From: Rugalucina vietnamica
Taxonomy: Eukaryota > Mollusca > Bivalvia > Lucinida > Lucinidae
Reading direction: 5' to 3'
Length of the DNA: 64,000 nt
NCBI GenBank assembly: GCA_964017185.1
Contig: OZ024883.1
Coordinates: 44,074,395-44,138,394, forward strand
Shown here: one piece after another, positions 1 through 64,000 of the stretch
How the letters are laid out: each line of letters starts with the position of its first letter
How positions within the stretch are numbered: position 1 is the stretch's first letter
Made by a program: the position numbers and the translations under genes
The notes under the pieces: generated by a model
Seen by the model: the letters and a program-made list of their open reading frames with translations, nothing else
What the model was told of the DNA's origin: nothing
Databases searched by the model: none

Positions 1-1561
1 ATCCAGGTCACATGACCAAGATGGCCGCCATGCCCATATATGGTAAAAACCCTTCAAAAATCTTCTTCTCCAGAACCAGTGGACAGATTTCAACGAAACT
101 TGGCATGAAGCATCGATGCCTCAAGCACTATGATGTGTACATAAATTATGACCCTGTGATGACCTTGACCTATTTTACGGCAAGGTCAACATGGGTCGCC
201 AATGCATTTGAATAGGGAAAACTTTTAAAATGTCATTTAAAGTGAAAGTCTTGCAGGAAATGGGCAGTAGGACTAAATATTAATGATTCTGCAAAAATTG
301 GACCCCAGGGGCTCATATGCCCCCACCCCGCGGCAATATAATTCCATAATATTCAAACGTCTTTTCCTCTGAAACCGCTTGGCCAATCAAAGCCAAATTT
401 TATGTGAAGCATCTATAGAATGGGGGAATCAATGTGTATATCAATAATCTAGGTCACATGACAAAGATGGCCGCCATGCCCATATATGGTAAAAACCCAT
501 CAAAAATCTTCTTCTCTGAAACCAATAGACTGATTTCAAGGAAACTTGGCGTGAAGCATTGATGGCTTAAGTACTCCAAAATACATGTACATTACCATAA
601 TATTCAAACATCATCTCCTTTGAAACCGCTTGGCCAATCAAAGCCAAATTTTATGTGAAGCATCAGTAGGAAAGGGTAATCAATGTGTACATAAATAATC
701 CAGGTCACATGACCAAGATGGCCGCCATGCCCATATATGGTGAAAACCCTTCAAAAATTTTCTTCTCCAGAACCAGTGGACCGATTTCAACAAAACTTGG
801 CATGAAGCATCGATGCCTCAAGCACTACAATGTCTATATAAATCATGACCCTGTGATGACCATGACCTATTTTACAGCAAGGTCAACATAGGTCGCCAAT
901 GCATTTGAATGGGGAAAATGTAATTTAAAGTGAAAGTCTTGCAGGAAATGGGAAGTAGGACTGAATATTAATGATTCTGAAAAAAATTGGACCCCAGGGG
1001 CTCGTGCCCCCCACCCTGCGGCAATATACATGTATATTTCCATAATATTCAAACGTCTTTTCCTCTGAAACCGCTTGGCCAATCAAAGCCAAATTTTATG
1101 TGATGCATCTATAGAATGGGGGAATCAATGTGTATATCAATAATCTAGGTCACATGACAAAGATGGCCGCCATGCCCATATATGGTAAAAACCCATCAAA
1201 AATCTTCTTCTCTGAAACCAATAGACTGATTTCAAGGAAACTTGGCGTGAAGTATTGATGGCTTAAGTACTCCAATGTATATATAAATCATGACCCTGTG
1301 ATGACCTTGACCAAGTTTATGGCAAGGTCAACATGGGTTGCCTATGCATTTGAATTGGGAAGACTGTTAAAATGTCATTTGAAGGGAAAAGCCAGCAGGA
1401 AATTGGCAAATGGACAGAATATTGAAGATTCTGAAAAAAGAAAATGGTCCAAGGGCTTCATCTGCCCCTGCACTGGAGTTAAATACCATAATATTCAAAC
1501 ATGTTTATTGGTATATGCAGCAGATCTCAGGTGAGCGTTTACAGGACCATTGGTCCTCTGG
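1..1561 (+). mobile_element. Type-A AGCTCACC-family element, 3' part (copy A1)
   Basis: The left edge of the window cuts this copy. It consists of monomers of about 450 bp, each with a segment reading AAACCGCTTGGCCAATCAAA, then a GGTCACATGACCAAGATGG segment, then TGACCTTGACC. It ends in the family's 3' signature, CTCAGGTGAGCG followed by the small hairpin AGGACCATTGGTCCT and CTGG|T. The same ending closes the complete copies at 25757-27294 and 51412-52954. Short reading frames inside are repeat translations, not genes. Confidence 0.85.
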
Positions 1562-1828
1562 TATTCATTCTTGATCATTCTTACAAAACCTGTTTAAAAT
1601 GCAATACCATACGTATGTGTTTGTTCTTTTGTAAAGTTATAGCATAATCAAATAGATCTAAGCGCAATTAATATTTTATGTTTTAGGCGCTGGGTGGTAT
1701 CTTTGTATGACACAATTCTTTAGTTCATCAGACTGTCAGAGGAATAAATAAAAGTTCATTTAAAATACTTCAAAGTAAATCTTGTTCAAAACTGATTAAA
1801 TAATGTATGAAAATTGTTTATTTCACAG
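1562..1828 (+). other. Presumed intron upstream of the RING exon
   Basis: AT-rich single-copy-looking sequence with no coding signal. It ends in a pyrimidine-containing stretch and TTTCACAG, a good splice acceptor, at 1821-1828. Upstream exons of the same gene, including any BIR domains, must lie left of the window. Confidence 0.5.
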
Positions 1829-2028
1829 AAAACTTAGACGATTTACTAGCAGAAAACCAACGTTTAAAAGACAATTTCGCCTGTAAAATCTGTTTAGAGG
1901 ACTGAGCAGCAGTGATATTCGTGAACTGTGGTCATATGGTGGCGTGCCCTCAGTGTGCCCCTGCTCTATCCAGATGTCCTATGTGCCAAGAACCAGTTGA
2001 AGGATATGTAAAAGCGGTGTTTGCGTGA
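1829..2028 (+). pseudogene. IAP/BIRC-type terminal exon with RING finger, one in-frame stop
   Basis: After the acceptor at 1828 the frame reads about 24 codons (a short LAENQRLKD-like linker, then CKIC), meets TGA at 1903-1905, and continues in the same frame for 40 codons to a second TGA at 2026-2028. Both sides of the stop together supply a full C3HC4 RING: CxxC (CKIC), CGH, CPQC and CPMC, followed by a short tail ending in VFA. The order, spacing and closeness to the C-terminus match the E3 ligase RING of inhibitor-of-apoptosis proteins, which ubiquitinates caspases and IAP partners. The preceding acceptor means this is genomic exon structure, not a processed retrocopy. TGA sits where a charged residue (often Arg, CGA) would be, so a single C-to-T change would explain it. 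The copy is either a pseudogene, a truncating allele or a sequencing error. A MITE begins 42 bp past the stop, and no clear poly(A) signal is seen. Confidence 0.75.
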
Positions 2029-2069
2029 TGGCTTACCATACTCTGATCTAGGCATTATGCCCATTAATC

Positions 2070-2266
2070 TGAGCCGCGACGCGAGAAAACCTGCACAGTC
2101 ACAGAAGCAGGCTAGAGGCTTGAAATTTTAGGTATATGTAGAGGAGGAATTGTTCTATACGTTAAGTGAAAACAAAGGCGCTGATCAGATTTGCAGTTAT
2201 TGCAAAGCTGATCTGCGCCTTTGTTTTCGCATACGCAGAAATCCGGTTTTCTCATGACGCGGCTCA
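2070..2266 (+). mobile_element. Family C palindromic MITE (copy 1)
   Basis: Begins TGAGCCGC and ends GCGGCTCA, with the family's central hairpin of a GAAAACAAAGGCGC arm and its complement GCGCCTTTGTTTTCG. Shorter than the 236 bp full copies because of an internal deletion in the left arm. It lies just downstream of the RING exon. Confidence 0.85.
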
Positions 2267-2404
2267 TTTCATTCTGAAGATCGAGACTTTTCGTTTTATT
2301 GCTCAAGTGATCTCAATTAGTTCGCGATTAAAAAAACTGTCTTTGTGATCGAGAGAATCAGTCTACTGTTTGCTTTCTAGATAGAAAGCAAAGGTTTATG
2401 TGTA

Positions 2405-2615
2405 CATTACGAAGATTTGCCCATGCAATGTATGGAGATTGTTTTGGTTGCAAAAATGAACTTTTTTACTGAAAAAAAAATCACGATATTTTTATTGATT
2501 GTGAGAACACGTTAGAACCGCCTCGGCGAGGCGTTTCTAACGAGTACCCACAATCTATGTTTTGGAGCAACAGTAAGAAAAATTGTATAACCCTGTATAC
2601 CTCAACCACGGTTTT
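2405..2615 (+). mobile_element. Family D palindromic MITE, degenerate copy
   Basis: Contains the family D signature: TTGCCCATGCAATGTATGG near one end, the CCGCCTCGGCGAGGCG centre and GAGTACCCACAATCTATG in the right arm. Diverged from the full copy at 24424-24700. Confidence 0.7.
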
Positions 2616-3536
2616 GCTGGTAAAGAGGCTTATATTTGACCAATGACAAGATACACGTGTATCGATTGCATTTGTGGTTCTAGTCGAAACTTTCATTTCA
2701 ACATTTGCTAATACAATATTGATACAGATCAAACCTATAAAACTTTACCATTAAATTTACTTTGCAGCAAATTTATAAAGATAAATTTAAGCCTTTCAAC
2801 AAAGCGAATGACTATAGCTTGACCAATGCAACTTATTGTGAACAGTATTGAAAGTACAAATGTGTCTGTTATAAATGTATTTAGTAAGCTATGCCAACTA
2901 TCGAAAAAAAAGGGGGGGGGGGATTTAAAGCATACAGAATTCTCATGTAAACATAAATAGGGTAATTATGTTTACAAAAGTTTCGAAAAACAGACAGACG
3001 TCCCTTTACGAAGAAAAGAACTTTGAAATAATTTCCTTCAATATATGTATTTATTTTCATACATACTTTTTCGATGGACTTTATCAACTAATAACTAGTA
3101 ATCAGTTTCAATGCTATTGATGTTATTTGTTTCTATAAGTTTCACATAGGTCAATATACATTTTCAGTATAAAAAAAAGTAAAAAGAATTATGTATTGTA
3201 TATATTGAGAAAAGATGAGTAATTATTAAAATGATGAATTATCAAATTTTAATCTCTAATCATAATGGAACCTAAACATTGTCTTGTGTTTCGTTTGGGC
3301 AAGACCATGTCCGATTTACATTAGATATATGGTTTCTATAATCGGCTGTAGACTGTCCAAGGTCCTTATTTTGAAATAAGGTCATTGTTCAGCCCAGCTT
3401 TGGTTGACTCAAATATTCCTCACCAGTACAGTACTAGTAATGCCTGGTACATATATCTATGTGAGGATTGTTTATGTTGCAAAAATTGTCATAATGAACC
3501 CTGGTGGCCGGTTAGAAGTTTTGATTAGTATACATA
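2616..3536. other. AT-rich intergenic sequence, nothing recognised
   Basis: No exon, RNA gene or family repeat was found. There is a short G tract near 2912-2922. Splice-flanked open frames of useful length are absent on both strands. Confidence 0.5.
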
Positions 3537-4449
3537 CAGGGTGATCCAGAATATCTGATACCATTTTAAGCCTACATAATTTTGTTCCTCAAGTTCATAT
3601 CATAATAAACCTTTAATCACAATGGGCTGTGATAATTCAAATTTTGTTTGGTATATAATAATATACACTTTACACACTGGCGACTTTCTCCACCAATCTC
3701 CCCCAATTTTGGGGTTCTCATTTTCGTTTTATCTCAACAGCTCTTGCAGTTAATTAGCTTCAGTTTAAATCTACTTATAAGACAGGTAGTATTACAGCCA
3801 GTCTGCTGCTTTTAACATCACTCTTTAACTATCATGTAGTTACATATATACAAATCACTGCTGATTCCATGATATATGACCAGTTTATCAAAACACTCTT
3901 GCAGAGAAGTGTAGAGGTCTAGATAAGTCAAAATGGAGAAAGTCGTCTGTCTGTTTAAGTAATGCTATTTTGAATAATAGAGATCAAACAATTTGATAGT
4001 TTTTGCATAATTCATTATTTTACGTCAAATCAAAGTTATAACGACGTCTCAATAATCCGCGTGTGAATGTTTGCTACTACTAATGCATGAATGTGTGGCG
4101 TTAATTTTCGTAACGTTTATTAATTAGGGCATTTCAGCTTTCAAAAAGTGTTTGATTGAGGTGAATATGCATTTTCATTTAAGTGTCCTCACAAGAAAAG
4201 GCGAGCTATCAAAACAAGCTTGACGCCATTGTAATCCAATATGGACGTCATAAAAGGCTTATATGTAAATTTCATGAAATTGTTTGAACAGTTCTATTTT
4301 ACATGTTAGTGGTGTATATATCTAATGTTGTATACCAAACAAAATTTGAATCTTTGTAGATTATTTTGATATAGATTTTGATACTTTATGTGCTGCTGAA
4401 ACAAAATTATTAAAGGTTGTAATGGTATCAGATATTCTGGATCACCCTG
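3537..4449. mobile_element. Non-autonomous TIR element, mariner-like ends (913 bp)
   Basis: Left end CAGGGTGATCCAGAATATC and right end GATATTCTGGATCACCCTG are inverted repeats of about 30 bp, continuing imperfectly inward: AATTCAAATTTTGTTTGGTA near 3635 pairs with TACCAAACAAAATTTGAAT near 4335, and ACTTTCTCCA pairs with TGGAGAAAGT. TA flanks both ends (3535-3536, 4450-4451), as in Tc1/mariner insertions. No transposase frame is present. Confidence 0.8.
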
Positions 4450-4604
4450 TATGTTTCAATCTCACCACTGTAAATTTATAAGTGTAATAATGACTTGCAT
4501 ATTGTATTACTATATAACACTATTGAATTTTATTTGTCAATTATAATTACAAGTATGTATAGCTATAAGTATTTGCTCCAAAAACATGGAATGTAGCTAC
4601 TCTT
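4450..4604. other. AT-rich spacer
   Basis: Short AT-rich sequence between two repeats. Nothing recognised. Confidence 0.4.
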
Positions 4605-4760
4605 TACAACCACTTTACCAAGGCGGTTCTAACTTGTACCCTCTCAATCTTTGTTTTGAGCCAAAAATAAGAAAAATGTATAAAAAAAAATACAATGATA
4701 TTATACATTTTCACAACCCAAAATTCTATATATTGCATGGGCATTTTTTTCATAATGATA
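4605..4760 (-). mobile_element. Family D MITE fragment
   Basis: Reads AAGGCGGTTCTAAC, then a diverged CTCAATCTTTGTTTTGAGCC arm, and ends near TATATTGCATGGGCA, which is the family's other terminus. The half containing the central palindrome is lost. Confidence 0.6.
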
Positions 4761-5326
4761 TGTGCTAAAATAGAAAAAAACCAACATGTTGCTGAACATA
4801 ATAAAAACTGTAAATATCTATATTCCAGTTTTATTTCTATCTCCCCTATATGATTTATAGGTAAATACACTAAAACTACCAAAATTATGAAATAATTACA
4901 CATATTAGAACGAGTTAAAATAACTCGGTCAAAAGCCTGTTGTTCCTAATCAAACTAACACTATATCAATCCACACTAACAACACAGCTCTTTCATGAAG
5001 ATTTAGTCCTCATTACATTTCAGTGATCCTGCATTTTCGTATGCTTGTCATTCAGTTCCAAACAAAATGTGTACATTAAACAGAATTTGTTACTATAACT
5101 GATATCCCAAATTCTGTTTGCATACCCATACAACATGCCCGAATAACTTATCATCTCAAGTTGTCTAAGCTATTACAGTAGATACCAAATTTAAGACGGT
5201 CACATTATACAACATTCAAAAGTCTCCTGCACTATATGAAATATCATATAAACCATGCTCTATATGATAATACATCTTTTAAGCCGCCCAATAATAACAT
5301 GACACTTCATGTTATAATTTTTCTTG
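4761..5326. other. AT-rich intergenic sequence, nothing recognised
   Basis: No coding, RNA or family-repeat signal was found on either strand. Confidence 0.4.
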
Positions 5327-6242
5327 TTTCATAAGTAATGGCATAGCAGTACCCGTACTTGAAGCTAGGCCAAATTTTATTGGGTGTTTGCAGATTTGAA
5401 CGGATTTCGCTAAGTCGATCCTAATACATAGAATTATTAACTGGTTGTAACTATTTAGATTTTGATTGATTTATAAATAGATAATGACACATAAAATATG
5501 ATTAACGAAATATTATAACTTCTGTGACACAAATATTAATGTTAACATTGTTTTTTCACATTACATGAAAGTTTGAACTAAAAAATTATTATTCCAATAC
5601 AATGACAGAGCGCACAGAGGACTACACCTTACATAATATTTGATCTACCCTTTGTACAGTCGTGGTTATTGAAGCTTGAAATCTTGCATCCTACTAGACA
5701 GACTTACCTTGTTTTGACTATCGTTTCGCCATTTTGTGTCCCAGTACCTTTTCGAGCGGCTTTCTTTAGATCAAATATTTATATTCAACTGTTTGAGCAG
5801 TGTTGTTTGCAAAAACAAACGGTTGTGTGTGTAATTATGTGTCAAATGCTGACTGATGGTATAATTTGGTGTACCACGGCTATTTGGGTGCAATACTTCA
5901 AGCTTCAATAAACTTAAATATATACAGGGTAGACCAAATATTGTGTTAGGCGTAGTAAAAATGCCGAGTGAAATGCCAATTTAACGATATAATCTGATTT
6001 GGGTTAAAAATTTCTTGAAGTGTATGAAATCAACGTTAAATGTGATGTTTGTATCCCTGAAGTTATGATATTTTGCTTGTCATTTTAATGTGTGATAATC
6101 GATAAATCAATCGAATAAAATCTAAAATCATAAGTTGTATGTATTAAGTTTGACATAACGAAATCCGTCGAAATCTTCAAACACCCAGTAACATATGGCC
6201 ACGCTTCAAGTACGGATTCTACTATGCCATTACTTATGAAAC
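5327..6242. mobile_element. Foldback element, about 0.9 kb imperfect palindrome
   Basis: The left terminus GTTTCATAAGTAATGGCATA is matched by the reverse complement of the right terminus, TATGCCATTACTTATGAAAC. Complementarity continues inward for about 95 bp. A second matched pair lies inside: the segment near 5622-5690, holding TATTGAAGCTTGAA, pairs with that near 5885-5960, holding TTCAAGCTTCAATA. The whole unit is therefore a diverged giant hairpin centred near 5785. The inner pair includes CAGGGTAGACCAAAT, which itself resembles a mariner-type terminus, so one element may sit inside another. A frame at 5669-5911 lies across the hairpin centre and is not taken as a gene. Confidence 0.7.
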
Positions 6243-6261
6243 AAATCGGTATGTACTGAAC

Positions 6262-6478
6262 TTATGAAACGGAGCTGTATATGCGAAAACAAAGGCGCAG
6301 ATCAGCTTCGCAGTGAAGCTGATCAGCGCCTTTGTTTTCGCCAAACGGATAGTACAATTTCTCTTCGTCTTAAAACCGAAATTTCAAGCTTCTAGCTTTT
6401 TTTCTGAAGCTGTACAGGCCGGTTTGTCTCCGACCTGGTCGGAAACCCCGAAGACCGGTTTTCTCGCGTCGCGGCTCA
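6262..6478 (+). mobile_element. Family C MITE, left end decayed
   Basis: Carries the central hairpin GAAAACAAAGGCGCAGATC with the loop shortened, then the right arm through CCGACCTGGTCGGAAACCC to CGGCTCA. The left TIR is no longer recognisable. Confidence 0.8.
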
Positions 6479-6724
6479 ATTTATAAGATCTACAGAATCA
6501 ATATGGTGTTGGCGTCAGAATTGTTTATCAATTATTCTATTGCTCAATTTTCCGCTGTTCAAAATAAATAGGAAGTCCACAAAAAGAGTAACGACTTAAA
6601 GACGAAATTCCACGTACTATTTCGATTAAAAATCAAAATAAATCATATTAATATATCGATCCATGTCCAAAAAACAAAATTTCATTTGCGGGTATACAAA
6701 TTAATGAGTTTTTTAAATATTGCA

Positions 6725-7211
6725 GTACCACGGGGACCCAACTGTTAATCGTGATTATTGATGCGACGTGGAATGTTAATGCATGCCATTATGAAGTTTC
6801 GTATGCGTCGGCGAGTTCGTTACGAATGCGACGTTCCACATCCTCTGTCCTTGGACGGTAAGTACCACATGTTTTGCTCTCGTGAAAATAAACAAAGCCG
6901 AGTTTACAAAATCGGCGTCCACTATGATCTTCAAAATTCTTCTATATTCCCATTTGAAGTCAATTGGAATACTTACGGCACTTGTGTTTTTCAGCTAATG
7001 GTTTATACAGTTGACAGGTAGATACAAGATTGCCACGAATACACATTACATTCTTAAAGTCCTTTTGTTTTTCTAATTCTTGGTCGTAAACTAAGAAGTA
7101 TAACACAGTCCTATGGGTGTCTTTATTGAAATATGCATCAAAATGACTTTGTAAATGCACATTTATCTACTGAGCGTGAAAAACAGTAAGATAAGCATAT
7201 TTTGTATGCAT
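6725..7211 (+). repeat. Left arm of a 490 bp inverted repeat
   Basis: Matches the reverse complement of 7986-8475 almost base for base across about 490 bp. Both arms hold an 87-codon frame (6758-7021 here) differing at only a few residues, with an Arg-rich start (MRRRVRYECD) and a later HMFCSREN stretch. The frame is not recognised. GTAAGT lies inside the frame and TGTGTTTTTCAG further on, so spliced use is conceivable. The most economical reading is a foldback transposon or a palindromic duplication. Confidence 0.8.
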
Positions 7212-7985
7212 CGAAGATGAAGGTACGTACTACTAGAATGAGTCATGGAAGAATTAGCATTTTGTTGTGCCCTTTCAAAAGTTATTTACGTCAATGCAAA
7301 AGCATAACTTGCGCTTTTATCAAGCGCAATATTGCATGACGTATTTTTCCTTGTACTACATGTACTTCGTTGAGCGAGCTTCAAAGCATGTGCCACTTTT
7401 ATTTTGAATGAGGTCACAGAGCGGTTTTCTGATATAGCTTTGTCAACATTCGAGTGACTTCTTGCCTCGAAACAGCAAATCATTTTCGGGCGTATCAGTG
7501 GCATAGGTAATATGTTTTCTAACATTAAATGACCACAAAGGCTTAACCAAATAATATTTGATCACTTAATATCGGTGGCTCCATGCATTTTTGATAAGCT
7601 GGGAGGGGGGGGGGGGGAGGAGAAAACAAAAGAATTAAAGGGATTTGTGCGTTTTTAGGTGCGGTTGTCAGTCAGTTTTCCATGTGAATGGTGTGTTGTA
7701 TAAGAACAGCGATCAACTATGGTTATTTTATTGCAATTAGAAGAGTCTTTCGGGAGCCCTTTGAACCCTCGGCCTCAGGCTAAAACAACTTTCTCCAGCC
7801 GCTGCAGTGTTAATACAGTATAAAAACATGGTTGACCCCTTTAACATGTATCTATAAAATATTAATTGAAGAAAATGCATCACTGTCTCCATATCGCGTC
7901 GTAACATTTGCTATTTTATTTTACTGATTCATCGGTCTCTTCCACGATGCATTTCTATGTCGCATATTAAATTTTAACAAAATCT
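7212..7985. other. Spacer between the inverted-repeat arms
   Basis: About 770 bp of unique-looking sequence with a G-rich run near 7601-7620. A frame on the minus strand at 7286-7525 shows no family features. No transposase was recognised. Confidence 0.5.
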
Positions 7986-8475
7986 ACGATGCATACAAGA
8001 GATGCTTATCTTACTGTTTTTCACGCTCAGTAAATAAGTGTGCATTTACAAAGCCATTTGGATACATATTTCAATAAAGACACCACAAGACTGTGTTATA
8101 CGTCTTACTTTACGGTCAAGAATTAGAAAAACAAAAGGACTTTAAGAATGTAATGAGTTTTCGTGGCAATCTTGTATCTACCTGTCAACTTTATAAACCA
8201 TTAGCTGAAAAACACAAGTACCGTAAGTATTCCAATTGACTTCAAGTGGGAACATAGAAGATTTTTGAAGATCATAGTGGACGCCGATTTTGTAACCTCG
8301 GCTTTGTTTATTTTCACGAGAGCAAAACATGTGGTACTTACCGTCCAAGGACAGGGGATGTGGAACGTCGCATTCGTAACGAACTCGCCGACGCATACGA
8401 AACTTCATAATAGCATGCATTAACATTCCACGTCGCATCAATAATCACGATTAACAGTTGGGTCCCCGTGAGTAC
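7986..8475 (-). repeat. Right arm of the 490 bp inverted repeat
   Basis: Reverse complement of 6725-7211. The frame at 8178-8441 (-) encodes 87 residues nearly identical to those of the left arm. The outer boundary is at GGGTCCCCGTGAGTAC and the inner boundary at CGATGCATACAAGAG. Confidence 0.8.
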
Positions 8476-9135
8476 GGAACCAAATTATCGGTTGTTTCCG
8501 GGTTTTTCCGCTGTCTTACCTGTGTGGGCGTGACTTAGTATCTGTGACGTCATCTCGTACAAGTCCGAAAAAGTCAGACCATTGGATAACGTAATAACAA
8601 GGCCATTCGTGTCACGATTATGTTCATTTTGACCATAAATTATGCAGTTTTGTTTTATTACGAAATGATTTTCTATGCTGTTTTAAAAATCTAGACAAAA
8701 AATAACACACTTTTCTACATTCACACACTTTACCAAAGTTTGAATCCATTGGCAGTTATTTCAGATCCGAGTATCAAAGTAATAAGGAATACATGCCGTT
8801 TTTACCTGTTCTTATAAAATTAAAATCTCGGGAAAATAATAATTTAATTTTCATTGTTTCACATGTGACATGAAGGATAAAACATCCGGTTTTTTTATCA
8901 TATTTTTTCATTACTTGCGCGATCACAAACTTGTTTTGATACCATTGTCCGTGTTATGCTGATTATGTTGCGTAAGAATACACGAAATAATATTCTTATT
9001 GGCGGCATGCGCGTGTGCGAGAGAGATCAACGTCTGAACGAAAGTATTCAGCGTGAGCGCCGTTACTCGCAAATTAGAGATTATCTCATGACATGCATTT
9101 GCCAATGTGACGACTAAGTTTTGCAAATCGAAAAT

Positions 9136-9138
<3 letters not shown>
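8476..9138. other. Intergenic sequence, nothing recognised
   Basis: No family repeat, exon or RNA gene was found. A TGACGTCA octamer at about 8545 is isolated. Confidence 0.4.

Positions 9139-9193
<55 letters not shown>
9139..9193. repeat. (CT)n microsatellite
   Basis: About 27 uninterrupted CT dinucleotides. Read on the minus strand it gives a meaningless Arg-Glu repeat peptide. Confidence 0.97.
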
Positions 9194-9547
9194 GTGTACA
9201 AATTCCATTTCGGCGAATAAAAAGATGTTCAAGTACATTTGCAAATATTAATGTTAATCAACAAATACAAATCATGTGCAATCAACACGGTTAACCAATA
9301 AAACACAAGCCCCGAGGGACTTGATTTAATCCGTCCTTTATTTTGGGGGTTACGCACAATAATAAAGGTACATGTAGTTGTTAAAACAATCATCATTATA
9401 TACAGAAGTTCAGTTAACAATTACACGTATCGACAACAATGTTTTGATCAAGAAGCAAAACCGCAAATATGAGCGCTCATCATGTTTTCATAAGAAAACA
9501 TTACGATATACTTGTTCATGTCAGTCATATATGTGTTTTCCGAACCA

Positions 9548-9549
<2 letters not shown>
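9194..9549. other. Intergenic sequence between microsatellites
   Basis: Nothing recognised. Confidence 0.4.

Positions 9550-9598
<49 letters not shown>
9550..9598. repeat. (CT)n microsatellite
   Basis: A second run of about 24 CT dinucleotides in the same orientation as the first. Confidence 0.97.
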
Positions 9599-9601
<3 letters not shown>

Positions 9602-9962
9602 AATATTTTTATGCAGCCGCGTAAAGTCCCGGTCCTACTGCGCTTAAGATTGCTCTACGATTGTCTTAATATTAATTTGGGAATCATTTCTTTGACACCG
9701 ATGTGCAAATTAAGAAGGCAGAATCACGTTGGAAAAGAAAATACATATTTTGCATACGCAGTCTTATCAATAAAGTTATAATTAGACAATCGTACGATTC
9801 CTTACAATTCAGTGGGACCGGCACTTAACAGCTAGCCGGTCATCGTCTCTACCTTTTTAAAAATATAAATAAAGGTCAGGAAGGGCGGGATGAAGGAATT
9901 ACGTGGTGTTTGCGCTTGAACGTCTCATGCGCATATGCGTCGTGACTGTATGGGGTTACTAC

Positions 9963-10197
9963 CATTTTAAATAGAACTTATACATTCGTCAGATAAAATC
10001 ATAGGAATTCCACCTTGGTTTATGCAGTTCCTCTCATGACGTCGCTTACTTAAAATCATATCATAATAAATGCGTGTACATTTTAAATACAACTTATACA
10101 TTCGTCAGATAAATCATAGGAATTCCACCTTGGTTTATGCAATTCTTCTAATGACGTCGCTTACTTAAAAATCATATCATAATAAATGCATGTACAT
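9963..10197 (+). repeat. Two-copy tandem repeat, about 116 bp unit
   Basis: ACTTATACATTCGTCAGATA through GACGTCGCTTACTTAAAA to AATAAATGC occurs twice in direct succession with few differences. A short start of a third unit (ACATTTTA) follows. Each unit holds a TGACGTCG half-palindrome. Confidence 0.9.
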
Positions 10198-11004
10198 TTT
10201 ATTAAATGTAGAATGAAAGATCAAAATAATAGTAGTCTAATTTCTTAATTCAAGCATTAAGATATCTAGAACAAAAGTCAGTGTCGGTAGACTCGTTTAC
10301 TCAATGAGATTGGAATGTCTTTGAGTATCTGCCACGTGCCGCCGAGTGATATATGCCGCAATCTAGCGGCGTGTGTCGGCGTGTGTCACATAAAAAACAT
10401 CATAGATCACAGACATACAAAGTAATAAAAGTGTCGGGTATTCAAATTTGTTGTTTTAGCGGCCGTAACAAAAGAAAGATTATGAACTACGAGAAGTTGT
10501 CAGTGATAAAAACTGGTTCAAATGCGGGACTTTATGCGAAATGCTATTTTCACATGCAAGTAATGTACCATAATTTATTTTCCTTTTATGTTTTGTCTAT
10601 AAAATGTTTCCGATAAGTTGATAATTATCAAAGAACAAGAAAAAGTAAAATGTCGGCGTTGCATGGTGTAAAATTTGTGATAAATGTTTTGTGTAAGCAT
10701 CTACTTTGTGTGTCTTTCATTTAAATGGCTGATATTTTGTACGACTAAACGTCACTTCCGGTTTGGTCTCGCTAGAGTTTTTCCCCTTTGATTTTTCGGC
10801 CCTTTTCCGACACCGCGTAAAGCGCATTTTTGTTTTCGATAAAAAGGTGTTCAAAATGTAAAACATTAGAAAATTTGACTTTCTAGCCTATTAAGAAACG
10901 TGTTGATATATTAACGACAAGAGAATCGTCAAATGCGACTATTCGGTATGGGTCTTTTAAGCGGTGTTGTTCTATGTTAACGACTTAATGACTTTGCTAT
11001 AAAA
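10198..11004. other. Intergenic sequence, nothing recognised
   Basis: About 800 bp without a recognisable exon or repeat family. A frame at 10353-10616 (+) lacks domain features and is not called. Confidence 0.4.
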
Positions 11005-11209
11005 TGAGGATGTGCGTGAGAAAACCAACAATTTGGGTTTCCAACCACGTCCGACATAAACCAGTCTGTACAGTCACAGAAGCAGGACAGAAGCTTGAAA
11101 TGTTGGAGTTTTCTACTATCCGTGAAATAAAGGCGCTGACCAGCTTCGCAGTGATTTGCGTCTTTGTTTTCCACTATGCAGATTTTTGGTTTTCCCATGC
11201 GGCGGTTCA
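11005..11209 (+). mobile_element. Family C palindromic MITE, diverged
   Basis: Both termini survive in altered form (TGAGGATGTGCGTGAGAAAACC and TTTTCCCATGCGGCGGTTCA), as do the AATAAAGGCGCTGACCAGC and GCGTCTTTGTTTTCC arms of the central hairpin. Confidence 0.8.
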
Positions 11210-11296
11210 AAAAGAGGAGGAGGTCGGCGTGAAGTCTTTATTTATTCCACGACAGTTTGTGCAAATAGAACATTCTCAAATATATTTTTTTTTTAT

Positions 11297-11425
11297 CTTT
11301 AATAAGAAGGACAAGATGAAGAAAAAGAACTTCGGAAAAAGAAGAAAAGCAAGAAGAAGAAAAGGAAGAAGAAGATGAAGAAAAAAAAATAACTTTGGAA
11401 GCAGAAGAAGAAGAAGAATCTTTTG
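11297..11425 (+). repeat. Purine-rich AAG/AAAG tract
   Basis: About 130 bp, almost all A and G, as irregular AAG, GAAAA and GAAGAAG units. It yields Lys/Arg-rich or Phe/Ser-rich peptides without meaning. Confidence 0.85.
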
Positions 11426-11444
11426 TGAGCATGGAGGTTTAAGC

Positions 11445-11545
11445 TTAGCAGCTGGCGCAGTCGGTAGCGCATCGGACTTTGGGCTGAGGAGTCCCTAGTT
11501 CGATTACCGTACGGGGCGTCGTCTGTTGTGGCCTTGAACAGGGCC
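11445..11545 (+). mobile_element. tRNA-derived SINE head fragment
   Basis: Contains an A-box-like TGGCGCAGTCGGTAGCGC and a B-box-like AGTTCGATTACC at tRNA spacing, followed by TTGTGGCCTTGAACAGGG, a phrase partly shared with the SINE at 16298. The tRNA fold is imperfect, so this is not called as a tRNA gene. It runs directly into a family D fragment. Confidence 0.6.
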
Positions 11546-11550
11546 AGGCA

Positions 11551-11640
11551 GTTCTGACGAGTACCCACAATCTATGTTTGGAGCCAAAATAAGGAAAATA
11601 GGTATACTGCATACCCCAGTTTTGCTATACACTTGTTGTA
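11551..11640 (+). mobile_element. Family D MITE fragment
   Basis: Holds GACGAGTACCCACAATCTATG, then AAAATAAGGAAAATAGGTAT and CATACCCCAGTTTTGCTATA, the right arm of the family without its partner. Confidence 0.7.
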
Positions 11641-11938
11641 GCCATAGCGGATCTGAAGATGATTCGGTTTTTTGTGGATTAACGCCCCAGTCAACGATGT
11701 TTCAGTCACTGTCATGTAGGGCAAGAGCTCAAGTTTTTAACAGTGTTAAAGATTCAACGTGTTTTGTGAAAGGCCTCATACCTGCTATCCATTTGGGTTC
11801 TCACCAAAGACCTTTTCGTTCTGAGTCCGATCATCGACCGATAGGCGACCGCGCTACCCTGAACGAACAATTTAAATAATCTGTTTTTCCAACATGTGAA
11901 ATTTAATGATTAACGATTTGGGTGCCCATTAAGTGTTA
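11641..11938. other. Intergenic sequence with a possible decayed tRNA-like stretch
   Basis: On the minus strand, GGTAGCGCGGTCGCC near 11852 resembles an A box, but no convincing B box follows. Otherwise nothing recognised. Confidence 0.3.
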
Positions 11939-12205
11939 AGTTTGTTTGTTTGTTTGTTTGTTTGTTTGTTTGTTTGTTTGTTTTTATTTTTGCTTGTTTG
12001 CTTGCTTGTTTGTGTCAAGGGTTAACGAGGGAGTCAACAAATTTTCAGTCATGTCGGCAAAGCGGCAATGTTCCATGGGTATAAGACAGTTTTGGGCCAA
12101 TGTGTCTTGCTCAATGACACAACACGGCAGCCCAAGTGGGGATCGAACACAGGCCCTTTCGATTTGGAGTTAGTTGGTCTACCGCTAGGCCGTGCTTGGG
12201 ATTGC
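11939..12205 (-). mobile_element. tRNA-derived SINE with (AAAC)n tail
   Basis: On the minus strand the head reads CACGGCCTAGCGGTAGACC (A box) and TGTTCGATCCCCACTTGGG (B box), with GCACGG/CCGTG closing an acceptor-like stem. A body of about 130 bp follows and ends in a CAAACAAACAAA microsatellite (the TTTG run at 11940-11982 on the plus strand). Head, body and simple-repeat tail are the standard SINE layout. Confidence 0.8.
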
Positions 12206-12254
12206 CGTTTATCCTGCGTGACGTGGAGTCTATTTCTAAAGCCATGTTCATGTG

Positions 12255-12450
12255 CAACATTTGAACTCGGGTGTATTTTTGCACACTGGGTGTAAATTTG
12301 AACCCCGGGTGTATGGTATGCCATGAAAACTGTGTTTTAAGAAAATACACCAGGGTGCAAAACTACTCCCTGGTGCAAATTTTCTCCTACTTTCCAGGTG
12401 TAGGAAATTGAATTGCAGCCGGGTGTATTTTTACACCCGTGTATATTGTG
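12255..12450. repeat. Inverted GGGTGTA/TACACC repeat cluster
   Basis: CGGGTGTATTTTTGCACAC, CTGGGTGTAAATT, CCGGGTGTATGG, TACACCAGGGTGCA, CTCCCTGGTGCA and CGGGTGTATTTTTACACCCG crowd into 200 bp and can pair in several ways. It looks like a small MITE with repeated termini. Confidence 0.5.
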
Positions 12451-12519
12451 TGCATATGAACGCAAAACGCTTAATCGTTACACATTTTGTTTGTTTGAAT
12501 TGATATTTTAATTACGTCC

Positions 12520-12790
12520 CAGTCAACAGCTAAGGTCATGTCTGGAGATTGCATCCACTTTATGGGCCTTTCACCCAAAGTTAGGATGTCATGACATCCG
12601 AAAAATTGTATGCTAAAGATATAACCACCCAGCTAAGCCAATAAGGCTTATAGGCCACGGTATGGCCAGTTTGACTTGAAACCATTTTTCTTGGGCAGGC
12701 TCAACCCGCAGCGGTTTACCAGTAGTCAGATGACCAGTCAGTAGCGAACAAGCTTTGCCTGAGGCACAAACAGACCATCTACATTAAATG
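12520..12790 (-). mobile_element. Family F dispersed retroposon, minus orientation
   Basis: Shares CAGTCAACAGCTAAGGTCATG, ATGTCATGACATCC, TATAACCACCC and TTGACTTGAAACCA with copies near 34010, 37590, 58225 and 59095. Other copies are followed by AAAC or AAAG simple repeats, which suggests retroposition. No tRNA boxes were recognised. Confidence 0.65.
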
Positions 12791-13033
12791 ACCTCTGCTA
12801 ATAAGGATCATTGTCGTCAAAATTTAATGTCAAAACCAGGCGAATATGAACATGATCTCGCTGCATATGGCCGCTATACAAGCGGATGAAAATTTTCTAC
12901 CGGTTGCTAAAACAGCACATGAACACAGCTTTGAATTGTAATTTAGTACTGCAGATCTATTGAGCAGCGAATGACAACGTGTTTGTCCTAAACACCGCGA
13001 TTTTCATTGTGTGCATATAGTATGCCATACAGG

Positions 13034-13370
13034 AAGCGAGGTAGCCGAGTGGTTAGCGCACTGGCTTCTTGTGCTAGAGGTCCCGGGTTCGATCCCCGCC
13101 GGCGGCGAGGAAAATTTGTTGGTCCAAACTTGCTTCCCTTCGTGTCACTTGCAGGAATGACATGATACAGTGCGCCGTCCTTCGGATCGGGACGTTAACT
13201 GGAGGCCCCCTGTGCAGGGACAGTCATCCCCTGTGCAGGTTAAAGATGTTATTTAAAGATCCCTATACAGGTTCTATCCTCATGCATGTAGGCTCATCCT
13301 GCAAACACACCGGAGTGTACAATGTACACCTCCCAAGAATGATCAGAAATTGATTGATGGGAGTAACAAG

Positions 13371-13405
<35 letters not shown>
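13034..13405 (+). mobile_element. tRNA-derived SINE with central domain and poly(A) tail
   Basis: The tRNA-like head has GTAGCCGAGTGGTTAGCGC (A box) and GGTTCGATCCC (B box, about 13085-13095). Next comes a conserved-looking central block, GCCGTCCTTCGGATCGGGACG through GAGGCCCCCTGTGCAGG, of the type shared between mollusc SINEs. The 3' part ends in 35 consecutive A (13371-13405). The long clean A tail suggests a fairly recent insertion. The tRNA portion does not fold perfectly, so no tRNA gene is called. Confidence 0.88.
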
Positions 13406-13407
<2 letters not shown>

Positions 13408-13992
13408 AGAACGCCGCTTATCGGCACGACCGTCGTGCGGATAGCCTCAGCCGATTCCGGCAAATCGTGATACCGGAACCAGGCTATCTGGGAAGTTGTT
13501 TTGACGATCTATTTGACACAGAATCTCGATCTTTGAATTTAACGGTTGTCATGAGTTTTAAAAGGTGATTTCCATGCTATCTCTGTACAGTAACGTTATA
13601 TCTTTATTTTTGTGTCAGATTTGTTGATCCTGATTCCCTTTCAAAACGAAATGCAAAGCCATCAATGTCATCGTATCAGCCACTGGCCCCTGTTATATTT
13701 ATCCGTCATTACGAAAATATGTCACCCACCTGTGTTGTGTTCTTGGACCCTAACAAACGGATCAGGGGCCAGTGGTATCAGCCACTGCCTAACCTATAGG
13801 TTCCATTCACAGTTTCGTACTTTTGAGGTGGGCCAAAAATTTCAATATTAAGGGGTAGGGCATGAAATTGGGCTGTAAATTATCCTCTTTCAATAATTTG
13901 CCGACATCTTTCCCCAAATCGGATCAATTATGCCTCAAACATGTGAAAAATACTTATTTTCTATTTTTAGACTGGTAAAAACTGGGATTATA
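13406..13992 (+). other. Unassigned sequence with a weak exon-like stretch
   Basis: From 13619, after TTTTTGTGTCAG, one frame stays open for 59 codons to TAG at 13797-13799. The preceding open frame ends at a possible donor (AAAAG|GTGATT, 13564) in matching phase, but the implied intron is only 54 bp. Neither peptide was recognised. TATCAGCCACTGGCCCCTG and CAGGGGCCAGTGGTATCAG form an inverted repeat within the stretch, which argues for repeat rather than coding origin. Confidence 0.2.
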
Positions 13993-14229
13993 TGAGCCGC
14001 ATCGTGAGAAAACCGGATTTTTGCCTAGGCGAAAACAAAGGCGCAGATCAGCTTCGCGGTAACCGCGAAGCTGATCAGCGCCTTTGTTTTCGCTACTTGG
14101 ATAGTACAATTCCTCTTCTACTTAAATCCGAAATTTCAAGCTTCTAGCTCTTTTCTATGACTGTACAGGCCGGTTTGTGTCGGACCTGGTCGGAAACCCC
14201 GAAGACCGGTTTTCTCGCGTCGAGGCTCA
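13993..14229 (+). mobile_element. Family C palindromic MITE, full length
   Basis: 237 bp from TGAGCCGC to GGCTCA, flanked by TATA on both sides. The central hairpin is a perfect GATCAGCTTCGCGGT/ACCGCGAAGCTGATC palindrome. Confidence 0.92.
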
Positions 14230-16297
14230 TATAAGGATCCCGGATCGCTCGCCAGTCATAGCCGGTGACGCTCTTCACTGTCGACTTTGCAGGGGTTATC
14301 TTTGTTCACAAATAGCGAAAAAAGTAGCTGGATGGCACATATTTGTGCACTGCTCATTATGATCCTGGGTAGATTCTCTAAGTATGTGCATGCGATTTAT
14401 GGGGCGTCCTTTTGCACAGAACATGCATTGGGGCCCAGACTTTAGGCATATTTTACGAAAATTCACTGGTCTGAAAGAGGGGGTAGGGGAAAATATCCCC
14501 AACACAGGTAGGGTGATAGTCATTGCTGGGCGATTTAAATGATGTTATTTTGTTGTTAGGCATATGATTTAATGATTTTATGGGAGAAATCGGATTGTTC
14601 AACAGATTGGACAAAGCTGTTATCAATTTTGGCGGATCTAGCTAAATTAACTGAAAAATGCTCTAAAAACTGTGGATTGCTACCATAGACAGGTACAATA
14701 TTATTGTTTACATTATTTGACCTTGACCTCGATGACGTAGTGCGCGTTGCATTGTGGTTAAAACTTTCACTTCCGGGTGGCAAAAACATTTCCGGTTCAA
14801 TGTTGTTTACATACATTACTGAGTTTAAATTAAAGTAAAATGTGTGCCGCCATCCCAATCAGGGAACAACGATGACATTTAAATACAAAATTACAAATAT
14901 TTTTTTGCCTATGGCTCTTTTATAAAGAATTTAATTTCTCACACCTTGGGCAAACGATGTTGGATCCGCGCGCGAACGAAAATATGTATTACTTAGATAT
15001 GACTTATAATTAAATAACAATTTGCGTCATTATGCGGCCACGTCTGCAATCAGACTAAAAAATTCATTCATAATGGAAAAATAAATAAATAAAAAAAATA
15101 AATAAATAAAAATAGGTAATAAACAATTAAATAAATAATTAGTTCTTGTTCCTTTTTCCGACCTTGTTTGTACCGAGCCTTACATCAATAAAAGTGCGTT
15201 TATCTTAGCGCTTTTTTTAAAGAATTTTTGCTCCTTTTTCTCCATCTTTTCCATTCTTAAGAATATATTAATTAATTAATTATATTTGAAAAATCAAATT
15301 GAAATATAACTAAGTCCAGTTTAAATAATAACTATTCAAAGGCTATACACATATTGATGATCATAATCAATTTGAAAGAAACGCGGTTTCAGCTACTGAA
15401 GACAGTTTTATGACACCTCAAATTGATGCCCATAATCATGATAGTCGGCTTCTTTAATTATTATTTATTACACCCTCTTCAAAGAAATGACACATTCTTG
15501 GGGTACTATATGAATGAAAGGGATTAATGAGTCCCCGGGGCAGCCGGCGTTTGTGTTCAGTCGGTCGAAATGTCATAACAGGTATTGATATCGCATGGAT
15601 TAGATCTAGAAAAAGATAATTATGATTCCAGTGTCGTAAATAAAAATGGATACACTTCAAAAAGTTAGTATAACTTGTGGATAAATTATATTTATTCCAC
15701 GGACTGAAAAACGTGTTAGTGTTTTTATTATTTCACCGCATGCAAGACATAATTAAACATGTGCTCTTGAGAGAGAGAGAGAGAGAGAGCACCCAATTTC
15801 TAACAGCTTAAGTTTTTTTTTGTTTTTTTTTTCATAAAACTCGTTTTTCATAAAACTTAAACTTGCTTCAAACACGGCTCAAACACGGAAATTATTCAAT
15901 GTTGATATCTGATTTCTACCGTATAAAAAAAACAAACTTTTGATTGACTGAGATGCAAACCTGTTTAATCCCGCACGGGAAGTAAACGCTAAATACTTAT
16001 AATACTAAACTAGAAACACACATTAATGCGCTAAAATATTTGGAAATGTAATTTGTTATGAACAAGTAATATTTTGACATTATTTTACATTTGTAATACA
16101 TCAAAACATTACAATTCATTACACATTCGTTGAACTGGGGTCGCTTTTTTGCCACCCGGAAGTGGAAAGAAGTCACGTGAAAGTCACCTGACTTACCTGG
16201 ATAATATAGACCACGTGGGTTGTGACGTATTGTTTGTATCTGTGTATAATGGCCATTATCATGTCACACTTTGCAGGAAAAACATCAGACCAAACAA
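14230..16297. other. Two kb of AT-rich intergenic sequence
   Basis: No exon or family repeat was recognised. It includes AAAT/AAATA low complexity at about 15080-15115 and a short (GA)n at 15771-15789. Frames at 14556-14858 (-) and 15454-15660 (-) lack domain features and are not called. Confidence 0.45.
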
Positions 16298-16449
16298 ATA
16301 GGATTGGCGCAGGGATAGTGTGTTTGACTCCAGAACCAGCAGTCCCGGGTTCAATCCTCAGCCGGGGCCTCTTTCGTTGTGGCCTTCAGTACAAATTCCT
16401 GAAGTAATGGTCAGAAATTGATCGACCCAGTAAACATTTAAAAAAAAAT
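16298..16449 (+). mobile_element. tRNA-derived SINE, short
   Basis: GGATTGGCGCAGGGATAGTG (A-box-like) and CGGGTTCAATCCTCAGCC (B-box-like) are followed by CTTTCGTTGTGGCCTTCAG and a body ending in an A-rich run. The GTTGTGGCCTT block is shared with the head fragment at 11445. Confidence 0.7.
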
Positions 16450-16481
16450 ATCAATTTTTCAATTACATACTACCACAAGGT

Positions 16482-16756
16482 TGATGATCAGAACAGCCCA
16501 GTGGTTTCGTACAGGAATTTCTGAGAGCTCTACATACCTAGGTTGCGGGTTCGCGTTCCGGCTTGGACGAATATATTTCTGAATAGAAATACAAAAGAAA
16601 TTAATCAACAACCTGACAGAATGTATGTGGTCTGGCTGTCACCATAAGGTGGTGGTTTCACAGGCACATTCCAGGAATCCATGATGTGACCTGGCTTTCC
16701 TCCACCTCAGGCAGCCCTGCGCATAATACTCAGTAATGAGGGTGTCGCAGTATCTA
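16482..16756. other. Possible SINE-like sequence beside the LINE 3' end
   Basis: CAGCCCAGTGGTTTCGTAC and GGTTGCGGGTTCGCGTTCC resemble A and B boxes. The remainder, through CCTCCACCTCAGGCAGCCC, may instead be the 3' untranslated end of the neighbouring minus-strand LINE. The boundary cannot be placed by eye. Confidence 0.35.
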
Positions 16757-17336
16757 TAGATGGATCTGAATCTGAATAGTTTACTGGTGACACGCCAAAT
16801 GACATTATTTCACCAGGGGGTTCGGATGGGGGAGAAATTAGTCCCTTGACTCAAGAGTGAAGCGAACTTGGACACACAGTCATCAGACATTTCAGCAGAG
16901 GAGAAAAGTGAATCAGGGAGGTCATTCCAGTCCCTGATAGTCAGTGGAAAGAAACTACTTTTGTACGCTTATTTGCTAGCTGAAGGTATCTGAAAAGCCA
17001 AAGAGTGTTGATTTCTACAACGCCTATTCTTTGGGATAAGGTCATCTGTGGGTATTCTGGCTTTACCCTTTAGACCTTTGTATAGCAATATAAGTGTACT
17101 ATCCTTCCTCCTTTTCTTAAGAGATTCCCATTTCAGTTGACCTAAAATGCCAGTCATGCTCCCAGTTTCAAAAACATAATTTCCCGTCATAAACCTTGCC
17201 ACACGATTTTGGACCTTTTCCTGTTCTTCCTGGAGGCCATGAGTGTGAGGGTCCCAAACTGAGCTTCCATATTCCAAGACCGGCCGCACCAGTCCTTTAT
17301 AAGCTGCTTCTTTCACATCTGGGAGACAAGAATACA
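16757..17336 (-). mobile_element. CR1/L2-like LINE, 3' segment (RT C-terminus)
   Basis: The minus strand encodes the conserved C-terminal part of a CR1/L2-type reverse transcriptase ORF, including LVRPVLEYGSSVWDPHT and NRVARFMTGNY. The frame is then broken by a TAA near 16967, after which coding-like sequence (DWNDLPDSL-type) continues briefly. The 3' end carries TTCAGATTCAGATC, plausibly the short tandem repeat that ends CR1/L2 elements. Its upstream edge (TATTCTTGTC at about 17336) joins in sense to the edge of the segment ending at 20759, so the two are one element split by an insertion. Confidence 0.85.
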
Positions 17337-17570
17337 AAGGACCTCTGACGGTGGTAATGGGAGCCATAATGTATAGCTGCCTCAGATTTTGATAAAAATA
17401 AATGTTGGTCAAATGTTTCTGTTTTTGTATGCATGTTTGCTGGTAGTCCATAGTTTATGATATTGGATTGAGGTTCTTGTTTCTAAAGAAGTACTGCTTT
17501 ATTTTTGGGTTAAAATGGGTATATTTTGTATTAAACATATAGAAAAATAGAAAATTATTTATTTAACATC

Positions 17571-17667
17571 GTTCCCCCCTGAGTCCCAAGAAATCCCTTT
17601 GCATATGAATGTATTGTCATATTATACATAATATATGTGAATGGCGTTCTGGGACTCGGGGGGGAAC
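17571..17667. mobile_element. 97 bp inverted-repeat MITE
   Basis: GTTCCCCCCTGAGTCCCA at the left and its complement TGGGACTCGGGGGGGAAC at the right, with an AT-rich loop between them. Confidence 0.75.
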
Positions 17668-17817
17668 AGTACCCTACAGCCCAAAATGTTATCTCAGTAG
17701 TAGAGCCCAAGTATGTGAAAGTGTTTTTAACTTAAAATTAAAAAGAAAACAAAAAGCAGTTAGGTTGTATGCCATATATAAAGTACAAAAAATGGATATA
17801 TACATTTGTTTCGAAAA

Positions 17818-18138
17818 TTACCCCCAATCTGTTTGATTTATAACCACTTTTATGTTCCATTCCCCAGAAAATGAGGGTACTGTACATTCTGTGGAACAAA
17901 CTTTTGTAATCATTCTATACTTAATATTGTCCACTTGTTTACACGGCCAATAACCTCTTGCACCACAAACAGTAACATTGTTGGACTGTTTTCCTATTTT
18001 TTTTAAATGTATTAACTTCCAAATCAACAACTTTTCAGTCAGGTCAAAACGATGCCACCACTGTCTAGGTATTAGCCAGTACCATGGGAACGTAAAATAT
18101 CTTTGCCATTGGTACAATACAGCGACGTTAAGTTTCAA
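17818..18138 (-). CDS. Unassigned 106-codon frame inside the LINE insertion
   Basis: This minus-strand frame has mixed composition without obvious repeats. It is rich in Trp and Cys (WYWLIP, RQWWHRF, VCGARGYWPCK, KVCSTECTV), with one N-glycosylation-like NNVT. I do not recognise the product. No signal peptide, membrane segment or enzyme motif is apparent, and no promoter or good splice sites were identified. It could be a captured exon, part of an unrecognised transposon protein, or chance. The plus strand also has a frame over much of the same stretch, which lowers confidence. Confidence 0.2.
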   Translation of the reverse strand: MKLNVAVLYQWQRYFTFPWYWLIPRQWWHRFDLTEKLLIWKLIHLKKIGKQSNNVTVCGARGYWPCKQVDNIKYRMITKVCSTECTVPSFSGEWNIKVVINQTDWG

Positions 18139-18321
18139 ATCACCAACTTTAAGGGTATTTACTCAATTTTCCATTCATTCTCAAAAAAGTACATTTGCTT
18201 ATTATATCACGTTCGGCATCAAAACCAGAACCTTTCAGTTCTTTAATGAAATTGAATCTAAATAGAGGCCCTGGGTTCGATACAATCGTGGGGAGCCGTG
18301 CTGTGCCTGAGACACACTATA

Positions 18322-18340
18322 CCCCCCCCCCCCCCCCCCC
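18322..18340. repeat. Poly(C) tract
   Basis: 19 consecutive C, just downstream of a B-box-like GGGTTCGATAC near 18272. Confidence 0.95.
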
Positions 18341-18947
18341 TTGAGTACTTGGTACAAGAAGTAATACGTGGCTCAATCCCAAAATGATTGAAAAAATGTT
18401 CCAATTAAAGGATGCTCGGCCATAATCTAATCAAATAAAAAATAACTTTTATGATTATAATCACTTCAACACAACCATTATTTTGAAACGAGACACATGT
18501 AAGACAAGCCAAGTTCTGTTTGCTGGTGTGCCTGGAGTTTTTTCTCTGGGTTCTCATGTTTTCGTCCACCTACTGTTTGGTCAATCTCATACGAGCTGAA
18601 ATAATCTTGAAAGGGACATTAAAGCGAATCAGAAAAATAAATACATTGAAGGCCGTGTTGTAACAGGTTTATACAGGTAAATAAATATTCATGCAAGGTT
18701 GCTCAGTGTGACCAAGTTTTGTCACAATGGGCCGTGTCTGGAGAAAATGTTTTTGGTTAAGATCGAACTCTAATAAAGCTGTGCAAGACATAGAAGATGG
18801 ATTGAAGTTTTGTTCATTAATGACACAATTCTGAGTAGCTGGCTGGTCATCCCTGATCTGGGTATAAGGTTTGCATATAACAGATAGCAGGTTTTCATAT
18901 GAGTTAACAGTGCCTTGTATAATGTTTGGTAGTACTTAGACAATAAT

Positions 18948-20380
18948 ATGAGGGTCTGGATGGGGTATAATGATTAATGAATAATGGCCTAAAATTTTTA
19001 ATGAGAGTGAATAAGGAGGAAAAAATTTAATGATTAGTGAATAATGAGGTCCTAAAGAATAATGAATAAATGTAAATTTTTAATGAATGGCAGAGTAATA
19101 TAATGAATAGTGAATAATAACATTTTAAAGAATAATGAATATGCTAAAATTTGGCTATAGAATTGTCTTAGATGGCCTCCCGGACATTCCAGAATACCAT
19201 TTTTTTTTCTGGGGTCTGGACGCCCCCAGACCTGATTTTGTTCAAATGTTGTACTCATATTTCAGAAATCCTTGAATGTTTGGAAAGACATATGTCTGGA
19301 AGCCAAGCATGTACCCAGCGGGCACATGACGTCACAATGACGTCATATCAACGTCGATGCGACATCATGACGTCACATCGACGTCGATCTGACGTCATTG
19401 TGACGTCATGTGCCTGCTGGGTAGGGGCTCACCTCATGGACCAATTGAAAAAGAAAAGTGTCATTTGAAGTCAGAGAAAAATAAATCATTCTGGATGTTT
19501 ACTAAGCCAGATACTATTTCACTGTTTTGTTTGCCTATGTATATGTATTTTCTTTTTATTCTATTACCCCACTTTGCCCTTATTATGTATGTTTCAATCC
19601 TGTGATGATAATCGTTTCTGTGGATGGTCATCATCTTGCTTTTCATATGACAAAACATAATTATAGTGTCTTCTGCAATCAGAAACAAAGCAGCACTAAG
19701 AACGTCAATACAAATCTATCTGGCAATTTATATGGCGCTACATACTTTTTCCTCGCTCGCTTCGCTGGCTCGGTATTTAAGATAATAAAATAAATTGTAC
19801 AATCAGGCACAAGCACAAATCCATTATGTACTCATATGCTGACTAGTTTACTAAATAAAAACAACAGCATTTTATTATAACTTTGACCACTGAATTTACA
19901 ATTTTTCTTAGATAACCTTTGGTATTCATAATTGAAGAGAAAGATTCAGGGTAAAACTTAGGGCGTATTCAGTATTTAAGGTGGAGGGGATTATACTGCC
20001 AAGTGATTTAAAAGGGGATTTGCTGAAATAAAACAAAACTGGTATACTATTTCAAAAAGTTTCTATGAGGCTTTGTGGTCTAGCAGAGTATATATAATTA
20101 TTCTTCTCTCAAGATGTTAATGTCTAGGTTGCACTTAGCAGTCTACAATTTAATATCATAGAACTAGTCCTTGTGGCTTGAGATGAGGGATGCCTTAGGT
20201 GGGGAACACCTATTTGCTAATGTATATTATCTGGGTGAAGAAGGCGTGACTGGTAATTATCATATTTTAATGAATAATCGGGCTAATTTAATGAATAAGC
20301 CAAAATTTTAATGACAGTGAATAAATGGCTAAATTTTTAGTGATTAGTGAATACCAGGACCCCCCATCAAGACCCTCATA
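18948..20380. mobile_element. 1.4 kb TIR element with AATGAATAATG subterminal repeats
   Basis: The left end ATGAGGGTCTGGATGGGG is mirrored at the right end by CCCCCCATCAAGACCCTCAT. Next to both ends lie arrays of TTAATGAATAATG / TTAGTGATTAGTGAATA motifs in opposite orientation, giving long imperfect inverted repeats. Such subterminal repeats often serve as transposase binding sites. No transposase was recognised. The 108 bp palindrome at 19314-19421 lies within it. Confidence 0.7.
19314..19421. mobile_element. 108 bp palindromic MITE carrying five TGACGTCA octamers
   Basis: It starts CCCAGCGGGCACATGACGTC and ends with the near-complement GACGTCATGTGCCTGCTGGG, with TA on both sides. Five perfect TGACGTCA sites (the CREB/ATF cyclic-AMP response element) sit within it, with further CGACGTCG and CAACGTCG variants between. 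TA flanks suggest Tc1/mariner-type mobilisation. Confidence 0.85.
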
Positions 20381-20758
20381 ATATTATACAGGTAACTGCT
20401 AAAGGTTTGTACCCAAAATGTTGACGTCGTAATATTTCAATTTTATTTCAATGGCATTATGCATGTTTATCGCACTTTACACAGTGTTGCATGCACAAAA
20501 TATGATACAACAGTGGAATTAAAGGACTACAAGCAAGGAAAAGCGAAAAATTAAATTTTTCTCACATATGAAATTTTGACCCCCACCCCCGCTAAAATCG
20601 CCTTTTTTACACTATTTGGAGGAAATAGTCAAAACTTTTAATAGTTATAGGTTCAGAATACATTGGGCTTTTGCCCTAATCATGAAATACCACCACCAGA
20701 GCCTTTGAGACATTGTTATGGTATTTTGAAAACGAGGCATAAAACCCCCAAGAATGTC

Positions 20759-23700
20759 ACAGATTCTTTCTCCTCAAGAATCCGAGAGTTCTGTTAGCCT
20801 TTGTACAAACATTGGAAATATGAGTATTCCATTTCAAATCATTTGTGATAGTTACACCCAGGTATTTTATGCTTTCAACATTTTCCAGTACAGTGCCCTC
20901 AAGGGTGTAGTTAGCCTGTATCTTACTAGACCGTTTATTTGTCAGCTGCATCATGTTGCATTTGACGGGTTGAAATCTCATTCCCCATTTCCTAGCCCAA
21001 CTGCCTAAACGATCAATGTCTCTCTGAAGTTTCAATGTATCCTCTTCATTCTTGATTTCACGATAGCAAACACAATCATCAGCAAAGAGTCTTATTTCAG
21101 ACTCGATGTCTGCTGAGATGTCATTTATACACGTAAGGAAAACAGCAAGGGGCCGAGAACAGTGCCCTGAGGGACACCCGACACAACTGGAGCCCAATCC
21201 GATTTAAGACCATTAACCACTACCCTTTGTTGTCTGAAACAAAGGAAAGCATTTATCCAATTCAGTGTTGTTCCACCTATTCCATAGCTAAATAATTTGC
21301 TTTTAAGGAGTTCATGGGGAGGAGTATCGAAAGCCTTTTCAAAATCGAGTATAAAAGTGTCGACCTGGCCTTTTTTGTCTAAGATTTTGGCCCAGTCATT
21401 TATCACTGTAGTCAACTGAGTTTCACAGCTATGCCATTTCCTAAATTTATGCGTGTTGCCTGTCCGACAAGAGTTCATGTTCATCAAGATGGGCCATAAT
21501 ATTTGAGCATACAATATGTTCAAGAACCTTACAAGGAATGCATGTCAAAGAAACAGGTCGGTAATTGTGGGCAAGTGACCTGTCGCCCTTCTTAAACAGG
21601 GGGCAAATAATAGCAAGAGACCATTCTTTAGGAATTTCACCTGTATCAATTGACTGCTGGAAGAGATGGGCGAATACCGGCCCTAATTCCATAGCGAGTT
21701 CCTTTAGGACTCTGGGATGAAGCTCATCAGGCCCTAAGGCTTTAGACGGGTTTAGACCTTTGAGAAGTTTGGTCACCCCTTCCTTTGTGACCACAATATC
21801 ATGCATGAATGGGGCAGATCTATCCATAAGAGGGACCTGTTTGTATTCACTTTTAGTGAAAACATCCGAGAACTGACCATTAAATTCTTCCGCCTTCTCA
21901 AATTCGGATTGTGCAATTCCACTTCCATTTCTCTTTTTCAACGGGGGAATACCTTGGGTATCTTTTTTCTGACTGTTTATGTACCTGTAAAAATCTCTAG
22001 GATTAGCCTTAACATCTCCTACCAAGTTGTTCACGTAAAGATCATGCTGCTTCCTGATATCAGCTTTGATCTCTTTCCGTAAAGATTCAAATTTAGATCT
22101 AAATTTTGCACTACCAGTCTTTTTAGCTTTTGCATGAGTTGCATTTTTTCTGCGAATCTTCCTTCTTATTTCAGGTGTTATCCAAGGGACAGAGGAAACT
22201 GAGCGACTAGTTTTTGAAGGGATATGTTTATCTGCCGATTCCTGAATAAACGATGTAATGAGTTTGAAATTTTCCTGGACCGACCGAGTATCTGAGTAAC
22301 CGTTGAAGTATCTTTCCTTTGCAAATTTAAGTGTTTCTGCTCTCATAGATTCATAATCACCTTTCATAATCTTTCATAATCACCTTTAATGATACACTTT
22401 TCTCCTAGGTTTCTTTATAGGGGGGATAGCAATTTTCAGTGTGCCAGAAACAATGTCATGATCACTGAGCTTATCCGGGGAATGAATGTCTGCAAACTGA
22501 CCCGGAAGAGAGGTCAAAATTAAGTCCAAAGTATTTCTTTCTCTGGTGGGGAAATTGACTAATTGTTCCAATTGGTCATTCATGATATCTATCAAAATCT
22601 GACCCTCCGTCTGACTCAATGATGACCCAGATTTGCTGAGTCTGTCCGGCCATACAATATCTCTAAAAGTTAAAATCACCTAAAACGTGAATTAAGGGGG
22701 ATTTGTTGCCTTTATTAATATTTTTGATTTTGTCAAGCTGTTCTCTAAATAAATTGTCAAACTTTTCCAGGGAATTCAATAAGTCATTTCCATTGTCCGA
22801 TACTGGTAAATGACCATCGACAGGTGGTCGATACCAGCTAGCCACAAAGTGAGTTTTCTTATTTACAAAAAGTTTGACCCAAACTGACTCTGAGTCATTG
22901 TCCAATTCTGTGAGGGGCATGTGTGGGATGTCCTTGTGTACAAGAAGCATAACACCACCACCATTTAAGGTTCTATCCTTTCTGTACACGCTGTATGGAA
23001 AAGATTCCGGAAATAATTCAGACGTTAATATGGAATTGTTAATTTTTGTCTCCTGAATCGCCAAAATCTGAGATTGATGAAAATCAATGAAGGCCAACAA
23101 CTCAAGTTTTTTGCCTCATATACTGTTTATGTTGATACTGGAAAATTTCAGACCACTAATAAAACTGTTTTTGCTAGTCAAGGTTTCAGTGGACTTGGTT
23201 TCATGACCTTTTGCAATTAGGTCAAACCTATTTTCACTTTCCAAGTTAAACTGTTCATTGAAAAACGAGTCTGAGAAATTGAAAAAGTCACATTTTGGGC
23301 AAATCTATGTACAGTTTGAGTTTTGCATCGTTTCATACTCCGAGTCTGACATAAAAGAACAGTTATTGTGCACCCACATTTCACATTTGTCACACTGGAC
23401 AGCTTTATGGGAATTCAAAACAGCACCACTGCATAGGCTGCACTCAGCTTTGCAGTTTGAACAATACCAAGAATCATTACACGACTCAATCTTTTGTAAC
23501 TCAACGGGACCAAGATTTACGCAAGACACATGGAAGCGTTTCTCGCAATCTTCACATTTAACTGCTTTCTCGGCCGCCTTGCAATACTTCTTGCACGTGC
23601 GGCACTGGAACCTGGGGCCTGGGTTCATTTCGATATCTCCAGCCAAAATAATAAGAATCAACAAGTTTGTTCCCTTTGAAGGATTGAAACTGCGTAATCC

Positions 23701-23975
23701 TTCGGAGCCTCTTCGGTTACCAATTTTCCTTGTGAAAGCCAAGCTCTGAGCAATTCCACCAACTGATTTCCCAAATCCTATACTACAGTCCTGGTTTGAA
23801 TCTAAAATATCTCCTGATGTTGCCCACTTCCAAACACAGAGCCGGAGAACCACAACAAAGCCAACCTGAGGAGCAGCGGACAAGACTTCGGTGTATGGAA
23901 ACAACGTACCAGCTCTTTTCCACCCCGACAAGTCAACCGCCCCACAGTTGGACCGACAAAACCTGAAGCCATGAG
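20759..23975 (-). mobile_element. CR1/L2-like LINE, 5' and central segment: 2A, two PHD fingers, endonuclease, RT
   Basis: Reading leftward on the minus strand. First frame 23931-22664: about 90 residues, a hydrophobic run, then DIEMNPGP (23637-23614), a 2A ribosome-skipping motif. PHD finger 1 follows (CxxC, CxxC, HxxC, CxxC), then PHD finger 2, whose conserved Trp codon is TAG at 23305-23307. The APE-type endonuclease follows with IQETK, SWYRPP, GDFNF and, in the next frame, LSDHDIV. Reverse transcriptase covers about 22367-20757 with [34 protein letters not shown] and the catalytic FADD. Defects: TAG at the PHD2 Trp, TGA near 23118, a one-base slip near 22664, a 23 bp tandem duplication near 22370, and slips near 21480 and 21160. 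The copy is dead. Known functions: target-primed reverse transcription using the nicked DNA end, with 2A probably separating the N-terminal peptide. Confidence 0.92.
23614..23637 (-). other. 2A-like ribosome-skipping motif
   Basis: Encodes DIEMNPGP, preceded by a Leu/Ile-rich stretch (LLILIILAG). This fits the 2A consensus D(V/I)ExNPG|P, in which translation skips the final Gly-Pro bond. The motif is intact although the rest of the element is decayed. Confidence 0.85.
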
Positions 23976-24423
23976 TTCCAATTCAAATGATTAAACAAAA
24001 GGCCTTCAGTCACTATATGAAAAAAGTGGGTGGGAGAAGGTCAAACCAGAAATAGATCTGCAAGTAGATAGATAGATCTGCAAGTTTTTTGATGCAACCT
24101 TGAGGCTTGACTGTTGTATGTGCTCTTGTCAGTTTGGCATTTCACCAGTAAACTGTGCTTATTCTGACTGGCTGTCAATGTAACAGCCTGGCAGTGTTTT
24201 CAGTACCCTGCTCATATATATCTTAAATTGCCAACAATTAATAGCAGATTAAATTAAAGGCTTTGGTGATTCAAATCTAAACTTTCAATGTTTTTGGACA
24301 ATTTCAGTATTTATTAGCAATTTAAATTTCATGCTCAGCTGAATTGAGCATAAAGAATAATAACCTGCTGGCCAGGACATATAAGGGATATGTTCCATAC
24401 TGATCAATGCTTCTGTTCAAAGC
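23976..24423. other. Spacer between the LINE and a family D MITE
   Basis: No exon recognised. The 5' end of the LINE and the untranslated first exon of the ICE1-like gene could lie here or further left but cannot be placed. Confidence 0.35.
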
Positions 24424-24700
24424 ATTACGAAAACTTGCCCATGCAATATACAGAGGTTTTTAAAGTTGTAAAAAATGAAAATTTTCAGTAGAAATTTTTG
24501 GATATTTTTCTTATTTTTGCTCAAAACATAGATTGTGGGTACACGTTAGAACCGCCTCGGCGAGGCGGTTCTAACGAGTACCCACAATCTATGTTTTGGA
24601 GCAAAAATAAGAAAAATAGGTATACCCCTGCATACCCCAGTTTTACTATATAAAAGTGGGGTTTAAGGGGGTATTCATTTCACGGACATGTTTTCATGAT
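24424..24700 (+). mobile_element. Family D palindromic MITE, best full copy
   Basis: The ends are TTACGAAAACTTGCCCATGC and CATTTCACGGACATGTTTTC, imperfect inverted repeats. The centre is a perfect palindrome of about 70 bp, ACATAGATTGTGGGTAC ... CCGCCTCGGCGAGGCGG ... GTACCCACAATCTATGT. Its right arm continues AGGTATACCCCTGCATACCC and ATAAAAGTGGGGTTTAAGG. Confidence 0.85.
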
Positions 24701-24941
24701 GGCAAAAGCCACCTGAAAACTGTGGTGGATATAGGTCTGTTGTGTTGTCGTTGTGGGTGCCGATCAAGTGATTTGAATCATCTCTTCAATCAGTCTCCAT
24801 TAAAAGCTCTTTTGTGTGACCAAGTTCATGTTAACTAATAAAATTTTCTAAGAAGATGAAATGATTATAGCTGTTGACTGCGTATTTGATCTGATATATG
24901 AACTAAACAAACAAATAAACTTTCTTTCAATCTTATTTTAG

Positions 24942-25106
24942 GTATCTGACTGCCATCAAGTAGATGTGATCATAAAGGAGAACAGAAGTATGGACCATCT
25001 GTTGGATGAGGTGGACTCGCTGCCCCATGCTGACCTGTCCCTGCCCCACCCTGACCTTTCCTCTCTGGCGGGGAGCTGGTGCGAGAGCTGTGAAACACTT
25101 AGACAG
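24942..25106 (+). CDS. ICE1: ICE1-like gene, first coding exon
   Basis: The exon lies between acceptor TCTTATTTTAG (24941) and donor CAG|GTATCA (25107). The frame is open throughout. The likely start is ATG at 24990, with A at -3 and G at +4; the 48 bases before it would be 5' UTR, though no stop precedes it in frame. It encodes about 39 residues from MDHLLDEVDS to SWCESCETLRQ and ends in phase 0. The CxxC before a coiled coil, then LKQKII and KKYKTKCDD in the next exons, resemble the N-terminus of ICE1, the little elongation complex scaffold that brings ELL to RNA polymerase II at snRNA genes. That resemblance is from memory of the vertebrate protein and was not searched. The five exons encode about 143 residues; the rest lies right of the window. 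Confidence 0.65.
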
Positions 25107-25399
25107 GTATCAGAATAGGGAGCTACCATGTGAGAAATCTGGGTCCCGAGGTCATAAAACTTTTTTTCAAGCTCAGCTCATAAATGTTGAAATAGTCAAA
25201 ATTGGTGGAACATTCAGGTTCAAAACTTAAATACATGTACTAGTTAGTAATTTATCCTGCTCATAAATGTTAAAATGTTAAAATGCTGACAATTGTTGAC
25301 ATTTTAACATTTATCTCAGGCTCTCAGCTGAGATGTGTATGGAAAAATTTATAACCTCGGGACCTGGGATTCAGGACTTCTGACCATCTGACCAGGGTA

Positions 25400-25530
25400 G
25401 ACACAAACAGGCCTCTGTAGTCAAGAGGCTAGAAATTTTGGATATAAAGAAAACAAAAATGCTCATCAGCTGTGCAGTTACTGCATACAGTTACTGTACA
25501 GCTGATATGAGCCTTTGTATTTGCATATGA
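25400..25530 (+). mobile_element. Family C MITE, strongly decayed
   Basis: GAAAACAAAAATGCTCATCAGC, a duplicated CAGTTACTG loop and CTGATATGAGCCTTTGTATTTGC preserve only the central hairpin of the family. Confidence 0.6.
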
Positions 25531-25756
25531 AAGAAAGGAAAAAGAAAATCAATAAATAAATCTTATGATGGGGCTCAAATTACAGAAAACCTTGTGATGA
25601 AAATAAGCTACTTTCATGAATTGTGACTTTGGTAGACCAGACCCATTTACTTGAACCTGTTTATGATGAATGGACTTTCCCATTGTTATTATTTGGGTGA
25701 GTCCACTGTCATTATTAGAGGTATCAGGGGTGATTTTGAATTTTTATACCATTTTT

Positions 25757-27294
25757 AGCTCACCTAAGCCGAAGGCTCACAGGTGAGGTTATAGGATAGG
25801 TAGGCATCCGGCGTCCGTCCGTCGGTGTCGTCGACGTCCGTCGGTGTCGTCGGCGTCCGCCATTTTCAAAGATCTTCTTCTCTGAAATGGCTTGGCCAAT
25901 CAAAGCCAAATTTTATATAAAGCATTTATAGGAAGGGGGAACCAATGTGTATATAAGAAATCGAGGTCACATGACCAAGATGGCTGCCATGCCCATATAT
26001 GGTAAAAACCCTTCAAAAATCTTCTTCTCCTGAACCGGTGGACCGATTTCAATGAAACTTGGCATGAAGCATTGATGGCTCAAGCACTACAATGTATATA
26101 TAAATCATGACCCTGTGATGACCTTGACCTATTTTATGGCTAGGTCAACATAGGTCGCCAATGCATTTGAATGGGGAAAACTTCTTAAATGTCATTTAAA
26201 GTGAAAGTCTTGCAGGAAATGGGCAGTAGGACTGAATATTAATGATTCTGAAAACAATTGGACCCCAGGGGCTCATGTGCCACCTCCTGGGGGAAATATA
26301 CATGTATATCTGATTCTCCTTAATATTCAAACTTCTTCTCCTCTGAAACCGCTTGGCCAATCAAAGCCAAAATATATGTGAAGCATCTATAGAATAGGGG
26401 AATCAATGTGTATATAAATAATCTAGGTCACATGACCAAGATGGCCACCATGCTCATATACGGTAAAAACCCTTCAAAAATCTTCTTCTCGGGAACTGGT
26501 GGACCAATTTCAAAGAAATTTGGCTTGAAGCATTGGTGGCTAAAGTACTACAATGAGTATATAAATCATGACCCTGTGGTGACCTTGACCTATTTTGTGG
26601 CAAGGTCAACATGTCATAGGTGGCCTATGCATTTGAAGTGGGAAAACTTTTCAAAAGTCATTTGAGGTGAAAATCTTGCAGGAAATGGGTAGTAGGACTA
26701 AATATTCATGATTCTGAAAAAAGTTGGACCCAAAGGCTTATATGGCACCACCCTGGGCCAATATACATGGATATTACCATAATATTCAAACATCTTCTCC
26801 ACTGAAACTGCTTGGCCAATTAAAGCATCCATAGGAGCGGGGAACCAACGTGTATATTAATATGCTAGGTCACATGACCAAGATTGCCACCATGTCCATA
26901 TGAGGTAAAAACCCTTCAATAATCTTCTTCTCTGAAACCAATAGTAAAAGACTGATTTCAATGAAACTTAGCATGAAACATCGGTGGCTAAAGTACTACA
27001 ATGAGTATATAAATCATGACCCTGTGATGACCTTGATCAAGTTTATGGCAAGGTCAACATCGGTTGCCTATGCATTAGAATGGGGAAAACTGTTAAAATG
27101 TAATTTGAAGGGAAAAGCCAGCAGGAAATTGGCAAATTGGCAAATGGACAGAATATTGATTATTCTGAAAAAAGAAAATGGCCCAAGGGCTTCATCTGCC
27201 CCTGCACTGGGGTTAATTACCATAATATTCAAACATATTTATGGGTTTATGCAGCAGATCTCAGGTGAGCGTTTACAGGACCATTGGTCCTCTT
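25757..27294 (+). mobile_element. Type-A AGCTCACC-family element, complete (copy A2)
   Basis: The 5' terminus is AGCTCACCTAAGCCGAAGG with the hairpin GGCTCACAGGTGAG, then a CGTCCGTCGGTGTCGTCG tract, about three 450 bp monomers, and the 3' terminus CTCAGGTGAGCG ... AGGACCATTGGTCCTCTTG. It is bounded by T on both sides with no duplication. Confidence 0.88.
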
Positions 27295-27400
27295 GTTTGA
27301 TGAAATTCCTTTAAGCGAACAGAATAGCCCCAGATGGAATGCTGGGTAAACTGTTTGCCTATGTCCCATAAAAAAGATGCCAGACTTATAAGAGTTAAAA

Positions 27401-27637
27401 TGAGCCGTGACGCGAGAAAACCGGTCGTCTGGGTTTCCGACCAGGTCCGACATAAACCGGTCTGTGCAGTCTCAGAAAATGGTTAGAAGCGTGAAATTTC
27501 GGAATTAGAAAGAAGAGAAATTGTACTATCCGGGTGGCGAAAACAAAGGCGCTGATCAGCTTCGCAGTTACTGCGAAGCTGATCTGCGCCTTTGTTTTCG
27601 CATAGGCGAAATTCCGGTTTTTTCACGATGCGGCTCA
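27401..27637 (+). mobile_element. Family C palindromic MITE, full length
   Basis: 237 bp from TGAGCCGTGACGCG to CGATGCGGCTCA, with the central hairpin intact. It is in the first large ICE1-like intron. Confidence 0.9.
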
Positions 27638-27861
27638 AATCATTTTGTTACAAGTTTTTGTAGGTTAATGTGATTTTCAAGATGGTAGGTACAGTAAATC
27701 TTTTAGTGAAAATAATCTGTTTTTGTGAATCAAGAATTTGGTCGACCATTTTTAATAATTTAATATAATTTTGAAAATAGACATTTGAACTAGCTCCTGT
27801 GAACCGTGTCTTTACTAGAATCACATGTTGTTGATGTCCAGCTGGATCAAGACAGTCTTCA

Positions 27862-28138
27862 TCATTACGAAAACATGTCCATGTAATTTACAAATATTTT
27901 TAAAGCTGCAAATATTTAAACTTTTCACAGATTTTTTTAATATTTCTAATATTTTCATTCGAAACATAGATAGCGTGTGGATGTTAGAACTGCCTGATCA
28001 AGGCGGTTCTAATGAGTACCCTCAATGTATGTTATGGATCAAAATTTAGAAAAATAAGTATACCCCTGTAAACCCCAGTTTAACAATATAAAATCGGGTT
28101 TAAGGGGGTATTTATTTCACGGATCTGTTTTCCTGATT
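27862..28138 (+). mobile_element. Family D MITE, diverged
   Basis: TTACGAAAACATGTCCATG at the left, GGCGGTTCTAATGAGTACC in the right arm, and TTCACGGATCTGTTTTCCTG at the right. The left central arm is eroded. Confidence 0.8.
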
Positions 28139-28206
28139 TTTTAACTTGTCAACCTGTGTTATAAGAAGTAGACTCAAATATCATTTTAGAATGGTCTCTG
28201 ATGTAT

Positions 28207-28485
28207 CCAATATTCCATTACGAAAACATGTCCATATGATATACAGTAATTTTTTTCAGGTCAAAAATCGATAATTTTCGGAGGAAATTTTTTTATATTT
28301 TTCTTATTTTTACTCAAAACATAGATTGTGGGTACACACCGCCTCGCCGAGGCGGTTCTAACGAGTACCCACAATCTATGTTTTGGAGCAAAAATAAGAA
28401 AAATAGGTAAACCCCTGCATAGCCCAGTTTTACTATATAAAAGTGGGGTTTAAGGGGGTATTCATTGCACGGATATGTTTTCCTG
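28207..28485 (+). mobile_element. Family D MITE, one central arm shortened
   Basis: TTACGAAAACATGTCCATA to GCACGGATATGTTTTCCTGA, in the same orientation as the previous copy 70 bp away. The left arm reads GTGGGTACACACCGCCTCG, lacking the GTTAGAA that the right arm keeps. Confidence 0.83.
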
Positions 28486-28554
28486 ATGTATTATAAAGAG
28501 CTTATTATGTGGATGTAAAAATTATCACATTTGTCCAACTAAAAATTAGATATA

Positions 28555-28815
28555 TGACCCGCCTCATGGGAAAACCAACAATGTGGTGTCCGAACAGGTC
28601 CAACACAAACCAGCCTGTACAAGCACAGAAAAGAGCTAGAAGCTTGAAATTTCGTATTTAAGTAGAAGAGGAATTGTACTATCGAGTAGCGAAAACAAAG
28701 GCGCTGATCAGCTTCGCGGTTACTGCGAAGCGATCAGCTTCGCGGTTACTGCGAAGCTGATCTGCGTCTTTGTTTTCGCATATGCAGATTGTTGGTTTTC
28801 CCATGAGGCAGCTCA
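28555..28815 (-). mobile_element. Family C MITE with duplicated hairpin core
   Basis: TGACCCGCCTCATGGG to CCCATGAGGCAGCTCA. The centre holds GATCAGCTTCGCGGTTACTG twice in a row, lengthening the copy to about 261 bp. Confidence 0.88.
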
Positions 28816-28897
28816 TATTTTTGATACTAGTACTTGCCTTAAAATTTTGACACAATATTATCAAATGACTCTGAATTTGGTTTCTGCTTCTTCACAG

Positions 28898-28968
28898 GAG
28901 GTGAAAAGATTACAGGATGACCAACTCCAGAACTTTGGCAAGCTGAAACAGAAAATCATATCTACAGA
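28898..28968 (+). CDS. ICE1: ICE1-like gene, second coding exon
   Basis: Acceptor CTTCTTCACAG (28897) and donor GA|GTAAGT (28969). It encodes EVKRLQDDQLQNFGKLKQKI and a few more residues, and leaves two bases (GA) to be completed by the next exon, which fits. The LKQKII-ST segment is the strongest ICE1-like stretch. The heptad spacing of Leu/Ile suits a coiled coil. Confidence 0.75.
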
Positions 28969-29009
28969 GTAAGTTTGCAAACAACAAACTGAGTAAGGCC
29001 AACTTTAAA

Positions 29010-29100
29010 AGGTGGTTCTAACGAGCTCGCACAATGTATATTTTGGATGTAGATTAAGAAAATTAGGTATATACTAGACAATACTGTATACCCCTGCAAA
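29010..29100 (+). mobile_element. Family D MITE remnant
   Basis: GGTGGTTCTAACGAGCTCGC, AATGTATATTTTGG and TACCCCTGCAAACTTTCC retain the order of the family's right arm but are heavily mutated. Confidence 0.5.
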
Positions 29101-29105
29101 CTTTC

Positions 29106-29215
29106 CATTTTACTGGTTCTTGATCAAGAAACACAAGACCAAATCTGGCAGCGATCATGGTCATGTGAAATTGTTATTTTCAGCTTATAATGATCAAGAG
29201 TGTTTGTTGTCATAA
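29106..29215 (+). repeat. Decayed duplicates of the next exon and its acceptor
   Basis: CTTGATCAAGAAACACAAGACC resembles the start of the exon at 29347 (TTGATCAAGAAATACAAAAC). TTATTTTCAGCTTATAATGATCAAG at 29175-29200 repeats its acceptor. Splicing to that decoy would meet TAA at 29188-29190. Confidence 0.6.
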
Positions 29216-29346
29216 TAGGTAATATACTATTTCATTTGATTTCAAAAGTTAAGAACCACAATAAAAAGTGTGACAGCCATTTTGGTCAAGTGATATTCTT
29301 TTTGTGGCAGTCATCTTGGTCATGAGATATTTTGGTTTATTTTCAG

Positions 29347-29442
29347 TTTATTGATCAAGAAATACAAAACAAAGTGTGATGATTATGACAATCAGAGCAA
29401 GCGACTGGAGGAAACTACCAGGAGGCTTGAGAAGGCTCAGAG
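29347..29442 (+). CDS. ICE1: ICE1-like gene, third coding exon
   Basis: Acceptor TTTATTTTCAG (29346) and donor AG|GTAAGG (29443). Its first base completes GAT (Asp). The exon then reads LLIKKYKTKCDDYDNQSKR, followed by LEETTRRLEKAQ and AG of an Arg codon finished in the next exon. KKYKTKCDD parallels the EYQKKCDE-like segment of vertebrate ICE1. The sequence is highly charged and heptad-like, as in a coiled coil. A degenerate copy of its donor end occurs near 29590. Confidence 0.75.
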
Positions 29443-29824
29443 GTAAGGGGTAGTTTCAAAATTATTTTTTTTGATTCCACATCAGAAAATCATTTTTTGA
29501 CTAAGGTGTTGGGATGGTTTAAAAAAATAATGTTTTCTTTTAAATACAAAATGCTTGGTAGGTTTCAGATATAATATTTCAGAAACAGGAAGGCTCTGAG
29601 GTAATTGGTGGTTTCAAAATTAATTTGAGTTTTCTCAAGAAATTGTGAAAATCTAGGGGGGCAGTCTCCAAATAATTATGAGTTTTTCATTGCATGAGAA
29701 ATGGTCACAATATTTCTGGTTATGTACCAGTAAGCTTCTACAATCTACAATATAAGCCTTGAAAGCTGCTTTGGAGTAGTGGTTATGCCACTTGCCTTGA
29801 AAACCAGGGTCTGCATCAGGAAAA

Positions 29825-30092
29825 CGTGTCCGTGAAATGCATACCCCCTCAAACCCCACTTTTATAAAGCAAAACTGGGGTATGCATGGGTATACCTATT
29901 TTTCTTATTTTTGCTCCAAATAATAGATTGTGGGTACTCGTTAGAACCGCCTCACCGAGGCGGTTCTAACATGTACCCATAATCTATGTTTTGAGCAAAA
30001 ATAAGAAAAATATCAAAAATTTTCAGCTAAAAATTTTCAATTTTTAAAGCTAAAAAATTTCTGTATATTGCATGGGCAAGTTTTCGTAATGT
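29825..30092 (-). mobile_element. Family D MITE, inverted orientation
   Basis: Starts CGTGTCCGTGAAATGCATAC and ends CATGGGCAAGTTTTCGTAATG. The central palindrome reads GTTAGAACCGCCTCACCGAG and its complement. It lies in the third ICE1-like intron, opposite to the copies at 27.9-28.5 kb. Confidence 0.85.
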
Positions 30093-30607
30093 GCTGGTTT
30101 AATTACAATCATCTCTATCACAAGCATTTTAGATGTGAGAGTCAAAAATGTAAAAAAAAAAAAATAAAAAAAATGCAATACCTTATCCCAATATGACTTT
30201 TGCTGCTGTTGCGGCATTGAACATGAACACAATAACAACAACAACAAGAGCATATAATCACCTTAGCATAGACATGTGTAACATGATGATCAGTTAGTTT
30301 TTGATGATATTTGAGCCAGATCACAAAATAACAGGGGCCAGTTGTTCAAAACACTGTTAGCTTAACATCATCGTTAAGACCTCAACTCGTTCAGTAAATG
30401 CCAACCACATAAGCAAATACACTGTTTTTTTTTTTGCTGATAAAATGTGAGAATTCTTTGTATTGCAAAGGATTCACACATTTTTCAACAAGAAATAAGA
30501 TGTTTTTGTAATATTGCCATTTGAAATTTTAAGGAATTGTTAATGAATGACATCATTAATTTTGAACAACTGTCCCCAGGTTTTCAATGTTTCCCACCAT
30601 TTCCAAC

Positions 30608-30785
30608 ACAGGCGATCACAGAAGAAGGCAAGAAGTTTAAAGTTTCAGGCTTTAGGAGAATGGAAATTGATATATCCGTTTGGGTGAAAAACAAAGGCAC
30701 TGATCAGCTGTGCAGTTACTGCACAGCTGATCTGCTGCTTTGTTTTTCACATATACAAAAAGCTGTTTTTGTCATGCTCTGGCTA
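30608..30785 (+). mobile_element. Family C MITE, decayed
   Basis: GATCACAGAAGAAGGCAAGAAG, then AACAAAGGCACTGATCAGC / GCTGATCTGCTGCTTTGTT as the central hairpin. The termini are mostly lost. Confidence 0.65.
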
Positions 30786-30878
30786 ATATATCTTTATTCA
30801 TTATTTTTCCATAGAACTTATGTTCATTGTTATGTACCTTGCCGACTCCAAATAAACCTTGTCTTGTCTCGTTTTCAG

Positions 30879-30942
30879 ACAATCAGAGACACTGGAACTA
30901 CAGCTGAAATCTTCTCTCCTGGAAACAGAGCCACTCAGAAAG
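30879..30942 (+). CDS. ICE1: ICE1-like gene, fourth coding exon
   Basis: Acceptor TCTCGTTTTCAG (30878) and donor AAAG|GTAGAG (30943). The first base completes AGA (Arg). It encodes QSETLELQLKSSLLETEPLR and a final Lys, and ends in phase 0, matching the phase-0 start of the exon at 54498. Its donor opens an intron of 23,555 bp. A family C MITE begins only 20 bp after the donor. Confidence 0.75.
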
Positions 30943-30961
30943 GTAGAGAATAACATTATAA

Positions 30962-31148
30962 ATGAGCCGTCTCATAAGAAAATCAACAATGTGGTTTCCG
31001 AACAGGTCTGACACAAATCAGGCTGTACAGTCACAGAAGCAGGCTAGAAGCTTGAAATTTTGGGTTTTAGAAGAAGAGGAAGTGTTTTATCTGTGTAGCG
31101 AAAACAAAGGCTCTGATCAGCTTTGCGGTTACTGCCTGAGGCAGCTCA
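30962..31148 (+). mobile_element. Family C MITE lacking the hairpin's right half
   Basis: TGAGCCGTCTCATAAG at the left and TGCCTGAGGCAGCTCA at the right. The sequence jumps from GCGGTTACTGC directly to the right terminus, deleting about 50 bp. Confidence 0.85.
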
Positions 31149-31244
31149 AATGTTAAAACCCTTTATACCGTAAAAATTCTATTAAAAGCCAACACTCTAA
31201 TAAACATCCATTCTCCTATTTGGATGCCAAAACAGGACATTTTA

Positions 31245-31324
31245 TCCATGAGTTTTTGGATTTCCAGGAACCTTTGATAAACGGCCATGAGTTTTGGATT
31301 TCCAGGAACCTTTGATAAACGGCC
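31245..31324 (+). repeat. Two-copy tandem repeat, about 40 bp unit
   Basis: GATTTCCAGGAACCTTTGAT followed by AAACGGCCATGAG is repeated twice, nearly identically. Confidence 0.85.
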
Positions 31325-31586
31325 ACTGTATATGTTGGGAAAAGGGCTAGGGTCTATAAGACGGTATTTTGGCCTCAAAATTCGTGAAAAAAATTTTGAA
31401 TCATATTTTTGTGAGTAATACTCGCATATATAGTACAACGTACCGTGTTCCTAGAAATGACGTCAGAACGTCAGAAAAAGCACGTGACCACGCTATGGCG
31501 ACGTCACTAAGCAAGATGGCGACGTCACTAAGCAAGATGGTTGCGCCATTTTCCTCAATTTTCAGCTATTTTTAAATGCTCATGTC
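31325..31586. other. Intron sequence with a small CRE-containing tandem duplication
   Basis: Around 31498-31540, GACGTCACTAAGCAAGATGG occurs twice in tandem, and ATGACGTCAG occurs at about 31457. Otherwise nothing recognised. Confidence 0.5.
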
Positions 31587-31711
31587 TAAAATTAAGTACC
31601 GCACCACCCCTCGACCAAAATGAGATTTTGCATATTAAAAGAATAACGTCTGAACTTCTTATCACCAAAGTTTTGTTTTGGTGGAAGGGTGGTGCGGTAT
31701 CTGAAATTAGT
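31587..31711. repeat. 125 bp inverted repeat (hairpin)
   Basis: TACCGCACCACCCCTCGACC at the left pairs with GGTGGAAGGGTGGTGCGGTA at the right, and CTAAAATTA pairs with TGAAATTAG at the outside. The loop is AT-rich. Confidence 0.75.
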
Positions 31712-32226
31712 AAAATAGGACAGTGGCTTTCATGCAAAAAGACATAGAGCGTCCTTGACAACGCTGCGGAAACGTAAGAAAACAATTGTGCAACTTTGTA
31801 TGAGTTATTTTCTATTTATACTAACTTTTTAGTTACTAATTTTTAATCTAATTAAGATCAAATCTATGCCTATATTATCGTAGGCTAACATAGCCTAACC
31901 CATGTCTCAGCGGGCAGAGTTGTTTGACCAACCATGATTGTCTTAGTCGGTTATAGAAAGGGAAACGTATATATATATCAATAATTTAAATTCCTATAAG
32001 AGGGCTAGTTACATGTACATGTTCTTTTTATTTGAGAGTTTCATACTGCGTTTCAAAAAATGATGTCACAGAGAAAAAAACGCACGCCGAGACTGACGTC
32101 ACGTTGCACTTGCTTGAATCAAGACTATTTCTCAAACTAATAATTAATGAGACTGTTCTGCATCCCTGTGTCATTTACCAAACGATCACAAGCAAAGGCT
32201 CTACTTGCGGGTGTGCTGGTATTTTT
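31712..32226. other. Intron sequence, nothing recognised
   Basis: No repeat family or exon. An (AT)n patch lies near 31965-31980. Confidence 0.4.
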
Positions 32227-33900
32227 AGCTCACCTGAGCCGAAGGCTCACAGGTGAACTTATAGGATAGGCAGGCATCCGTCGTCCGTCGTCGTCCGTTG
32301 TCCGTCCGTCCGTCCGTCGTCCGTCCACAATTTCAAAGAAGAATATTTCTGAAGCTAGTAGGCCGATCTTGATCAAATTTAATGTGAACCATAATTGGGT
32401 TGGGGGATTGATGGCATTAGGTTTTGGAGCAGATTGTATCAAAATTGTGGTTTCCATGGCAACAGATAGGTCCCATAGACTTACAATGGGAAAAACTAAA
32501 AAAATCTTCTTCTCTGAAACCACTAGGCCCACAGCTTTGATATTTGGTATGTAGCAATGGCTAATGGTCCTCTACATAAATTGTGCCATTCATGCCCCTG
32601 GGGTCAAATTTGGCCACGCCCCGGGGGTTGATAGTCTCCATAGACTTACTATGGGAAAAAAATTAAAAAATCTTCTTCTCTGAAACCACAGGGCCCACAG
32701 CTTTGATATTTTGTAGGTGGCAATGGCTAATGGTCCTCTACATAAATTGTGCCAATCATGCCCCTGGGGTCAAATTTGGCAACGCCCCGGGGGTCGATAG
32801 TCTCCATAGACCTACAATAGGGAAAAAACTAAAAAATCTTCTTCTCTGAAACCACTAGGCCAACAGCTTTGATATTTGGTATGTAGCAATGGCTAATGGT
32901 CCTCTACATAAATTGTGCCATTCATGCCCCTGGGGTCAAATTTGGCCACGCCCCGGGGGTTGATAGTCTCCATAGACTTACTATGGGAAAAAAATTAAAA
33001 AATCTTCTTCTCTGAAACCACAGGGCCCACAGCTTTGATATTTTGTATGTGGCAATGGCTAATGGTCCTCTACATAAATTGTGCCAATCATGTCCCCGGG
33101 GTCAAATTTGGCCACGCCCCAGGGGTCGATAGTCTCCATAGGCCTACAATAGGAAAAACTAAAAAAATCTTCTTCTCTGAAACCACTAGGCCCACAGCTT
33201 TGATATTTGATATGTAGCAATGGCTAATGGTCCTCTACATAAATTGTGCCATTCATGCCCCTGGGGTCAAATTTGGCCATGCCCCGGGGGGGTCGATAGT
33301 CTCCATAGACTTACTATGGGAAAAAAAATAAAAAATCTTCTTCTCTGAAACCACTAGGCCCACAGCTTTGATATTTGGTATGTAGCAATGGCTAATGGTC
33401 CTCTACATAAATTGTGCCATTCATGCTCCTGGGGTCAAATTTGGCCAGGCCCCGGAGGTTGATAGTCTCAATAGACTTGCTATGGGAAAAAAAATCAAAA
33501 ATCTTCTTCTCTGAAACCACAGGGCTCACAGCTTTGATATTTTGTATGTGGCAATGGCTAATGGTCCTCTACATAAATTGTGCCAGCCATGCCCCTGGGG
33601 TCAAATTTGGCCACGCCCCGGGGTAGATAGTCACCATAGACTTACAATGGGAAAAACTAACAAAAATCTTCTTCTCTGAAACCAAAAGGCCCAGAGCTTC
33701 TATATTTTGTATGTAGCAATGTTTGGTAGTCCCCATTATAAATTGTGCCAGTCATGCCCCTGGGTCAAATTTGGCCATGCCCCGGGGGTCAATAGTGTCC
33801 ATGCATAGATTTTCATTGGTCGATTCTCAATTAATTTAAATCTCATGAGCTTACAATGTGATAATCTCTCAGGTGAGCTACAGGACCAATGGTCCTCTAG
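32227..33900 (+). mobile_element. Type-B AGCTCACC-family element (copy B1)
   Basis: 5' terminus AGCTCACCTGAGCCGAAGG with hairpin, a CGTCCGTCGTCCGT tract, and a unique leader (GAAGAATATTTCTGAAGC, AACCATAATTGGGTTGGGG). Then come about eight tandem monomers of about 167 bp (CATGCCCCTGGGGTCAAATT ... TCTTCTTCTCTGAAACCAC) and the 3' terminus CTCTCAGGTGAGCTACAGG with hairpin AGGACCAATGGTCCT and CTAG|T. Inserted between Ts without duplication. Confidence 0.92.
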
Positions 33901-34009
33901 TGTTTCAGAGGGTTCTGAGTAATAGCCGCCTCATCTCATACGATTGAAACATGAAAGGGTCACCAAACTGAATAAAAACAAAGTGAAAAAACAAAATTGG
34001 TGATACACT

Positions 34010-34345
34010 CCATTTGATCTTTCCGTTGGGTGGTCGGGTGGGAATATGGGTCCCACCCATTGGAGCCTAAGAGAAAAAGGTAGACTGATTGTGTTTCCAG
34101 GCAAAGCTTCTACTTGAATCTCCTGACGGACCATCTGATTACTGGTTAACCACTTATGTCTGAGTCTGCCCAGGAAAAGTGGTGTAGCCAAACCCATCCA
34201 TACATATAAGCCTTATGGCTTACTTGGGTTATTAAATTTATGAAGCATTTTTTGCGTGTCATGGTATCCAAATATTGCGAAAACGTCCCATAAAATGGAG
34301 ATAACGTCCCGACATGACCATTGTTGTTGACTGGGATGTAAAGCA
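34010..34345 (+). mobile_element. Family F retroposon, plus orientation
   Basis: Holds GGGTGGTCGGGTGGGAATATG, CTACTTGAATCTCCTGACGG, CAGGAAAAGTGG, ATGGTATCCAA and GACATGACCATTGTTGTTGAC, ending CAAACAAACAAA. It is collinear with the copy at 58225-58490. Confidence 0.7.
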
Positions 34346-34454
34346 TCACTTCAAACAAACAAAGCTTTCCCTTGGTTTTGATATGCTGGTAGCGCCTAGT
34401 TTAGTCTAGAATGAAACATAAGAACAGACGACACAGAGCTTATACAATGAAATA

Positions 34455-34690
34455 TGAGCCGCCTCATGGGAAAACCAACAATCTGCATAGGCGAAAACAA
34501 AGACGCAGATCAGCTTCGCGGTAACCGCGAAGCTGATCAGCGCCTTTGTTTTCGCTACTCGGATAGTACAATTCCTCTTCTACTTAAATCCGAAATTTCA
34601 AGCTTCTAGCTCTTTTCTATGCTTGTACAGGCCGGTTTGTGTCGGACCTGGTCGGAAACCACATTGTTGGTTTTCCCACGAGGCGGCTCA
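34455..34690 (+). mobile_element. Family C palindromic MITE, full length
   Basis: 236 bp from TGAGCCGCCTCATGGG to CACGAGGCGGCTCA. The central GCTTCGCGGTAACCGCGAAGC is perfect. It lies between two inverted type-B elements. Confidence 0.93.
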
Positions 34691-34728
34691 GACACAAGGG
34701 GAGTATGAAATTACAGCACTATAAAGAA

Positions 34729-36740
34729 CTAGAGGACCATTGGTCCTGTAGCTCACCTGAGAGATTATCACATTGTAAGCTCATGAGATTTAAATTAATT
34801 GAGAATCGACCAATGAAAGTCTATGCATGGACACTATTGACCCCCGGGGCATGGCCAAATTTGACCCAGGGGGCATGACTGGCACAATTTATAATGGGGA
34901 CTACCAAACATTGCTACATACAAAATATAGAAGCTCTGGGCCTTTTGGTTTCAGAGAAGAAGATTTTTGTTAGTTTTTCCCATTGTAAGTCTATGGAGAC
35001 TATCTACCCCAGGGGCATGGCCAAATTTCACACCAGGGGCATGGCTGGCACAATTTATGTAGAGGACCATTAGCCATTGCCACATACAAAATATCAAAGC
35101 TGTGTGCCCTGTGGTTTCAGAGAAGAAGATTTTTGAATTTTTTTCCCATAGCAAGTCTATTGAGACTATCAACCTCCGGGGCCTGGCCAAATTTGACCCC
35201 AGGGGCATGAATGGCACAATTTATGTAGAGGACCATTAGCCATTGCTACATACCAAATATCAAAGCTGTGGGCCTAGTGGTTTCAGAGAAGAAGATTTTT
35301 TATTTTTTTTCCCATAGTAAGTCTATGGAGACTATCAACCCCCGGGACGTGGCCAAATTTGACCCCAGGGGCATGAATGGCACAATTTATGTAGAGGACC
35401 ATTAGCCATTGCTACATACCAAATATCAAAGCTGTGGGCCTAGTGGTTTCAGAGAAGAAGATTTTTTATTTTTTTTCCCATAGTAAGAAGATTTTTTTAG
35501 TTTTTCCTATTGTAGGTCTATGGAGACTATCGACCCCCGGGGCGTGGCCAAATTTGACCCCGGGGACAAATTTATGTAGAGGACCATTAGCCATTGCCAC
35601 ATACAAAATATCAAAGCTGTGGGCCCTGTGGTTTCAGAGAAGAAGATTTTTTATTTTTTTTTCCCATAGTAAGTCTATGGAGACTATCAACCCCCGGGGC
35701 GTGGCCAAATTTGACCCCAGGGGCATGAATGGCACAATTTATGTAGATGACCATTAGCCATTGCTACATACCAAATATCAAAGCTGTTGGCCTAGTGGTT
35801 TCAGAGAAGAAGATTTTTTTAGTTTTTTTCCTATTGTAGGTCTATGGAGACTATCGACCCCCGGGGCGTGGCCAAATTTGACCCCAGGGGCATGATTGGC
35901 ACAATTTATGTAGAGGACCATTAGCCATTGCCACCTACAAAATATCAAAGCTGTGGGCCCTGTGGTTTCAGAGAAGAAGATTTTTTTATTTTTTTTCCCA
36001 TAGTAAGTCTATGGAGACTATCAACCCCTGGGGCGTGGCCAAATTTGACCCCAGGGGCATGAATGGCACAATTTATGTAGAGGACCATTAGCCATTGCCA
36101 CATACCAAATATCAAAGCTGTGGGCCTAGTGGTTTCAGAAAAGAAGATTTATTTAGTTTATCCAATTGTAAGTCTATGGAGACTATCGACCCCCGGGGCG
36201 TGGCCAAATTTGACCCCAGGGGCATGGCTGGCACAATTTATGTAGAGGACCATTAGCCATTGCCACATACCAAATATCAAAGCTGTGGGCTCTGTGGTTT
36301 CAGAGAAGAAGATTTTTGAATTTTTTTCCCATAGTAAGTCTATGGAGACTATCGACCCCCGGGGCGTGGCCAAATTTGACCCCAGGGGCATGAATGGCAC
36401 AATTTATGTAGAGGACCATTAGCCATTGCTACATACCAAATATCAAAGCTGTGGGCCTAGTGGTTTTAGAGAAGAAGATTTTTTTAGTTTTTCCCATTGT
36501 AAGTCTATGGGACCTATCTGTTGCCATGGAAACCACAATTTTGATACAATCTGCTCCAAAACCTAATGCCATCAATCCCCCAACCCAATTATGGTTCACA
36601 TTAAATTTGATCAAGATCGGCCTACTAGCTTCAGAAATATTCTTCTTTGAAATTGTGGACGGACGACGGACGACGACGACGGACGACGGATGCCTGCCTA
36701 TCCTATAAGCTCACCTGTGAGCCTTCGGCTCAGGTGAGCT
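34729..36740 (-). mobile_element. Type-B AGCTCACC-family element, inverted (copy B2)
   Basis: It begins CTAGAGGACCATTGGTCCTG and ends CAGGTGAGCT, so it is the reverse of B1. It has the most monomers of any copy here, several with local rearrangements (for example around 35485, where two monomers are fused by deletion). Confidence 0.92.
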
Positions 36741-37584
36741 AAAAATTATAACGACAGAATGACTAGCGCTTTAACTCAACGCTTCTAACATTGTACATCT
36801 GTATTTGTTATAACAGATTTTCTTTTGTTAAGATGGGTACAGAATTTAAATACTTTCATCTGATTAAATTATTTATGCATTTTGTCTTATTAATTGAATT
36901 ATTTATGCATTTTGTCTAATTAATTAATGTAGATCAATAATTAAAATATTTCCAAAAAAAAAAAAAAAAAAAAAGGAGGAAATAAAAAAAAAAAAGAAAA
37001 AAAAATCATTAATATATTAAAGACTTAGATTTTCAAGGGAAGCAACCATTAGATCGCCCACAAACTAATCACTGTTGGTAAACTGCTCCGCCGGCAAATG
37101 TTTGGGAAAGCTGAAGTATGTTATGGTCTCGTATTCAACATTCTTGGCAGATCTCCAAGTCAGTCTCATTCATTAAAGAAAAACGTGGACAGAGTAAGGT
37201 GACAACAACTGAATTTCTCCCCACACTATTTGGTTTAGTTTGTTGTACAGCGTCAAGTTGGTCATAGTGTCCGAATCCCGAACAATAAAACGTTCCATAT
37301 CAAAATTACCGTTTAAGACTTGAACCCAATGTACATGTATATCTTCATTTTTCACAGTAGTGCGTTATATAACAAATCCTATGGCAAAATCAACGTACAG
37401 GTTTGTAAAGTTTGTCTAGATAGGGCTTCTGAATGCTGGCTGCCATGAGACAGATTAGAAGCTATATCATACATGTACATGCACATTCCAGTATCAAATA
37501 TGAACGGATTCCAACAACAAAAAAAAACCATGAACAATGTGCGTTCACATTTGTTTTTCTTTCCTTTGTCTGTTTATTTCAATT
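36741..37584. other. Intron sequence with an A-rich patch
   Basis: A-rich low complexity lies at 36953-37007. A direct repeat TTAATTGAATTATTTATGCA-like pair lies at about 36865-36920. Nothing else recognised. Confidence 0.5.
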
Positions 37585-37800
37585 GATACTTAACATCCCA
37601 GACAACAGTCATGATCATGTCTTGACGCTGCCTCGATTTCATGGGACTTTTACTCACAATTAGGATGCCATGAAATCCAAAATGTGCTTTTAATATAACC
37701 ACCCAAGTAAACCACTAAGGTTTATATGTATGGGTGGTTGACTTGAAACCACTTTTCCCGGGCAGACTCAGATCTGAGCTGGTAACCAAAACGGCCAGTC
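37585..37800 (-). mobile_element. Family F retroposon, minus orientation
   Basis: CCCAGACAACAGTCATGATC, TTAGGATGCCATGAAATCC, TATAACCACCC and GACTTGAAACCACTTTTCCC match the copy at 12520 in order. Confidence 0.68.
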
Positions 37801-37848
37801 TTTGCCTGGCATCTATTTCTTAATGGCCAATATTCGCACCAACCGCCC

Positions 37849-37849
37849 T

Positions 37850-37937
<88 letters not shown>

Positions 37938-37938
37938 T
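37849..37938. repeat. (TTTC)n microsatellite
   Basis: About 22 TTTC units, interrupted at its right end by the hAT-like element; a short TTCTTTCTTTC remnant reappears at 40129. Confidence 0.95.
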
Positions 37939-40128
37939 CAGGGCCCCTAGGGGAACCTTTAAAACCTTTAAAAACCTTATTTTAATGGAAATCCTTTAAA
38001 ACCTTTATTTTGTTCCAAAATCCACCAAAAAGCCTATAATTTTTCTCTCAAACCTTTATTCTGTGATAATTTTAACTAAATAGCCTTTATTAGCTCACCT
38101 GAGCCGAAGGCTCACAGGTGAGCTTATAGGATAGGCAGGCATCCGTCGTCCGTCGTCGTCCGTCCGTCGTCCGTCCGTCCGTCCGTCCGTCCGTCCACAA
38201 TTTCAAAGAAGAATATTTCTGAAGCTAGTAGGCCGATCTTGATCAAATTTAATGTGAACCATAATTGGGTTGGGGGATTGATGGCATTAGGTTTTGGAGC
38301 AGATTGCAGATTGCCATTCATGCCCCTGGGGTCAAATTTGGCCACACCCCGGGGGGTCGATAGTCTCCATAGACTTACTATGGGAAAAAAAATAAAAATC
38401 TTCTTCTCTGAAACCACAGGGCCCACAGCTTTGATATTTGGTATGTGGCAATGGCTAATGGTCTGCAACATAAATTGTGCCAGCCATGCCCCTGGGGTCA
38501 AATTTGGCCATGCCCCGGGGGTGGATAGTTTCCATAGACTTACAATTGGAAAAGCTAAAAAAATCTTTTTCTCTGAAACCACTAGGCCCACAGCTTTGAT
38601 ATTTGGTATGTAGCAATGGCTAATGGTCCTCTACATACATTGTGCCATTCATGCCCCTGGGGTCAAATTTGGCTACGCCCCGGGGGTTGATAGTCTCCAT
38701 AGACTTACTATGGGAAAAAAATTAAAAAATCTTCTTCTCTGAAACCACAGGGCCCACAGCTTTGATATTTTGTACGTGGCAATGGCTAATGGTCCTCTAC
38801 ATAAATTGTGCCAATCATGCCCCTGGGGTCAAATTTGGCCATGCTCCGGGGGTCGATAGTCTCCATAGACCTACAATAGGAAAAAAACTAAAAAAATCTT
38901 CTTCTCTGAAACCACTAGGCCAACAGCTTTGATATTTGGTATGTAGCAATGGCTAATGGTCCTCTACATAAATTGTGCCATTCATGCCCCTGGGGTCAAA
39001 TTTGGCCACGCCCCGGGGGTTGATAGTCTCCATAGACTTACTATGGGAAAAAAATTCAAAAATCTTCTTCTCTGAAACCACAGGGCCCACAGCTTTGATA
39101 TTTTGTATGTGGCAATGGCTAATGGTCCTCTACATAAATTGTGCCAATCATGTCCCCGGGGTCAAAGTTGGCCACGCCCAGGGGGTCGATAGTCTCCATA
39201 GACCTACAATAGGAAAAACTAAAAAAATCTTCTTCTCTGAAACCACTAGGCCCACAGCTTTGATATTTGGTATGTAGCAATGGCTAATGGTCCTCTACAT
39301 AAATTGTGCCATTCATGCCCCTGGGGTCAAATTTGGCCAGGTCCCGGAGGTTGATAGTCTCAATAAACTTGCTATGGGAAAAAAATTCAAAAATCTTCTT
39401 CTCTGAAACCACAGGGCACACAACTTTGATATTTTGTATGTGGCAATGGCTAATGGTCCTCTACATAAATTGTGCCAGCCATGCCCCGGGGGGTCAAATT
39501 TGGCCACGCCCCGGGGGTAGATAGTCTCCATAGACTTACAATGGGAAAAACTAAAAAAAACTTCTTCTCTGAAACCAAAAGGCCCAGAGCTTCTATATTT
39601 TGTATGCAGCAATGTTTGGTAGTCCCCATTATAGATTGTGCCAGTTGTGCCCCTGGGTCAAATTTGGCCATGCCCCGGGGGTCAATAGTGTCCATGCATA
39701 GACTTTCATTGGTCGATTCTCAATTAATTTAAATCTCATGAGCTTACAATGTGATAATCTCTCAGGTGAGCTACAGGACCAATGGTCCTCTAGTTTTACA
39801 TATTGCTATCAGGAAATGCTGAAATTGTAAGGGAACTTGAAGCTTAGTATTTGGCTTCTGGGGGCCTAGCCGGCTCCCAGACTCCTGGCTTAATTAAGCT
39901 TTATGCTTCACTCATACTTCTACAAGGGGGGACTCTTCTGGGTTATTTCACAAAGAGTTGGAGTGGAAAATAGGTGTTGCTGATCTCTGAAAACTATTTC
40001 ACTGTGTTGTAAGCAGACCACACTGTGCTCTTTATTTTCTCAAAAATCTGTCTTAAAGAGCCTTTATTTTGGCAAAAATAGCCTTTATAAAAAACCTTTA
40101 TTTTTCTTGGAATCTGCTAGGGGGCCTG
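37939..40128. mobile_element. hAT-like non-autonomous element containing copy B3
   Basis: Left end CAGGGCCCCTAGGGGAACC, right end GCTAGGGGGCCTG, an imperfect inverted repeat with the CAGGG start usual for hAT elements. TTCTTTCTTTC flanks both sides, so an 8 bp duplication inside the TTTC microsatellite is plausible. The non-nested sequence (about 490 bp) is packed with AACCTTTA / GCCTTTATTTT subterminal motifs. No transposase present. Confidence 0.72.
38092..39793 (+). mobile_element. Type-B element nested in the hAT-like element (copy B3)
   Basis: Complete termini. A deletion after GGAGCAGATTGC removes the end of the leader and part of the first monomer. About eight monomers remain. It is younger than the hAT-like element that hosts it. 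Confidence 0.92.
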
Positions 40129-40261
40129 TTCTTTCTTTCAGTTTAGTTATTCATTGAATTATTTTTTACTTTGCGTCGGAAAGGTTGGTCAGTTGGGAAT
40201 ACTGGCCGCCGCCAATTGGGGTCTTAAGACTGAAATAGATGGGTAAAAATCTTACAAAGTT

Positions 40262-40350
40262 GGAGGCAGCATCCAGACATGACCATAGCTGTTGACTGGG
40301 AAGTATTAAAGCATCAATTCATATAAACAAATAGGGAAAAAACTTTGCCT
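40262..40350 (+). mobile_element. Family F 3' fragment
   Basis: AGCATCCAGACATGACCATAGCTGTTGACTGGG-like ending (40267-40300) followed by AAGCATCAATTC, matching the end of the copy at 34010. Confidence 0.55.
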
Positions 40351-41443
40351 CAGCGTTAAACACTTGACTTGCTCTATACCCCTAAACGGCACTTTTATGA
40401 TAATGCGGTTCCAGTATACATACAATATAACCCTTCGAGAAAAGTCGGCAATGAACGGGAATTGGTGCAATAAGAAAGAAATTCCCACTCCAAATACCCA
40501 GGTGAGAAAAAAAGTATCATCATGTACTGATATCATAAAGGCTTGTTGTATTTCTTAATTTTTTGGGGTGCGTGAACTCCTCGTTGAAATGCAAATGTTT
40601 GCTTCGGAACCACTTGCAAACGAAGCAGACAGTAACGAGCTGACCTGCCGATTTTACATTTGTGTAAATGTGTAAAGGGGCCGCTTGAAAATTTAGATCG
40701 GTGAAGGCAAACAAAAGTTCATGTATTTCTGTCTAATGTGAAAATGTTATGTATTGAAGTGGAGTAGCCATTTGCGCAAAAATGAACATACACGCAGGCA
40801 GAAAAATCAGCGAAGAACGAAGGGATCGACCATCTTTCCTTTATTTTGTTTAAATTGTTGCAGGCCTATGCAGGGTATGGTGGCTACACAGCGGGGCAAA
40901 AAAGCCGGGATTTAACCTCTGATAAGCCCCGGTAGTGCACCGGGCGTTTGATTTTATTTTCTGCCAAAACATGGTAACAATAAATCAAGTAAGATATAAG
41001 CAGTATTTGTAACATTGAATTACTTTTATAGTCCTTATTTAATTTGCAAATGTGCCTGTACATTTACATGCAGAATTCAACCACCACTACATTGTTTCAT
41101 TAGGACAACTCCCAGCTGTTGTTCCACGTTATTGTCAGCCTCCGGGCCGCTGAGGCTTTTAGAAAATCTGACCCTGCAGTGCCAGGCTTTTAGCAGGGCT
41201 TCAAAAACTGAAAAGTAAAATGCCCAGCTATTCCGTGGATACAAATGACTGGTGCATTAGTGTGATGTAATATATGTCTCTATTTGTAATATTTGTGTTG
41301 AGATGGTAAACAGCATAGCCACGCCAAAGTCAAAAATGACTTAAACCATTAGACGCATTAATAACTCACAAAGCAAAAGAAAAAAAAAAGATCAATAGAT
41401 AGATACTGTAAAATTAAAATTATTTATTGCTTATTTCTTACAT
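40351..41443. other. Intron sequence with a family G fragment
   Basis: At 41135-41255, GGCTTTTAGCAGGGCTTCAA, ACTGAAAAGTAAA and ACTGGTGCATTA match in order the segment at 60365-60535. Another block, near 40880-40960 (CGGGGCAAAAAAGCC), is similar in style to 59810-59930. No exon was recognised. Confidence 0.45.
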
Positions 41444-41650
41444 GTATATGAATAAATTCTCTTTTACTAAGGCATATGGCGCATTGCTATGATGTTTTTA
41501 CGGAACTGACTGATTTTCTGAGTATGATTTCGTTTCTTCATGCATGCTGTATATATTTATCTCATTTTACGGCAATATGATCCTCTTATTGGTATTTGAA
41601 CCTGAAAAGAGATGTTTTTTCCACTAAAATTGCATTTTTATGAAGTATTT

Positions 41651-41664
41651 GTTACCATGGTAAC
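41651..41664. promoter_or_regulatory. X-box (RFX) palindrome, unit 1
   Basis: GTTACCATGGTAAC fits the RFX X-box consensus on both half-sites. Function is not shown; the motif is part of a tandem repeat. Confidence 0.5.
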
Positions 41665-41995
41665 CGACCATGCAACAAATTAGAATGAGTGTATTAAACA
41701 TTGTTTTGAATTGTTTCACAAGGCACAACAAAGGCACAACAAGCATTTTTGATTGACTTGTTGATTTTACAGTATTTGTACGTGTACGTATAAATTCTCT
41801 TTTTGCTAAGGCATATCACACGTTGCTGTGGTGTTATGTATGAAACCGAGTGTGTTTGCGATCATGATTTCTATTCTAAATGCACACGACATATGTTTAT
41901 ATCATTTTATGGCCTGTGGCCAGCTTATTGGTATTTTTATGAATCCGAAAAGAGAAGTAAATTTTTTCAAAAACTGTATTTTTCGCAAACAATGT

Positions 41996-42009
41996 GTTGC
42001 CATGGTAAC
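41996..42009. promoter_or_regulatory. X-box (RFX) palindrome, unit 2
   Basis: GTTGCCATGGTAAC, near-perfect X-box, at the same unit offset as in unit 1. Confidence 0.5.
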
Positions 42010-42052
42010 CAGTTACACAACAAATCAGAATTACATATTTCGTTTACTTTTT

Positions 42053-43884
42053 AGCTCACCTGAGCCGAAGGCTCACAGGTGAGCTTATAGGATAGGCAGG
42101 CATCCGTCGTCCGTCGTCGTCCGTCGTCCGTCGTCGTCTGTCCACAATTTCAAAGAAGAATATTTCTGAAGCTAGTAGGCCGATTTTGATCAAATTTAAT
42201 GTGAATCATTATTGGGTTGGGGGATTGATGGCATTAGGTTTTGGAGCAGATTGTATCAAAATTGTGGTTTCCATCGCAACAGATAGGTCCCATAGACTTA
42301 CAATGGGAAAAACTAAAGAAATCTTCTTCTCTGAAACCACTAGGCCCACAGCTTTGCTATTTCGTATGTAGCAATGGCTAATGGTCGTCTACATAAATTG
42401 TGCCATTCATGCCCCTGGGGTCAAATTTGGCCACGCCCCGGGGGTCGATAGTCTCCATAGACTTACTATGGGAAAAAAATTCAAAAATCTTCTTCTCTGA
42501 AACCACAGGGCCCACAGCTTTGATATTTGGTATGTGGCAATGGCTAATGGTCCTCTACATAAATTGTGCCAGCCATGCCCCTGGGGTCAAATTTGGCCAC
42601 GCCCCGGGGGTCGATAGTCTCCATAGACTTACAATTGGAAAAACTAAAAAAATCTTCTTCTCTGAAACCACTAGGCCCACAGCTTTGATATTTGGTATGT
42701 AGCAATGGCTAATGGTCCTCTACATAAATTGTGCCATTCATGCCCCTAGGGTCAAATTTGGCCACGCCCCGGGGGTTGATAGTCTCCATAGACTTACTAT
42801 GGGAAAAAAATTAAAAAATCTTCTTCTCTGAAACCACAGGGCCCACAGCTTTGATATTTTGTACGTGGCAATGGCTAATGGTCCTCTACATAAATTATGC
42901 CAATCATGCCCCTGGGGTCAAATTTGGCCACGCCCCGGGGGTCGATAGTCTCCATAGACCTACAATAGGAAAAAAACTAAAAAAATCTCCTTCTCTGAAA
43001 CCACTAGGCCAACAGCTTTGATATTTGGTATGTAGCAATGGCTAATGGTCCTCTACATAAATTATGCCATTCATGCCCCTGGGGTCAAATTTGGACACGC
43101 CCCGGGGGTTGATAGTCTCCATAGACTTACTATGAGAAAAAATTCAAAAATCTTCTTCTCTGAAACCACAGGGCCCACAGCTTTGATATTTTGTATGTGG
43201 CAATGGCTAATGGTCCTCTACATAAATTGTGCCAATCATGTCCCCAGGGTCAAATTTGGCAACGCCCCGGGGGTCGATAGTCTCCATAGACCTACAATAG
43301 GAAAAACTAAAAAAATCTTCTTCTCTGAAACCACTAGGCCCACAGCTTTGATATTTGGTATGTAGCAATGGCTAATGGTCCTCTACATAAATTATGCCAT
43401 TCATGCCCCTGGGGTCAAATTTGGCCACGCCCCCGGAGTTGATAGTCTCAATAGACTTGCTTTGGGAAAAAAATTCAAAAATCTTCTTCTCTGAAACCAC
43501 AGGGCCAACAGCTTTGATATTTTGTATGTGGCAATGGCTAATGGTCCTCTACATAAATTGTGCCAGCCATGCCCCTGGGGTCAAATTTGGCCACGCCCTG
43601 GGGGGGGGTAGATAGTCTCCATAGACTTACAATGGGAAAAACTAAAAAAAACTTCTTCTCTGAAACCAAAAGGCCTAGAGCTTCTATATTTTGTATGTAG
43701 CAATGTTTGGTAGTCCCCATTATAAATTGTGCTAGTCATTCCCCTGGGTCAAATTTGGCCATGCCCCGGGGGTCAATAGTGTCCATGCATAGACTTTCAT
43801 TGGTCGATTCTCAATTAATTTAAATCTCATGAGCTTACAATGTGATAATCTCTCAGGTGAGCTACAGGACCAATGGTCCTCTAG
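42053..43884 (+). mobile_element. Type-B AGCTCACC-family element (copy B4)
   Basis: Complete termini and leader, about nine monomers. Inserted into unit 2 of the 335 bp tandem repeat between Ts. Confidence 0.93.
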
Positions 43885-44088
43885 TTATTATTTCAGGTAG
43901 CATGATTGTTTTGGGATAAACAGTAGAAATAATATAGTTCAATGTCAGTTTTTTGACATGTAAGTGATTGATTTTTCTCGTTGCTAAGGCATGTCGAGTG
44001 TTGCTAGGATGCCATTTATGGAACTGAGTTACTTTGTAAGTGTGACTAGTTTAATATATACATACAGTGTATGTTTGGTAATATTTTT

Positions 44089-45714
44089 AGCTCACCTGAG
44101 CCGAAGGCTCACAGGTGAGCTTATAGTATACCCGTCCGTCCGTCGTGGGCGTTCACAATTTCAAAGATCTTCTTCTCTGAAACCGCTTGGCCAATCAAAC
44201 TGAAATTTTATGTGGAGCCTCCATGGGTAGGAGGAATGAAAGTTTGTTCACGGGAACTTGATCACATGACCAAGATGGCCGCCGCGCCCATATATGGTAA
44301 AAACCCTTCAAAAATCTTCTTCTCCAGAACCGGTGGGCCGATTTCCATGAAACTTGGTATGTAGCATCGGGGACTCCAGCCCATCATAGTTTGTTAAAAT
44401 GATGACCCTGGGTTGACCTTGACCTATTTTACGGCAAGGCCAATTTTGGAAACAAAGGAAAAAGTAAAAACTATGGATTTTTTTGAAAAGTAGTGCAGCC
44501 AGAGACCTGAAAAGCACTAATGTAGTAGATGAAGGTATGTGATTAATTTAGGTCAAGGTCATCTCTTGACCTTGGCCATTCTATTGTCCACTCTATTGTA
44601 CACACTTTTCAAAGATCTTCTCCTCTGAAACTGCTTGGCCAATCAAAGTTAAATTTTATGTGCAGCATCCATGGGTAGGGGTTACAAAAGTTTGATCGCG
44701 AAATCCAGGTCACATGACCAAGATGGCCGCCAGGCCCATAGATGGTAAAAACCACTCAAAAATCTTCTTCTCCAGAACTGGCAGGCCGATTTTCACGAAA
44801 CTTGGTATGTACCATTTAGGACTACATGGTAGTTTGATAAAATGATGACCCTAGCATGACCTTGACCTGGTTTACGGCAAGGTCAATTTTAGAAACATAG
44901 GCTTTTACATCGGAAAAAGTGAAAACTATGGATATTTTGGAAACTGTTGCAGCCCGAGACCTGAAAAGTGGTAGATGAAAAACAGCTAATGAAAGTACGT
45001 GATTTATTTAGGTCAAGGTCATCTCTTGACCTTGACCAGTCTGTCATCCATACACACTTTTCAAAGATCTTCTTCTCTGAAACCGCATGGCCAATCAAAG
45101 TGAAATTTTATGTGGAGCATCCATGGGTAGAGGTAACAAAAGCTTGATCGCGAAATCCAGGTCACATGACCAAGATGGCCGCCAGGCCCATAAATGGTAA
45201 AAACCACTCAAAAATCTTCTTCTCCAGAACTGGCAGGCCGATTTTCATGAAACTTGGTATGTAGCATTTGGGACTACAGCCCAAATTACAGTTTGTTGAA
45301 ATGATGACCCTAGGATGACCTTGACCTATTTTACGGCAAGGTCAATTTTGGAAACATAGGCTTTTACATGGGAAAAGGAGAAAACAATGGATATTTTGGA
45401 AACTGTTGCGTTATTCATTTTTGCTAGGTGCAGACAACTAATGGAGTCAATGAAGGTAAGTAATTAATGAAGGCCAGGGTCATTTCTTGACCTTGACCCA
45501 AGGTCATTAAAATATCAAAATTAAAATTATGGTTTTCTCAGAAATCACTGGGTTTGGAAACTATTGCAGCCTGAGACCTGAAACTTTGCAGATGCAGACA
45601 ACTTATGAAGTCAATAAAGGTGTGTGAGTACTCAAGGTCAAGGTCATTTCATGATGACTTAATACTCAAAGATAATGCTTCAGGTGAGCGTTCTCAGGAC
45701 CAATGGTCCTCTGG
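44089..45714 (+). mobile_element. Type-A AGCTCACC-family element (copy A3)
   Basis: 5' AGCTCACCTGAGCCGAAGG, a short CCGTCCGTCCGTCG tract, and diverged monomers with GGTCACATGACCAAGATGG and TGACCTTGACCTATTTTACG. 3' CAGGTGAGCGTTCTCAGGACC to CTGG|T. Inserted into unit 3 of the tandem repeat. Confidence 0.9.
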
Positions 45715-45811
45715 TTTTAGTAATTGGATCTTTCCATTGGTATCGAATCCTGAAAAAAAGGTGTTTATTCTCTTAAAAATAGTGATCTTCTTAAAGCGGC
45801 TGTTACTATGG

Positions 45812-46611
45812 TAGGGAGGTCAGTGATTTACCATAATTTAAAAAAATCATTAAAATAAGCTCACCAGTAGATGCAGAAGATGATTAGAAACAATGAGCAG
45901 TTCGAATTTTGCAAATCCGTTGAAAAATGACTGAGTTATTTAATTTTAAAATTTACTTTCAGCTGACTTTTTCTGCCAGTTTATCGATCAGTTTACATAG
46001 CTGGTACCCAGCATTTTTGATGCGCCACAATGTATTTGAATGGATACAGTGGGTGTCTTTGACCTTCTTGCGGGACATGTGCGCTTAGGTTTAAAAAAGA
46101 AATTTTAGCATGATGTCATTGTTTGAATATTCATTGACTATTTGGATGACTTCTGTCCACTTCTTTTACTCCAAAATAAGGAATTCCCATGTCTAAAAAT
46201 AGGCAATTTTCAATCCAATGGCATCCATGGTAATAAAATGCCAGGATGAAAAATTTGCATATCAGGTTAAAGATTGGTCTTTTATCTAAAATATCCATCA
46301 AGATATTTAAAGAAAACCAATCAGATGTAAAATAACAAATGATCAACTAAGTCACCTGTGAGCCAAGCAAAGTGAAATTTAATGGCGGCCATGTTTGTCT
46401 CCAAAAAACGGGTCATGTTCCACTGACCAAAAAATCAATAAAATGAAATTATTTCAAACTTATTTGTAAGTTTAAACATTTTACTTTCATTTGGTGTCAC
46501 TTTATTTTGATTTTGATTTCATTTATATAAAAAATTAATGCTTTGAAAAATTGTCATTTTACATTGTGCCAGAAGGCATTATCGGAAAATGTCAAACCGC
46601 TGACCTCCCTA
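45812..46611. mobile_element. TAGGGAGG-ended TIR element, 0.8 kb
   Basis: Left TAGGGAGGTCAGTG, right CGCTGACCTCCCTA. ACTATGG lies immediately outside both ends (ACTATGGTA if the boundary A/T is shared), a 7-9 bp duplication. The repaired site reads GTTACTATGGTAACC, the X-box palindrome expected at this offset of unit 3. TIR and TSD suggest hAT- or Mutator-type. No transposase recognised. Confidence 0.75.
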
Positions 46612-46740
46612 ACTATGGTAACCATTAAAAACACATTTTCTGCGTATGACACATTCAGTACTACCATAAAAGGGTAAAATGGACAGTTTTGAAGATGAGG
46701 CCAAAAACGCCCCTTAAAGACCCCAGCCCTTTCTATTTTT

Positions 46741-47235
46741 AAGGGGTAAATTTCTAATTTTGCTGCTTTATTACATAGATCTTCCACACAATTCTATTTT
46801 TTCTCTTATCAAAATAAATGGTAATACATGGGATGCCCAAACACCTACTTGGAACGAAAGCCTGGTCTGGGGCAGATCAAGATCCACCAACAATTTCAGT
46901 TCCTATATGGGCCACAACATGAGAAAATGTATCTTCGGACAAATTTTTGAGTGTTAGAAAACAATTTTACTTTGAATGTACAATGTTTCTAGAGTTGAGT
47001 AGTCCTTATTTGCCCGGATTATTCAAATTATTTTGTGAGTTATGACAAATTTTCTGTATGAACCCTGCAGACATCATTGTCCTGAAAACTGACGTCAAAG
47101 TTGCGTTATTCATTTTTGCAAGTTAGTAGCGCCCACAAAACTAGATGAATTCGCTCTGAAATGATAAGGCATTGGTCAAAACGTATTGTTTAGATGAGAC
47201 CATATCATCCTTACAGTCAATCTGTCGAAATCATA
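46741..47235. other. Intron sequence, nothing recognised
   Basis: No exon or repeat family. GTTGCGTTATTCATTTTTGC near 47100 resembles a phrase at 45407-45425 inside copy A3. Confidence 0.4.
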
Positions 47236-47471
47236 TGAGCCGCCACATAGGAAAACCAACAATCTGCATAGGCGAAAACAAATGTGAAGATCAGCTTCGC
47301 AGTAACTGCAAAGCTGATCAGCACCTTTGTTTTCGCTTCACGGATAGTACAATTCCTCTTCTTTCTAAATCCAAAACTTCCAGTTTCTAGCCATCTTCTG
47401 TGGCTGTACAGCCCGGTTTGTGTCGGACCTGGTCGGAACCCAAATTGTTGGTTTTCTCATGCACATGCTCA
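47236..47471 (+). mobile_element. Family C palindromic MITE, full length
   Basis: TGAGCCGCCACATAGG to CTCATGCACATGCTCA with the central hairpin slightly mismatched. Copy B5 starts 8 bp after it. Confidence 0.9.
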
Positions 47472-47478
47472 TATTGTT

Positions 47479-49273
47479 AGCTCACTTGAGCCGAAGGCTC
47501 ACAGGTGAGCTTATAGGATAGGCAGGCATCCGTCGTCCGTCCACAATTTCAAAGAAGAATATTTCTGAAGCTAGAAGGCTGATCTTGATCAAATTTAATG
47601 TGAAGCATAATTGGGTTGGGGGATTGATGGCATTAGGTTTTGGAGCAGATTGTATCAAAATTGTGGTTTCCATGGCAACAGATAGGTCCCATAGACTTAT
47701 TGGGAAAAACTAAAAAAATCTTCTTCTCTGAAACCACTAGGCCGACAGCTTTGATATTTGGTATGTAGCAATGGCTAATGGTCGTCTACATAAATTATGC
47801 CATTCATGCCCCTGGGGTCAAATTTGGCCACGCCCCGGGGGTCGATAGTCCCCATAGACTTACTATGGGAAAAAAATTAAAAAATCTTCTTCTCTGAAAA
47901 CACAGGGCCCGCAGCTTTGATATTTAGTATGTGGCAATGGCTAATGGTCCTCTACATAAATTGTGCCAGCCATGTCCCTGGGGTCAAATTTGGCCACGCC
48001 CCGGGGGTCGATAGTCTCCATAGACTTACAATGGGAAAAACTAAAAAAATCTTCTTCTCTGAAACCACTAGGCCCACAGCTTTGATATTTAGTATGTAGC
48101 AATGGCTAATGGTCCTCTACATAAATTGTGCCATTCATGCCCCTGGGGTCAAATTTGGCCAGGCCCCGGGGGTTGATAGTCTCCATAGACTTACTGTGGG
48201 AAAAAAATTAAAAAATCTTCTTCTCTGAAACCACAGGGCCCACTGCTTTGATATTTTGTATGTGGCAATGGCTAATGGTCCTCTACATAAATTGTGCCAA
48301 TCATGCCCCTGGGGTCAAATTTGGCCAAGCCCCGGGGGTCGATAATCTCCATAGACCTACAATAGGAAAAAAACTAAAAAAATCTTCTTCTCTGAAACCA
48401 CTAGGCCAACAGCTTTGATATTTGGTTTGTAGCAATGGCTAATGGTCTTCTACATAAATTGTGCCATTCATGCCCCTGGGGTCAAATTTGGCCACGCCCC
48501 GGGGGTTGATAGTCTCCATAGACTTACTATGGGAAAAAAATTCAAAAATCTTCTTCTCTGAAACCACAGGGCCCACAGCTTTGATATTTTGTATGTGGCA
48601 ATGGCTAATGGTCCTCTACATAAATTGTGCCAATCATGTCCCCGGGGTCAAATTTAGCCACGCCCCGGGGGTCGATAGTCTCCATAGACCTACAATAGGA
48701 AAAACTAAAAAAATCTTCTTCTCTGAAACCACTAGGCCCACAGCTTTGATATTTGGTATGTAGCAATGGCTAATGGTCCTCTACATAAATTGTGCCATTC
48801 ATGCCCCTGGGGTCAAATTTGGCCAGGCCCCAGAGGTTGATAGTCTCAATAGACTTGCTATGGGAAAAAATTCAAAAATCTTCTTCTCTGAAACCACAGG
48901 GCACACAGCTTTGATATTTTGTATGTGGCAATGGCTAATGGTCCTCTACATAAATTGTGCCAGCCATGCCCCTGGGGTCAAATTTGGCCACACCCCGGGG
49001 GTTGATAGTCTCCATAGACTTACAATGGGAAAAACTAAAAAAATTTCTTCTCTGAAACCAAAAGGCCCAGAGCTTCTATATTTTGTATGTAGCAATGTTT
49101 GGTAGTCCCCATTATAAATTGTGCCAGTCATGCCCCTGGGTGAAATTTGGCCATGCCCCGGGGGTCAATAGTGTCCATGCATAGACTTTCATTGGTCGAT
49201 TCTCTAATTTAAATCTCGTGAGCTTACAATGTGATAATCTCTCAGGTGAGCTTCAGGACCAATGGTCCTCTAG
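47479..49273 (+). mobile_element. Type-B AGCTCACC-family element (copy B5)
   Basis: AGCTCACTTGAGCCGAAGG to CTAG|T, with a very short CGTCCGTCC tract and about nine monomers. Confidence 0.93.
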
Positions 49274-49685
49274 TTTATTTTGTGACTATGTGGTTGCTAT
49301 GGTTACCATTTGATGATAGATATATGAAAATTAAGTATTATTTGGGCTAAAACAAGGTTAGATAACTCCAAATTTTGAATATAAATATGTTTTAAAACCC
49401 ATTTATTTGGTTGCCCAGTGTTCAAATATAAGAAGTACAGTGTTACTTCTAAAACATGTATGACATGATTTTTCCGCAATTGTGCATTTTTCTACTATTG
49501 ACACTAGTATGTCAGAAGGTACATTTTGTCGCGTTGAGGTTCATATATGAATTCTTGAATGTTGCCTTTCAGTGTAGCCTCCAATAAACTCCCTTTCCCT
49601 TCTATTGTAAATGTACTGTTTTGAATAAATACCGAGGCATTTAATAGAATTTTTACAATCCCTGTGATGCAAAAAATATGTTTTT
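49274..49685. other. Intron sequence, nothing recognised
   Basis: AT-rich. A GGTTGCTATGGTTACC palindrome at 49292-49307 resembles the X-box motif but is not in a tandem unit. Confidence 0.4.
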
Positions 49686-51002
49686 AGCTCACCTGAGCCG
49701 AAGGCTCACAGGTGAGCTTATAGTATACCCATGCTCTGGCGTCCGTCCGTCGTCGTCCGTCCGTCATCCACAATTTCAAAGATCTTCTCCTCTGAAACCG
49801 CTGGGCCAATCAAAGCCAAACTTCATGTGGAGCATCCTTAGGAAGGGGGAACGAATGTTTATATAAATGGTCCAGGTCACATGACCAAGATGGCCGCCAT
49901 GGCTATAAATAGCAAAAACCTTTAAAAATCTTCTTCTCCAGAACCAGAAGGCCTATGATCTTGAAACTTTGTGTGCAGCATCAGGGACAGGAGCTCTACA
50001 AAGTTTATATAAATCATGACCCTAGGATGACCTTGACCTATTTTACGGCAAGGTCAACTTAGGTCGCCAATTCATTTGAATGGGAAAAAATGGTAAAATC
50101 CTATTTAATAGGTAAAACTGAATAGGCAGATGGACAGAAGATTTATAATTATGGAAAAATTTTGCTCCCAGGGGGTTGTCTGCCCCTGCCCCCCGGGGCT
50201 ATATACATGTAAATTTCCAAAATATTGAAACATCTTCTCCTCTGAAACCGCTTGGCCAATCGAAGCCAAACTTCATGTGGAGCGTCCTTGGGGAGAGGGA
50301 AAAAAAGTTTATATAAATGGTCCAGGTCACATGACCAAGATCGCCGCCTTGGCTATAAATAGAAAAAAACCTTTAAAAATCTTCTTCTCCAGAACCAGAA
50401 GGCCACTGATTTTGAAACTTGGTGTGAATCATCAGTTACTGGAGCTCTACAAAGTTTATATAAATCATGACCCTGGGATGACCTTGACCTATTTTACGGC
50501 AAGGTCAACATAGGTCGCTCATGCATTTGAATGGGGAAAAGTGTTAAAATGTCATTTGTAGGGAAAAACTTGCAGCAAATGGGCAAATGGACTTAAAATT
50601 GATGATTCTGAAAAAATTTGGATCCCAGGGGTCTTTTGTCTGCTTCCACCCCGGTCTATTACAGTAATATTCAAAGATCTTCTTCTCTGCTTGGCCAGTC
50701 AAAGCCAAACTTTATGAGGAGCATTGTTAGGAAGTGGGAATGACAGTATATATAAATGGTCAAGGTCACATGACCAAGATGGCCGTCATGGCTTTAAATA
50801 GCAAAAACATTTATAAATCTTTTTCTCAAGAATCGGAAGACCTATGATTTTGAAACTTTGCCAGAAGCATCAGTGAATGGAGCTCTACAAAGTTTGTATA
50901 ATCATGACCCCCAGATGACCTTGACCTATTTTATGGCAAGGTCAGCTAATGTCGCATATCCCAGACCTCAGGTGAGCATTTACAGGACCATTGGTCCTCT
51001 GG
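49686..51002 (+). mobile_element. Type-A AGCTCACC-family element (copy A4)
   Basis: Starts AGCTCACCTGAGCCGAAGG, contains about three diverged monomers, and ends CTCAGGTGAGCATTTACAGG ... CTCTGG|T. Confidence 0.9.
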
Positions 51003-51411
51003 TTGTTTCGATTGATGCAACATCACACGTCGCATGCAGTAATGTAGTGTGGTAATTGGAAGCAGGCTCGATTGGACAACAACCTTCAGAGCTGATTACC
51101 TTGCTGTAGGTTGTTGCCAAATCAATGCAGCTTCCAATCACCACTTTTTGTTTTGTCACATGACATAGAAGCTGGGAGGCTGGAAAACCTGATTTATGCT
51201 TATGTGAAAACAAAGGCACAGATCTACAGTAACTGCGAAGCTGATCAGCGCCTTTGTTTTCGCAGAAAGGCGCAAGAAAGCTGCTATGCAAATGTGAGAA
51301 AACATGACCTGTCAATGAAATATATTAAGGTTAGGTGATAAATGTACTTGAATGCAAAGGTCAGAATATACATCAAACAAATTCTATCAATCTGTTCTTT
51401 GTTCCCTTGTT
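51003..51411. other. Short spacer with a decayed family C copy
   Basis: Around 51170-51310, GTGAAAACAAAGGCACAGATC and GCGAAGCTGATCAGCGCC keep the central hairpin arms. The termini are mostly lost. Confidence 0.6.
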
Positions 51412-52954
51412 AGCTCACCTGAGCCGTAAGGCTCACAAGGTGAGCTTATAGTATACCCATGCTCCGTCGTCCGTCCGTCCGTCCGTCGTCCGTCCGTCGT
51501 CCGTCCGTCCGTCCGTCGTCCGTCGTCCACCATTTTCAAAGATCTTCTTCTCTGAAACAGCTTGGCCAATCAAAGCCAAATTTTACATGAAGCATCTATG
51601 GGAAGGGGGAACCAATGTGTATATAAATAATCCAGGTCACATGACCAAGATGGCCGCCATGCCCATATATGGTAAAAACCCTTCAAAAATCTTCTTCTCC
51701 GGAACCACTGGACCGATTTCAACCAAACTTGGCATGAAGCATCGATGACTCAAGTACTACAATGTGTATATAAATCATGACCTTGCGGTGACCTTGACCT
51801 ATTTTACGGCAAGGTCAACATAGGTCGCCTTTGCATTTGAATGGGAAAAATTGTTAAATTGTCATTTAAAGGAAAAATCTTGCAGAAAATGAGCAGTAGG
51901 ACTGAATATTAATGATTCTGAAAAAAATTGGGCACCAGGGGCTCATATGCCCCCACCCCGGGGCAATATACATGTATATTATCATAATATTCAAACATCT
52001 TCTTCTCTGAAACCGCTTGGCCAATCAAAGCCAAATTTTACATGAAGCATCTATGGGAAGGGGGAACCAATGTATATATAAATAATCCAGGTCACATGAC
52101 CAAGATGGCCGCCATGCCCATATATGGTAAAAACCCTTCAAAAATCTTCTTCTCCGGAACCGGTGGACCAATTTTAATGAAACTTGGCATGAAGCATCGA
52201 TGGCTAAAGCGCTACAATGTATATATAAATCATGACCCTGTGATGACCTTGACCTATTTTACGGCAAGGTCAACATGGTCCCCAATGCATTTGAATGGGG
52301 AAAACTTTTAAAATGTCATTTAAAGTGAAAGTCTTGCAGGAAATGGGCAATAGGACTGACTATTAATGATTCTGACAAAAAATGGACCACAGGGGCTCAT
52401 TTGCCCCCACCCCGGGGCAATATACATGTATATCTCCATAATATTCAAACACTTCTCCTCTGAAACCACTTGGCGAATCAAAGCCAAATTTTATGTGAAG
52501 CATCTATAGGATGGGGTAACCAATATGTATATAAATAATCCAGGTCACATGACCAGGGTGGCCGCCAGGCCCATATATGGTAAAAATAATTCAAAAATCT
52601 CCTTCTCCGGAACCAGTGGACCGATTTCTACGAAACTTGGCTTGAAGCATCGATGGCTCAAGTACTACAATGTATATATAAATCATGACCCTGTGATGAC
52701 CTTGACCCAGTTTATGGCAAGGTCAACATGGGTTGCCAATGCATTGGAATGGGAATAACTGTTAAAATGTCATTTGAAGAAAAAAGCCAGCAGGAAATTG
52801 GCAAATTGACAAATATTGATTATTCTGAAAAAGAAAATGGCCCAAGGGCTTCCTCTGCCCCTGCACTGGGATTAAATACCATAATATTCAAACATGTTTT
52901 TTGGTATATGCAGCAGATCTCAGGTGAGCGTTTACAGGACCATTGGTCCTCTGG
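51412..52954 (+). mobile_element. Type-A AGCTCACC-family element (copy A5)
   Basis: 5' AGCTCACCTGAGCCGTAAGG with a one-base-longer hairpin loop, a long CCGTCCGTCGTCCGT tract (51466-51529), three 450 bp monomers, 3' CTCAGGTGAGCG ... CTGG|T. It is the closest relative of copy A1. Confidence 0.92.
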
Positions 52955-53324
52955 TTTGCTACTTTTAACGCAAATGGCCATGTCCAGAGAAAAGGAAAAT
53001 ATATATCAATGAATTTATCAATGTTTTATCTTGATTTTCATCATTATCATAAGCTTAGAGGAAATCAATCAGATGAAGATCATTTATAGTGTAGATTTAT
53101 TATAGAACATTGTGACTGAATGAGATAAACTGTACAGTAAAAAACGGTTATTGACAAATCAATGTCTTTTCGTGTTACACAGCTCTGTACTACTAATAGG
53201 ACAAATTACCTTCCTTTTTAAAAGTATCATTTTCGGAAAACACGCTTACTATCCTTGGTTCAAAATATTTAAGATTGATGCAATAAGAATCATCATGATG
53301 AAAACATCACAATTGCAGAATTTC
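52955..53324. other. Intron sequence, nothing recognised
   Basis: AT-rich without exon or repeat signal. Confidence 0.4.
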
Positions 53325-53440
53325 TCTTCTTCCTTTATCCGAAATTTCAAGCTTCTAACAATCTCCTGTAGCTGCACAGGTCGGTATGTGTCAGACCTGG
53401 TCGGAAACCGGGAAAATCGATTTTTTGGCGTCCCAGCTTA
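53325..53440 (+). mobile_element. Family C MITE, right half only
   Basis: CCGAAATTTCAAGCTTCTAAC, CAGACCTGGTCGGAAACC and a mutated terminus. It sits directly before the full copy at 53445. Confidence 0.7.
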
Positions 53441-53444
53441 TATA

Positions 53445-53680
53445 TGAGCCGCCACATGGGAAAACCAACAATCTGCATAGGCGAAAACAAAGACGCAGAT
53501 CAGCTTCGCGGTAACGGCAAAGCTGATCAGCATCTTTGTTTTCGCTACTCGGACAGTACAATTCCTCTTCTACTTAAAACCGAAATTTCAAGCTTCTAGC
53601 TCTTTTCTGTGCTTGTACAGACCGGTTTGTGTCGGACCTGTTCGGGTACCACATTGTTGGTTTTCCCACGAGGCGGCTCA
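53445..53680 (+). mobile_element. Family C palindromic MITE, full length
   Basis: 236 bp from TGAGCCGCCACATGGG to CACGAGGCGGCTCA, flanked by TATA and TATG. Confidence 0.92.
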
Positions 53681-53904
53681 TATGATGTTGCATCAATCTG
53701 GGCAGTAAGAAATTTGGTTGGTAGATAGGGTGTTAACATGCCTATGAAAACTTGCAACAAATATCTAGAGAAAGTCAGGCAGTCTATGAAAATCTCAAAC
53801 TTTGCTTGGCACTCAGCATTATAAAGTAAACACAGGCTCATGCCCATCATTAAGTAACTGATAAAAAGCGAGCTGCCCATATAATAGTGTGTAACATTAA
53901 AATT
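53681..53904. other. Intron spacer
   Basis: Nothing recognised. Confidence 0.4.
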
Positions 53905-54007
53905 GAATAACTGCATAGCTGATCAGTGCCTTTGTTTTTGCCCAATAGATAGAATAATATCTCTTCTTTTTAAATATAAAATTTGAAGATCACGGGAGGG
54001 CTCATAC
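53905..54007 (+). mobile_element. Family C MITE fragment
   Basis: ACTGCATAGCTGATCAGTGCC and TTTGTTTTTGCCCAATAGATAG match the right half of the hairpin and the following arm. It ends in a decayed GGGCTCA. Confidence 0.6.
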
Positions 54008-54235
54008 ATTGATTTTACTCTGTATACTGTAAATTCAGAAATTTTTGCATGATTTTATTTCCCATACTATCTATTTCCGAACTATTGACGAGTTCTTGAA
54101 TTCGTGAGAGTTCCCGTGCAGACATTAACGCTTATAGTAACTCTTTTTTTGTGAGAACTTTGAAGTTGCGAGGCAGCAACTTTGTGAATATGAGTGAAAA
54201 AATAAGTTATCGCGAACATTTCTGAACTTACAGCT

Positions 54236-54478
54236 TCAGGAAAACATGTCCATGAAATAAATATTCCCTTATACCCCACTTTCATATAGTAAAACTGGGG
54301 CATGCAGGGGTATACCTATTTTATTTTTGCTCAAAACACAGATAAGGCGGTTCTAATGAGTACCCACAATCTATGTTTTAGATCAAAAATAAGAAAAATA
54401 TCAAAAATTTTCCAAAGAAAAAAACTCACTTTACAACTTTAAAAATTTCTGTATATTGCATGGGTATGTTTTCATAAT
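54236..54478 (-). mobile_element. Family D MITE, inverted, centre deleted
   Basis: AGGAAAACATGTCCATGAAAT at the left and GCATGGGTATGTTTTCATAA at the right. One central arm is lost (ACAGATAAGGCGGTTCTAAT). It ends 20 bp before the fifth ICE1-like exon. Confidence 0.82.
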
Positions 54479-54497
54479 CAGTAATCTGTCATTTCAG

Positions 54498-54578
54498 AGC
54501 AAATACAGTCTAGAAGTAGAGCTGAGAACAAAGAATGCTGAGGTCGAAGATGCTGTAAATAAGATGGTTTGTGCGCAG
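54498..54578 (+). CDS. ICE1: ICE1-like gene, fifth coding exon
   Basis: Acceptor TCTGTCATTTCAG (54497) and donor GCGCAG|GTTAGT (54579). 27 codons in phase 0 at both ends: SKYSLEVELRTKNAEVEDAV followed by NKMVCAQ. It continues the charged coiled-coil pattern of the earlier exons, and LETEPLRK joined to SKYSLEVEL is compatible with one uninterrupted helix. Further exons must lie downstream; none was found before the window ends. Confidence 0.7.
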
Positions 54579-54742
54579 GTTAGTCTGACAGTTACTGATT
54601 TCACTTGCGGTTTCTTTAAGGAATTTTTTGTCTTTACTGCGAGTTATTGAGACAAGTACCAGCTGTGGATAAAAACATTACGAAATATTGAGATTTTTTG
54701 GTTGTAAAAATGAAAATTTTCACTGGAAAACTTTTTATTTTT

Positions 54743-56143
54743 AGCTCACCTGAGCCGAAGGCTCACAGGTGAGCTTATAAATAGGATAGGCAGGCATCCG
54801 TCGTCCATCGTCGTCCGTCCGTCCGTCCTCCGTCGTCCGTCCACAATTTCAAAGAAGAATATTTCTGAAGCTAGTAGGCCGATCTTGATCAAATTTAATG
54901 TGAACCATAATTGGGTTGGGGGATTGATGGCATTAGGTTTTGGAGCAGATTGTATCAAAATTGTGGTTTCTATGGGAACAGATAGGTCCCATAGACTTAC
55001 AATGGGAAAAACTAAAAAAATCTTCTTCTCTGAAACCACTAGGCCCACAGCTTTGATATTTGGTATGTAGCAATGGCTAATGGTCCTCTACATAAATTGT
55101 GCCATTCGTGCCCCTGGGGTCAAATTTGGCCACGGCCCGGGGGGTCGATAGTCTCCATAGACTTATTATGGGAAAAAAATTAAAAAATCTTCTTCTCTGA
55201 AACCACAGGGCCCACAGCTTTGATATTTGGTATGTGGCAATGGCTAATGGTCCTCTACATAAATTGTGCCAGCCATGCCCCTGGGGTCAAATTTGGCCAC
55301 GCCCCGGGGGTGGATAGTCTCCATAGACTTACAATTGGAAAAACTAAAAAAATCTTCTTCTCTGAAACCACTAGGCTCACAGCTTTGATATTTGGTATGT
55401 AGCAATTTCTAATGGTCAGGACTCTACATAAATTATGCCATTCATGCCCCTGGGGTCAAATTTGGCCATGCCCCGGGGGTTGATAGTCTCCATAGACTTA
55501 CTATGGGAAAAAAACTAAAAAATCTTCTTCTCTGAAACCACAGGGCCCACAGCTTTGATATTTTGTACGTGGCAATGGCTAATGGTCCTCTACATAAATT
55601 GTGCCAATCATGCCCCTGGGGTCAAATTTGGCCATGCCCCGGGGGTCGATAGTCTCCATAGACCTACAATAGGAAAAAAACTAAAAAAATCTTCTTCTCT
55701 GAAACCACTAGGCCAACAGCTTTGATATTCGGTATGTAGCAATGGCTAATGGTCCTCTACATAAATTGTGCCATTCATGCCCCTGGGGTCAAATTTGGCC
55801 ACGCCCGGGGGGGGGGGGGGGGGGGGGGGGGTCGATAGTCTCCATAGACTTACTATGGGAAATAAATTAAAAAATCTTCTTCTCTGAAACCACAGGGCCC
55901 ACAGCTTTGATATTTTGTATGTTGCAATGGCTAATGGTCCTCTACATAAATTGTGCCAATCATGTCCCTGGGGTCAAATTTGGCCACGCCCAGGGGGTCG
56001 ATAGTCTCCATAGACCTACAATAGGAAAAACTAAAAAAATCTTCTTCTCTGAAACCACTAGGCCCACAGCTTTGATATTTGGTATGTAGCAATGTCTAAT
56101 GGTCCTCTACATAAATTATGCCATTCATGCCCCTGGGGTCAAA
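54743..56143 (+). mobile_element. Type-B element, 5' part of the split copy B6
   Basis: Starts AGCTCACCTGAGCCGAAGG and runs through about seven monomers to GGGGTCAAA, where the Spy-like element interrupts. One monomer has its GGGG run expanded to 25 G (55807-55831). It resumes at 61776. Confidence 0.93.
55807..55831. repeat. Poly(G) tract of 25
   Basis: Sister monomers have only four or five G at this position (CGCCCCGGGGGTCGATAG), so the run expanded within this copy or is an assembly artefact. Confidence 0.9.
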
Positions 56144-56179
56144 GGACAAAATTCACGAACCAGCTGAATCGGCCCTGTA

Positions 56180-57605
56180 AATTGCGGAAAAGTCAAACTC
56201 GTTGTATTGAGTGGAAAACGTATTCAATAGCACAAGCAACATTTCATCTCTCAGGGTCTGAACTTTTTTTTCCGATTATATTGGCCCGGGTTGGCACTAC
56301 AGTGTGTTAAACATGGGTAGGTCGCCGGTTTTTCGTGTTTTTGGCCCGATTTTGCATTTTCACTCTCAGATTTGACTGTGGCCACAGCCTTTAACAACGA
56401 TGAAACTTTGAGAGTACAACAGTATTGCAATATGTTTTAGGTTTGTTCAGGTCTCGTTGTTGTTATTGCCTGTGACCATTGTTAAAAATAAACTTTTCTT
56501 CTCTTTTTGTCTTCCAAAACGTCCAAGGATGAGCGCGCCATTGAACGACGACGTCATCGAATCGGGGCACGTAGTATGACGTCATTCAATTAAGCGCACC
56601 TTGCGGAACCGATAATTGATTGTGCTTTAATAAGATTTGTTGTGTGCAAGTGCTCGCTGAGAGAAAAACAAACAGAAACCAGCAAACAAACTTACATACT
56701 GGACAAGACATGCTGAATTTGATTATGACCTGACTTCAAATACGTAGCTAAAATTATGAAACCAATTTTACGGGTGCTCCTGTTGGAAACATTTTGAAGC
56801 CCTATATTATTTGTGACTGATTGATGCACACACACACATGTATTCCCAAACACACGCAGTTCCGTCTTAACACTCACGAAATTATGTTACATGTGGTATT
56901 TTAGAAATCTTACATTACGGAGTTTATTGTGTATGCTGGCTTCTTCCGTTGAATGCGCATTGTCAACAGAGATGTGCTTAGTTAAAGAAAAAAAAAACTC
57001 ATGCTACGGCAGGATGGTCTTCATCATAATCTTTATCGCTGCAGGTCACGTTCTTAATTCATGTCACTGACGGAAATGTCGTTGCATTGTAAAGAGTAGG
57101 CAAGAAGTCTGTACTTCTAGGTCGCTTTTTAACACGAATAACGTGCTACACTCAGCTCCGCCTCAATTTTATGTGTATTTTAGTATTGAAAGAGTAAAAA
57201 CAATGTTGAAAGTTGTATTATTTAACGTAAAATTGCTGAGATGTTTAAACTTTCACAAAAAAGATCGGTAATGATTTTGCCATCTGAGTAGTTTCCCTTT
57301 TCTTTTTCGCATATGGCAAGATCTAGTTTTTTTTTATCCATGACAAAACTTGACAAGGCGTGATCGTCTTAACCTTATTTGAGCCACAACATAGCAGGGA
57401 ATAATTTATTAACTGCATCACAAATGCGTTAAAACAAAGCCTGTGTTGAGCCAGGGCATCTGCGCATTTTCACCAAAATATCGCCCGAGTAAGCCTAGCA
57501 ACCGAAATCATAACGGTTTATCCATTCCTTGCAATTTTAAAAGCACTAGATGATACAGGCTTATGCAGTATCGTCTGTATATTTGTACTTCTACGTCTCT
57601 GTCTA
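56180..57605. other. Interior of the Spy-like element, nothing recognised
   Basis: No transposase motif in any frame. (CA)n-like sequence at 56827-56839. TGACGTCATTC near 56577 and CGACGTCATCG near 56550 are present. Confidence 0.4.
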
Positions 57606-57772
57606 TTGATTGGTTGTATTGGTATGTAGTGTTTTACATTCCACTCAATGGCCATGGTCATATAGAGACGGGACCCCGGTTTAAAGTCTCATCCCGGTAA
57701 GAAAACTTCGGAATCGAACTCACGATGTCAGCTGTGCACTTGGCGATTAGCTTAAAACACTATGTCACGGAG
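57606..57772 (-). mobile_element. tRNA-derived SINE, minus strand
   Basis: On the minus strand, GTGACATAGTGTTTTAAGC (A-box-like) and GTGAGTTCGATTCCG (B box) precede a short body ending near AATACAACC. Imperfect tRNA fold. Confidence 0.6.
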
Positions 57773-58224
57773 GTTTCGTTCTCTGTCTGTGTGTAAGTCT
57801 ACACACGGCGGCCTTCCACTTTGATAATTCGGCAAAATGGACAACAATAGCCTTCATTCCCAAGGCTTAAAAGTTCCGACGCGATGGTCTTGTATACATT
57901 CCTTCCAAGCTAAAACGGTCGCTTGTACTCAACTCATTAGTGTACTGGGTATACAAACCAACCCGATACCAACCATATATCACAGGAAACCAAGGAGAAT
58001 CTGCTTCTCCAGAGTTGACAGTTTACACGGAAACATATTGTAGCTATCTGAGACTGTTATTACCTGATAGTTCGTCTCTCACTAATGAGAAAGACCATCA
58101 TTATTTCTTGAATAGTGCTGATGTGTCACAAACTAAGGCTTCAAGTGCCAGAGAGAGAGTATGGGTCGTCCAGATATGATTCCAGTACATACAATAGATA
58201 AACAAAGTCGGGTGAAGATATGGG
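57773..58224. other. Interior of the Spy-like element, nothing recognised
   Basis: Two overlapping short frames here lack domain features. Confidence 0.35.
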
Positions 58225-58490
58225 CCCCGTCCACTGTCACGTAAAGAAATAGATGGACTGCTTGTGCCTCCAGACAAAGCTTCTACGCTTTTGACTGACC
58301 ATCTGATTACACATTACTGGTTAAACGCTCAGGTCTGAGCCTACCCAGGAAAAGTGGTTCAAGTCAAAACCACCCATACATACAAACCATATGGGCCTAA
58401 TTGGGCGGTTATATTTGAACACTTTTTGGATGCCATGGGTAAATGTCCTATAAAATGTGGGCAACATCTCGAAATGACCTAAGCTGTTGG
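58225..58490 (+). mobile_element. Family F retroposon
   Basis: TCTGAGCCTACCCAGGAAAAG, TCAAAACCACCCATACATAC, GGTTATATTTGAACAC, ATGCCATGGG and GAAATGACCTAAGCTGTTGG, then an AAAG repeat that may be its tail. Confidence 0.72.
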
Positions 58491-58515
58491 AACGCTAAAC
58501 CACAAAAACAGAACA

Positions 58516-58559
<44 letters not shown>

Positions 58560-58570
58560 AAAAAAGAAAA
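58516..58570. repeat. (AAAG)n microsatellite
   Basis: About 12 AAAG units directly after the family F copy. Confidence 0.92.
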
Positions 58571-59094
58571 TGTTGCTATCGTTCTGGCGATCCTTTGAAC
58601 TGAAATGTAAATGATCCAATGTTTTACCCTTTCCATGGCTCTGTTAAACGTAGATTGCTTAAAATGTTGGTTGATTCAAACGGGTTTGTCACGACCTTAA
58701 ACAGGCGTACATGTAGATTGCCATTCAAGTGGCTCGTGACGGCATTTGAACTAGAAAGCGTACACAGAACTGCAAATAATCACATGTACAGAAACATGTA
58801 GCTTCTTGATCTATTGATATAAAAAAGAGCTCTTCGTGACATTTTTTATGTTACCCCATTTGACTGCGCGGTGTCGCAAGAGGTCTGAGGTTTCCAACCC
58901 GGGCTCATGACCGCGTGTAAACCATTTAACTCGTCGTTGATTGTCCGTATGCATGTCCTGGGCATCAAACAACAATACAAACCATTTGAAAGGAAAAAGA
59001 TAATTTGCAGTTTCTTCTTCTTTAATCGCGATAATACTTAGTCTACGAAATGTAGATCTAGTACTTAACAACGTTTTACGCAACAAATAAAGGG
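58571..59094. other. Interior of the Spy-like element, nothing recognised
   Basis: No exon or repeat recognised. Confidence 0.35.
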
Positions 59095-59275
59095 TAGTCG
59101 GGTGGCAATATGGGACCCCGGTCACCCGCCCCGGCATTCGGGCGTGAAGAATTGGCTTGGTTAGCTGGTTATATTTAAAGCCTTTTTTGGTTGTCATGAC
59201 ATCCGTAATTTTGGGTGGGCTGCAAGTCCCATAAAAATGAGACAACGTCCCGACATGATCATAGCTGTTGACCGA
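59095..59275 (+). mobile_element. Family F retroposon, partial
   Basis: GGGTGGCAATATGGGACCCC, GGTTATATTTAAAGCC, GTCATGACATCC and CGACATGATCATAGCTGTTGAC match the family order with the middle deleted. Confidence 0.68.
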
Positions 59276-60364
59276 GACCTAACAAAACATGATATAGACA
59301 CTGTGCGCTACCTGTATTGGAGTTGCCTCCCTTGAAAATAATGTGGCAAATAATAATCATTTTCCCTTATTGTTTTGAATATTATAATGGGGACGTTTTC
59401 TTTATCAATCAAATCAGATAAGATCTTTTTATATTAAAGGAGTTTCGCCTATCAAAGATAAAAATACATTTAAAAAGGTCTTTAAAATGAAAAACAAAAA
59501 TCTTCTCGAATGCACTTTTTATGTTTAATATAAAAATCATACTTTCTCGTTTCGGTCATACTTGTTTAGAATCATTATTTCGTTCTTGAAAAAAATTTGA
59601 ATATCAAATACCGACACGGGTGTGTGGAAACCGATAATTATCGTGACATGTATTCCCCATTAAGCAGATACTGACGCCGACATGTGCATGCGCTTAATGC
59701 ACTAGCATGTCGCCTTAAGAAAACGGGATCGTGGTAATTCATGCAACTTGCGACTGTTAATGTTTGATCGATATTAGTATGATGCACCAATCATTTGTAT
59801 CCCCGTCCCTCTAGGGCCTGGAGCGGGGACACAGAGGGGCTAAAGTGCCGGAATAGTGATGAGTCACGGCAGTACCGGGGATGTGCCGGGCTTTTAATAT
59901 CCCGCAAAAATATGTTATTCCGCAGTATTGCAAAAATACCCGTGTCACACGATATCAACAACCATTTATTAATGAAGAAAAAGCCATTTATTAATATTGA
60001 AATTCACGTGCGCACGTGCTGTTAATACACGGCTTTTACTTATGCTCGTTGCCGGGCGCCACGCAAAGCACGTGCTAATAATGAGAAACTAAGGACGGCC
60101 CGTAATGAGCATAAAAATGAAAGCTTTTACGCGTATGAAAATGTGACGAGGCTGTTAAATATAGTGCACCATTATTTCTTTCGTTTATGCAGAATTTATG
60201 CAATAATAGCGATCAAAAATGATTTTGCCATTCACTAACATTTGCAAGGTCCTTTGGCGAGTGTTGAAAACATCGGGCTACGCCCTCGGTTTTCAACACC
60301 CCTCGGGACCTAGCGAATGTTAATGAATGGAAAACCATGTTTGATCCATATATTGTTGTCAGTC
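59276..60364. other. Interior of the Spy-like element
   Basis: 59800-59930 has CCGGGGATGTGCCGGGCTTT-style sequence similar to 40880-40960. At 60225-60320, TTCACTAACATTTGCAAGG and CTAGCGAATGTTAATGAA, with AAAACATCGGGCTACGCC, form an inverted pair. No gene recognised. Confidence 0.4.
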
Positions 60365-60535
60365 GGCTCTGGGGAGCCGCAACTTTTAGCAGGGACTTTA
60401 TCACAAATCTGACCCCGCATTGCCGGGTTTTTAGCAGAGCTGTAAAAACTGAAAAGTTAAATACAATGTACCCCGCTATGGCCCGGCCCCTGGGGGTGTG
60501 GATATAAATCACAGGTGCATTAAAGCCTCGTCACA
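60365..60535 (+). repeat. Family G dispersed repeat
   Basis: CTTTTAGCAGGGAC, CAAATCTGACCCCGCATTGC, TTTTTAGCAGAGCTGTAAAA, ACTGAAAAGTTAAA and CAGGTGCATTA follow the same order as 41135-41255. Confidence 0.6.
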
Positions 60536-60639
60536 TGTTTATGCGTGTCAAAACTTTATTTAAGTTATTCATTTTTAGCACGTGTTTTGCATGCCAATGC
60601 CGCCCGGTAACTCGTAAAATAGAATAAGCATAAATAAAA

Positions 60640-60874
60640 TGACCCGCGACGCGAGAAAACCGGTCTTTGGGGTTTCTGACCAGGTCCTATACAATCCAAT
60701 CTGAACAGTTACTAAAACAGGCTACAAGCTTGAAATTTCGGATTTAAGAAGAAGAGAAATTTTATCCATGTAGCAAAAACAAAGGCGCTGATCAGCTTCG
60801 CGGTCACTGCGAAGCTGATCTGTGCCTTTGTTTTCGCATAGGCAAAAATCCGGTATTCTCACGATGCGCCGCGA
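60640..60874 (-). mobile_element. Family C MITE nested in the Spy-like element
   Basis: TGACCCGCGACGCGAGAAAACC to CTCACGATGCGCCGCGA with an intact central hairpin. Only a few terminal bases differ from the family. Confidence 0.85.
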
Positions 60875-61740
60875 ATCGTGTATTAACAGCGCGCACTCGC
60901 GAATTGCCCATTTACTTTACGGCTTTCGTCTTAATTAATAAACGCCTGTTCATATTGTGTGAAACTGGTCTATTAATGCAATAAATTACATTTACAAGAA
61001 AAAAATTAAGAATTTACACATTTTATTCATTGCCCTTTCGCCATGCGTGACGGAAACTTGCATCTGTAATATCTCGTCACATAGTTGGCGTATTGGCGCG
61101 TCCAAAAGCATATGCATGCATGTCTTGTTTTAAGCATGATAATGGACCGAGAGAGCAAAATAATGTTCTTTTTCTTAATTGGCAGACTGATGTCACGACC
61201 CGGTATTTGTGCAAGTGCAACAAACTCTGCGTTTCTCCCATGACGTTCCTGTTAACTTTTCGGAGTGACCGATATGGGTCTCTAGATTATTTATTTCTCA
61301 TCAATCTCATATTTTGGAAAACTGTAATAATCATGGTTCATATCTAATGACTGCCACTTTAGATTATCGCACTGTAGATATCGGGCTACTGGAGATATTA
61401 ACAATGCCATACGTTCATTTCTTGTCCTACGTTCATCGCTGATGAATGAAGTTAGGGGGTTGCACCTGTGTAAATCATTGACTAACAGTGTCACGGTAGC
61501 AATGATATCCATTTCCAACTGGTGGTCAGTGAGTGCGAACAGAATATGTTGCATACATAACGCTGCTACGACAAGCGTATAACGTCAATAACGTTATAAA
61601 TTCACTACCCGCGTCGCGTGGGGTAGGGTATGTTAATGACGTCAGAAATGCTTTATAATTACGTCACATGTTTCAAAAATACATTTTCGATCTCAGGAGA
61701 CCTACGTCTATCTTGTATCCACATTTCATTAATTTCTGAT
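60875..61740. other. Interior of the Spy-like element, nothing recognised
   Basis: No transposase or other domain found. Two overlapping short frames near 61093-61554 are not called. Confidence 0.4.
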
Positions 61741-61775
61741 ACAGGGCCGATTTTGGCCATTCGTGAACCTTGTCC

Positions 61776-62236
61776 TTTGGCCAGGTCCTGGAGGTTGATA
61801 GTCTCAATGAACTTGCTATGGGAAAAAAATTCAAAAATCTTCTTCTCTGAAACCACAGGGCACACAGCTTTGATATTTTGTATGTGGCAATGGCTAATGG
61901 TCCTCTACATAAATTGTGCCAGCCATGCCCCTGGGGTAAAATTTGGCCACGCCCCGGGGGTAGATAGTCTCCATAGACTTACAATGGGAAAAACTAAAAA
62001 AAACTTCTTCTCTGAAACCAAAAGGCCCAGAGCTTCTATATTTTGTATGTAGCAATGTTTGGTAGTCCCCATTATAAATTGTGCCAGTCATGCCCCTGGG
62101 TCAAATTTGGCCATGCCCTGGTGGTCAATAGTGTCCATGCATAGACTTTCATTGGTCGATTCTCAATTAATTTTAATCTCATGAGCTTACAATGTGATAA
62201 TCTCTCAGGTGAGCTACAGGACCAATGGTCCTCTAG
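61776..62236 (+). mobile_element. Type-B element, 3' part of the split copy B6
   Basis: Resumes TTTGGCCAGGTCCTGGAGG, exactly the continuation found in copy B3 (39329 onward). It finishes two monomers and the 3' terminus CTCTCAGGTGAGCTACAGG ... CTCTAG|T. Confidence 0.93.
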
Positions 62237-62248
62237 TTTTAATATGTT

Positions 62249-62425
62249 ACTTCAAAATATAGATTGTGGGTGCATGTTGGAATGGCCTCACTGAGGCAGT
62301 TTTAACGAGTACCCACAATCTATGTTTTGGATTAAAAATAAGAAAAAATAGGTATACCCCTGCAAACCCCAGTTTTTCTATATAAAAGTGGGGTTGAAGG
62401 GGGCATTTCATGGACATGTTTCCTG
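62249..62425 (+). mobile_element. Family D MITE, left end missing
   Basis: ATAGATTGTGGGTGCATGTTG, the centre GCCTCACTGAGGCAG, and GAGTACCCACAATCTATG through GGGGGCATTTCATGGACATG. The copy B6 terminus lies 12 bp to its left. Confidence 0.8.
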
Positions 62426-62726
62426 TTGAGACATGTTAAGCATCCTATTATATAAGTTAATTACTTAGGATTTGTTAGCTCCATCCCAACATGACTGAAA
62501 AAATGGTGACTGGTACTTAAGGCATTAACTGAAACATTTATGAATTTGTATATATCATGATTTTTTTTATTAATTTCCAATTTTCAGGTAATGCTTTTTC
62601 ATTTTGTTCAAAATGTAGGTGATGAGCACATGTGCACTTGTTCCATAATGTAAACCCCGGGTTAAGACCAAAAAAAAAAAAAGAATTTGATAGACATGTA
62701 TCTCCACACACACCGGTTTTGCTATA
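62426..62726. other. Spacer, nothing recognised
   Basis: AT-rich. An A run lies near 62671-62682. Confidence 0.4.
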
Positions 62727-62945
62727 TGAGCTGCGTCATGAGAAAACCAGCATTCTGTATATGCAAAACCAAAGGCGCAGATCAGTTTCGCAGTCACTGC
62801 AAAGCTGATCAGTGCTTTTGTTGTACAAATCATCTACTTTCTAAATCCAAGATTTCCTGTCTCTGGCCCTTTCCTGTGAATACAGCTCGATTTGTGTCAG
62901 ACCTGGTCAAATACCACATTGTTGGTTTTCTCATGAGGTAGCTCA
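62727..62945 (+). mobile_element. Family C palindromic MITE
   Basis: TGAGCTGCGTCATGAG to CTCATGAGGTAGCTCA, flanked by TATA on both sides. The arm between the hairpin and the right terminus is shortened by about 17 bp. Confidence 0.88.
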
Positions 62946-63092
62946 TATATTGGTGTGTGGTGTGAATGGGTGAAGGGCTGACAGCCATTAAATTTTACCA
63001 AGGCAAGTATAAAATATCAAATTTATAATACAGAATCAAAACATTTTCTTCATTTTTGATTAAACCTTTTAAAAATGATGCACAGCAATATT

Positions 63093-63328
63093 TGAGCCGC
63101 CCCATGGGAAAACCAACAATCTGCATATGCGAAAACAAAGGCGCAGATCAGCTTCGCGGTAACCGCGAAGCTGATCAGCGCCTTTGTTTTCGCTACTCGG
63201 ATAGTACAATTCCTCCTCTACTTAACTCCAAAATTTCAAGGTTCTAGCCTGCTTCTGTGACTGTACAGGCCGGCTTGTGTCGGACCTGTTCGGAAACCAC
63301 ATTGTTGGTTTTCCCACGAGACGGCTCA
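63093..63328 (+). mobile_element. Family C palindromic MITE, full length
   Basis: 236 bp, TGAGCCGCCCCATGGG to CACGAGACGGCTCA, with a perfect GCTTCGCGGTAACCGCGAAGC centre. Among the least diverged copies, so probably young. Confidence 0.93.
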
Positions 63329-63357
63329 TTTGTATTTTGCTAAAGTGTTTGGAGTTA

Positions 63358-63921
63358 ATGAAGGTGGGGAGTGGGGGAGGAGCTAATAACCTTGCATATT
63401 ACATGTAGCTCTTTTGAGTGGTAAGGAAGGTGGGGAGTGGGGGAGGAGCTAATAACCTTGCATATTACATGTAGCTCTTTTGAGTGGTAAGGAAGGTGGG
63501 GTTGGGGGAGGAGCTAATAACCTTGCATATTACATGTAGCTCTTTTGAGTGGTAAGGAAGGTGGGGGGGTGGGGGAGGAGCTAATAACCTTGCATATTAC
63601 ATGTAGCTCTTTTGAGTGGTAAGGAAGGTGGGGAGTGGGGGAGGAGCTAATAACCTTGCATATTACATGTAGCTCTAGTGGGGGAGGAGCTAATAACCTT
63701 GCATATTACATGTAGCTCTAGTGGGGGAGGAGCTAATAACCTTGCATATTACATGTAGCTCTTTTGAGTGGTAAGGAAGGTGGGGAGTGGGGGAGGAGCT
63801 AATAACCTTGCATATTACATGTAGCTCTAGTGGGGGAGGAGCTAATAACCTTGCATATTACATGTAGCTCTAGTGGGGGAGGAGCTAATAACCTTGCATA
63901 TTACATGTAGCTCTTTTGAGT
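63358..63921 (+). repeat. Minisatellite with 66 bp and 43 bp units
   Basis: Ten copies of a core (GGGGGAGGAGCTAATAACC, then TTGCATATTACATGTAGCTC). Successive spacings are long four times, short twice, long once, short twice. Long units carry the extra TTTTGAGTGGTAAGGAAGG block. Copy-to-copy identity is near complete, indicating recent expansion or active homogenisation. Confidence 0.95.
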
Positions 63922-64000
63922 GCTAAAATTTCATTACTGTGTTTAACTATTTTTATTGGTGTGGGTTAAAGCCCCACATGGTGCACATGTGAGACAAGCC
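63922..64000. other. Right edge, nothing recognised
   Basis: Short unassigned sequence ending GTGAGACAAGCC. Confidence 0.3.

Follow-up and report, generated by a model that had tools for sequence, protein, structure and literature searches.

Spy transposons are reported to insert between AAA and TTT without target duplication (PMC4482050; PMC11304231), a lack that distinguishes them among DNA transposons (PMC4482050), and intact Spy elements are given as 1,165–5,910 bp long with one open reading frame (PMC11304231). The sister clade of Spy is ISL2EU (PMC11304231), the members of which have the target A/AT/T (A|AT|T) with AT duplicated, ends usually starting with GG, HTH and DDE domains, and also THAP and YqaJ domains (PMC4482050). 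PIF/Harbinger, Pangu and Nuwa duplicate TWA, ANT, CWG or TNA (PMC4482050). According to the 2015 survey, long non-coding families may escape its transposase-based search (PMC4482050).

The window analysed here, a 64,000 nucleotide stretch of contig OZ024883.1 of the bivalve Rugalucina vietnamica, was found to include an element that opens with GGACAA at 56144 and closes with TTGTCC at 61775. The host repeat reads ...GGGGTCAAA up to 56143 and TTTGGCC from 61776, so that the type-B repeat described in the first-pass annotation as broken by an insertion and resuming at TTTGGCC was confirmed base for base. The imperfect 36 bp inverted ends starting GGACAA reported there were likewise recovered, the arms at 56144–56179 and 61740–61775 being 36 nt long and 78% complementary. 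The features at the borders are as follows.

56144..61775, plus strand, non-autonomous element of probable Spy type, without transposase, 5,632 bp
56144..56179, plus strand, left terminal inverted repeat, GGACAAAATTCACGAA, then GCCCTGT at positions 29–35
61740..61775, minus strand, right terminal inverted repeat, minus-strand reading GGACAAGGTTCACGAATGGCC...GCCCTGT
56141..56143, no strand, left half of the target, AAA, from direct reading, empty relatives and 38/39 family left ends
61776..61778, no strand, right half of the target, TTT, from direct reading, empty relatives and 38/39 family right ends
54981..56143, plus strand, host repeat, left part (type B of the first-pass annotation), in tandem units ~166 bp apart
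61776..62139, plus strand, host repeat, right part, resuming past the insertion

The element is probably one of a long family of Spy-type (PHIS superfamily) transposons that is young, lacks coding capacity and is moved in trans by Spy-like transposases; we put the probability of this reading at about 0.85. For the insertion behaviour, the Spy-type reading is supported. Searching the genome with both ends found them at many places (best 40 of 50 and 40 of 56 candidates scored); the family runs to dozens of copies besides this one, with 40 or more left ends. The terminal inverted repeats of the window element recur in the copies read. Ends that do not recur, or that show real target duplications, had been named beforehand as grounds for abandoning the Spy-type reading; neither was found, and the first objection fails because each end is present many times over in the genome.

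The longest stop-to-stop frame was 163 residues in 17 copies of the family and 183 residues in split or longer stretches, and a tblastn comparison of the window element with the transposase of T1, an autonomous family described below, gave no match with an E value below 2.4. A decayed transposase inside the element was rejected on these two results, which bear out its initial description as non-autonomous and lacking a recognisable transposase. There were no Rfam matches above gathering scores in the element, and no tRNA genes were predicted by ARAGORN in the window. Three other loci were considered as the autonomous form and rejected. The three longest frames upstream of the family part in L030 had no Pfam match, and the extra sequence there has the look of a separate insertion. 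Only ~219–246 bp of the left end are common to the family and to L053 and L056; in ~3 kb, L053 has frames of up to 105 residues, and L056 has a frame that by eye resembles a reverse transcriptase.

Two autonomous families, T1 and T2, were found in the same genome. T1 is 6,501 bp long with AAA/TTT flanks, and its transposase is predicted to have 678 residues encoded across a 532-bp GT..AG intron, which would fall inside the catalytic domain, after the second D of the triad and before its E. The protein matches DDE_Tnp_4 along the whole profile (E=1.4e-17) and HTH_Tnp_4 with 25.5 bits, short of the cut-off of 27, and has a sub-threshold SWIM match at the C-terminus. There was no THAP match at E up to 1. 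Exon 1, 440 residues long, had no PDB relative at the same E limit and no NCBIfam family at its cut-off. The five copies of the T1 gene are 99–100% identical in exon 1, and the frames of 120 or more residues in the transposase stretches were the two exons and otherwise only low-complexity frames in L074. T2 is about 5.5 kb long, and AAA precedes all 20 of its left ends (three mismatches allowed in the search) and TTT follows both right ends read. All 20 left ends are located 1.6–5.9 kb upstream, on the same strand, of a transposase match, a distance check that used 44 of 88 T1-protein matches. Such matches number at least 88 in the genome (96 of 142 candidates scored), and PF13359 matches at least 150 (best 150 of 415 candidates scored). 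More distant transposase relatives, with 44–56% identity, are also present; the stretches read for those at C8:12650951 and C17:12737401/12739792 revealed no ends.

The window element's ends match those of T1, in register, at 27 and 28 of 40 bases, against a best background of 23 and 22 of 40 in 128,602 positions, and those of T2 at 29 and 30 of 40 bases. T1 and T2 have ends of GGGC where the window family has GGAC (G versus A at position 3), and the window element and T1/T2 have no interior in common beyond dispersed or simple repeats. For these two reasons the family is paired with T1 and T2 from the ends and target alone, from which we infer that T1 may serve the window family. The expectation that the ends would accompany a PHIS-type DDE transposase was thus borne out in T1 and T2, which have matching ends, but no GGAC-ended element with a transposase was found among the transposase matches scored.

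That the family is moved instead by a GGAC-ended autonomous element of its own, which has escaped detection, is the strongest of the alternatives and still an unlikely one. The difference at position 3, the unrelated interiors of the window element and T1/T2, and the distant transposase relatives for which the stretches read gave no ends would all fit such an element. However, none of the 84 listed family ends is located within 47 kb of the best 150 of 415 PF13359 candidates, or within 47 kb of 52 places taken from the at least 88 T1-protein matches (each place counted once, and those already among the PF13359 matches skipped).

If the family is moved in trans, a transposase of the T1/T2 kind would be expressed from an autonomous copy and act on the window family, binding a two-part end made up of the terminal GGRC..TTCACGAA and the inner GCCCTGT at positions 29–35. 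It would then excise the element, and both strands would be joined to a target cut at the centre of AAATTT without a stagger, leaving gap repair nothing to duplicate. A founder with unrelated DNA between such ends may have been copied in a recent burst. A more speculative and rather unlikely proposal is that T1 and T2 represent a separate lineage beside Spy, with blunt insertion into AAATTT, a SWIM-like zinc-binding C-terminus and the intron placed as above within the catalytic triad, and that they drive long non-coding passengers. The interiors of these passengers would then have been taken up from host repeats, not left over when an autonomous element lost sequence.

AAA precedes 38 of 39 family left ends, and TTT follows 38 of 39 right ends, read in the host genome (39 of 40 ends were examined per side, with C12:22941271 and its right end C12:22946489 left out). 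The exceptions are the left end of L061, preceded by TTT, and the right end of L032, followed by AAAGG. A normal short target duplication could be hidden if AAA/TTT were part of the element or had the duplication inside them, and as AAA...TTT lengthens the inverted repeat to 39 bp, the border is ambiguous from one copy alone. However, when the joined 400-bp flank of the window copy was matched against uninterrupted junctions within the window, AAATTT was already present in 52 of 53 distinct uninterrupted relatives of the host repeat (AAAGTT in the other), indicating that AAA and TTT both derive from the target with nothing added or lost. As the flanks further out also vary between copies, a hidden duplication is very improbable, and for the window copy it is rejected by the uninterrupted relatives.

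The joined flanks of four copies, in four kinds of host repeat, showed no target duplication when compared with uninterrupted relatives, in agreement with the duplication-free insertion at AAA/TTT proposed in the first-pass annotation. Neither the AT duplication of ISL2EU nor the TWA duplication of PIF/Harbinger was seen at the empty relatives compared. Of the four host repeats, the three other than type B gave weaker results, with AAATTT in 10/21 (L026+27), 19/30 and only 1/3 (L013) of the uninterrupted relatives. L017+16 has one A more than the best of its relatives, and the T1 copy on C14 three A more than most of its empty relatives, so insertion may slightly alter some targets. At least seven family loci and one T1 copy are inserted, in both orientations, at one and the same AAATTT within a repeat that has ~450-bp units.

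The body of the window element, compared in 50-bp bins, is common to at least 16 of 18 other copies, apart from the first two of the stretches below.

58066..58130 (about), no strand, 65 bp in the window copy only, in 0/18 other copies (inside larger gaps in L009 and L021); the bins beside it are present in 15/18
59556..59715 (about), no strand, 160-bp block splitting the family, in 7/18 other copies, the remaining 11 having other sequence or a deletion
58207..58489, plus strand, family-wide dispersed-repeat segment with relatives at 34033, 37788 and 12781
60627..60877, plus strand, family-wide dispersed-repeat segment, shared in the copy comparison

Other copies of the repeat at 60627..60877 are the targets of L017+16 and of the C14 T1 copy, one for each. 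The nested repeats had been taken for this copy's own collection, but they recur in no fewer than 16 of the 18 others compared, so the founder already carried them. Nineteen left ends differ by 0–2.0% from their majority, the window copy by 1.35%; the right ends of L018 (14.5% from the majority) and L025 (35.5%) were set aside from the divergence comparison on account of a nested insertion or deletion within the compared 640 bp. The labels 'old' and 'relic' are therefore dropped, the nested repeats predating the burst. We give almost no credence to an old relic with nested repeats built up in place, a reading that the several dispersed repeats and lack of a gene in the body, and the older lineages of the family (mostly 76–88% identical in longer blocks), might suggest, and that the low divergence between copies and the shared nested repeats reject.

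Annotation that leans on duplications or transposase genes misses Spy-like families, especially non-coding ones. The locus offers a clean empty site. Its family has 40 or more left ends, of which 19 proved young by measurement, and with candidate helpers present in the same genome, the pairing of helper and passenger and the function of the two-part end are directly testable.

With PIF/Harbinger, Pangu and Nuwa, the elements described here have in common DDE transposases of the same superfamily, but no such duplication was seen at the sites compared here. As in ISL2EU, the window target is centred on the AATT core and the ends start with GG; unlike ISL2EU, there is no duplication at the window family sites compared, and no THAP match was found in the T1 transposase at E up to 1. 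The window element differs from those in the Spy surveys in being a long non-coding family. With its 6,501 bp, T1 exceeds the length range of intact Spy elements in PMC11304231, and its gene, with a predicted intron and a sub-threshold SWIM match, departs from the one open reading frame given there; in that text, the terms zinc, intron, MITE and nonautonomous were searched for and do not occur. Like Spy, the window family is located at AAA/TTT without duplication and has terminal inverted repeats, and its putative autonomous relatives T1 and T2 are predicted to have a PHIS-type DDE transposase encoded by a single transposase gene. Autonomous Spy members would be expected to encode such a protein with over 500 residues and a DNA-binding domain; the window element has none, and in T1 the predicted 678 residues come with an HTH_Tnp_4 match below its cut-off. 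The window element adds a good new case to a kind of transposon that is known but seldom seen.

The left border of the GGAC-ended element in the Rugalucina vietnamica window lies where host sequence GGGGTCAAA ends at 56143 and GGACAAAATTCACGAACC begins at 56144, and the right border where ATTCGTGAACCTTGTCC gives way after 61775 to TTTGGCC. With a length of 5,632 bp and inverted repeats of 36 bp (78%) at its ends, the element is inserted in a tandem repeat with a unit spacing of ~166 bp. The joined flanks (400 bp) matched 53 distinct uninterrupted junctions within the window at 82–98% identity, and as 52 of these read AAATTT (the other AAAGTT), the insertion at AAA^TTT without duplication that the first-pass annotation had proposed is borne out.

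Six arrays of this host repeat were found within the 64 kb, and a run of 25 G is present inside one unit (55807–55831). A second repeat in rows has a unit of ~450 bp, and its AAATTT is a recurrent target of the window family, the sister copies of the element in the same genome, and of one copy of T1, a transposase-encoding family described below. Long LINE-like frames were also recognised by eye.

Repeats and other features of the window (the ~166-bp arrays occur in both orientations)
32465–33803, array of ~166-bp units
34826–36518, array of ~166-bp units
38312–39695, array of ~166-bp units
42282–43787, array of ~166-bp units
47681–49179, array of ~166-bp units
54981–62139, array of ~166-bp units
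207–1293, repeat of ~450-bp units
25862–27019, repeat of ~450-bp units
44160–45267, repeat of ~450-bp units
49767–50907, repeat of ~450-bp units
51526–52688, repeat of ~450-bp units
20760–23982, minus strand, LINE-like frames with endonuclease-like, reverse-transcriptase-like and zinc-finger-like stretches

Searches of the 1.09-Gb assembly with 120-base left-end and right-end queries each gave 40 scored places (the best 40 of 50 and of 56 candidates, respectively) at 91–100% identity, and 39 of 40 ends were examined on either side. AAA, which made up 3 of the 120 bases of the left-end query, precedes 38 of the 39 left ends, and TTT, absent from the right-end query, follows 38 of the 39 right ends. 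Both ends thus recur at many places in the genome, the point on which a check had been proposed. Among 19 copies compared, the flanks outside AAA/TTT differ. The sole exception among right ends, L032, has a different terminus followed by AAAGG, and the sole exception among left ends, L061, is preceded by TTT. This copy (L061 + L041, C6:38243117-38248860) is flanked by AAAAATTTT and TTTAAAAAAA, and either was inserted off centre or has been altered since. In L071 (C6:15304032-15307300), the right terminus plus the TTT flank has apparently turned into a short tandem repeat.

For three further copies (L026+27, L017+16 and L013), the joined flanks have uninterrupted relatives in the DNA examined, and comparison of the two revealed no duplicated target at any of the three sites. 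L026+27 is located in the ~450-bp repeat, where the relatives read AAATTT (10 of 21), AAGTTT (7) or others (4). The target of L017+16 is a short dispersed repeat, with relatives that are not independent, some being copies of that repeat carried by window-family members; these read AAATTT (19 of 30), have one A fewer in the alignment (7) or are others (4), and the best of them lack one A of the joined flank. L013 is in a local tandem repeat (AAATTT in 1 of 3 relatives, AAACAG in 2). At least seven window-family loci (L026/L027, L033, L039, L058, L063, L067 and L069) share one AAATTT of the 450-bp repeat, in both orientations, and L050 is flanked on the left by the same ~166-bp-repeat site as the window copy.

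Same-strand blocks of the sister copies are mostly 94–98% identical to the window element (about 90–98.5%). The left ends (445 bp) of 19 copies are 0–2.0% from their majority, as are 17 of 19 right ends (640 bp) at 0.2–2.4%, the remaining two (14.5% and 35.5%) being disturbed by nested insertion or deletion. When examined in 50-bp bins, the body of the element was found in at least 16 of 18 other copies with few exceptions; bins 1851–1900 and 2001–2050 of the element were found in 15 of 18, a 65-bp stretch between them in 0 of 18, and a 160-bp block in 7 of 18. Large parts of the interior are deleted in L021 and L025, and a smaller part in L009. As the body is common to so many copies, the dispersed repeats were already in the founder of the family and, given the small divergence of the left ends, the earlier view that the window copy is old and collected its insertions by itself is not upheld. 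Older lineages, mostly 76–88% identical in longer blocks (L034, L035, L036, L038, L051, L052, L054, L055, L057 and L058), a still older one with blocks of 70–74% (L070), and short internally deleted forms (L037 and L072) were also identified. No stop-to-stop frame is longer than 163 residues in the window copy and 16 more, or longer than 183 residues in the other, longer or remaining stretches. When the window element and L001–L072 were searched for a transposase, no match had E below 2.4, in agreement with the annotation of the window copy as one with no recognisable transposase.

The pattern AAAGGACAANNTTCACGAA, with one mismatch allowed, was found at 151 places versus 15 for the reversed control, and the variant AAAGGGCAAAATTCACGAA was recurrent among the places listed (the exact ones plus some with one mismatch). 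With the helix-turn-helix family PF13613, weak matches (29.4 bits) were obtained in frames of 468 residues located ~3 kb inside two of these GGGC ends, and the sequence of these two places revealed the family T1. The T1 element on C4, 6,501 bp long, begins with GGGCAAAATTCACGAA, finishes with GACTTAACCC and is bordered by AAA and TTT, and its predicted gene has two exons, a 532-bp GT..AG intron between them and a product of 678 residues. The whole DDE_Tnp_4 profile (PF13359) matches residues 312–481 of the predicted transposase (Pfam, E=1.4e-17), while HTH_Tnp_4 scored 25.5 bits, slightly below the cut-off of 27, and the SWIM zinc finger 11.7, well below the cut-off of 19.6. The putative catalytic D, D and E, assigned by eye, are in VLDGTYI, VVDRGFRD and VVEAANARIK, and the predicted intron would separate the second D from the E. 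In the part covered for both of them, two T1 copies show 4 differences across 1,339 bases of exon 1, none across 717 bases of exon 2 and 52 across 3,861 aligned bases elsewhere (gaps excluded).

AAA precedes 4 of 4 T1 left ends, two of which were chosen by a pattern containing AAA (the C13 copy, with its left end outside the stretch read, is left out), and TTT follows 5 of 5 right ends. The T1 copy on C1 occupies the same site in the 450-bp repeat as window-family members, the joined flank reading AAATTT and most relatives AAATTTT. On C14 (L086/L085), the junction, GAAAAAA^TTT, contains three A more than most empty relatives, which read GAAA|TTT.

T1 exon 1 used as a query gave 88 matches (the best 96 of 142 candidates scored). 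Those listed included five T1 copies at 99–100% with the 468-residue frame, and more distant sequences down to 25% identity. A second group, T2, is mostly 69–84% identical in the longer pieces, and one T2 copy has the same exon start as T1. A pattern for the left end of T2, run at a tolerance of three mismatches, was found at 20 places versus 0 for the control; all 20 are without mismatch, have AAA, and are located 1.6–5.9 kb upstream of a transposase match on the same strand. A few T2-like matches (C6:26503260, C14:47606396 and C1:55093094) are without such a left end. The two T2 elements read to the right end (5,470 and 5,520 bp by coordinates) are both followed by TTT, and in one of them, L091, a frame change splits the second exon. 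Distant relatives of the T1 transposase (44–56% identity, frames of 482–751 residues) form divergent pairs at two loci (C8:32672872-32676512 and C17:12737401-12741021), with the matches of a pair slightly more than 1 kb apart. Many genomic places read AAAGGACAAATTTCAGGAA (e.g. C1:58325617, C1:62981069 and C4:33174022) and may be members of a further repeat family whose ends are similar.

Compared in register and ungapped, the ends of the window element match those of T1 at 27/40 (left) and 28/40 (right) positions, versus a best of 23 and 22 over 128,602 background positions (the window outside the element plus the T1 interior), and those of T2 at 29/40 and 30/40. Invariant in all six ends are GG at 1–2, T at 9, CAC at 11–13, AA at 15–16 and GCCCTGT at 29–35. 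The interior of the window element is unrelated to those of T1 and T2 save for dispersed or simple repeats. Among the ends and matches listed, no copy with GGAC ends was seen to carry a transposase, and all 84 listed window-family ends are more than 47 kb away from the PF13359 and T1 matches compared with them.

The target, the lack of duplication, the ends in common and a candidate enzyme with open frames were all observed here. In the proposed mechanism, the transposase would bind the two-part end, the element would be excised by double-strand cuts, and it would be joined bluntly to the centre of AAATTT.

Spy-type insertion itself is already known. The target is given in a 2015 survey, which carries its own caveat that its transposase-based search may have missed non-autonomous elements (PMC4482050), and Repbase classes Spy as ISL2EU according to a 2025 paper (PMC12730594). 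Neither a long non-coding family of Spy nor an intron or a SWIM-like end (here sub-threshold) in a Spy transposase was found described in an open-licence literature sample surveyed mostly at listing level, or by a term search of the text of PMC11304231. Blunt breaks with non-staggered insertion, and transposition in human cells, are reported for Spy in that paper, published in 2024 (PMC11304231). The window family is like published Spy in inserting at AAA/TTT without duplication, whereas blunt joining is here a step that we infer.
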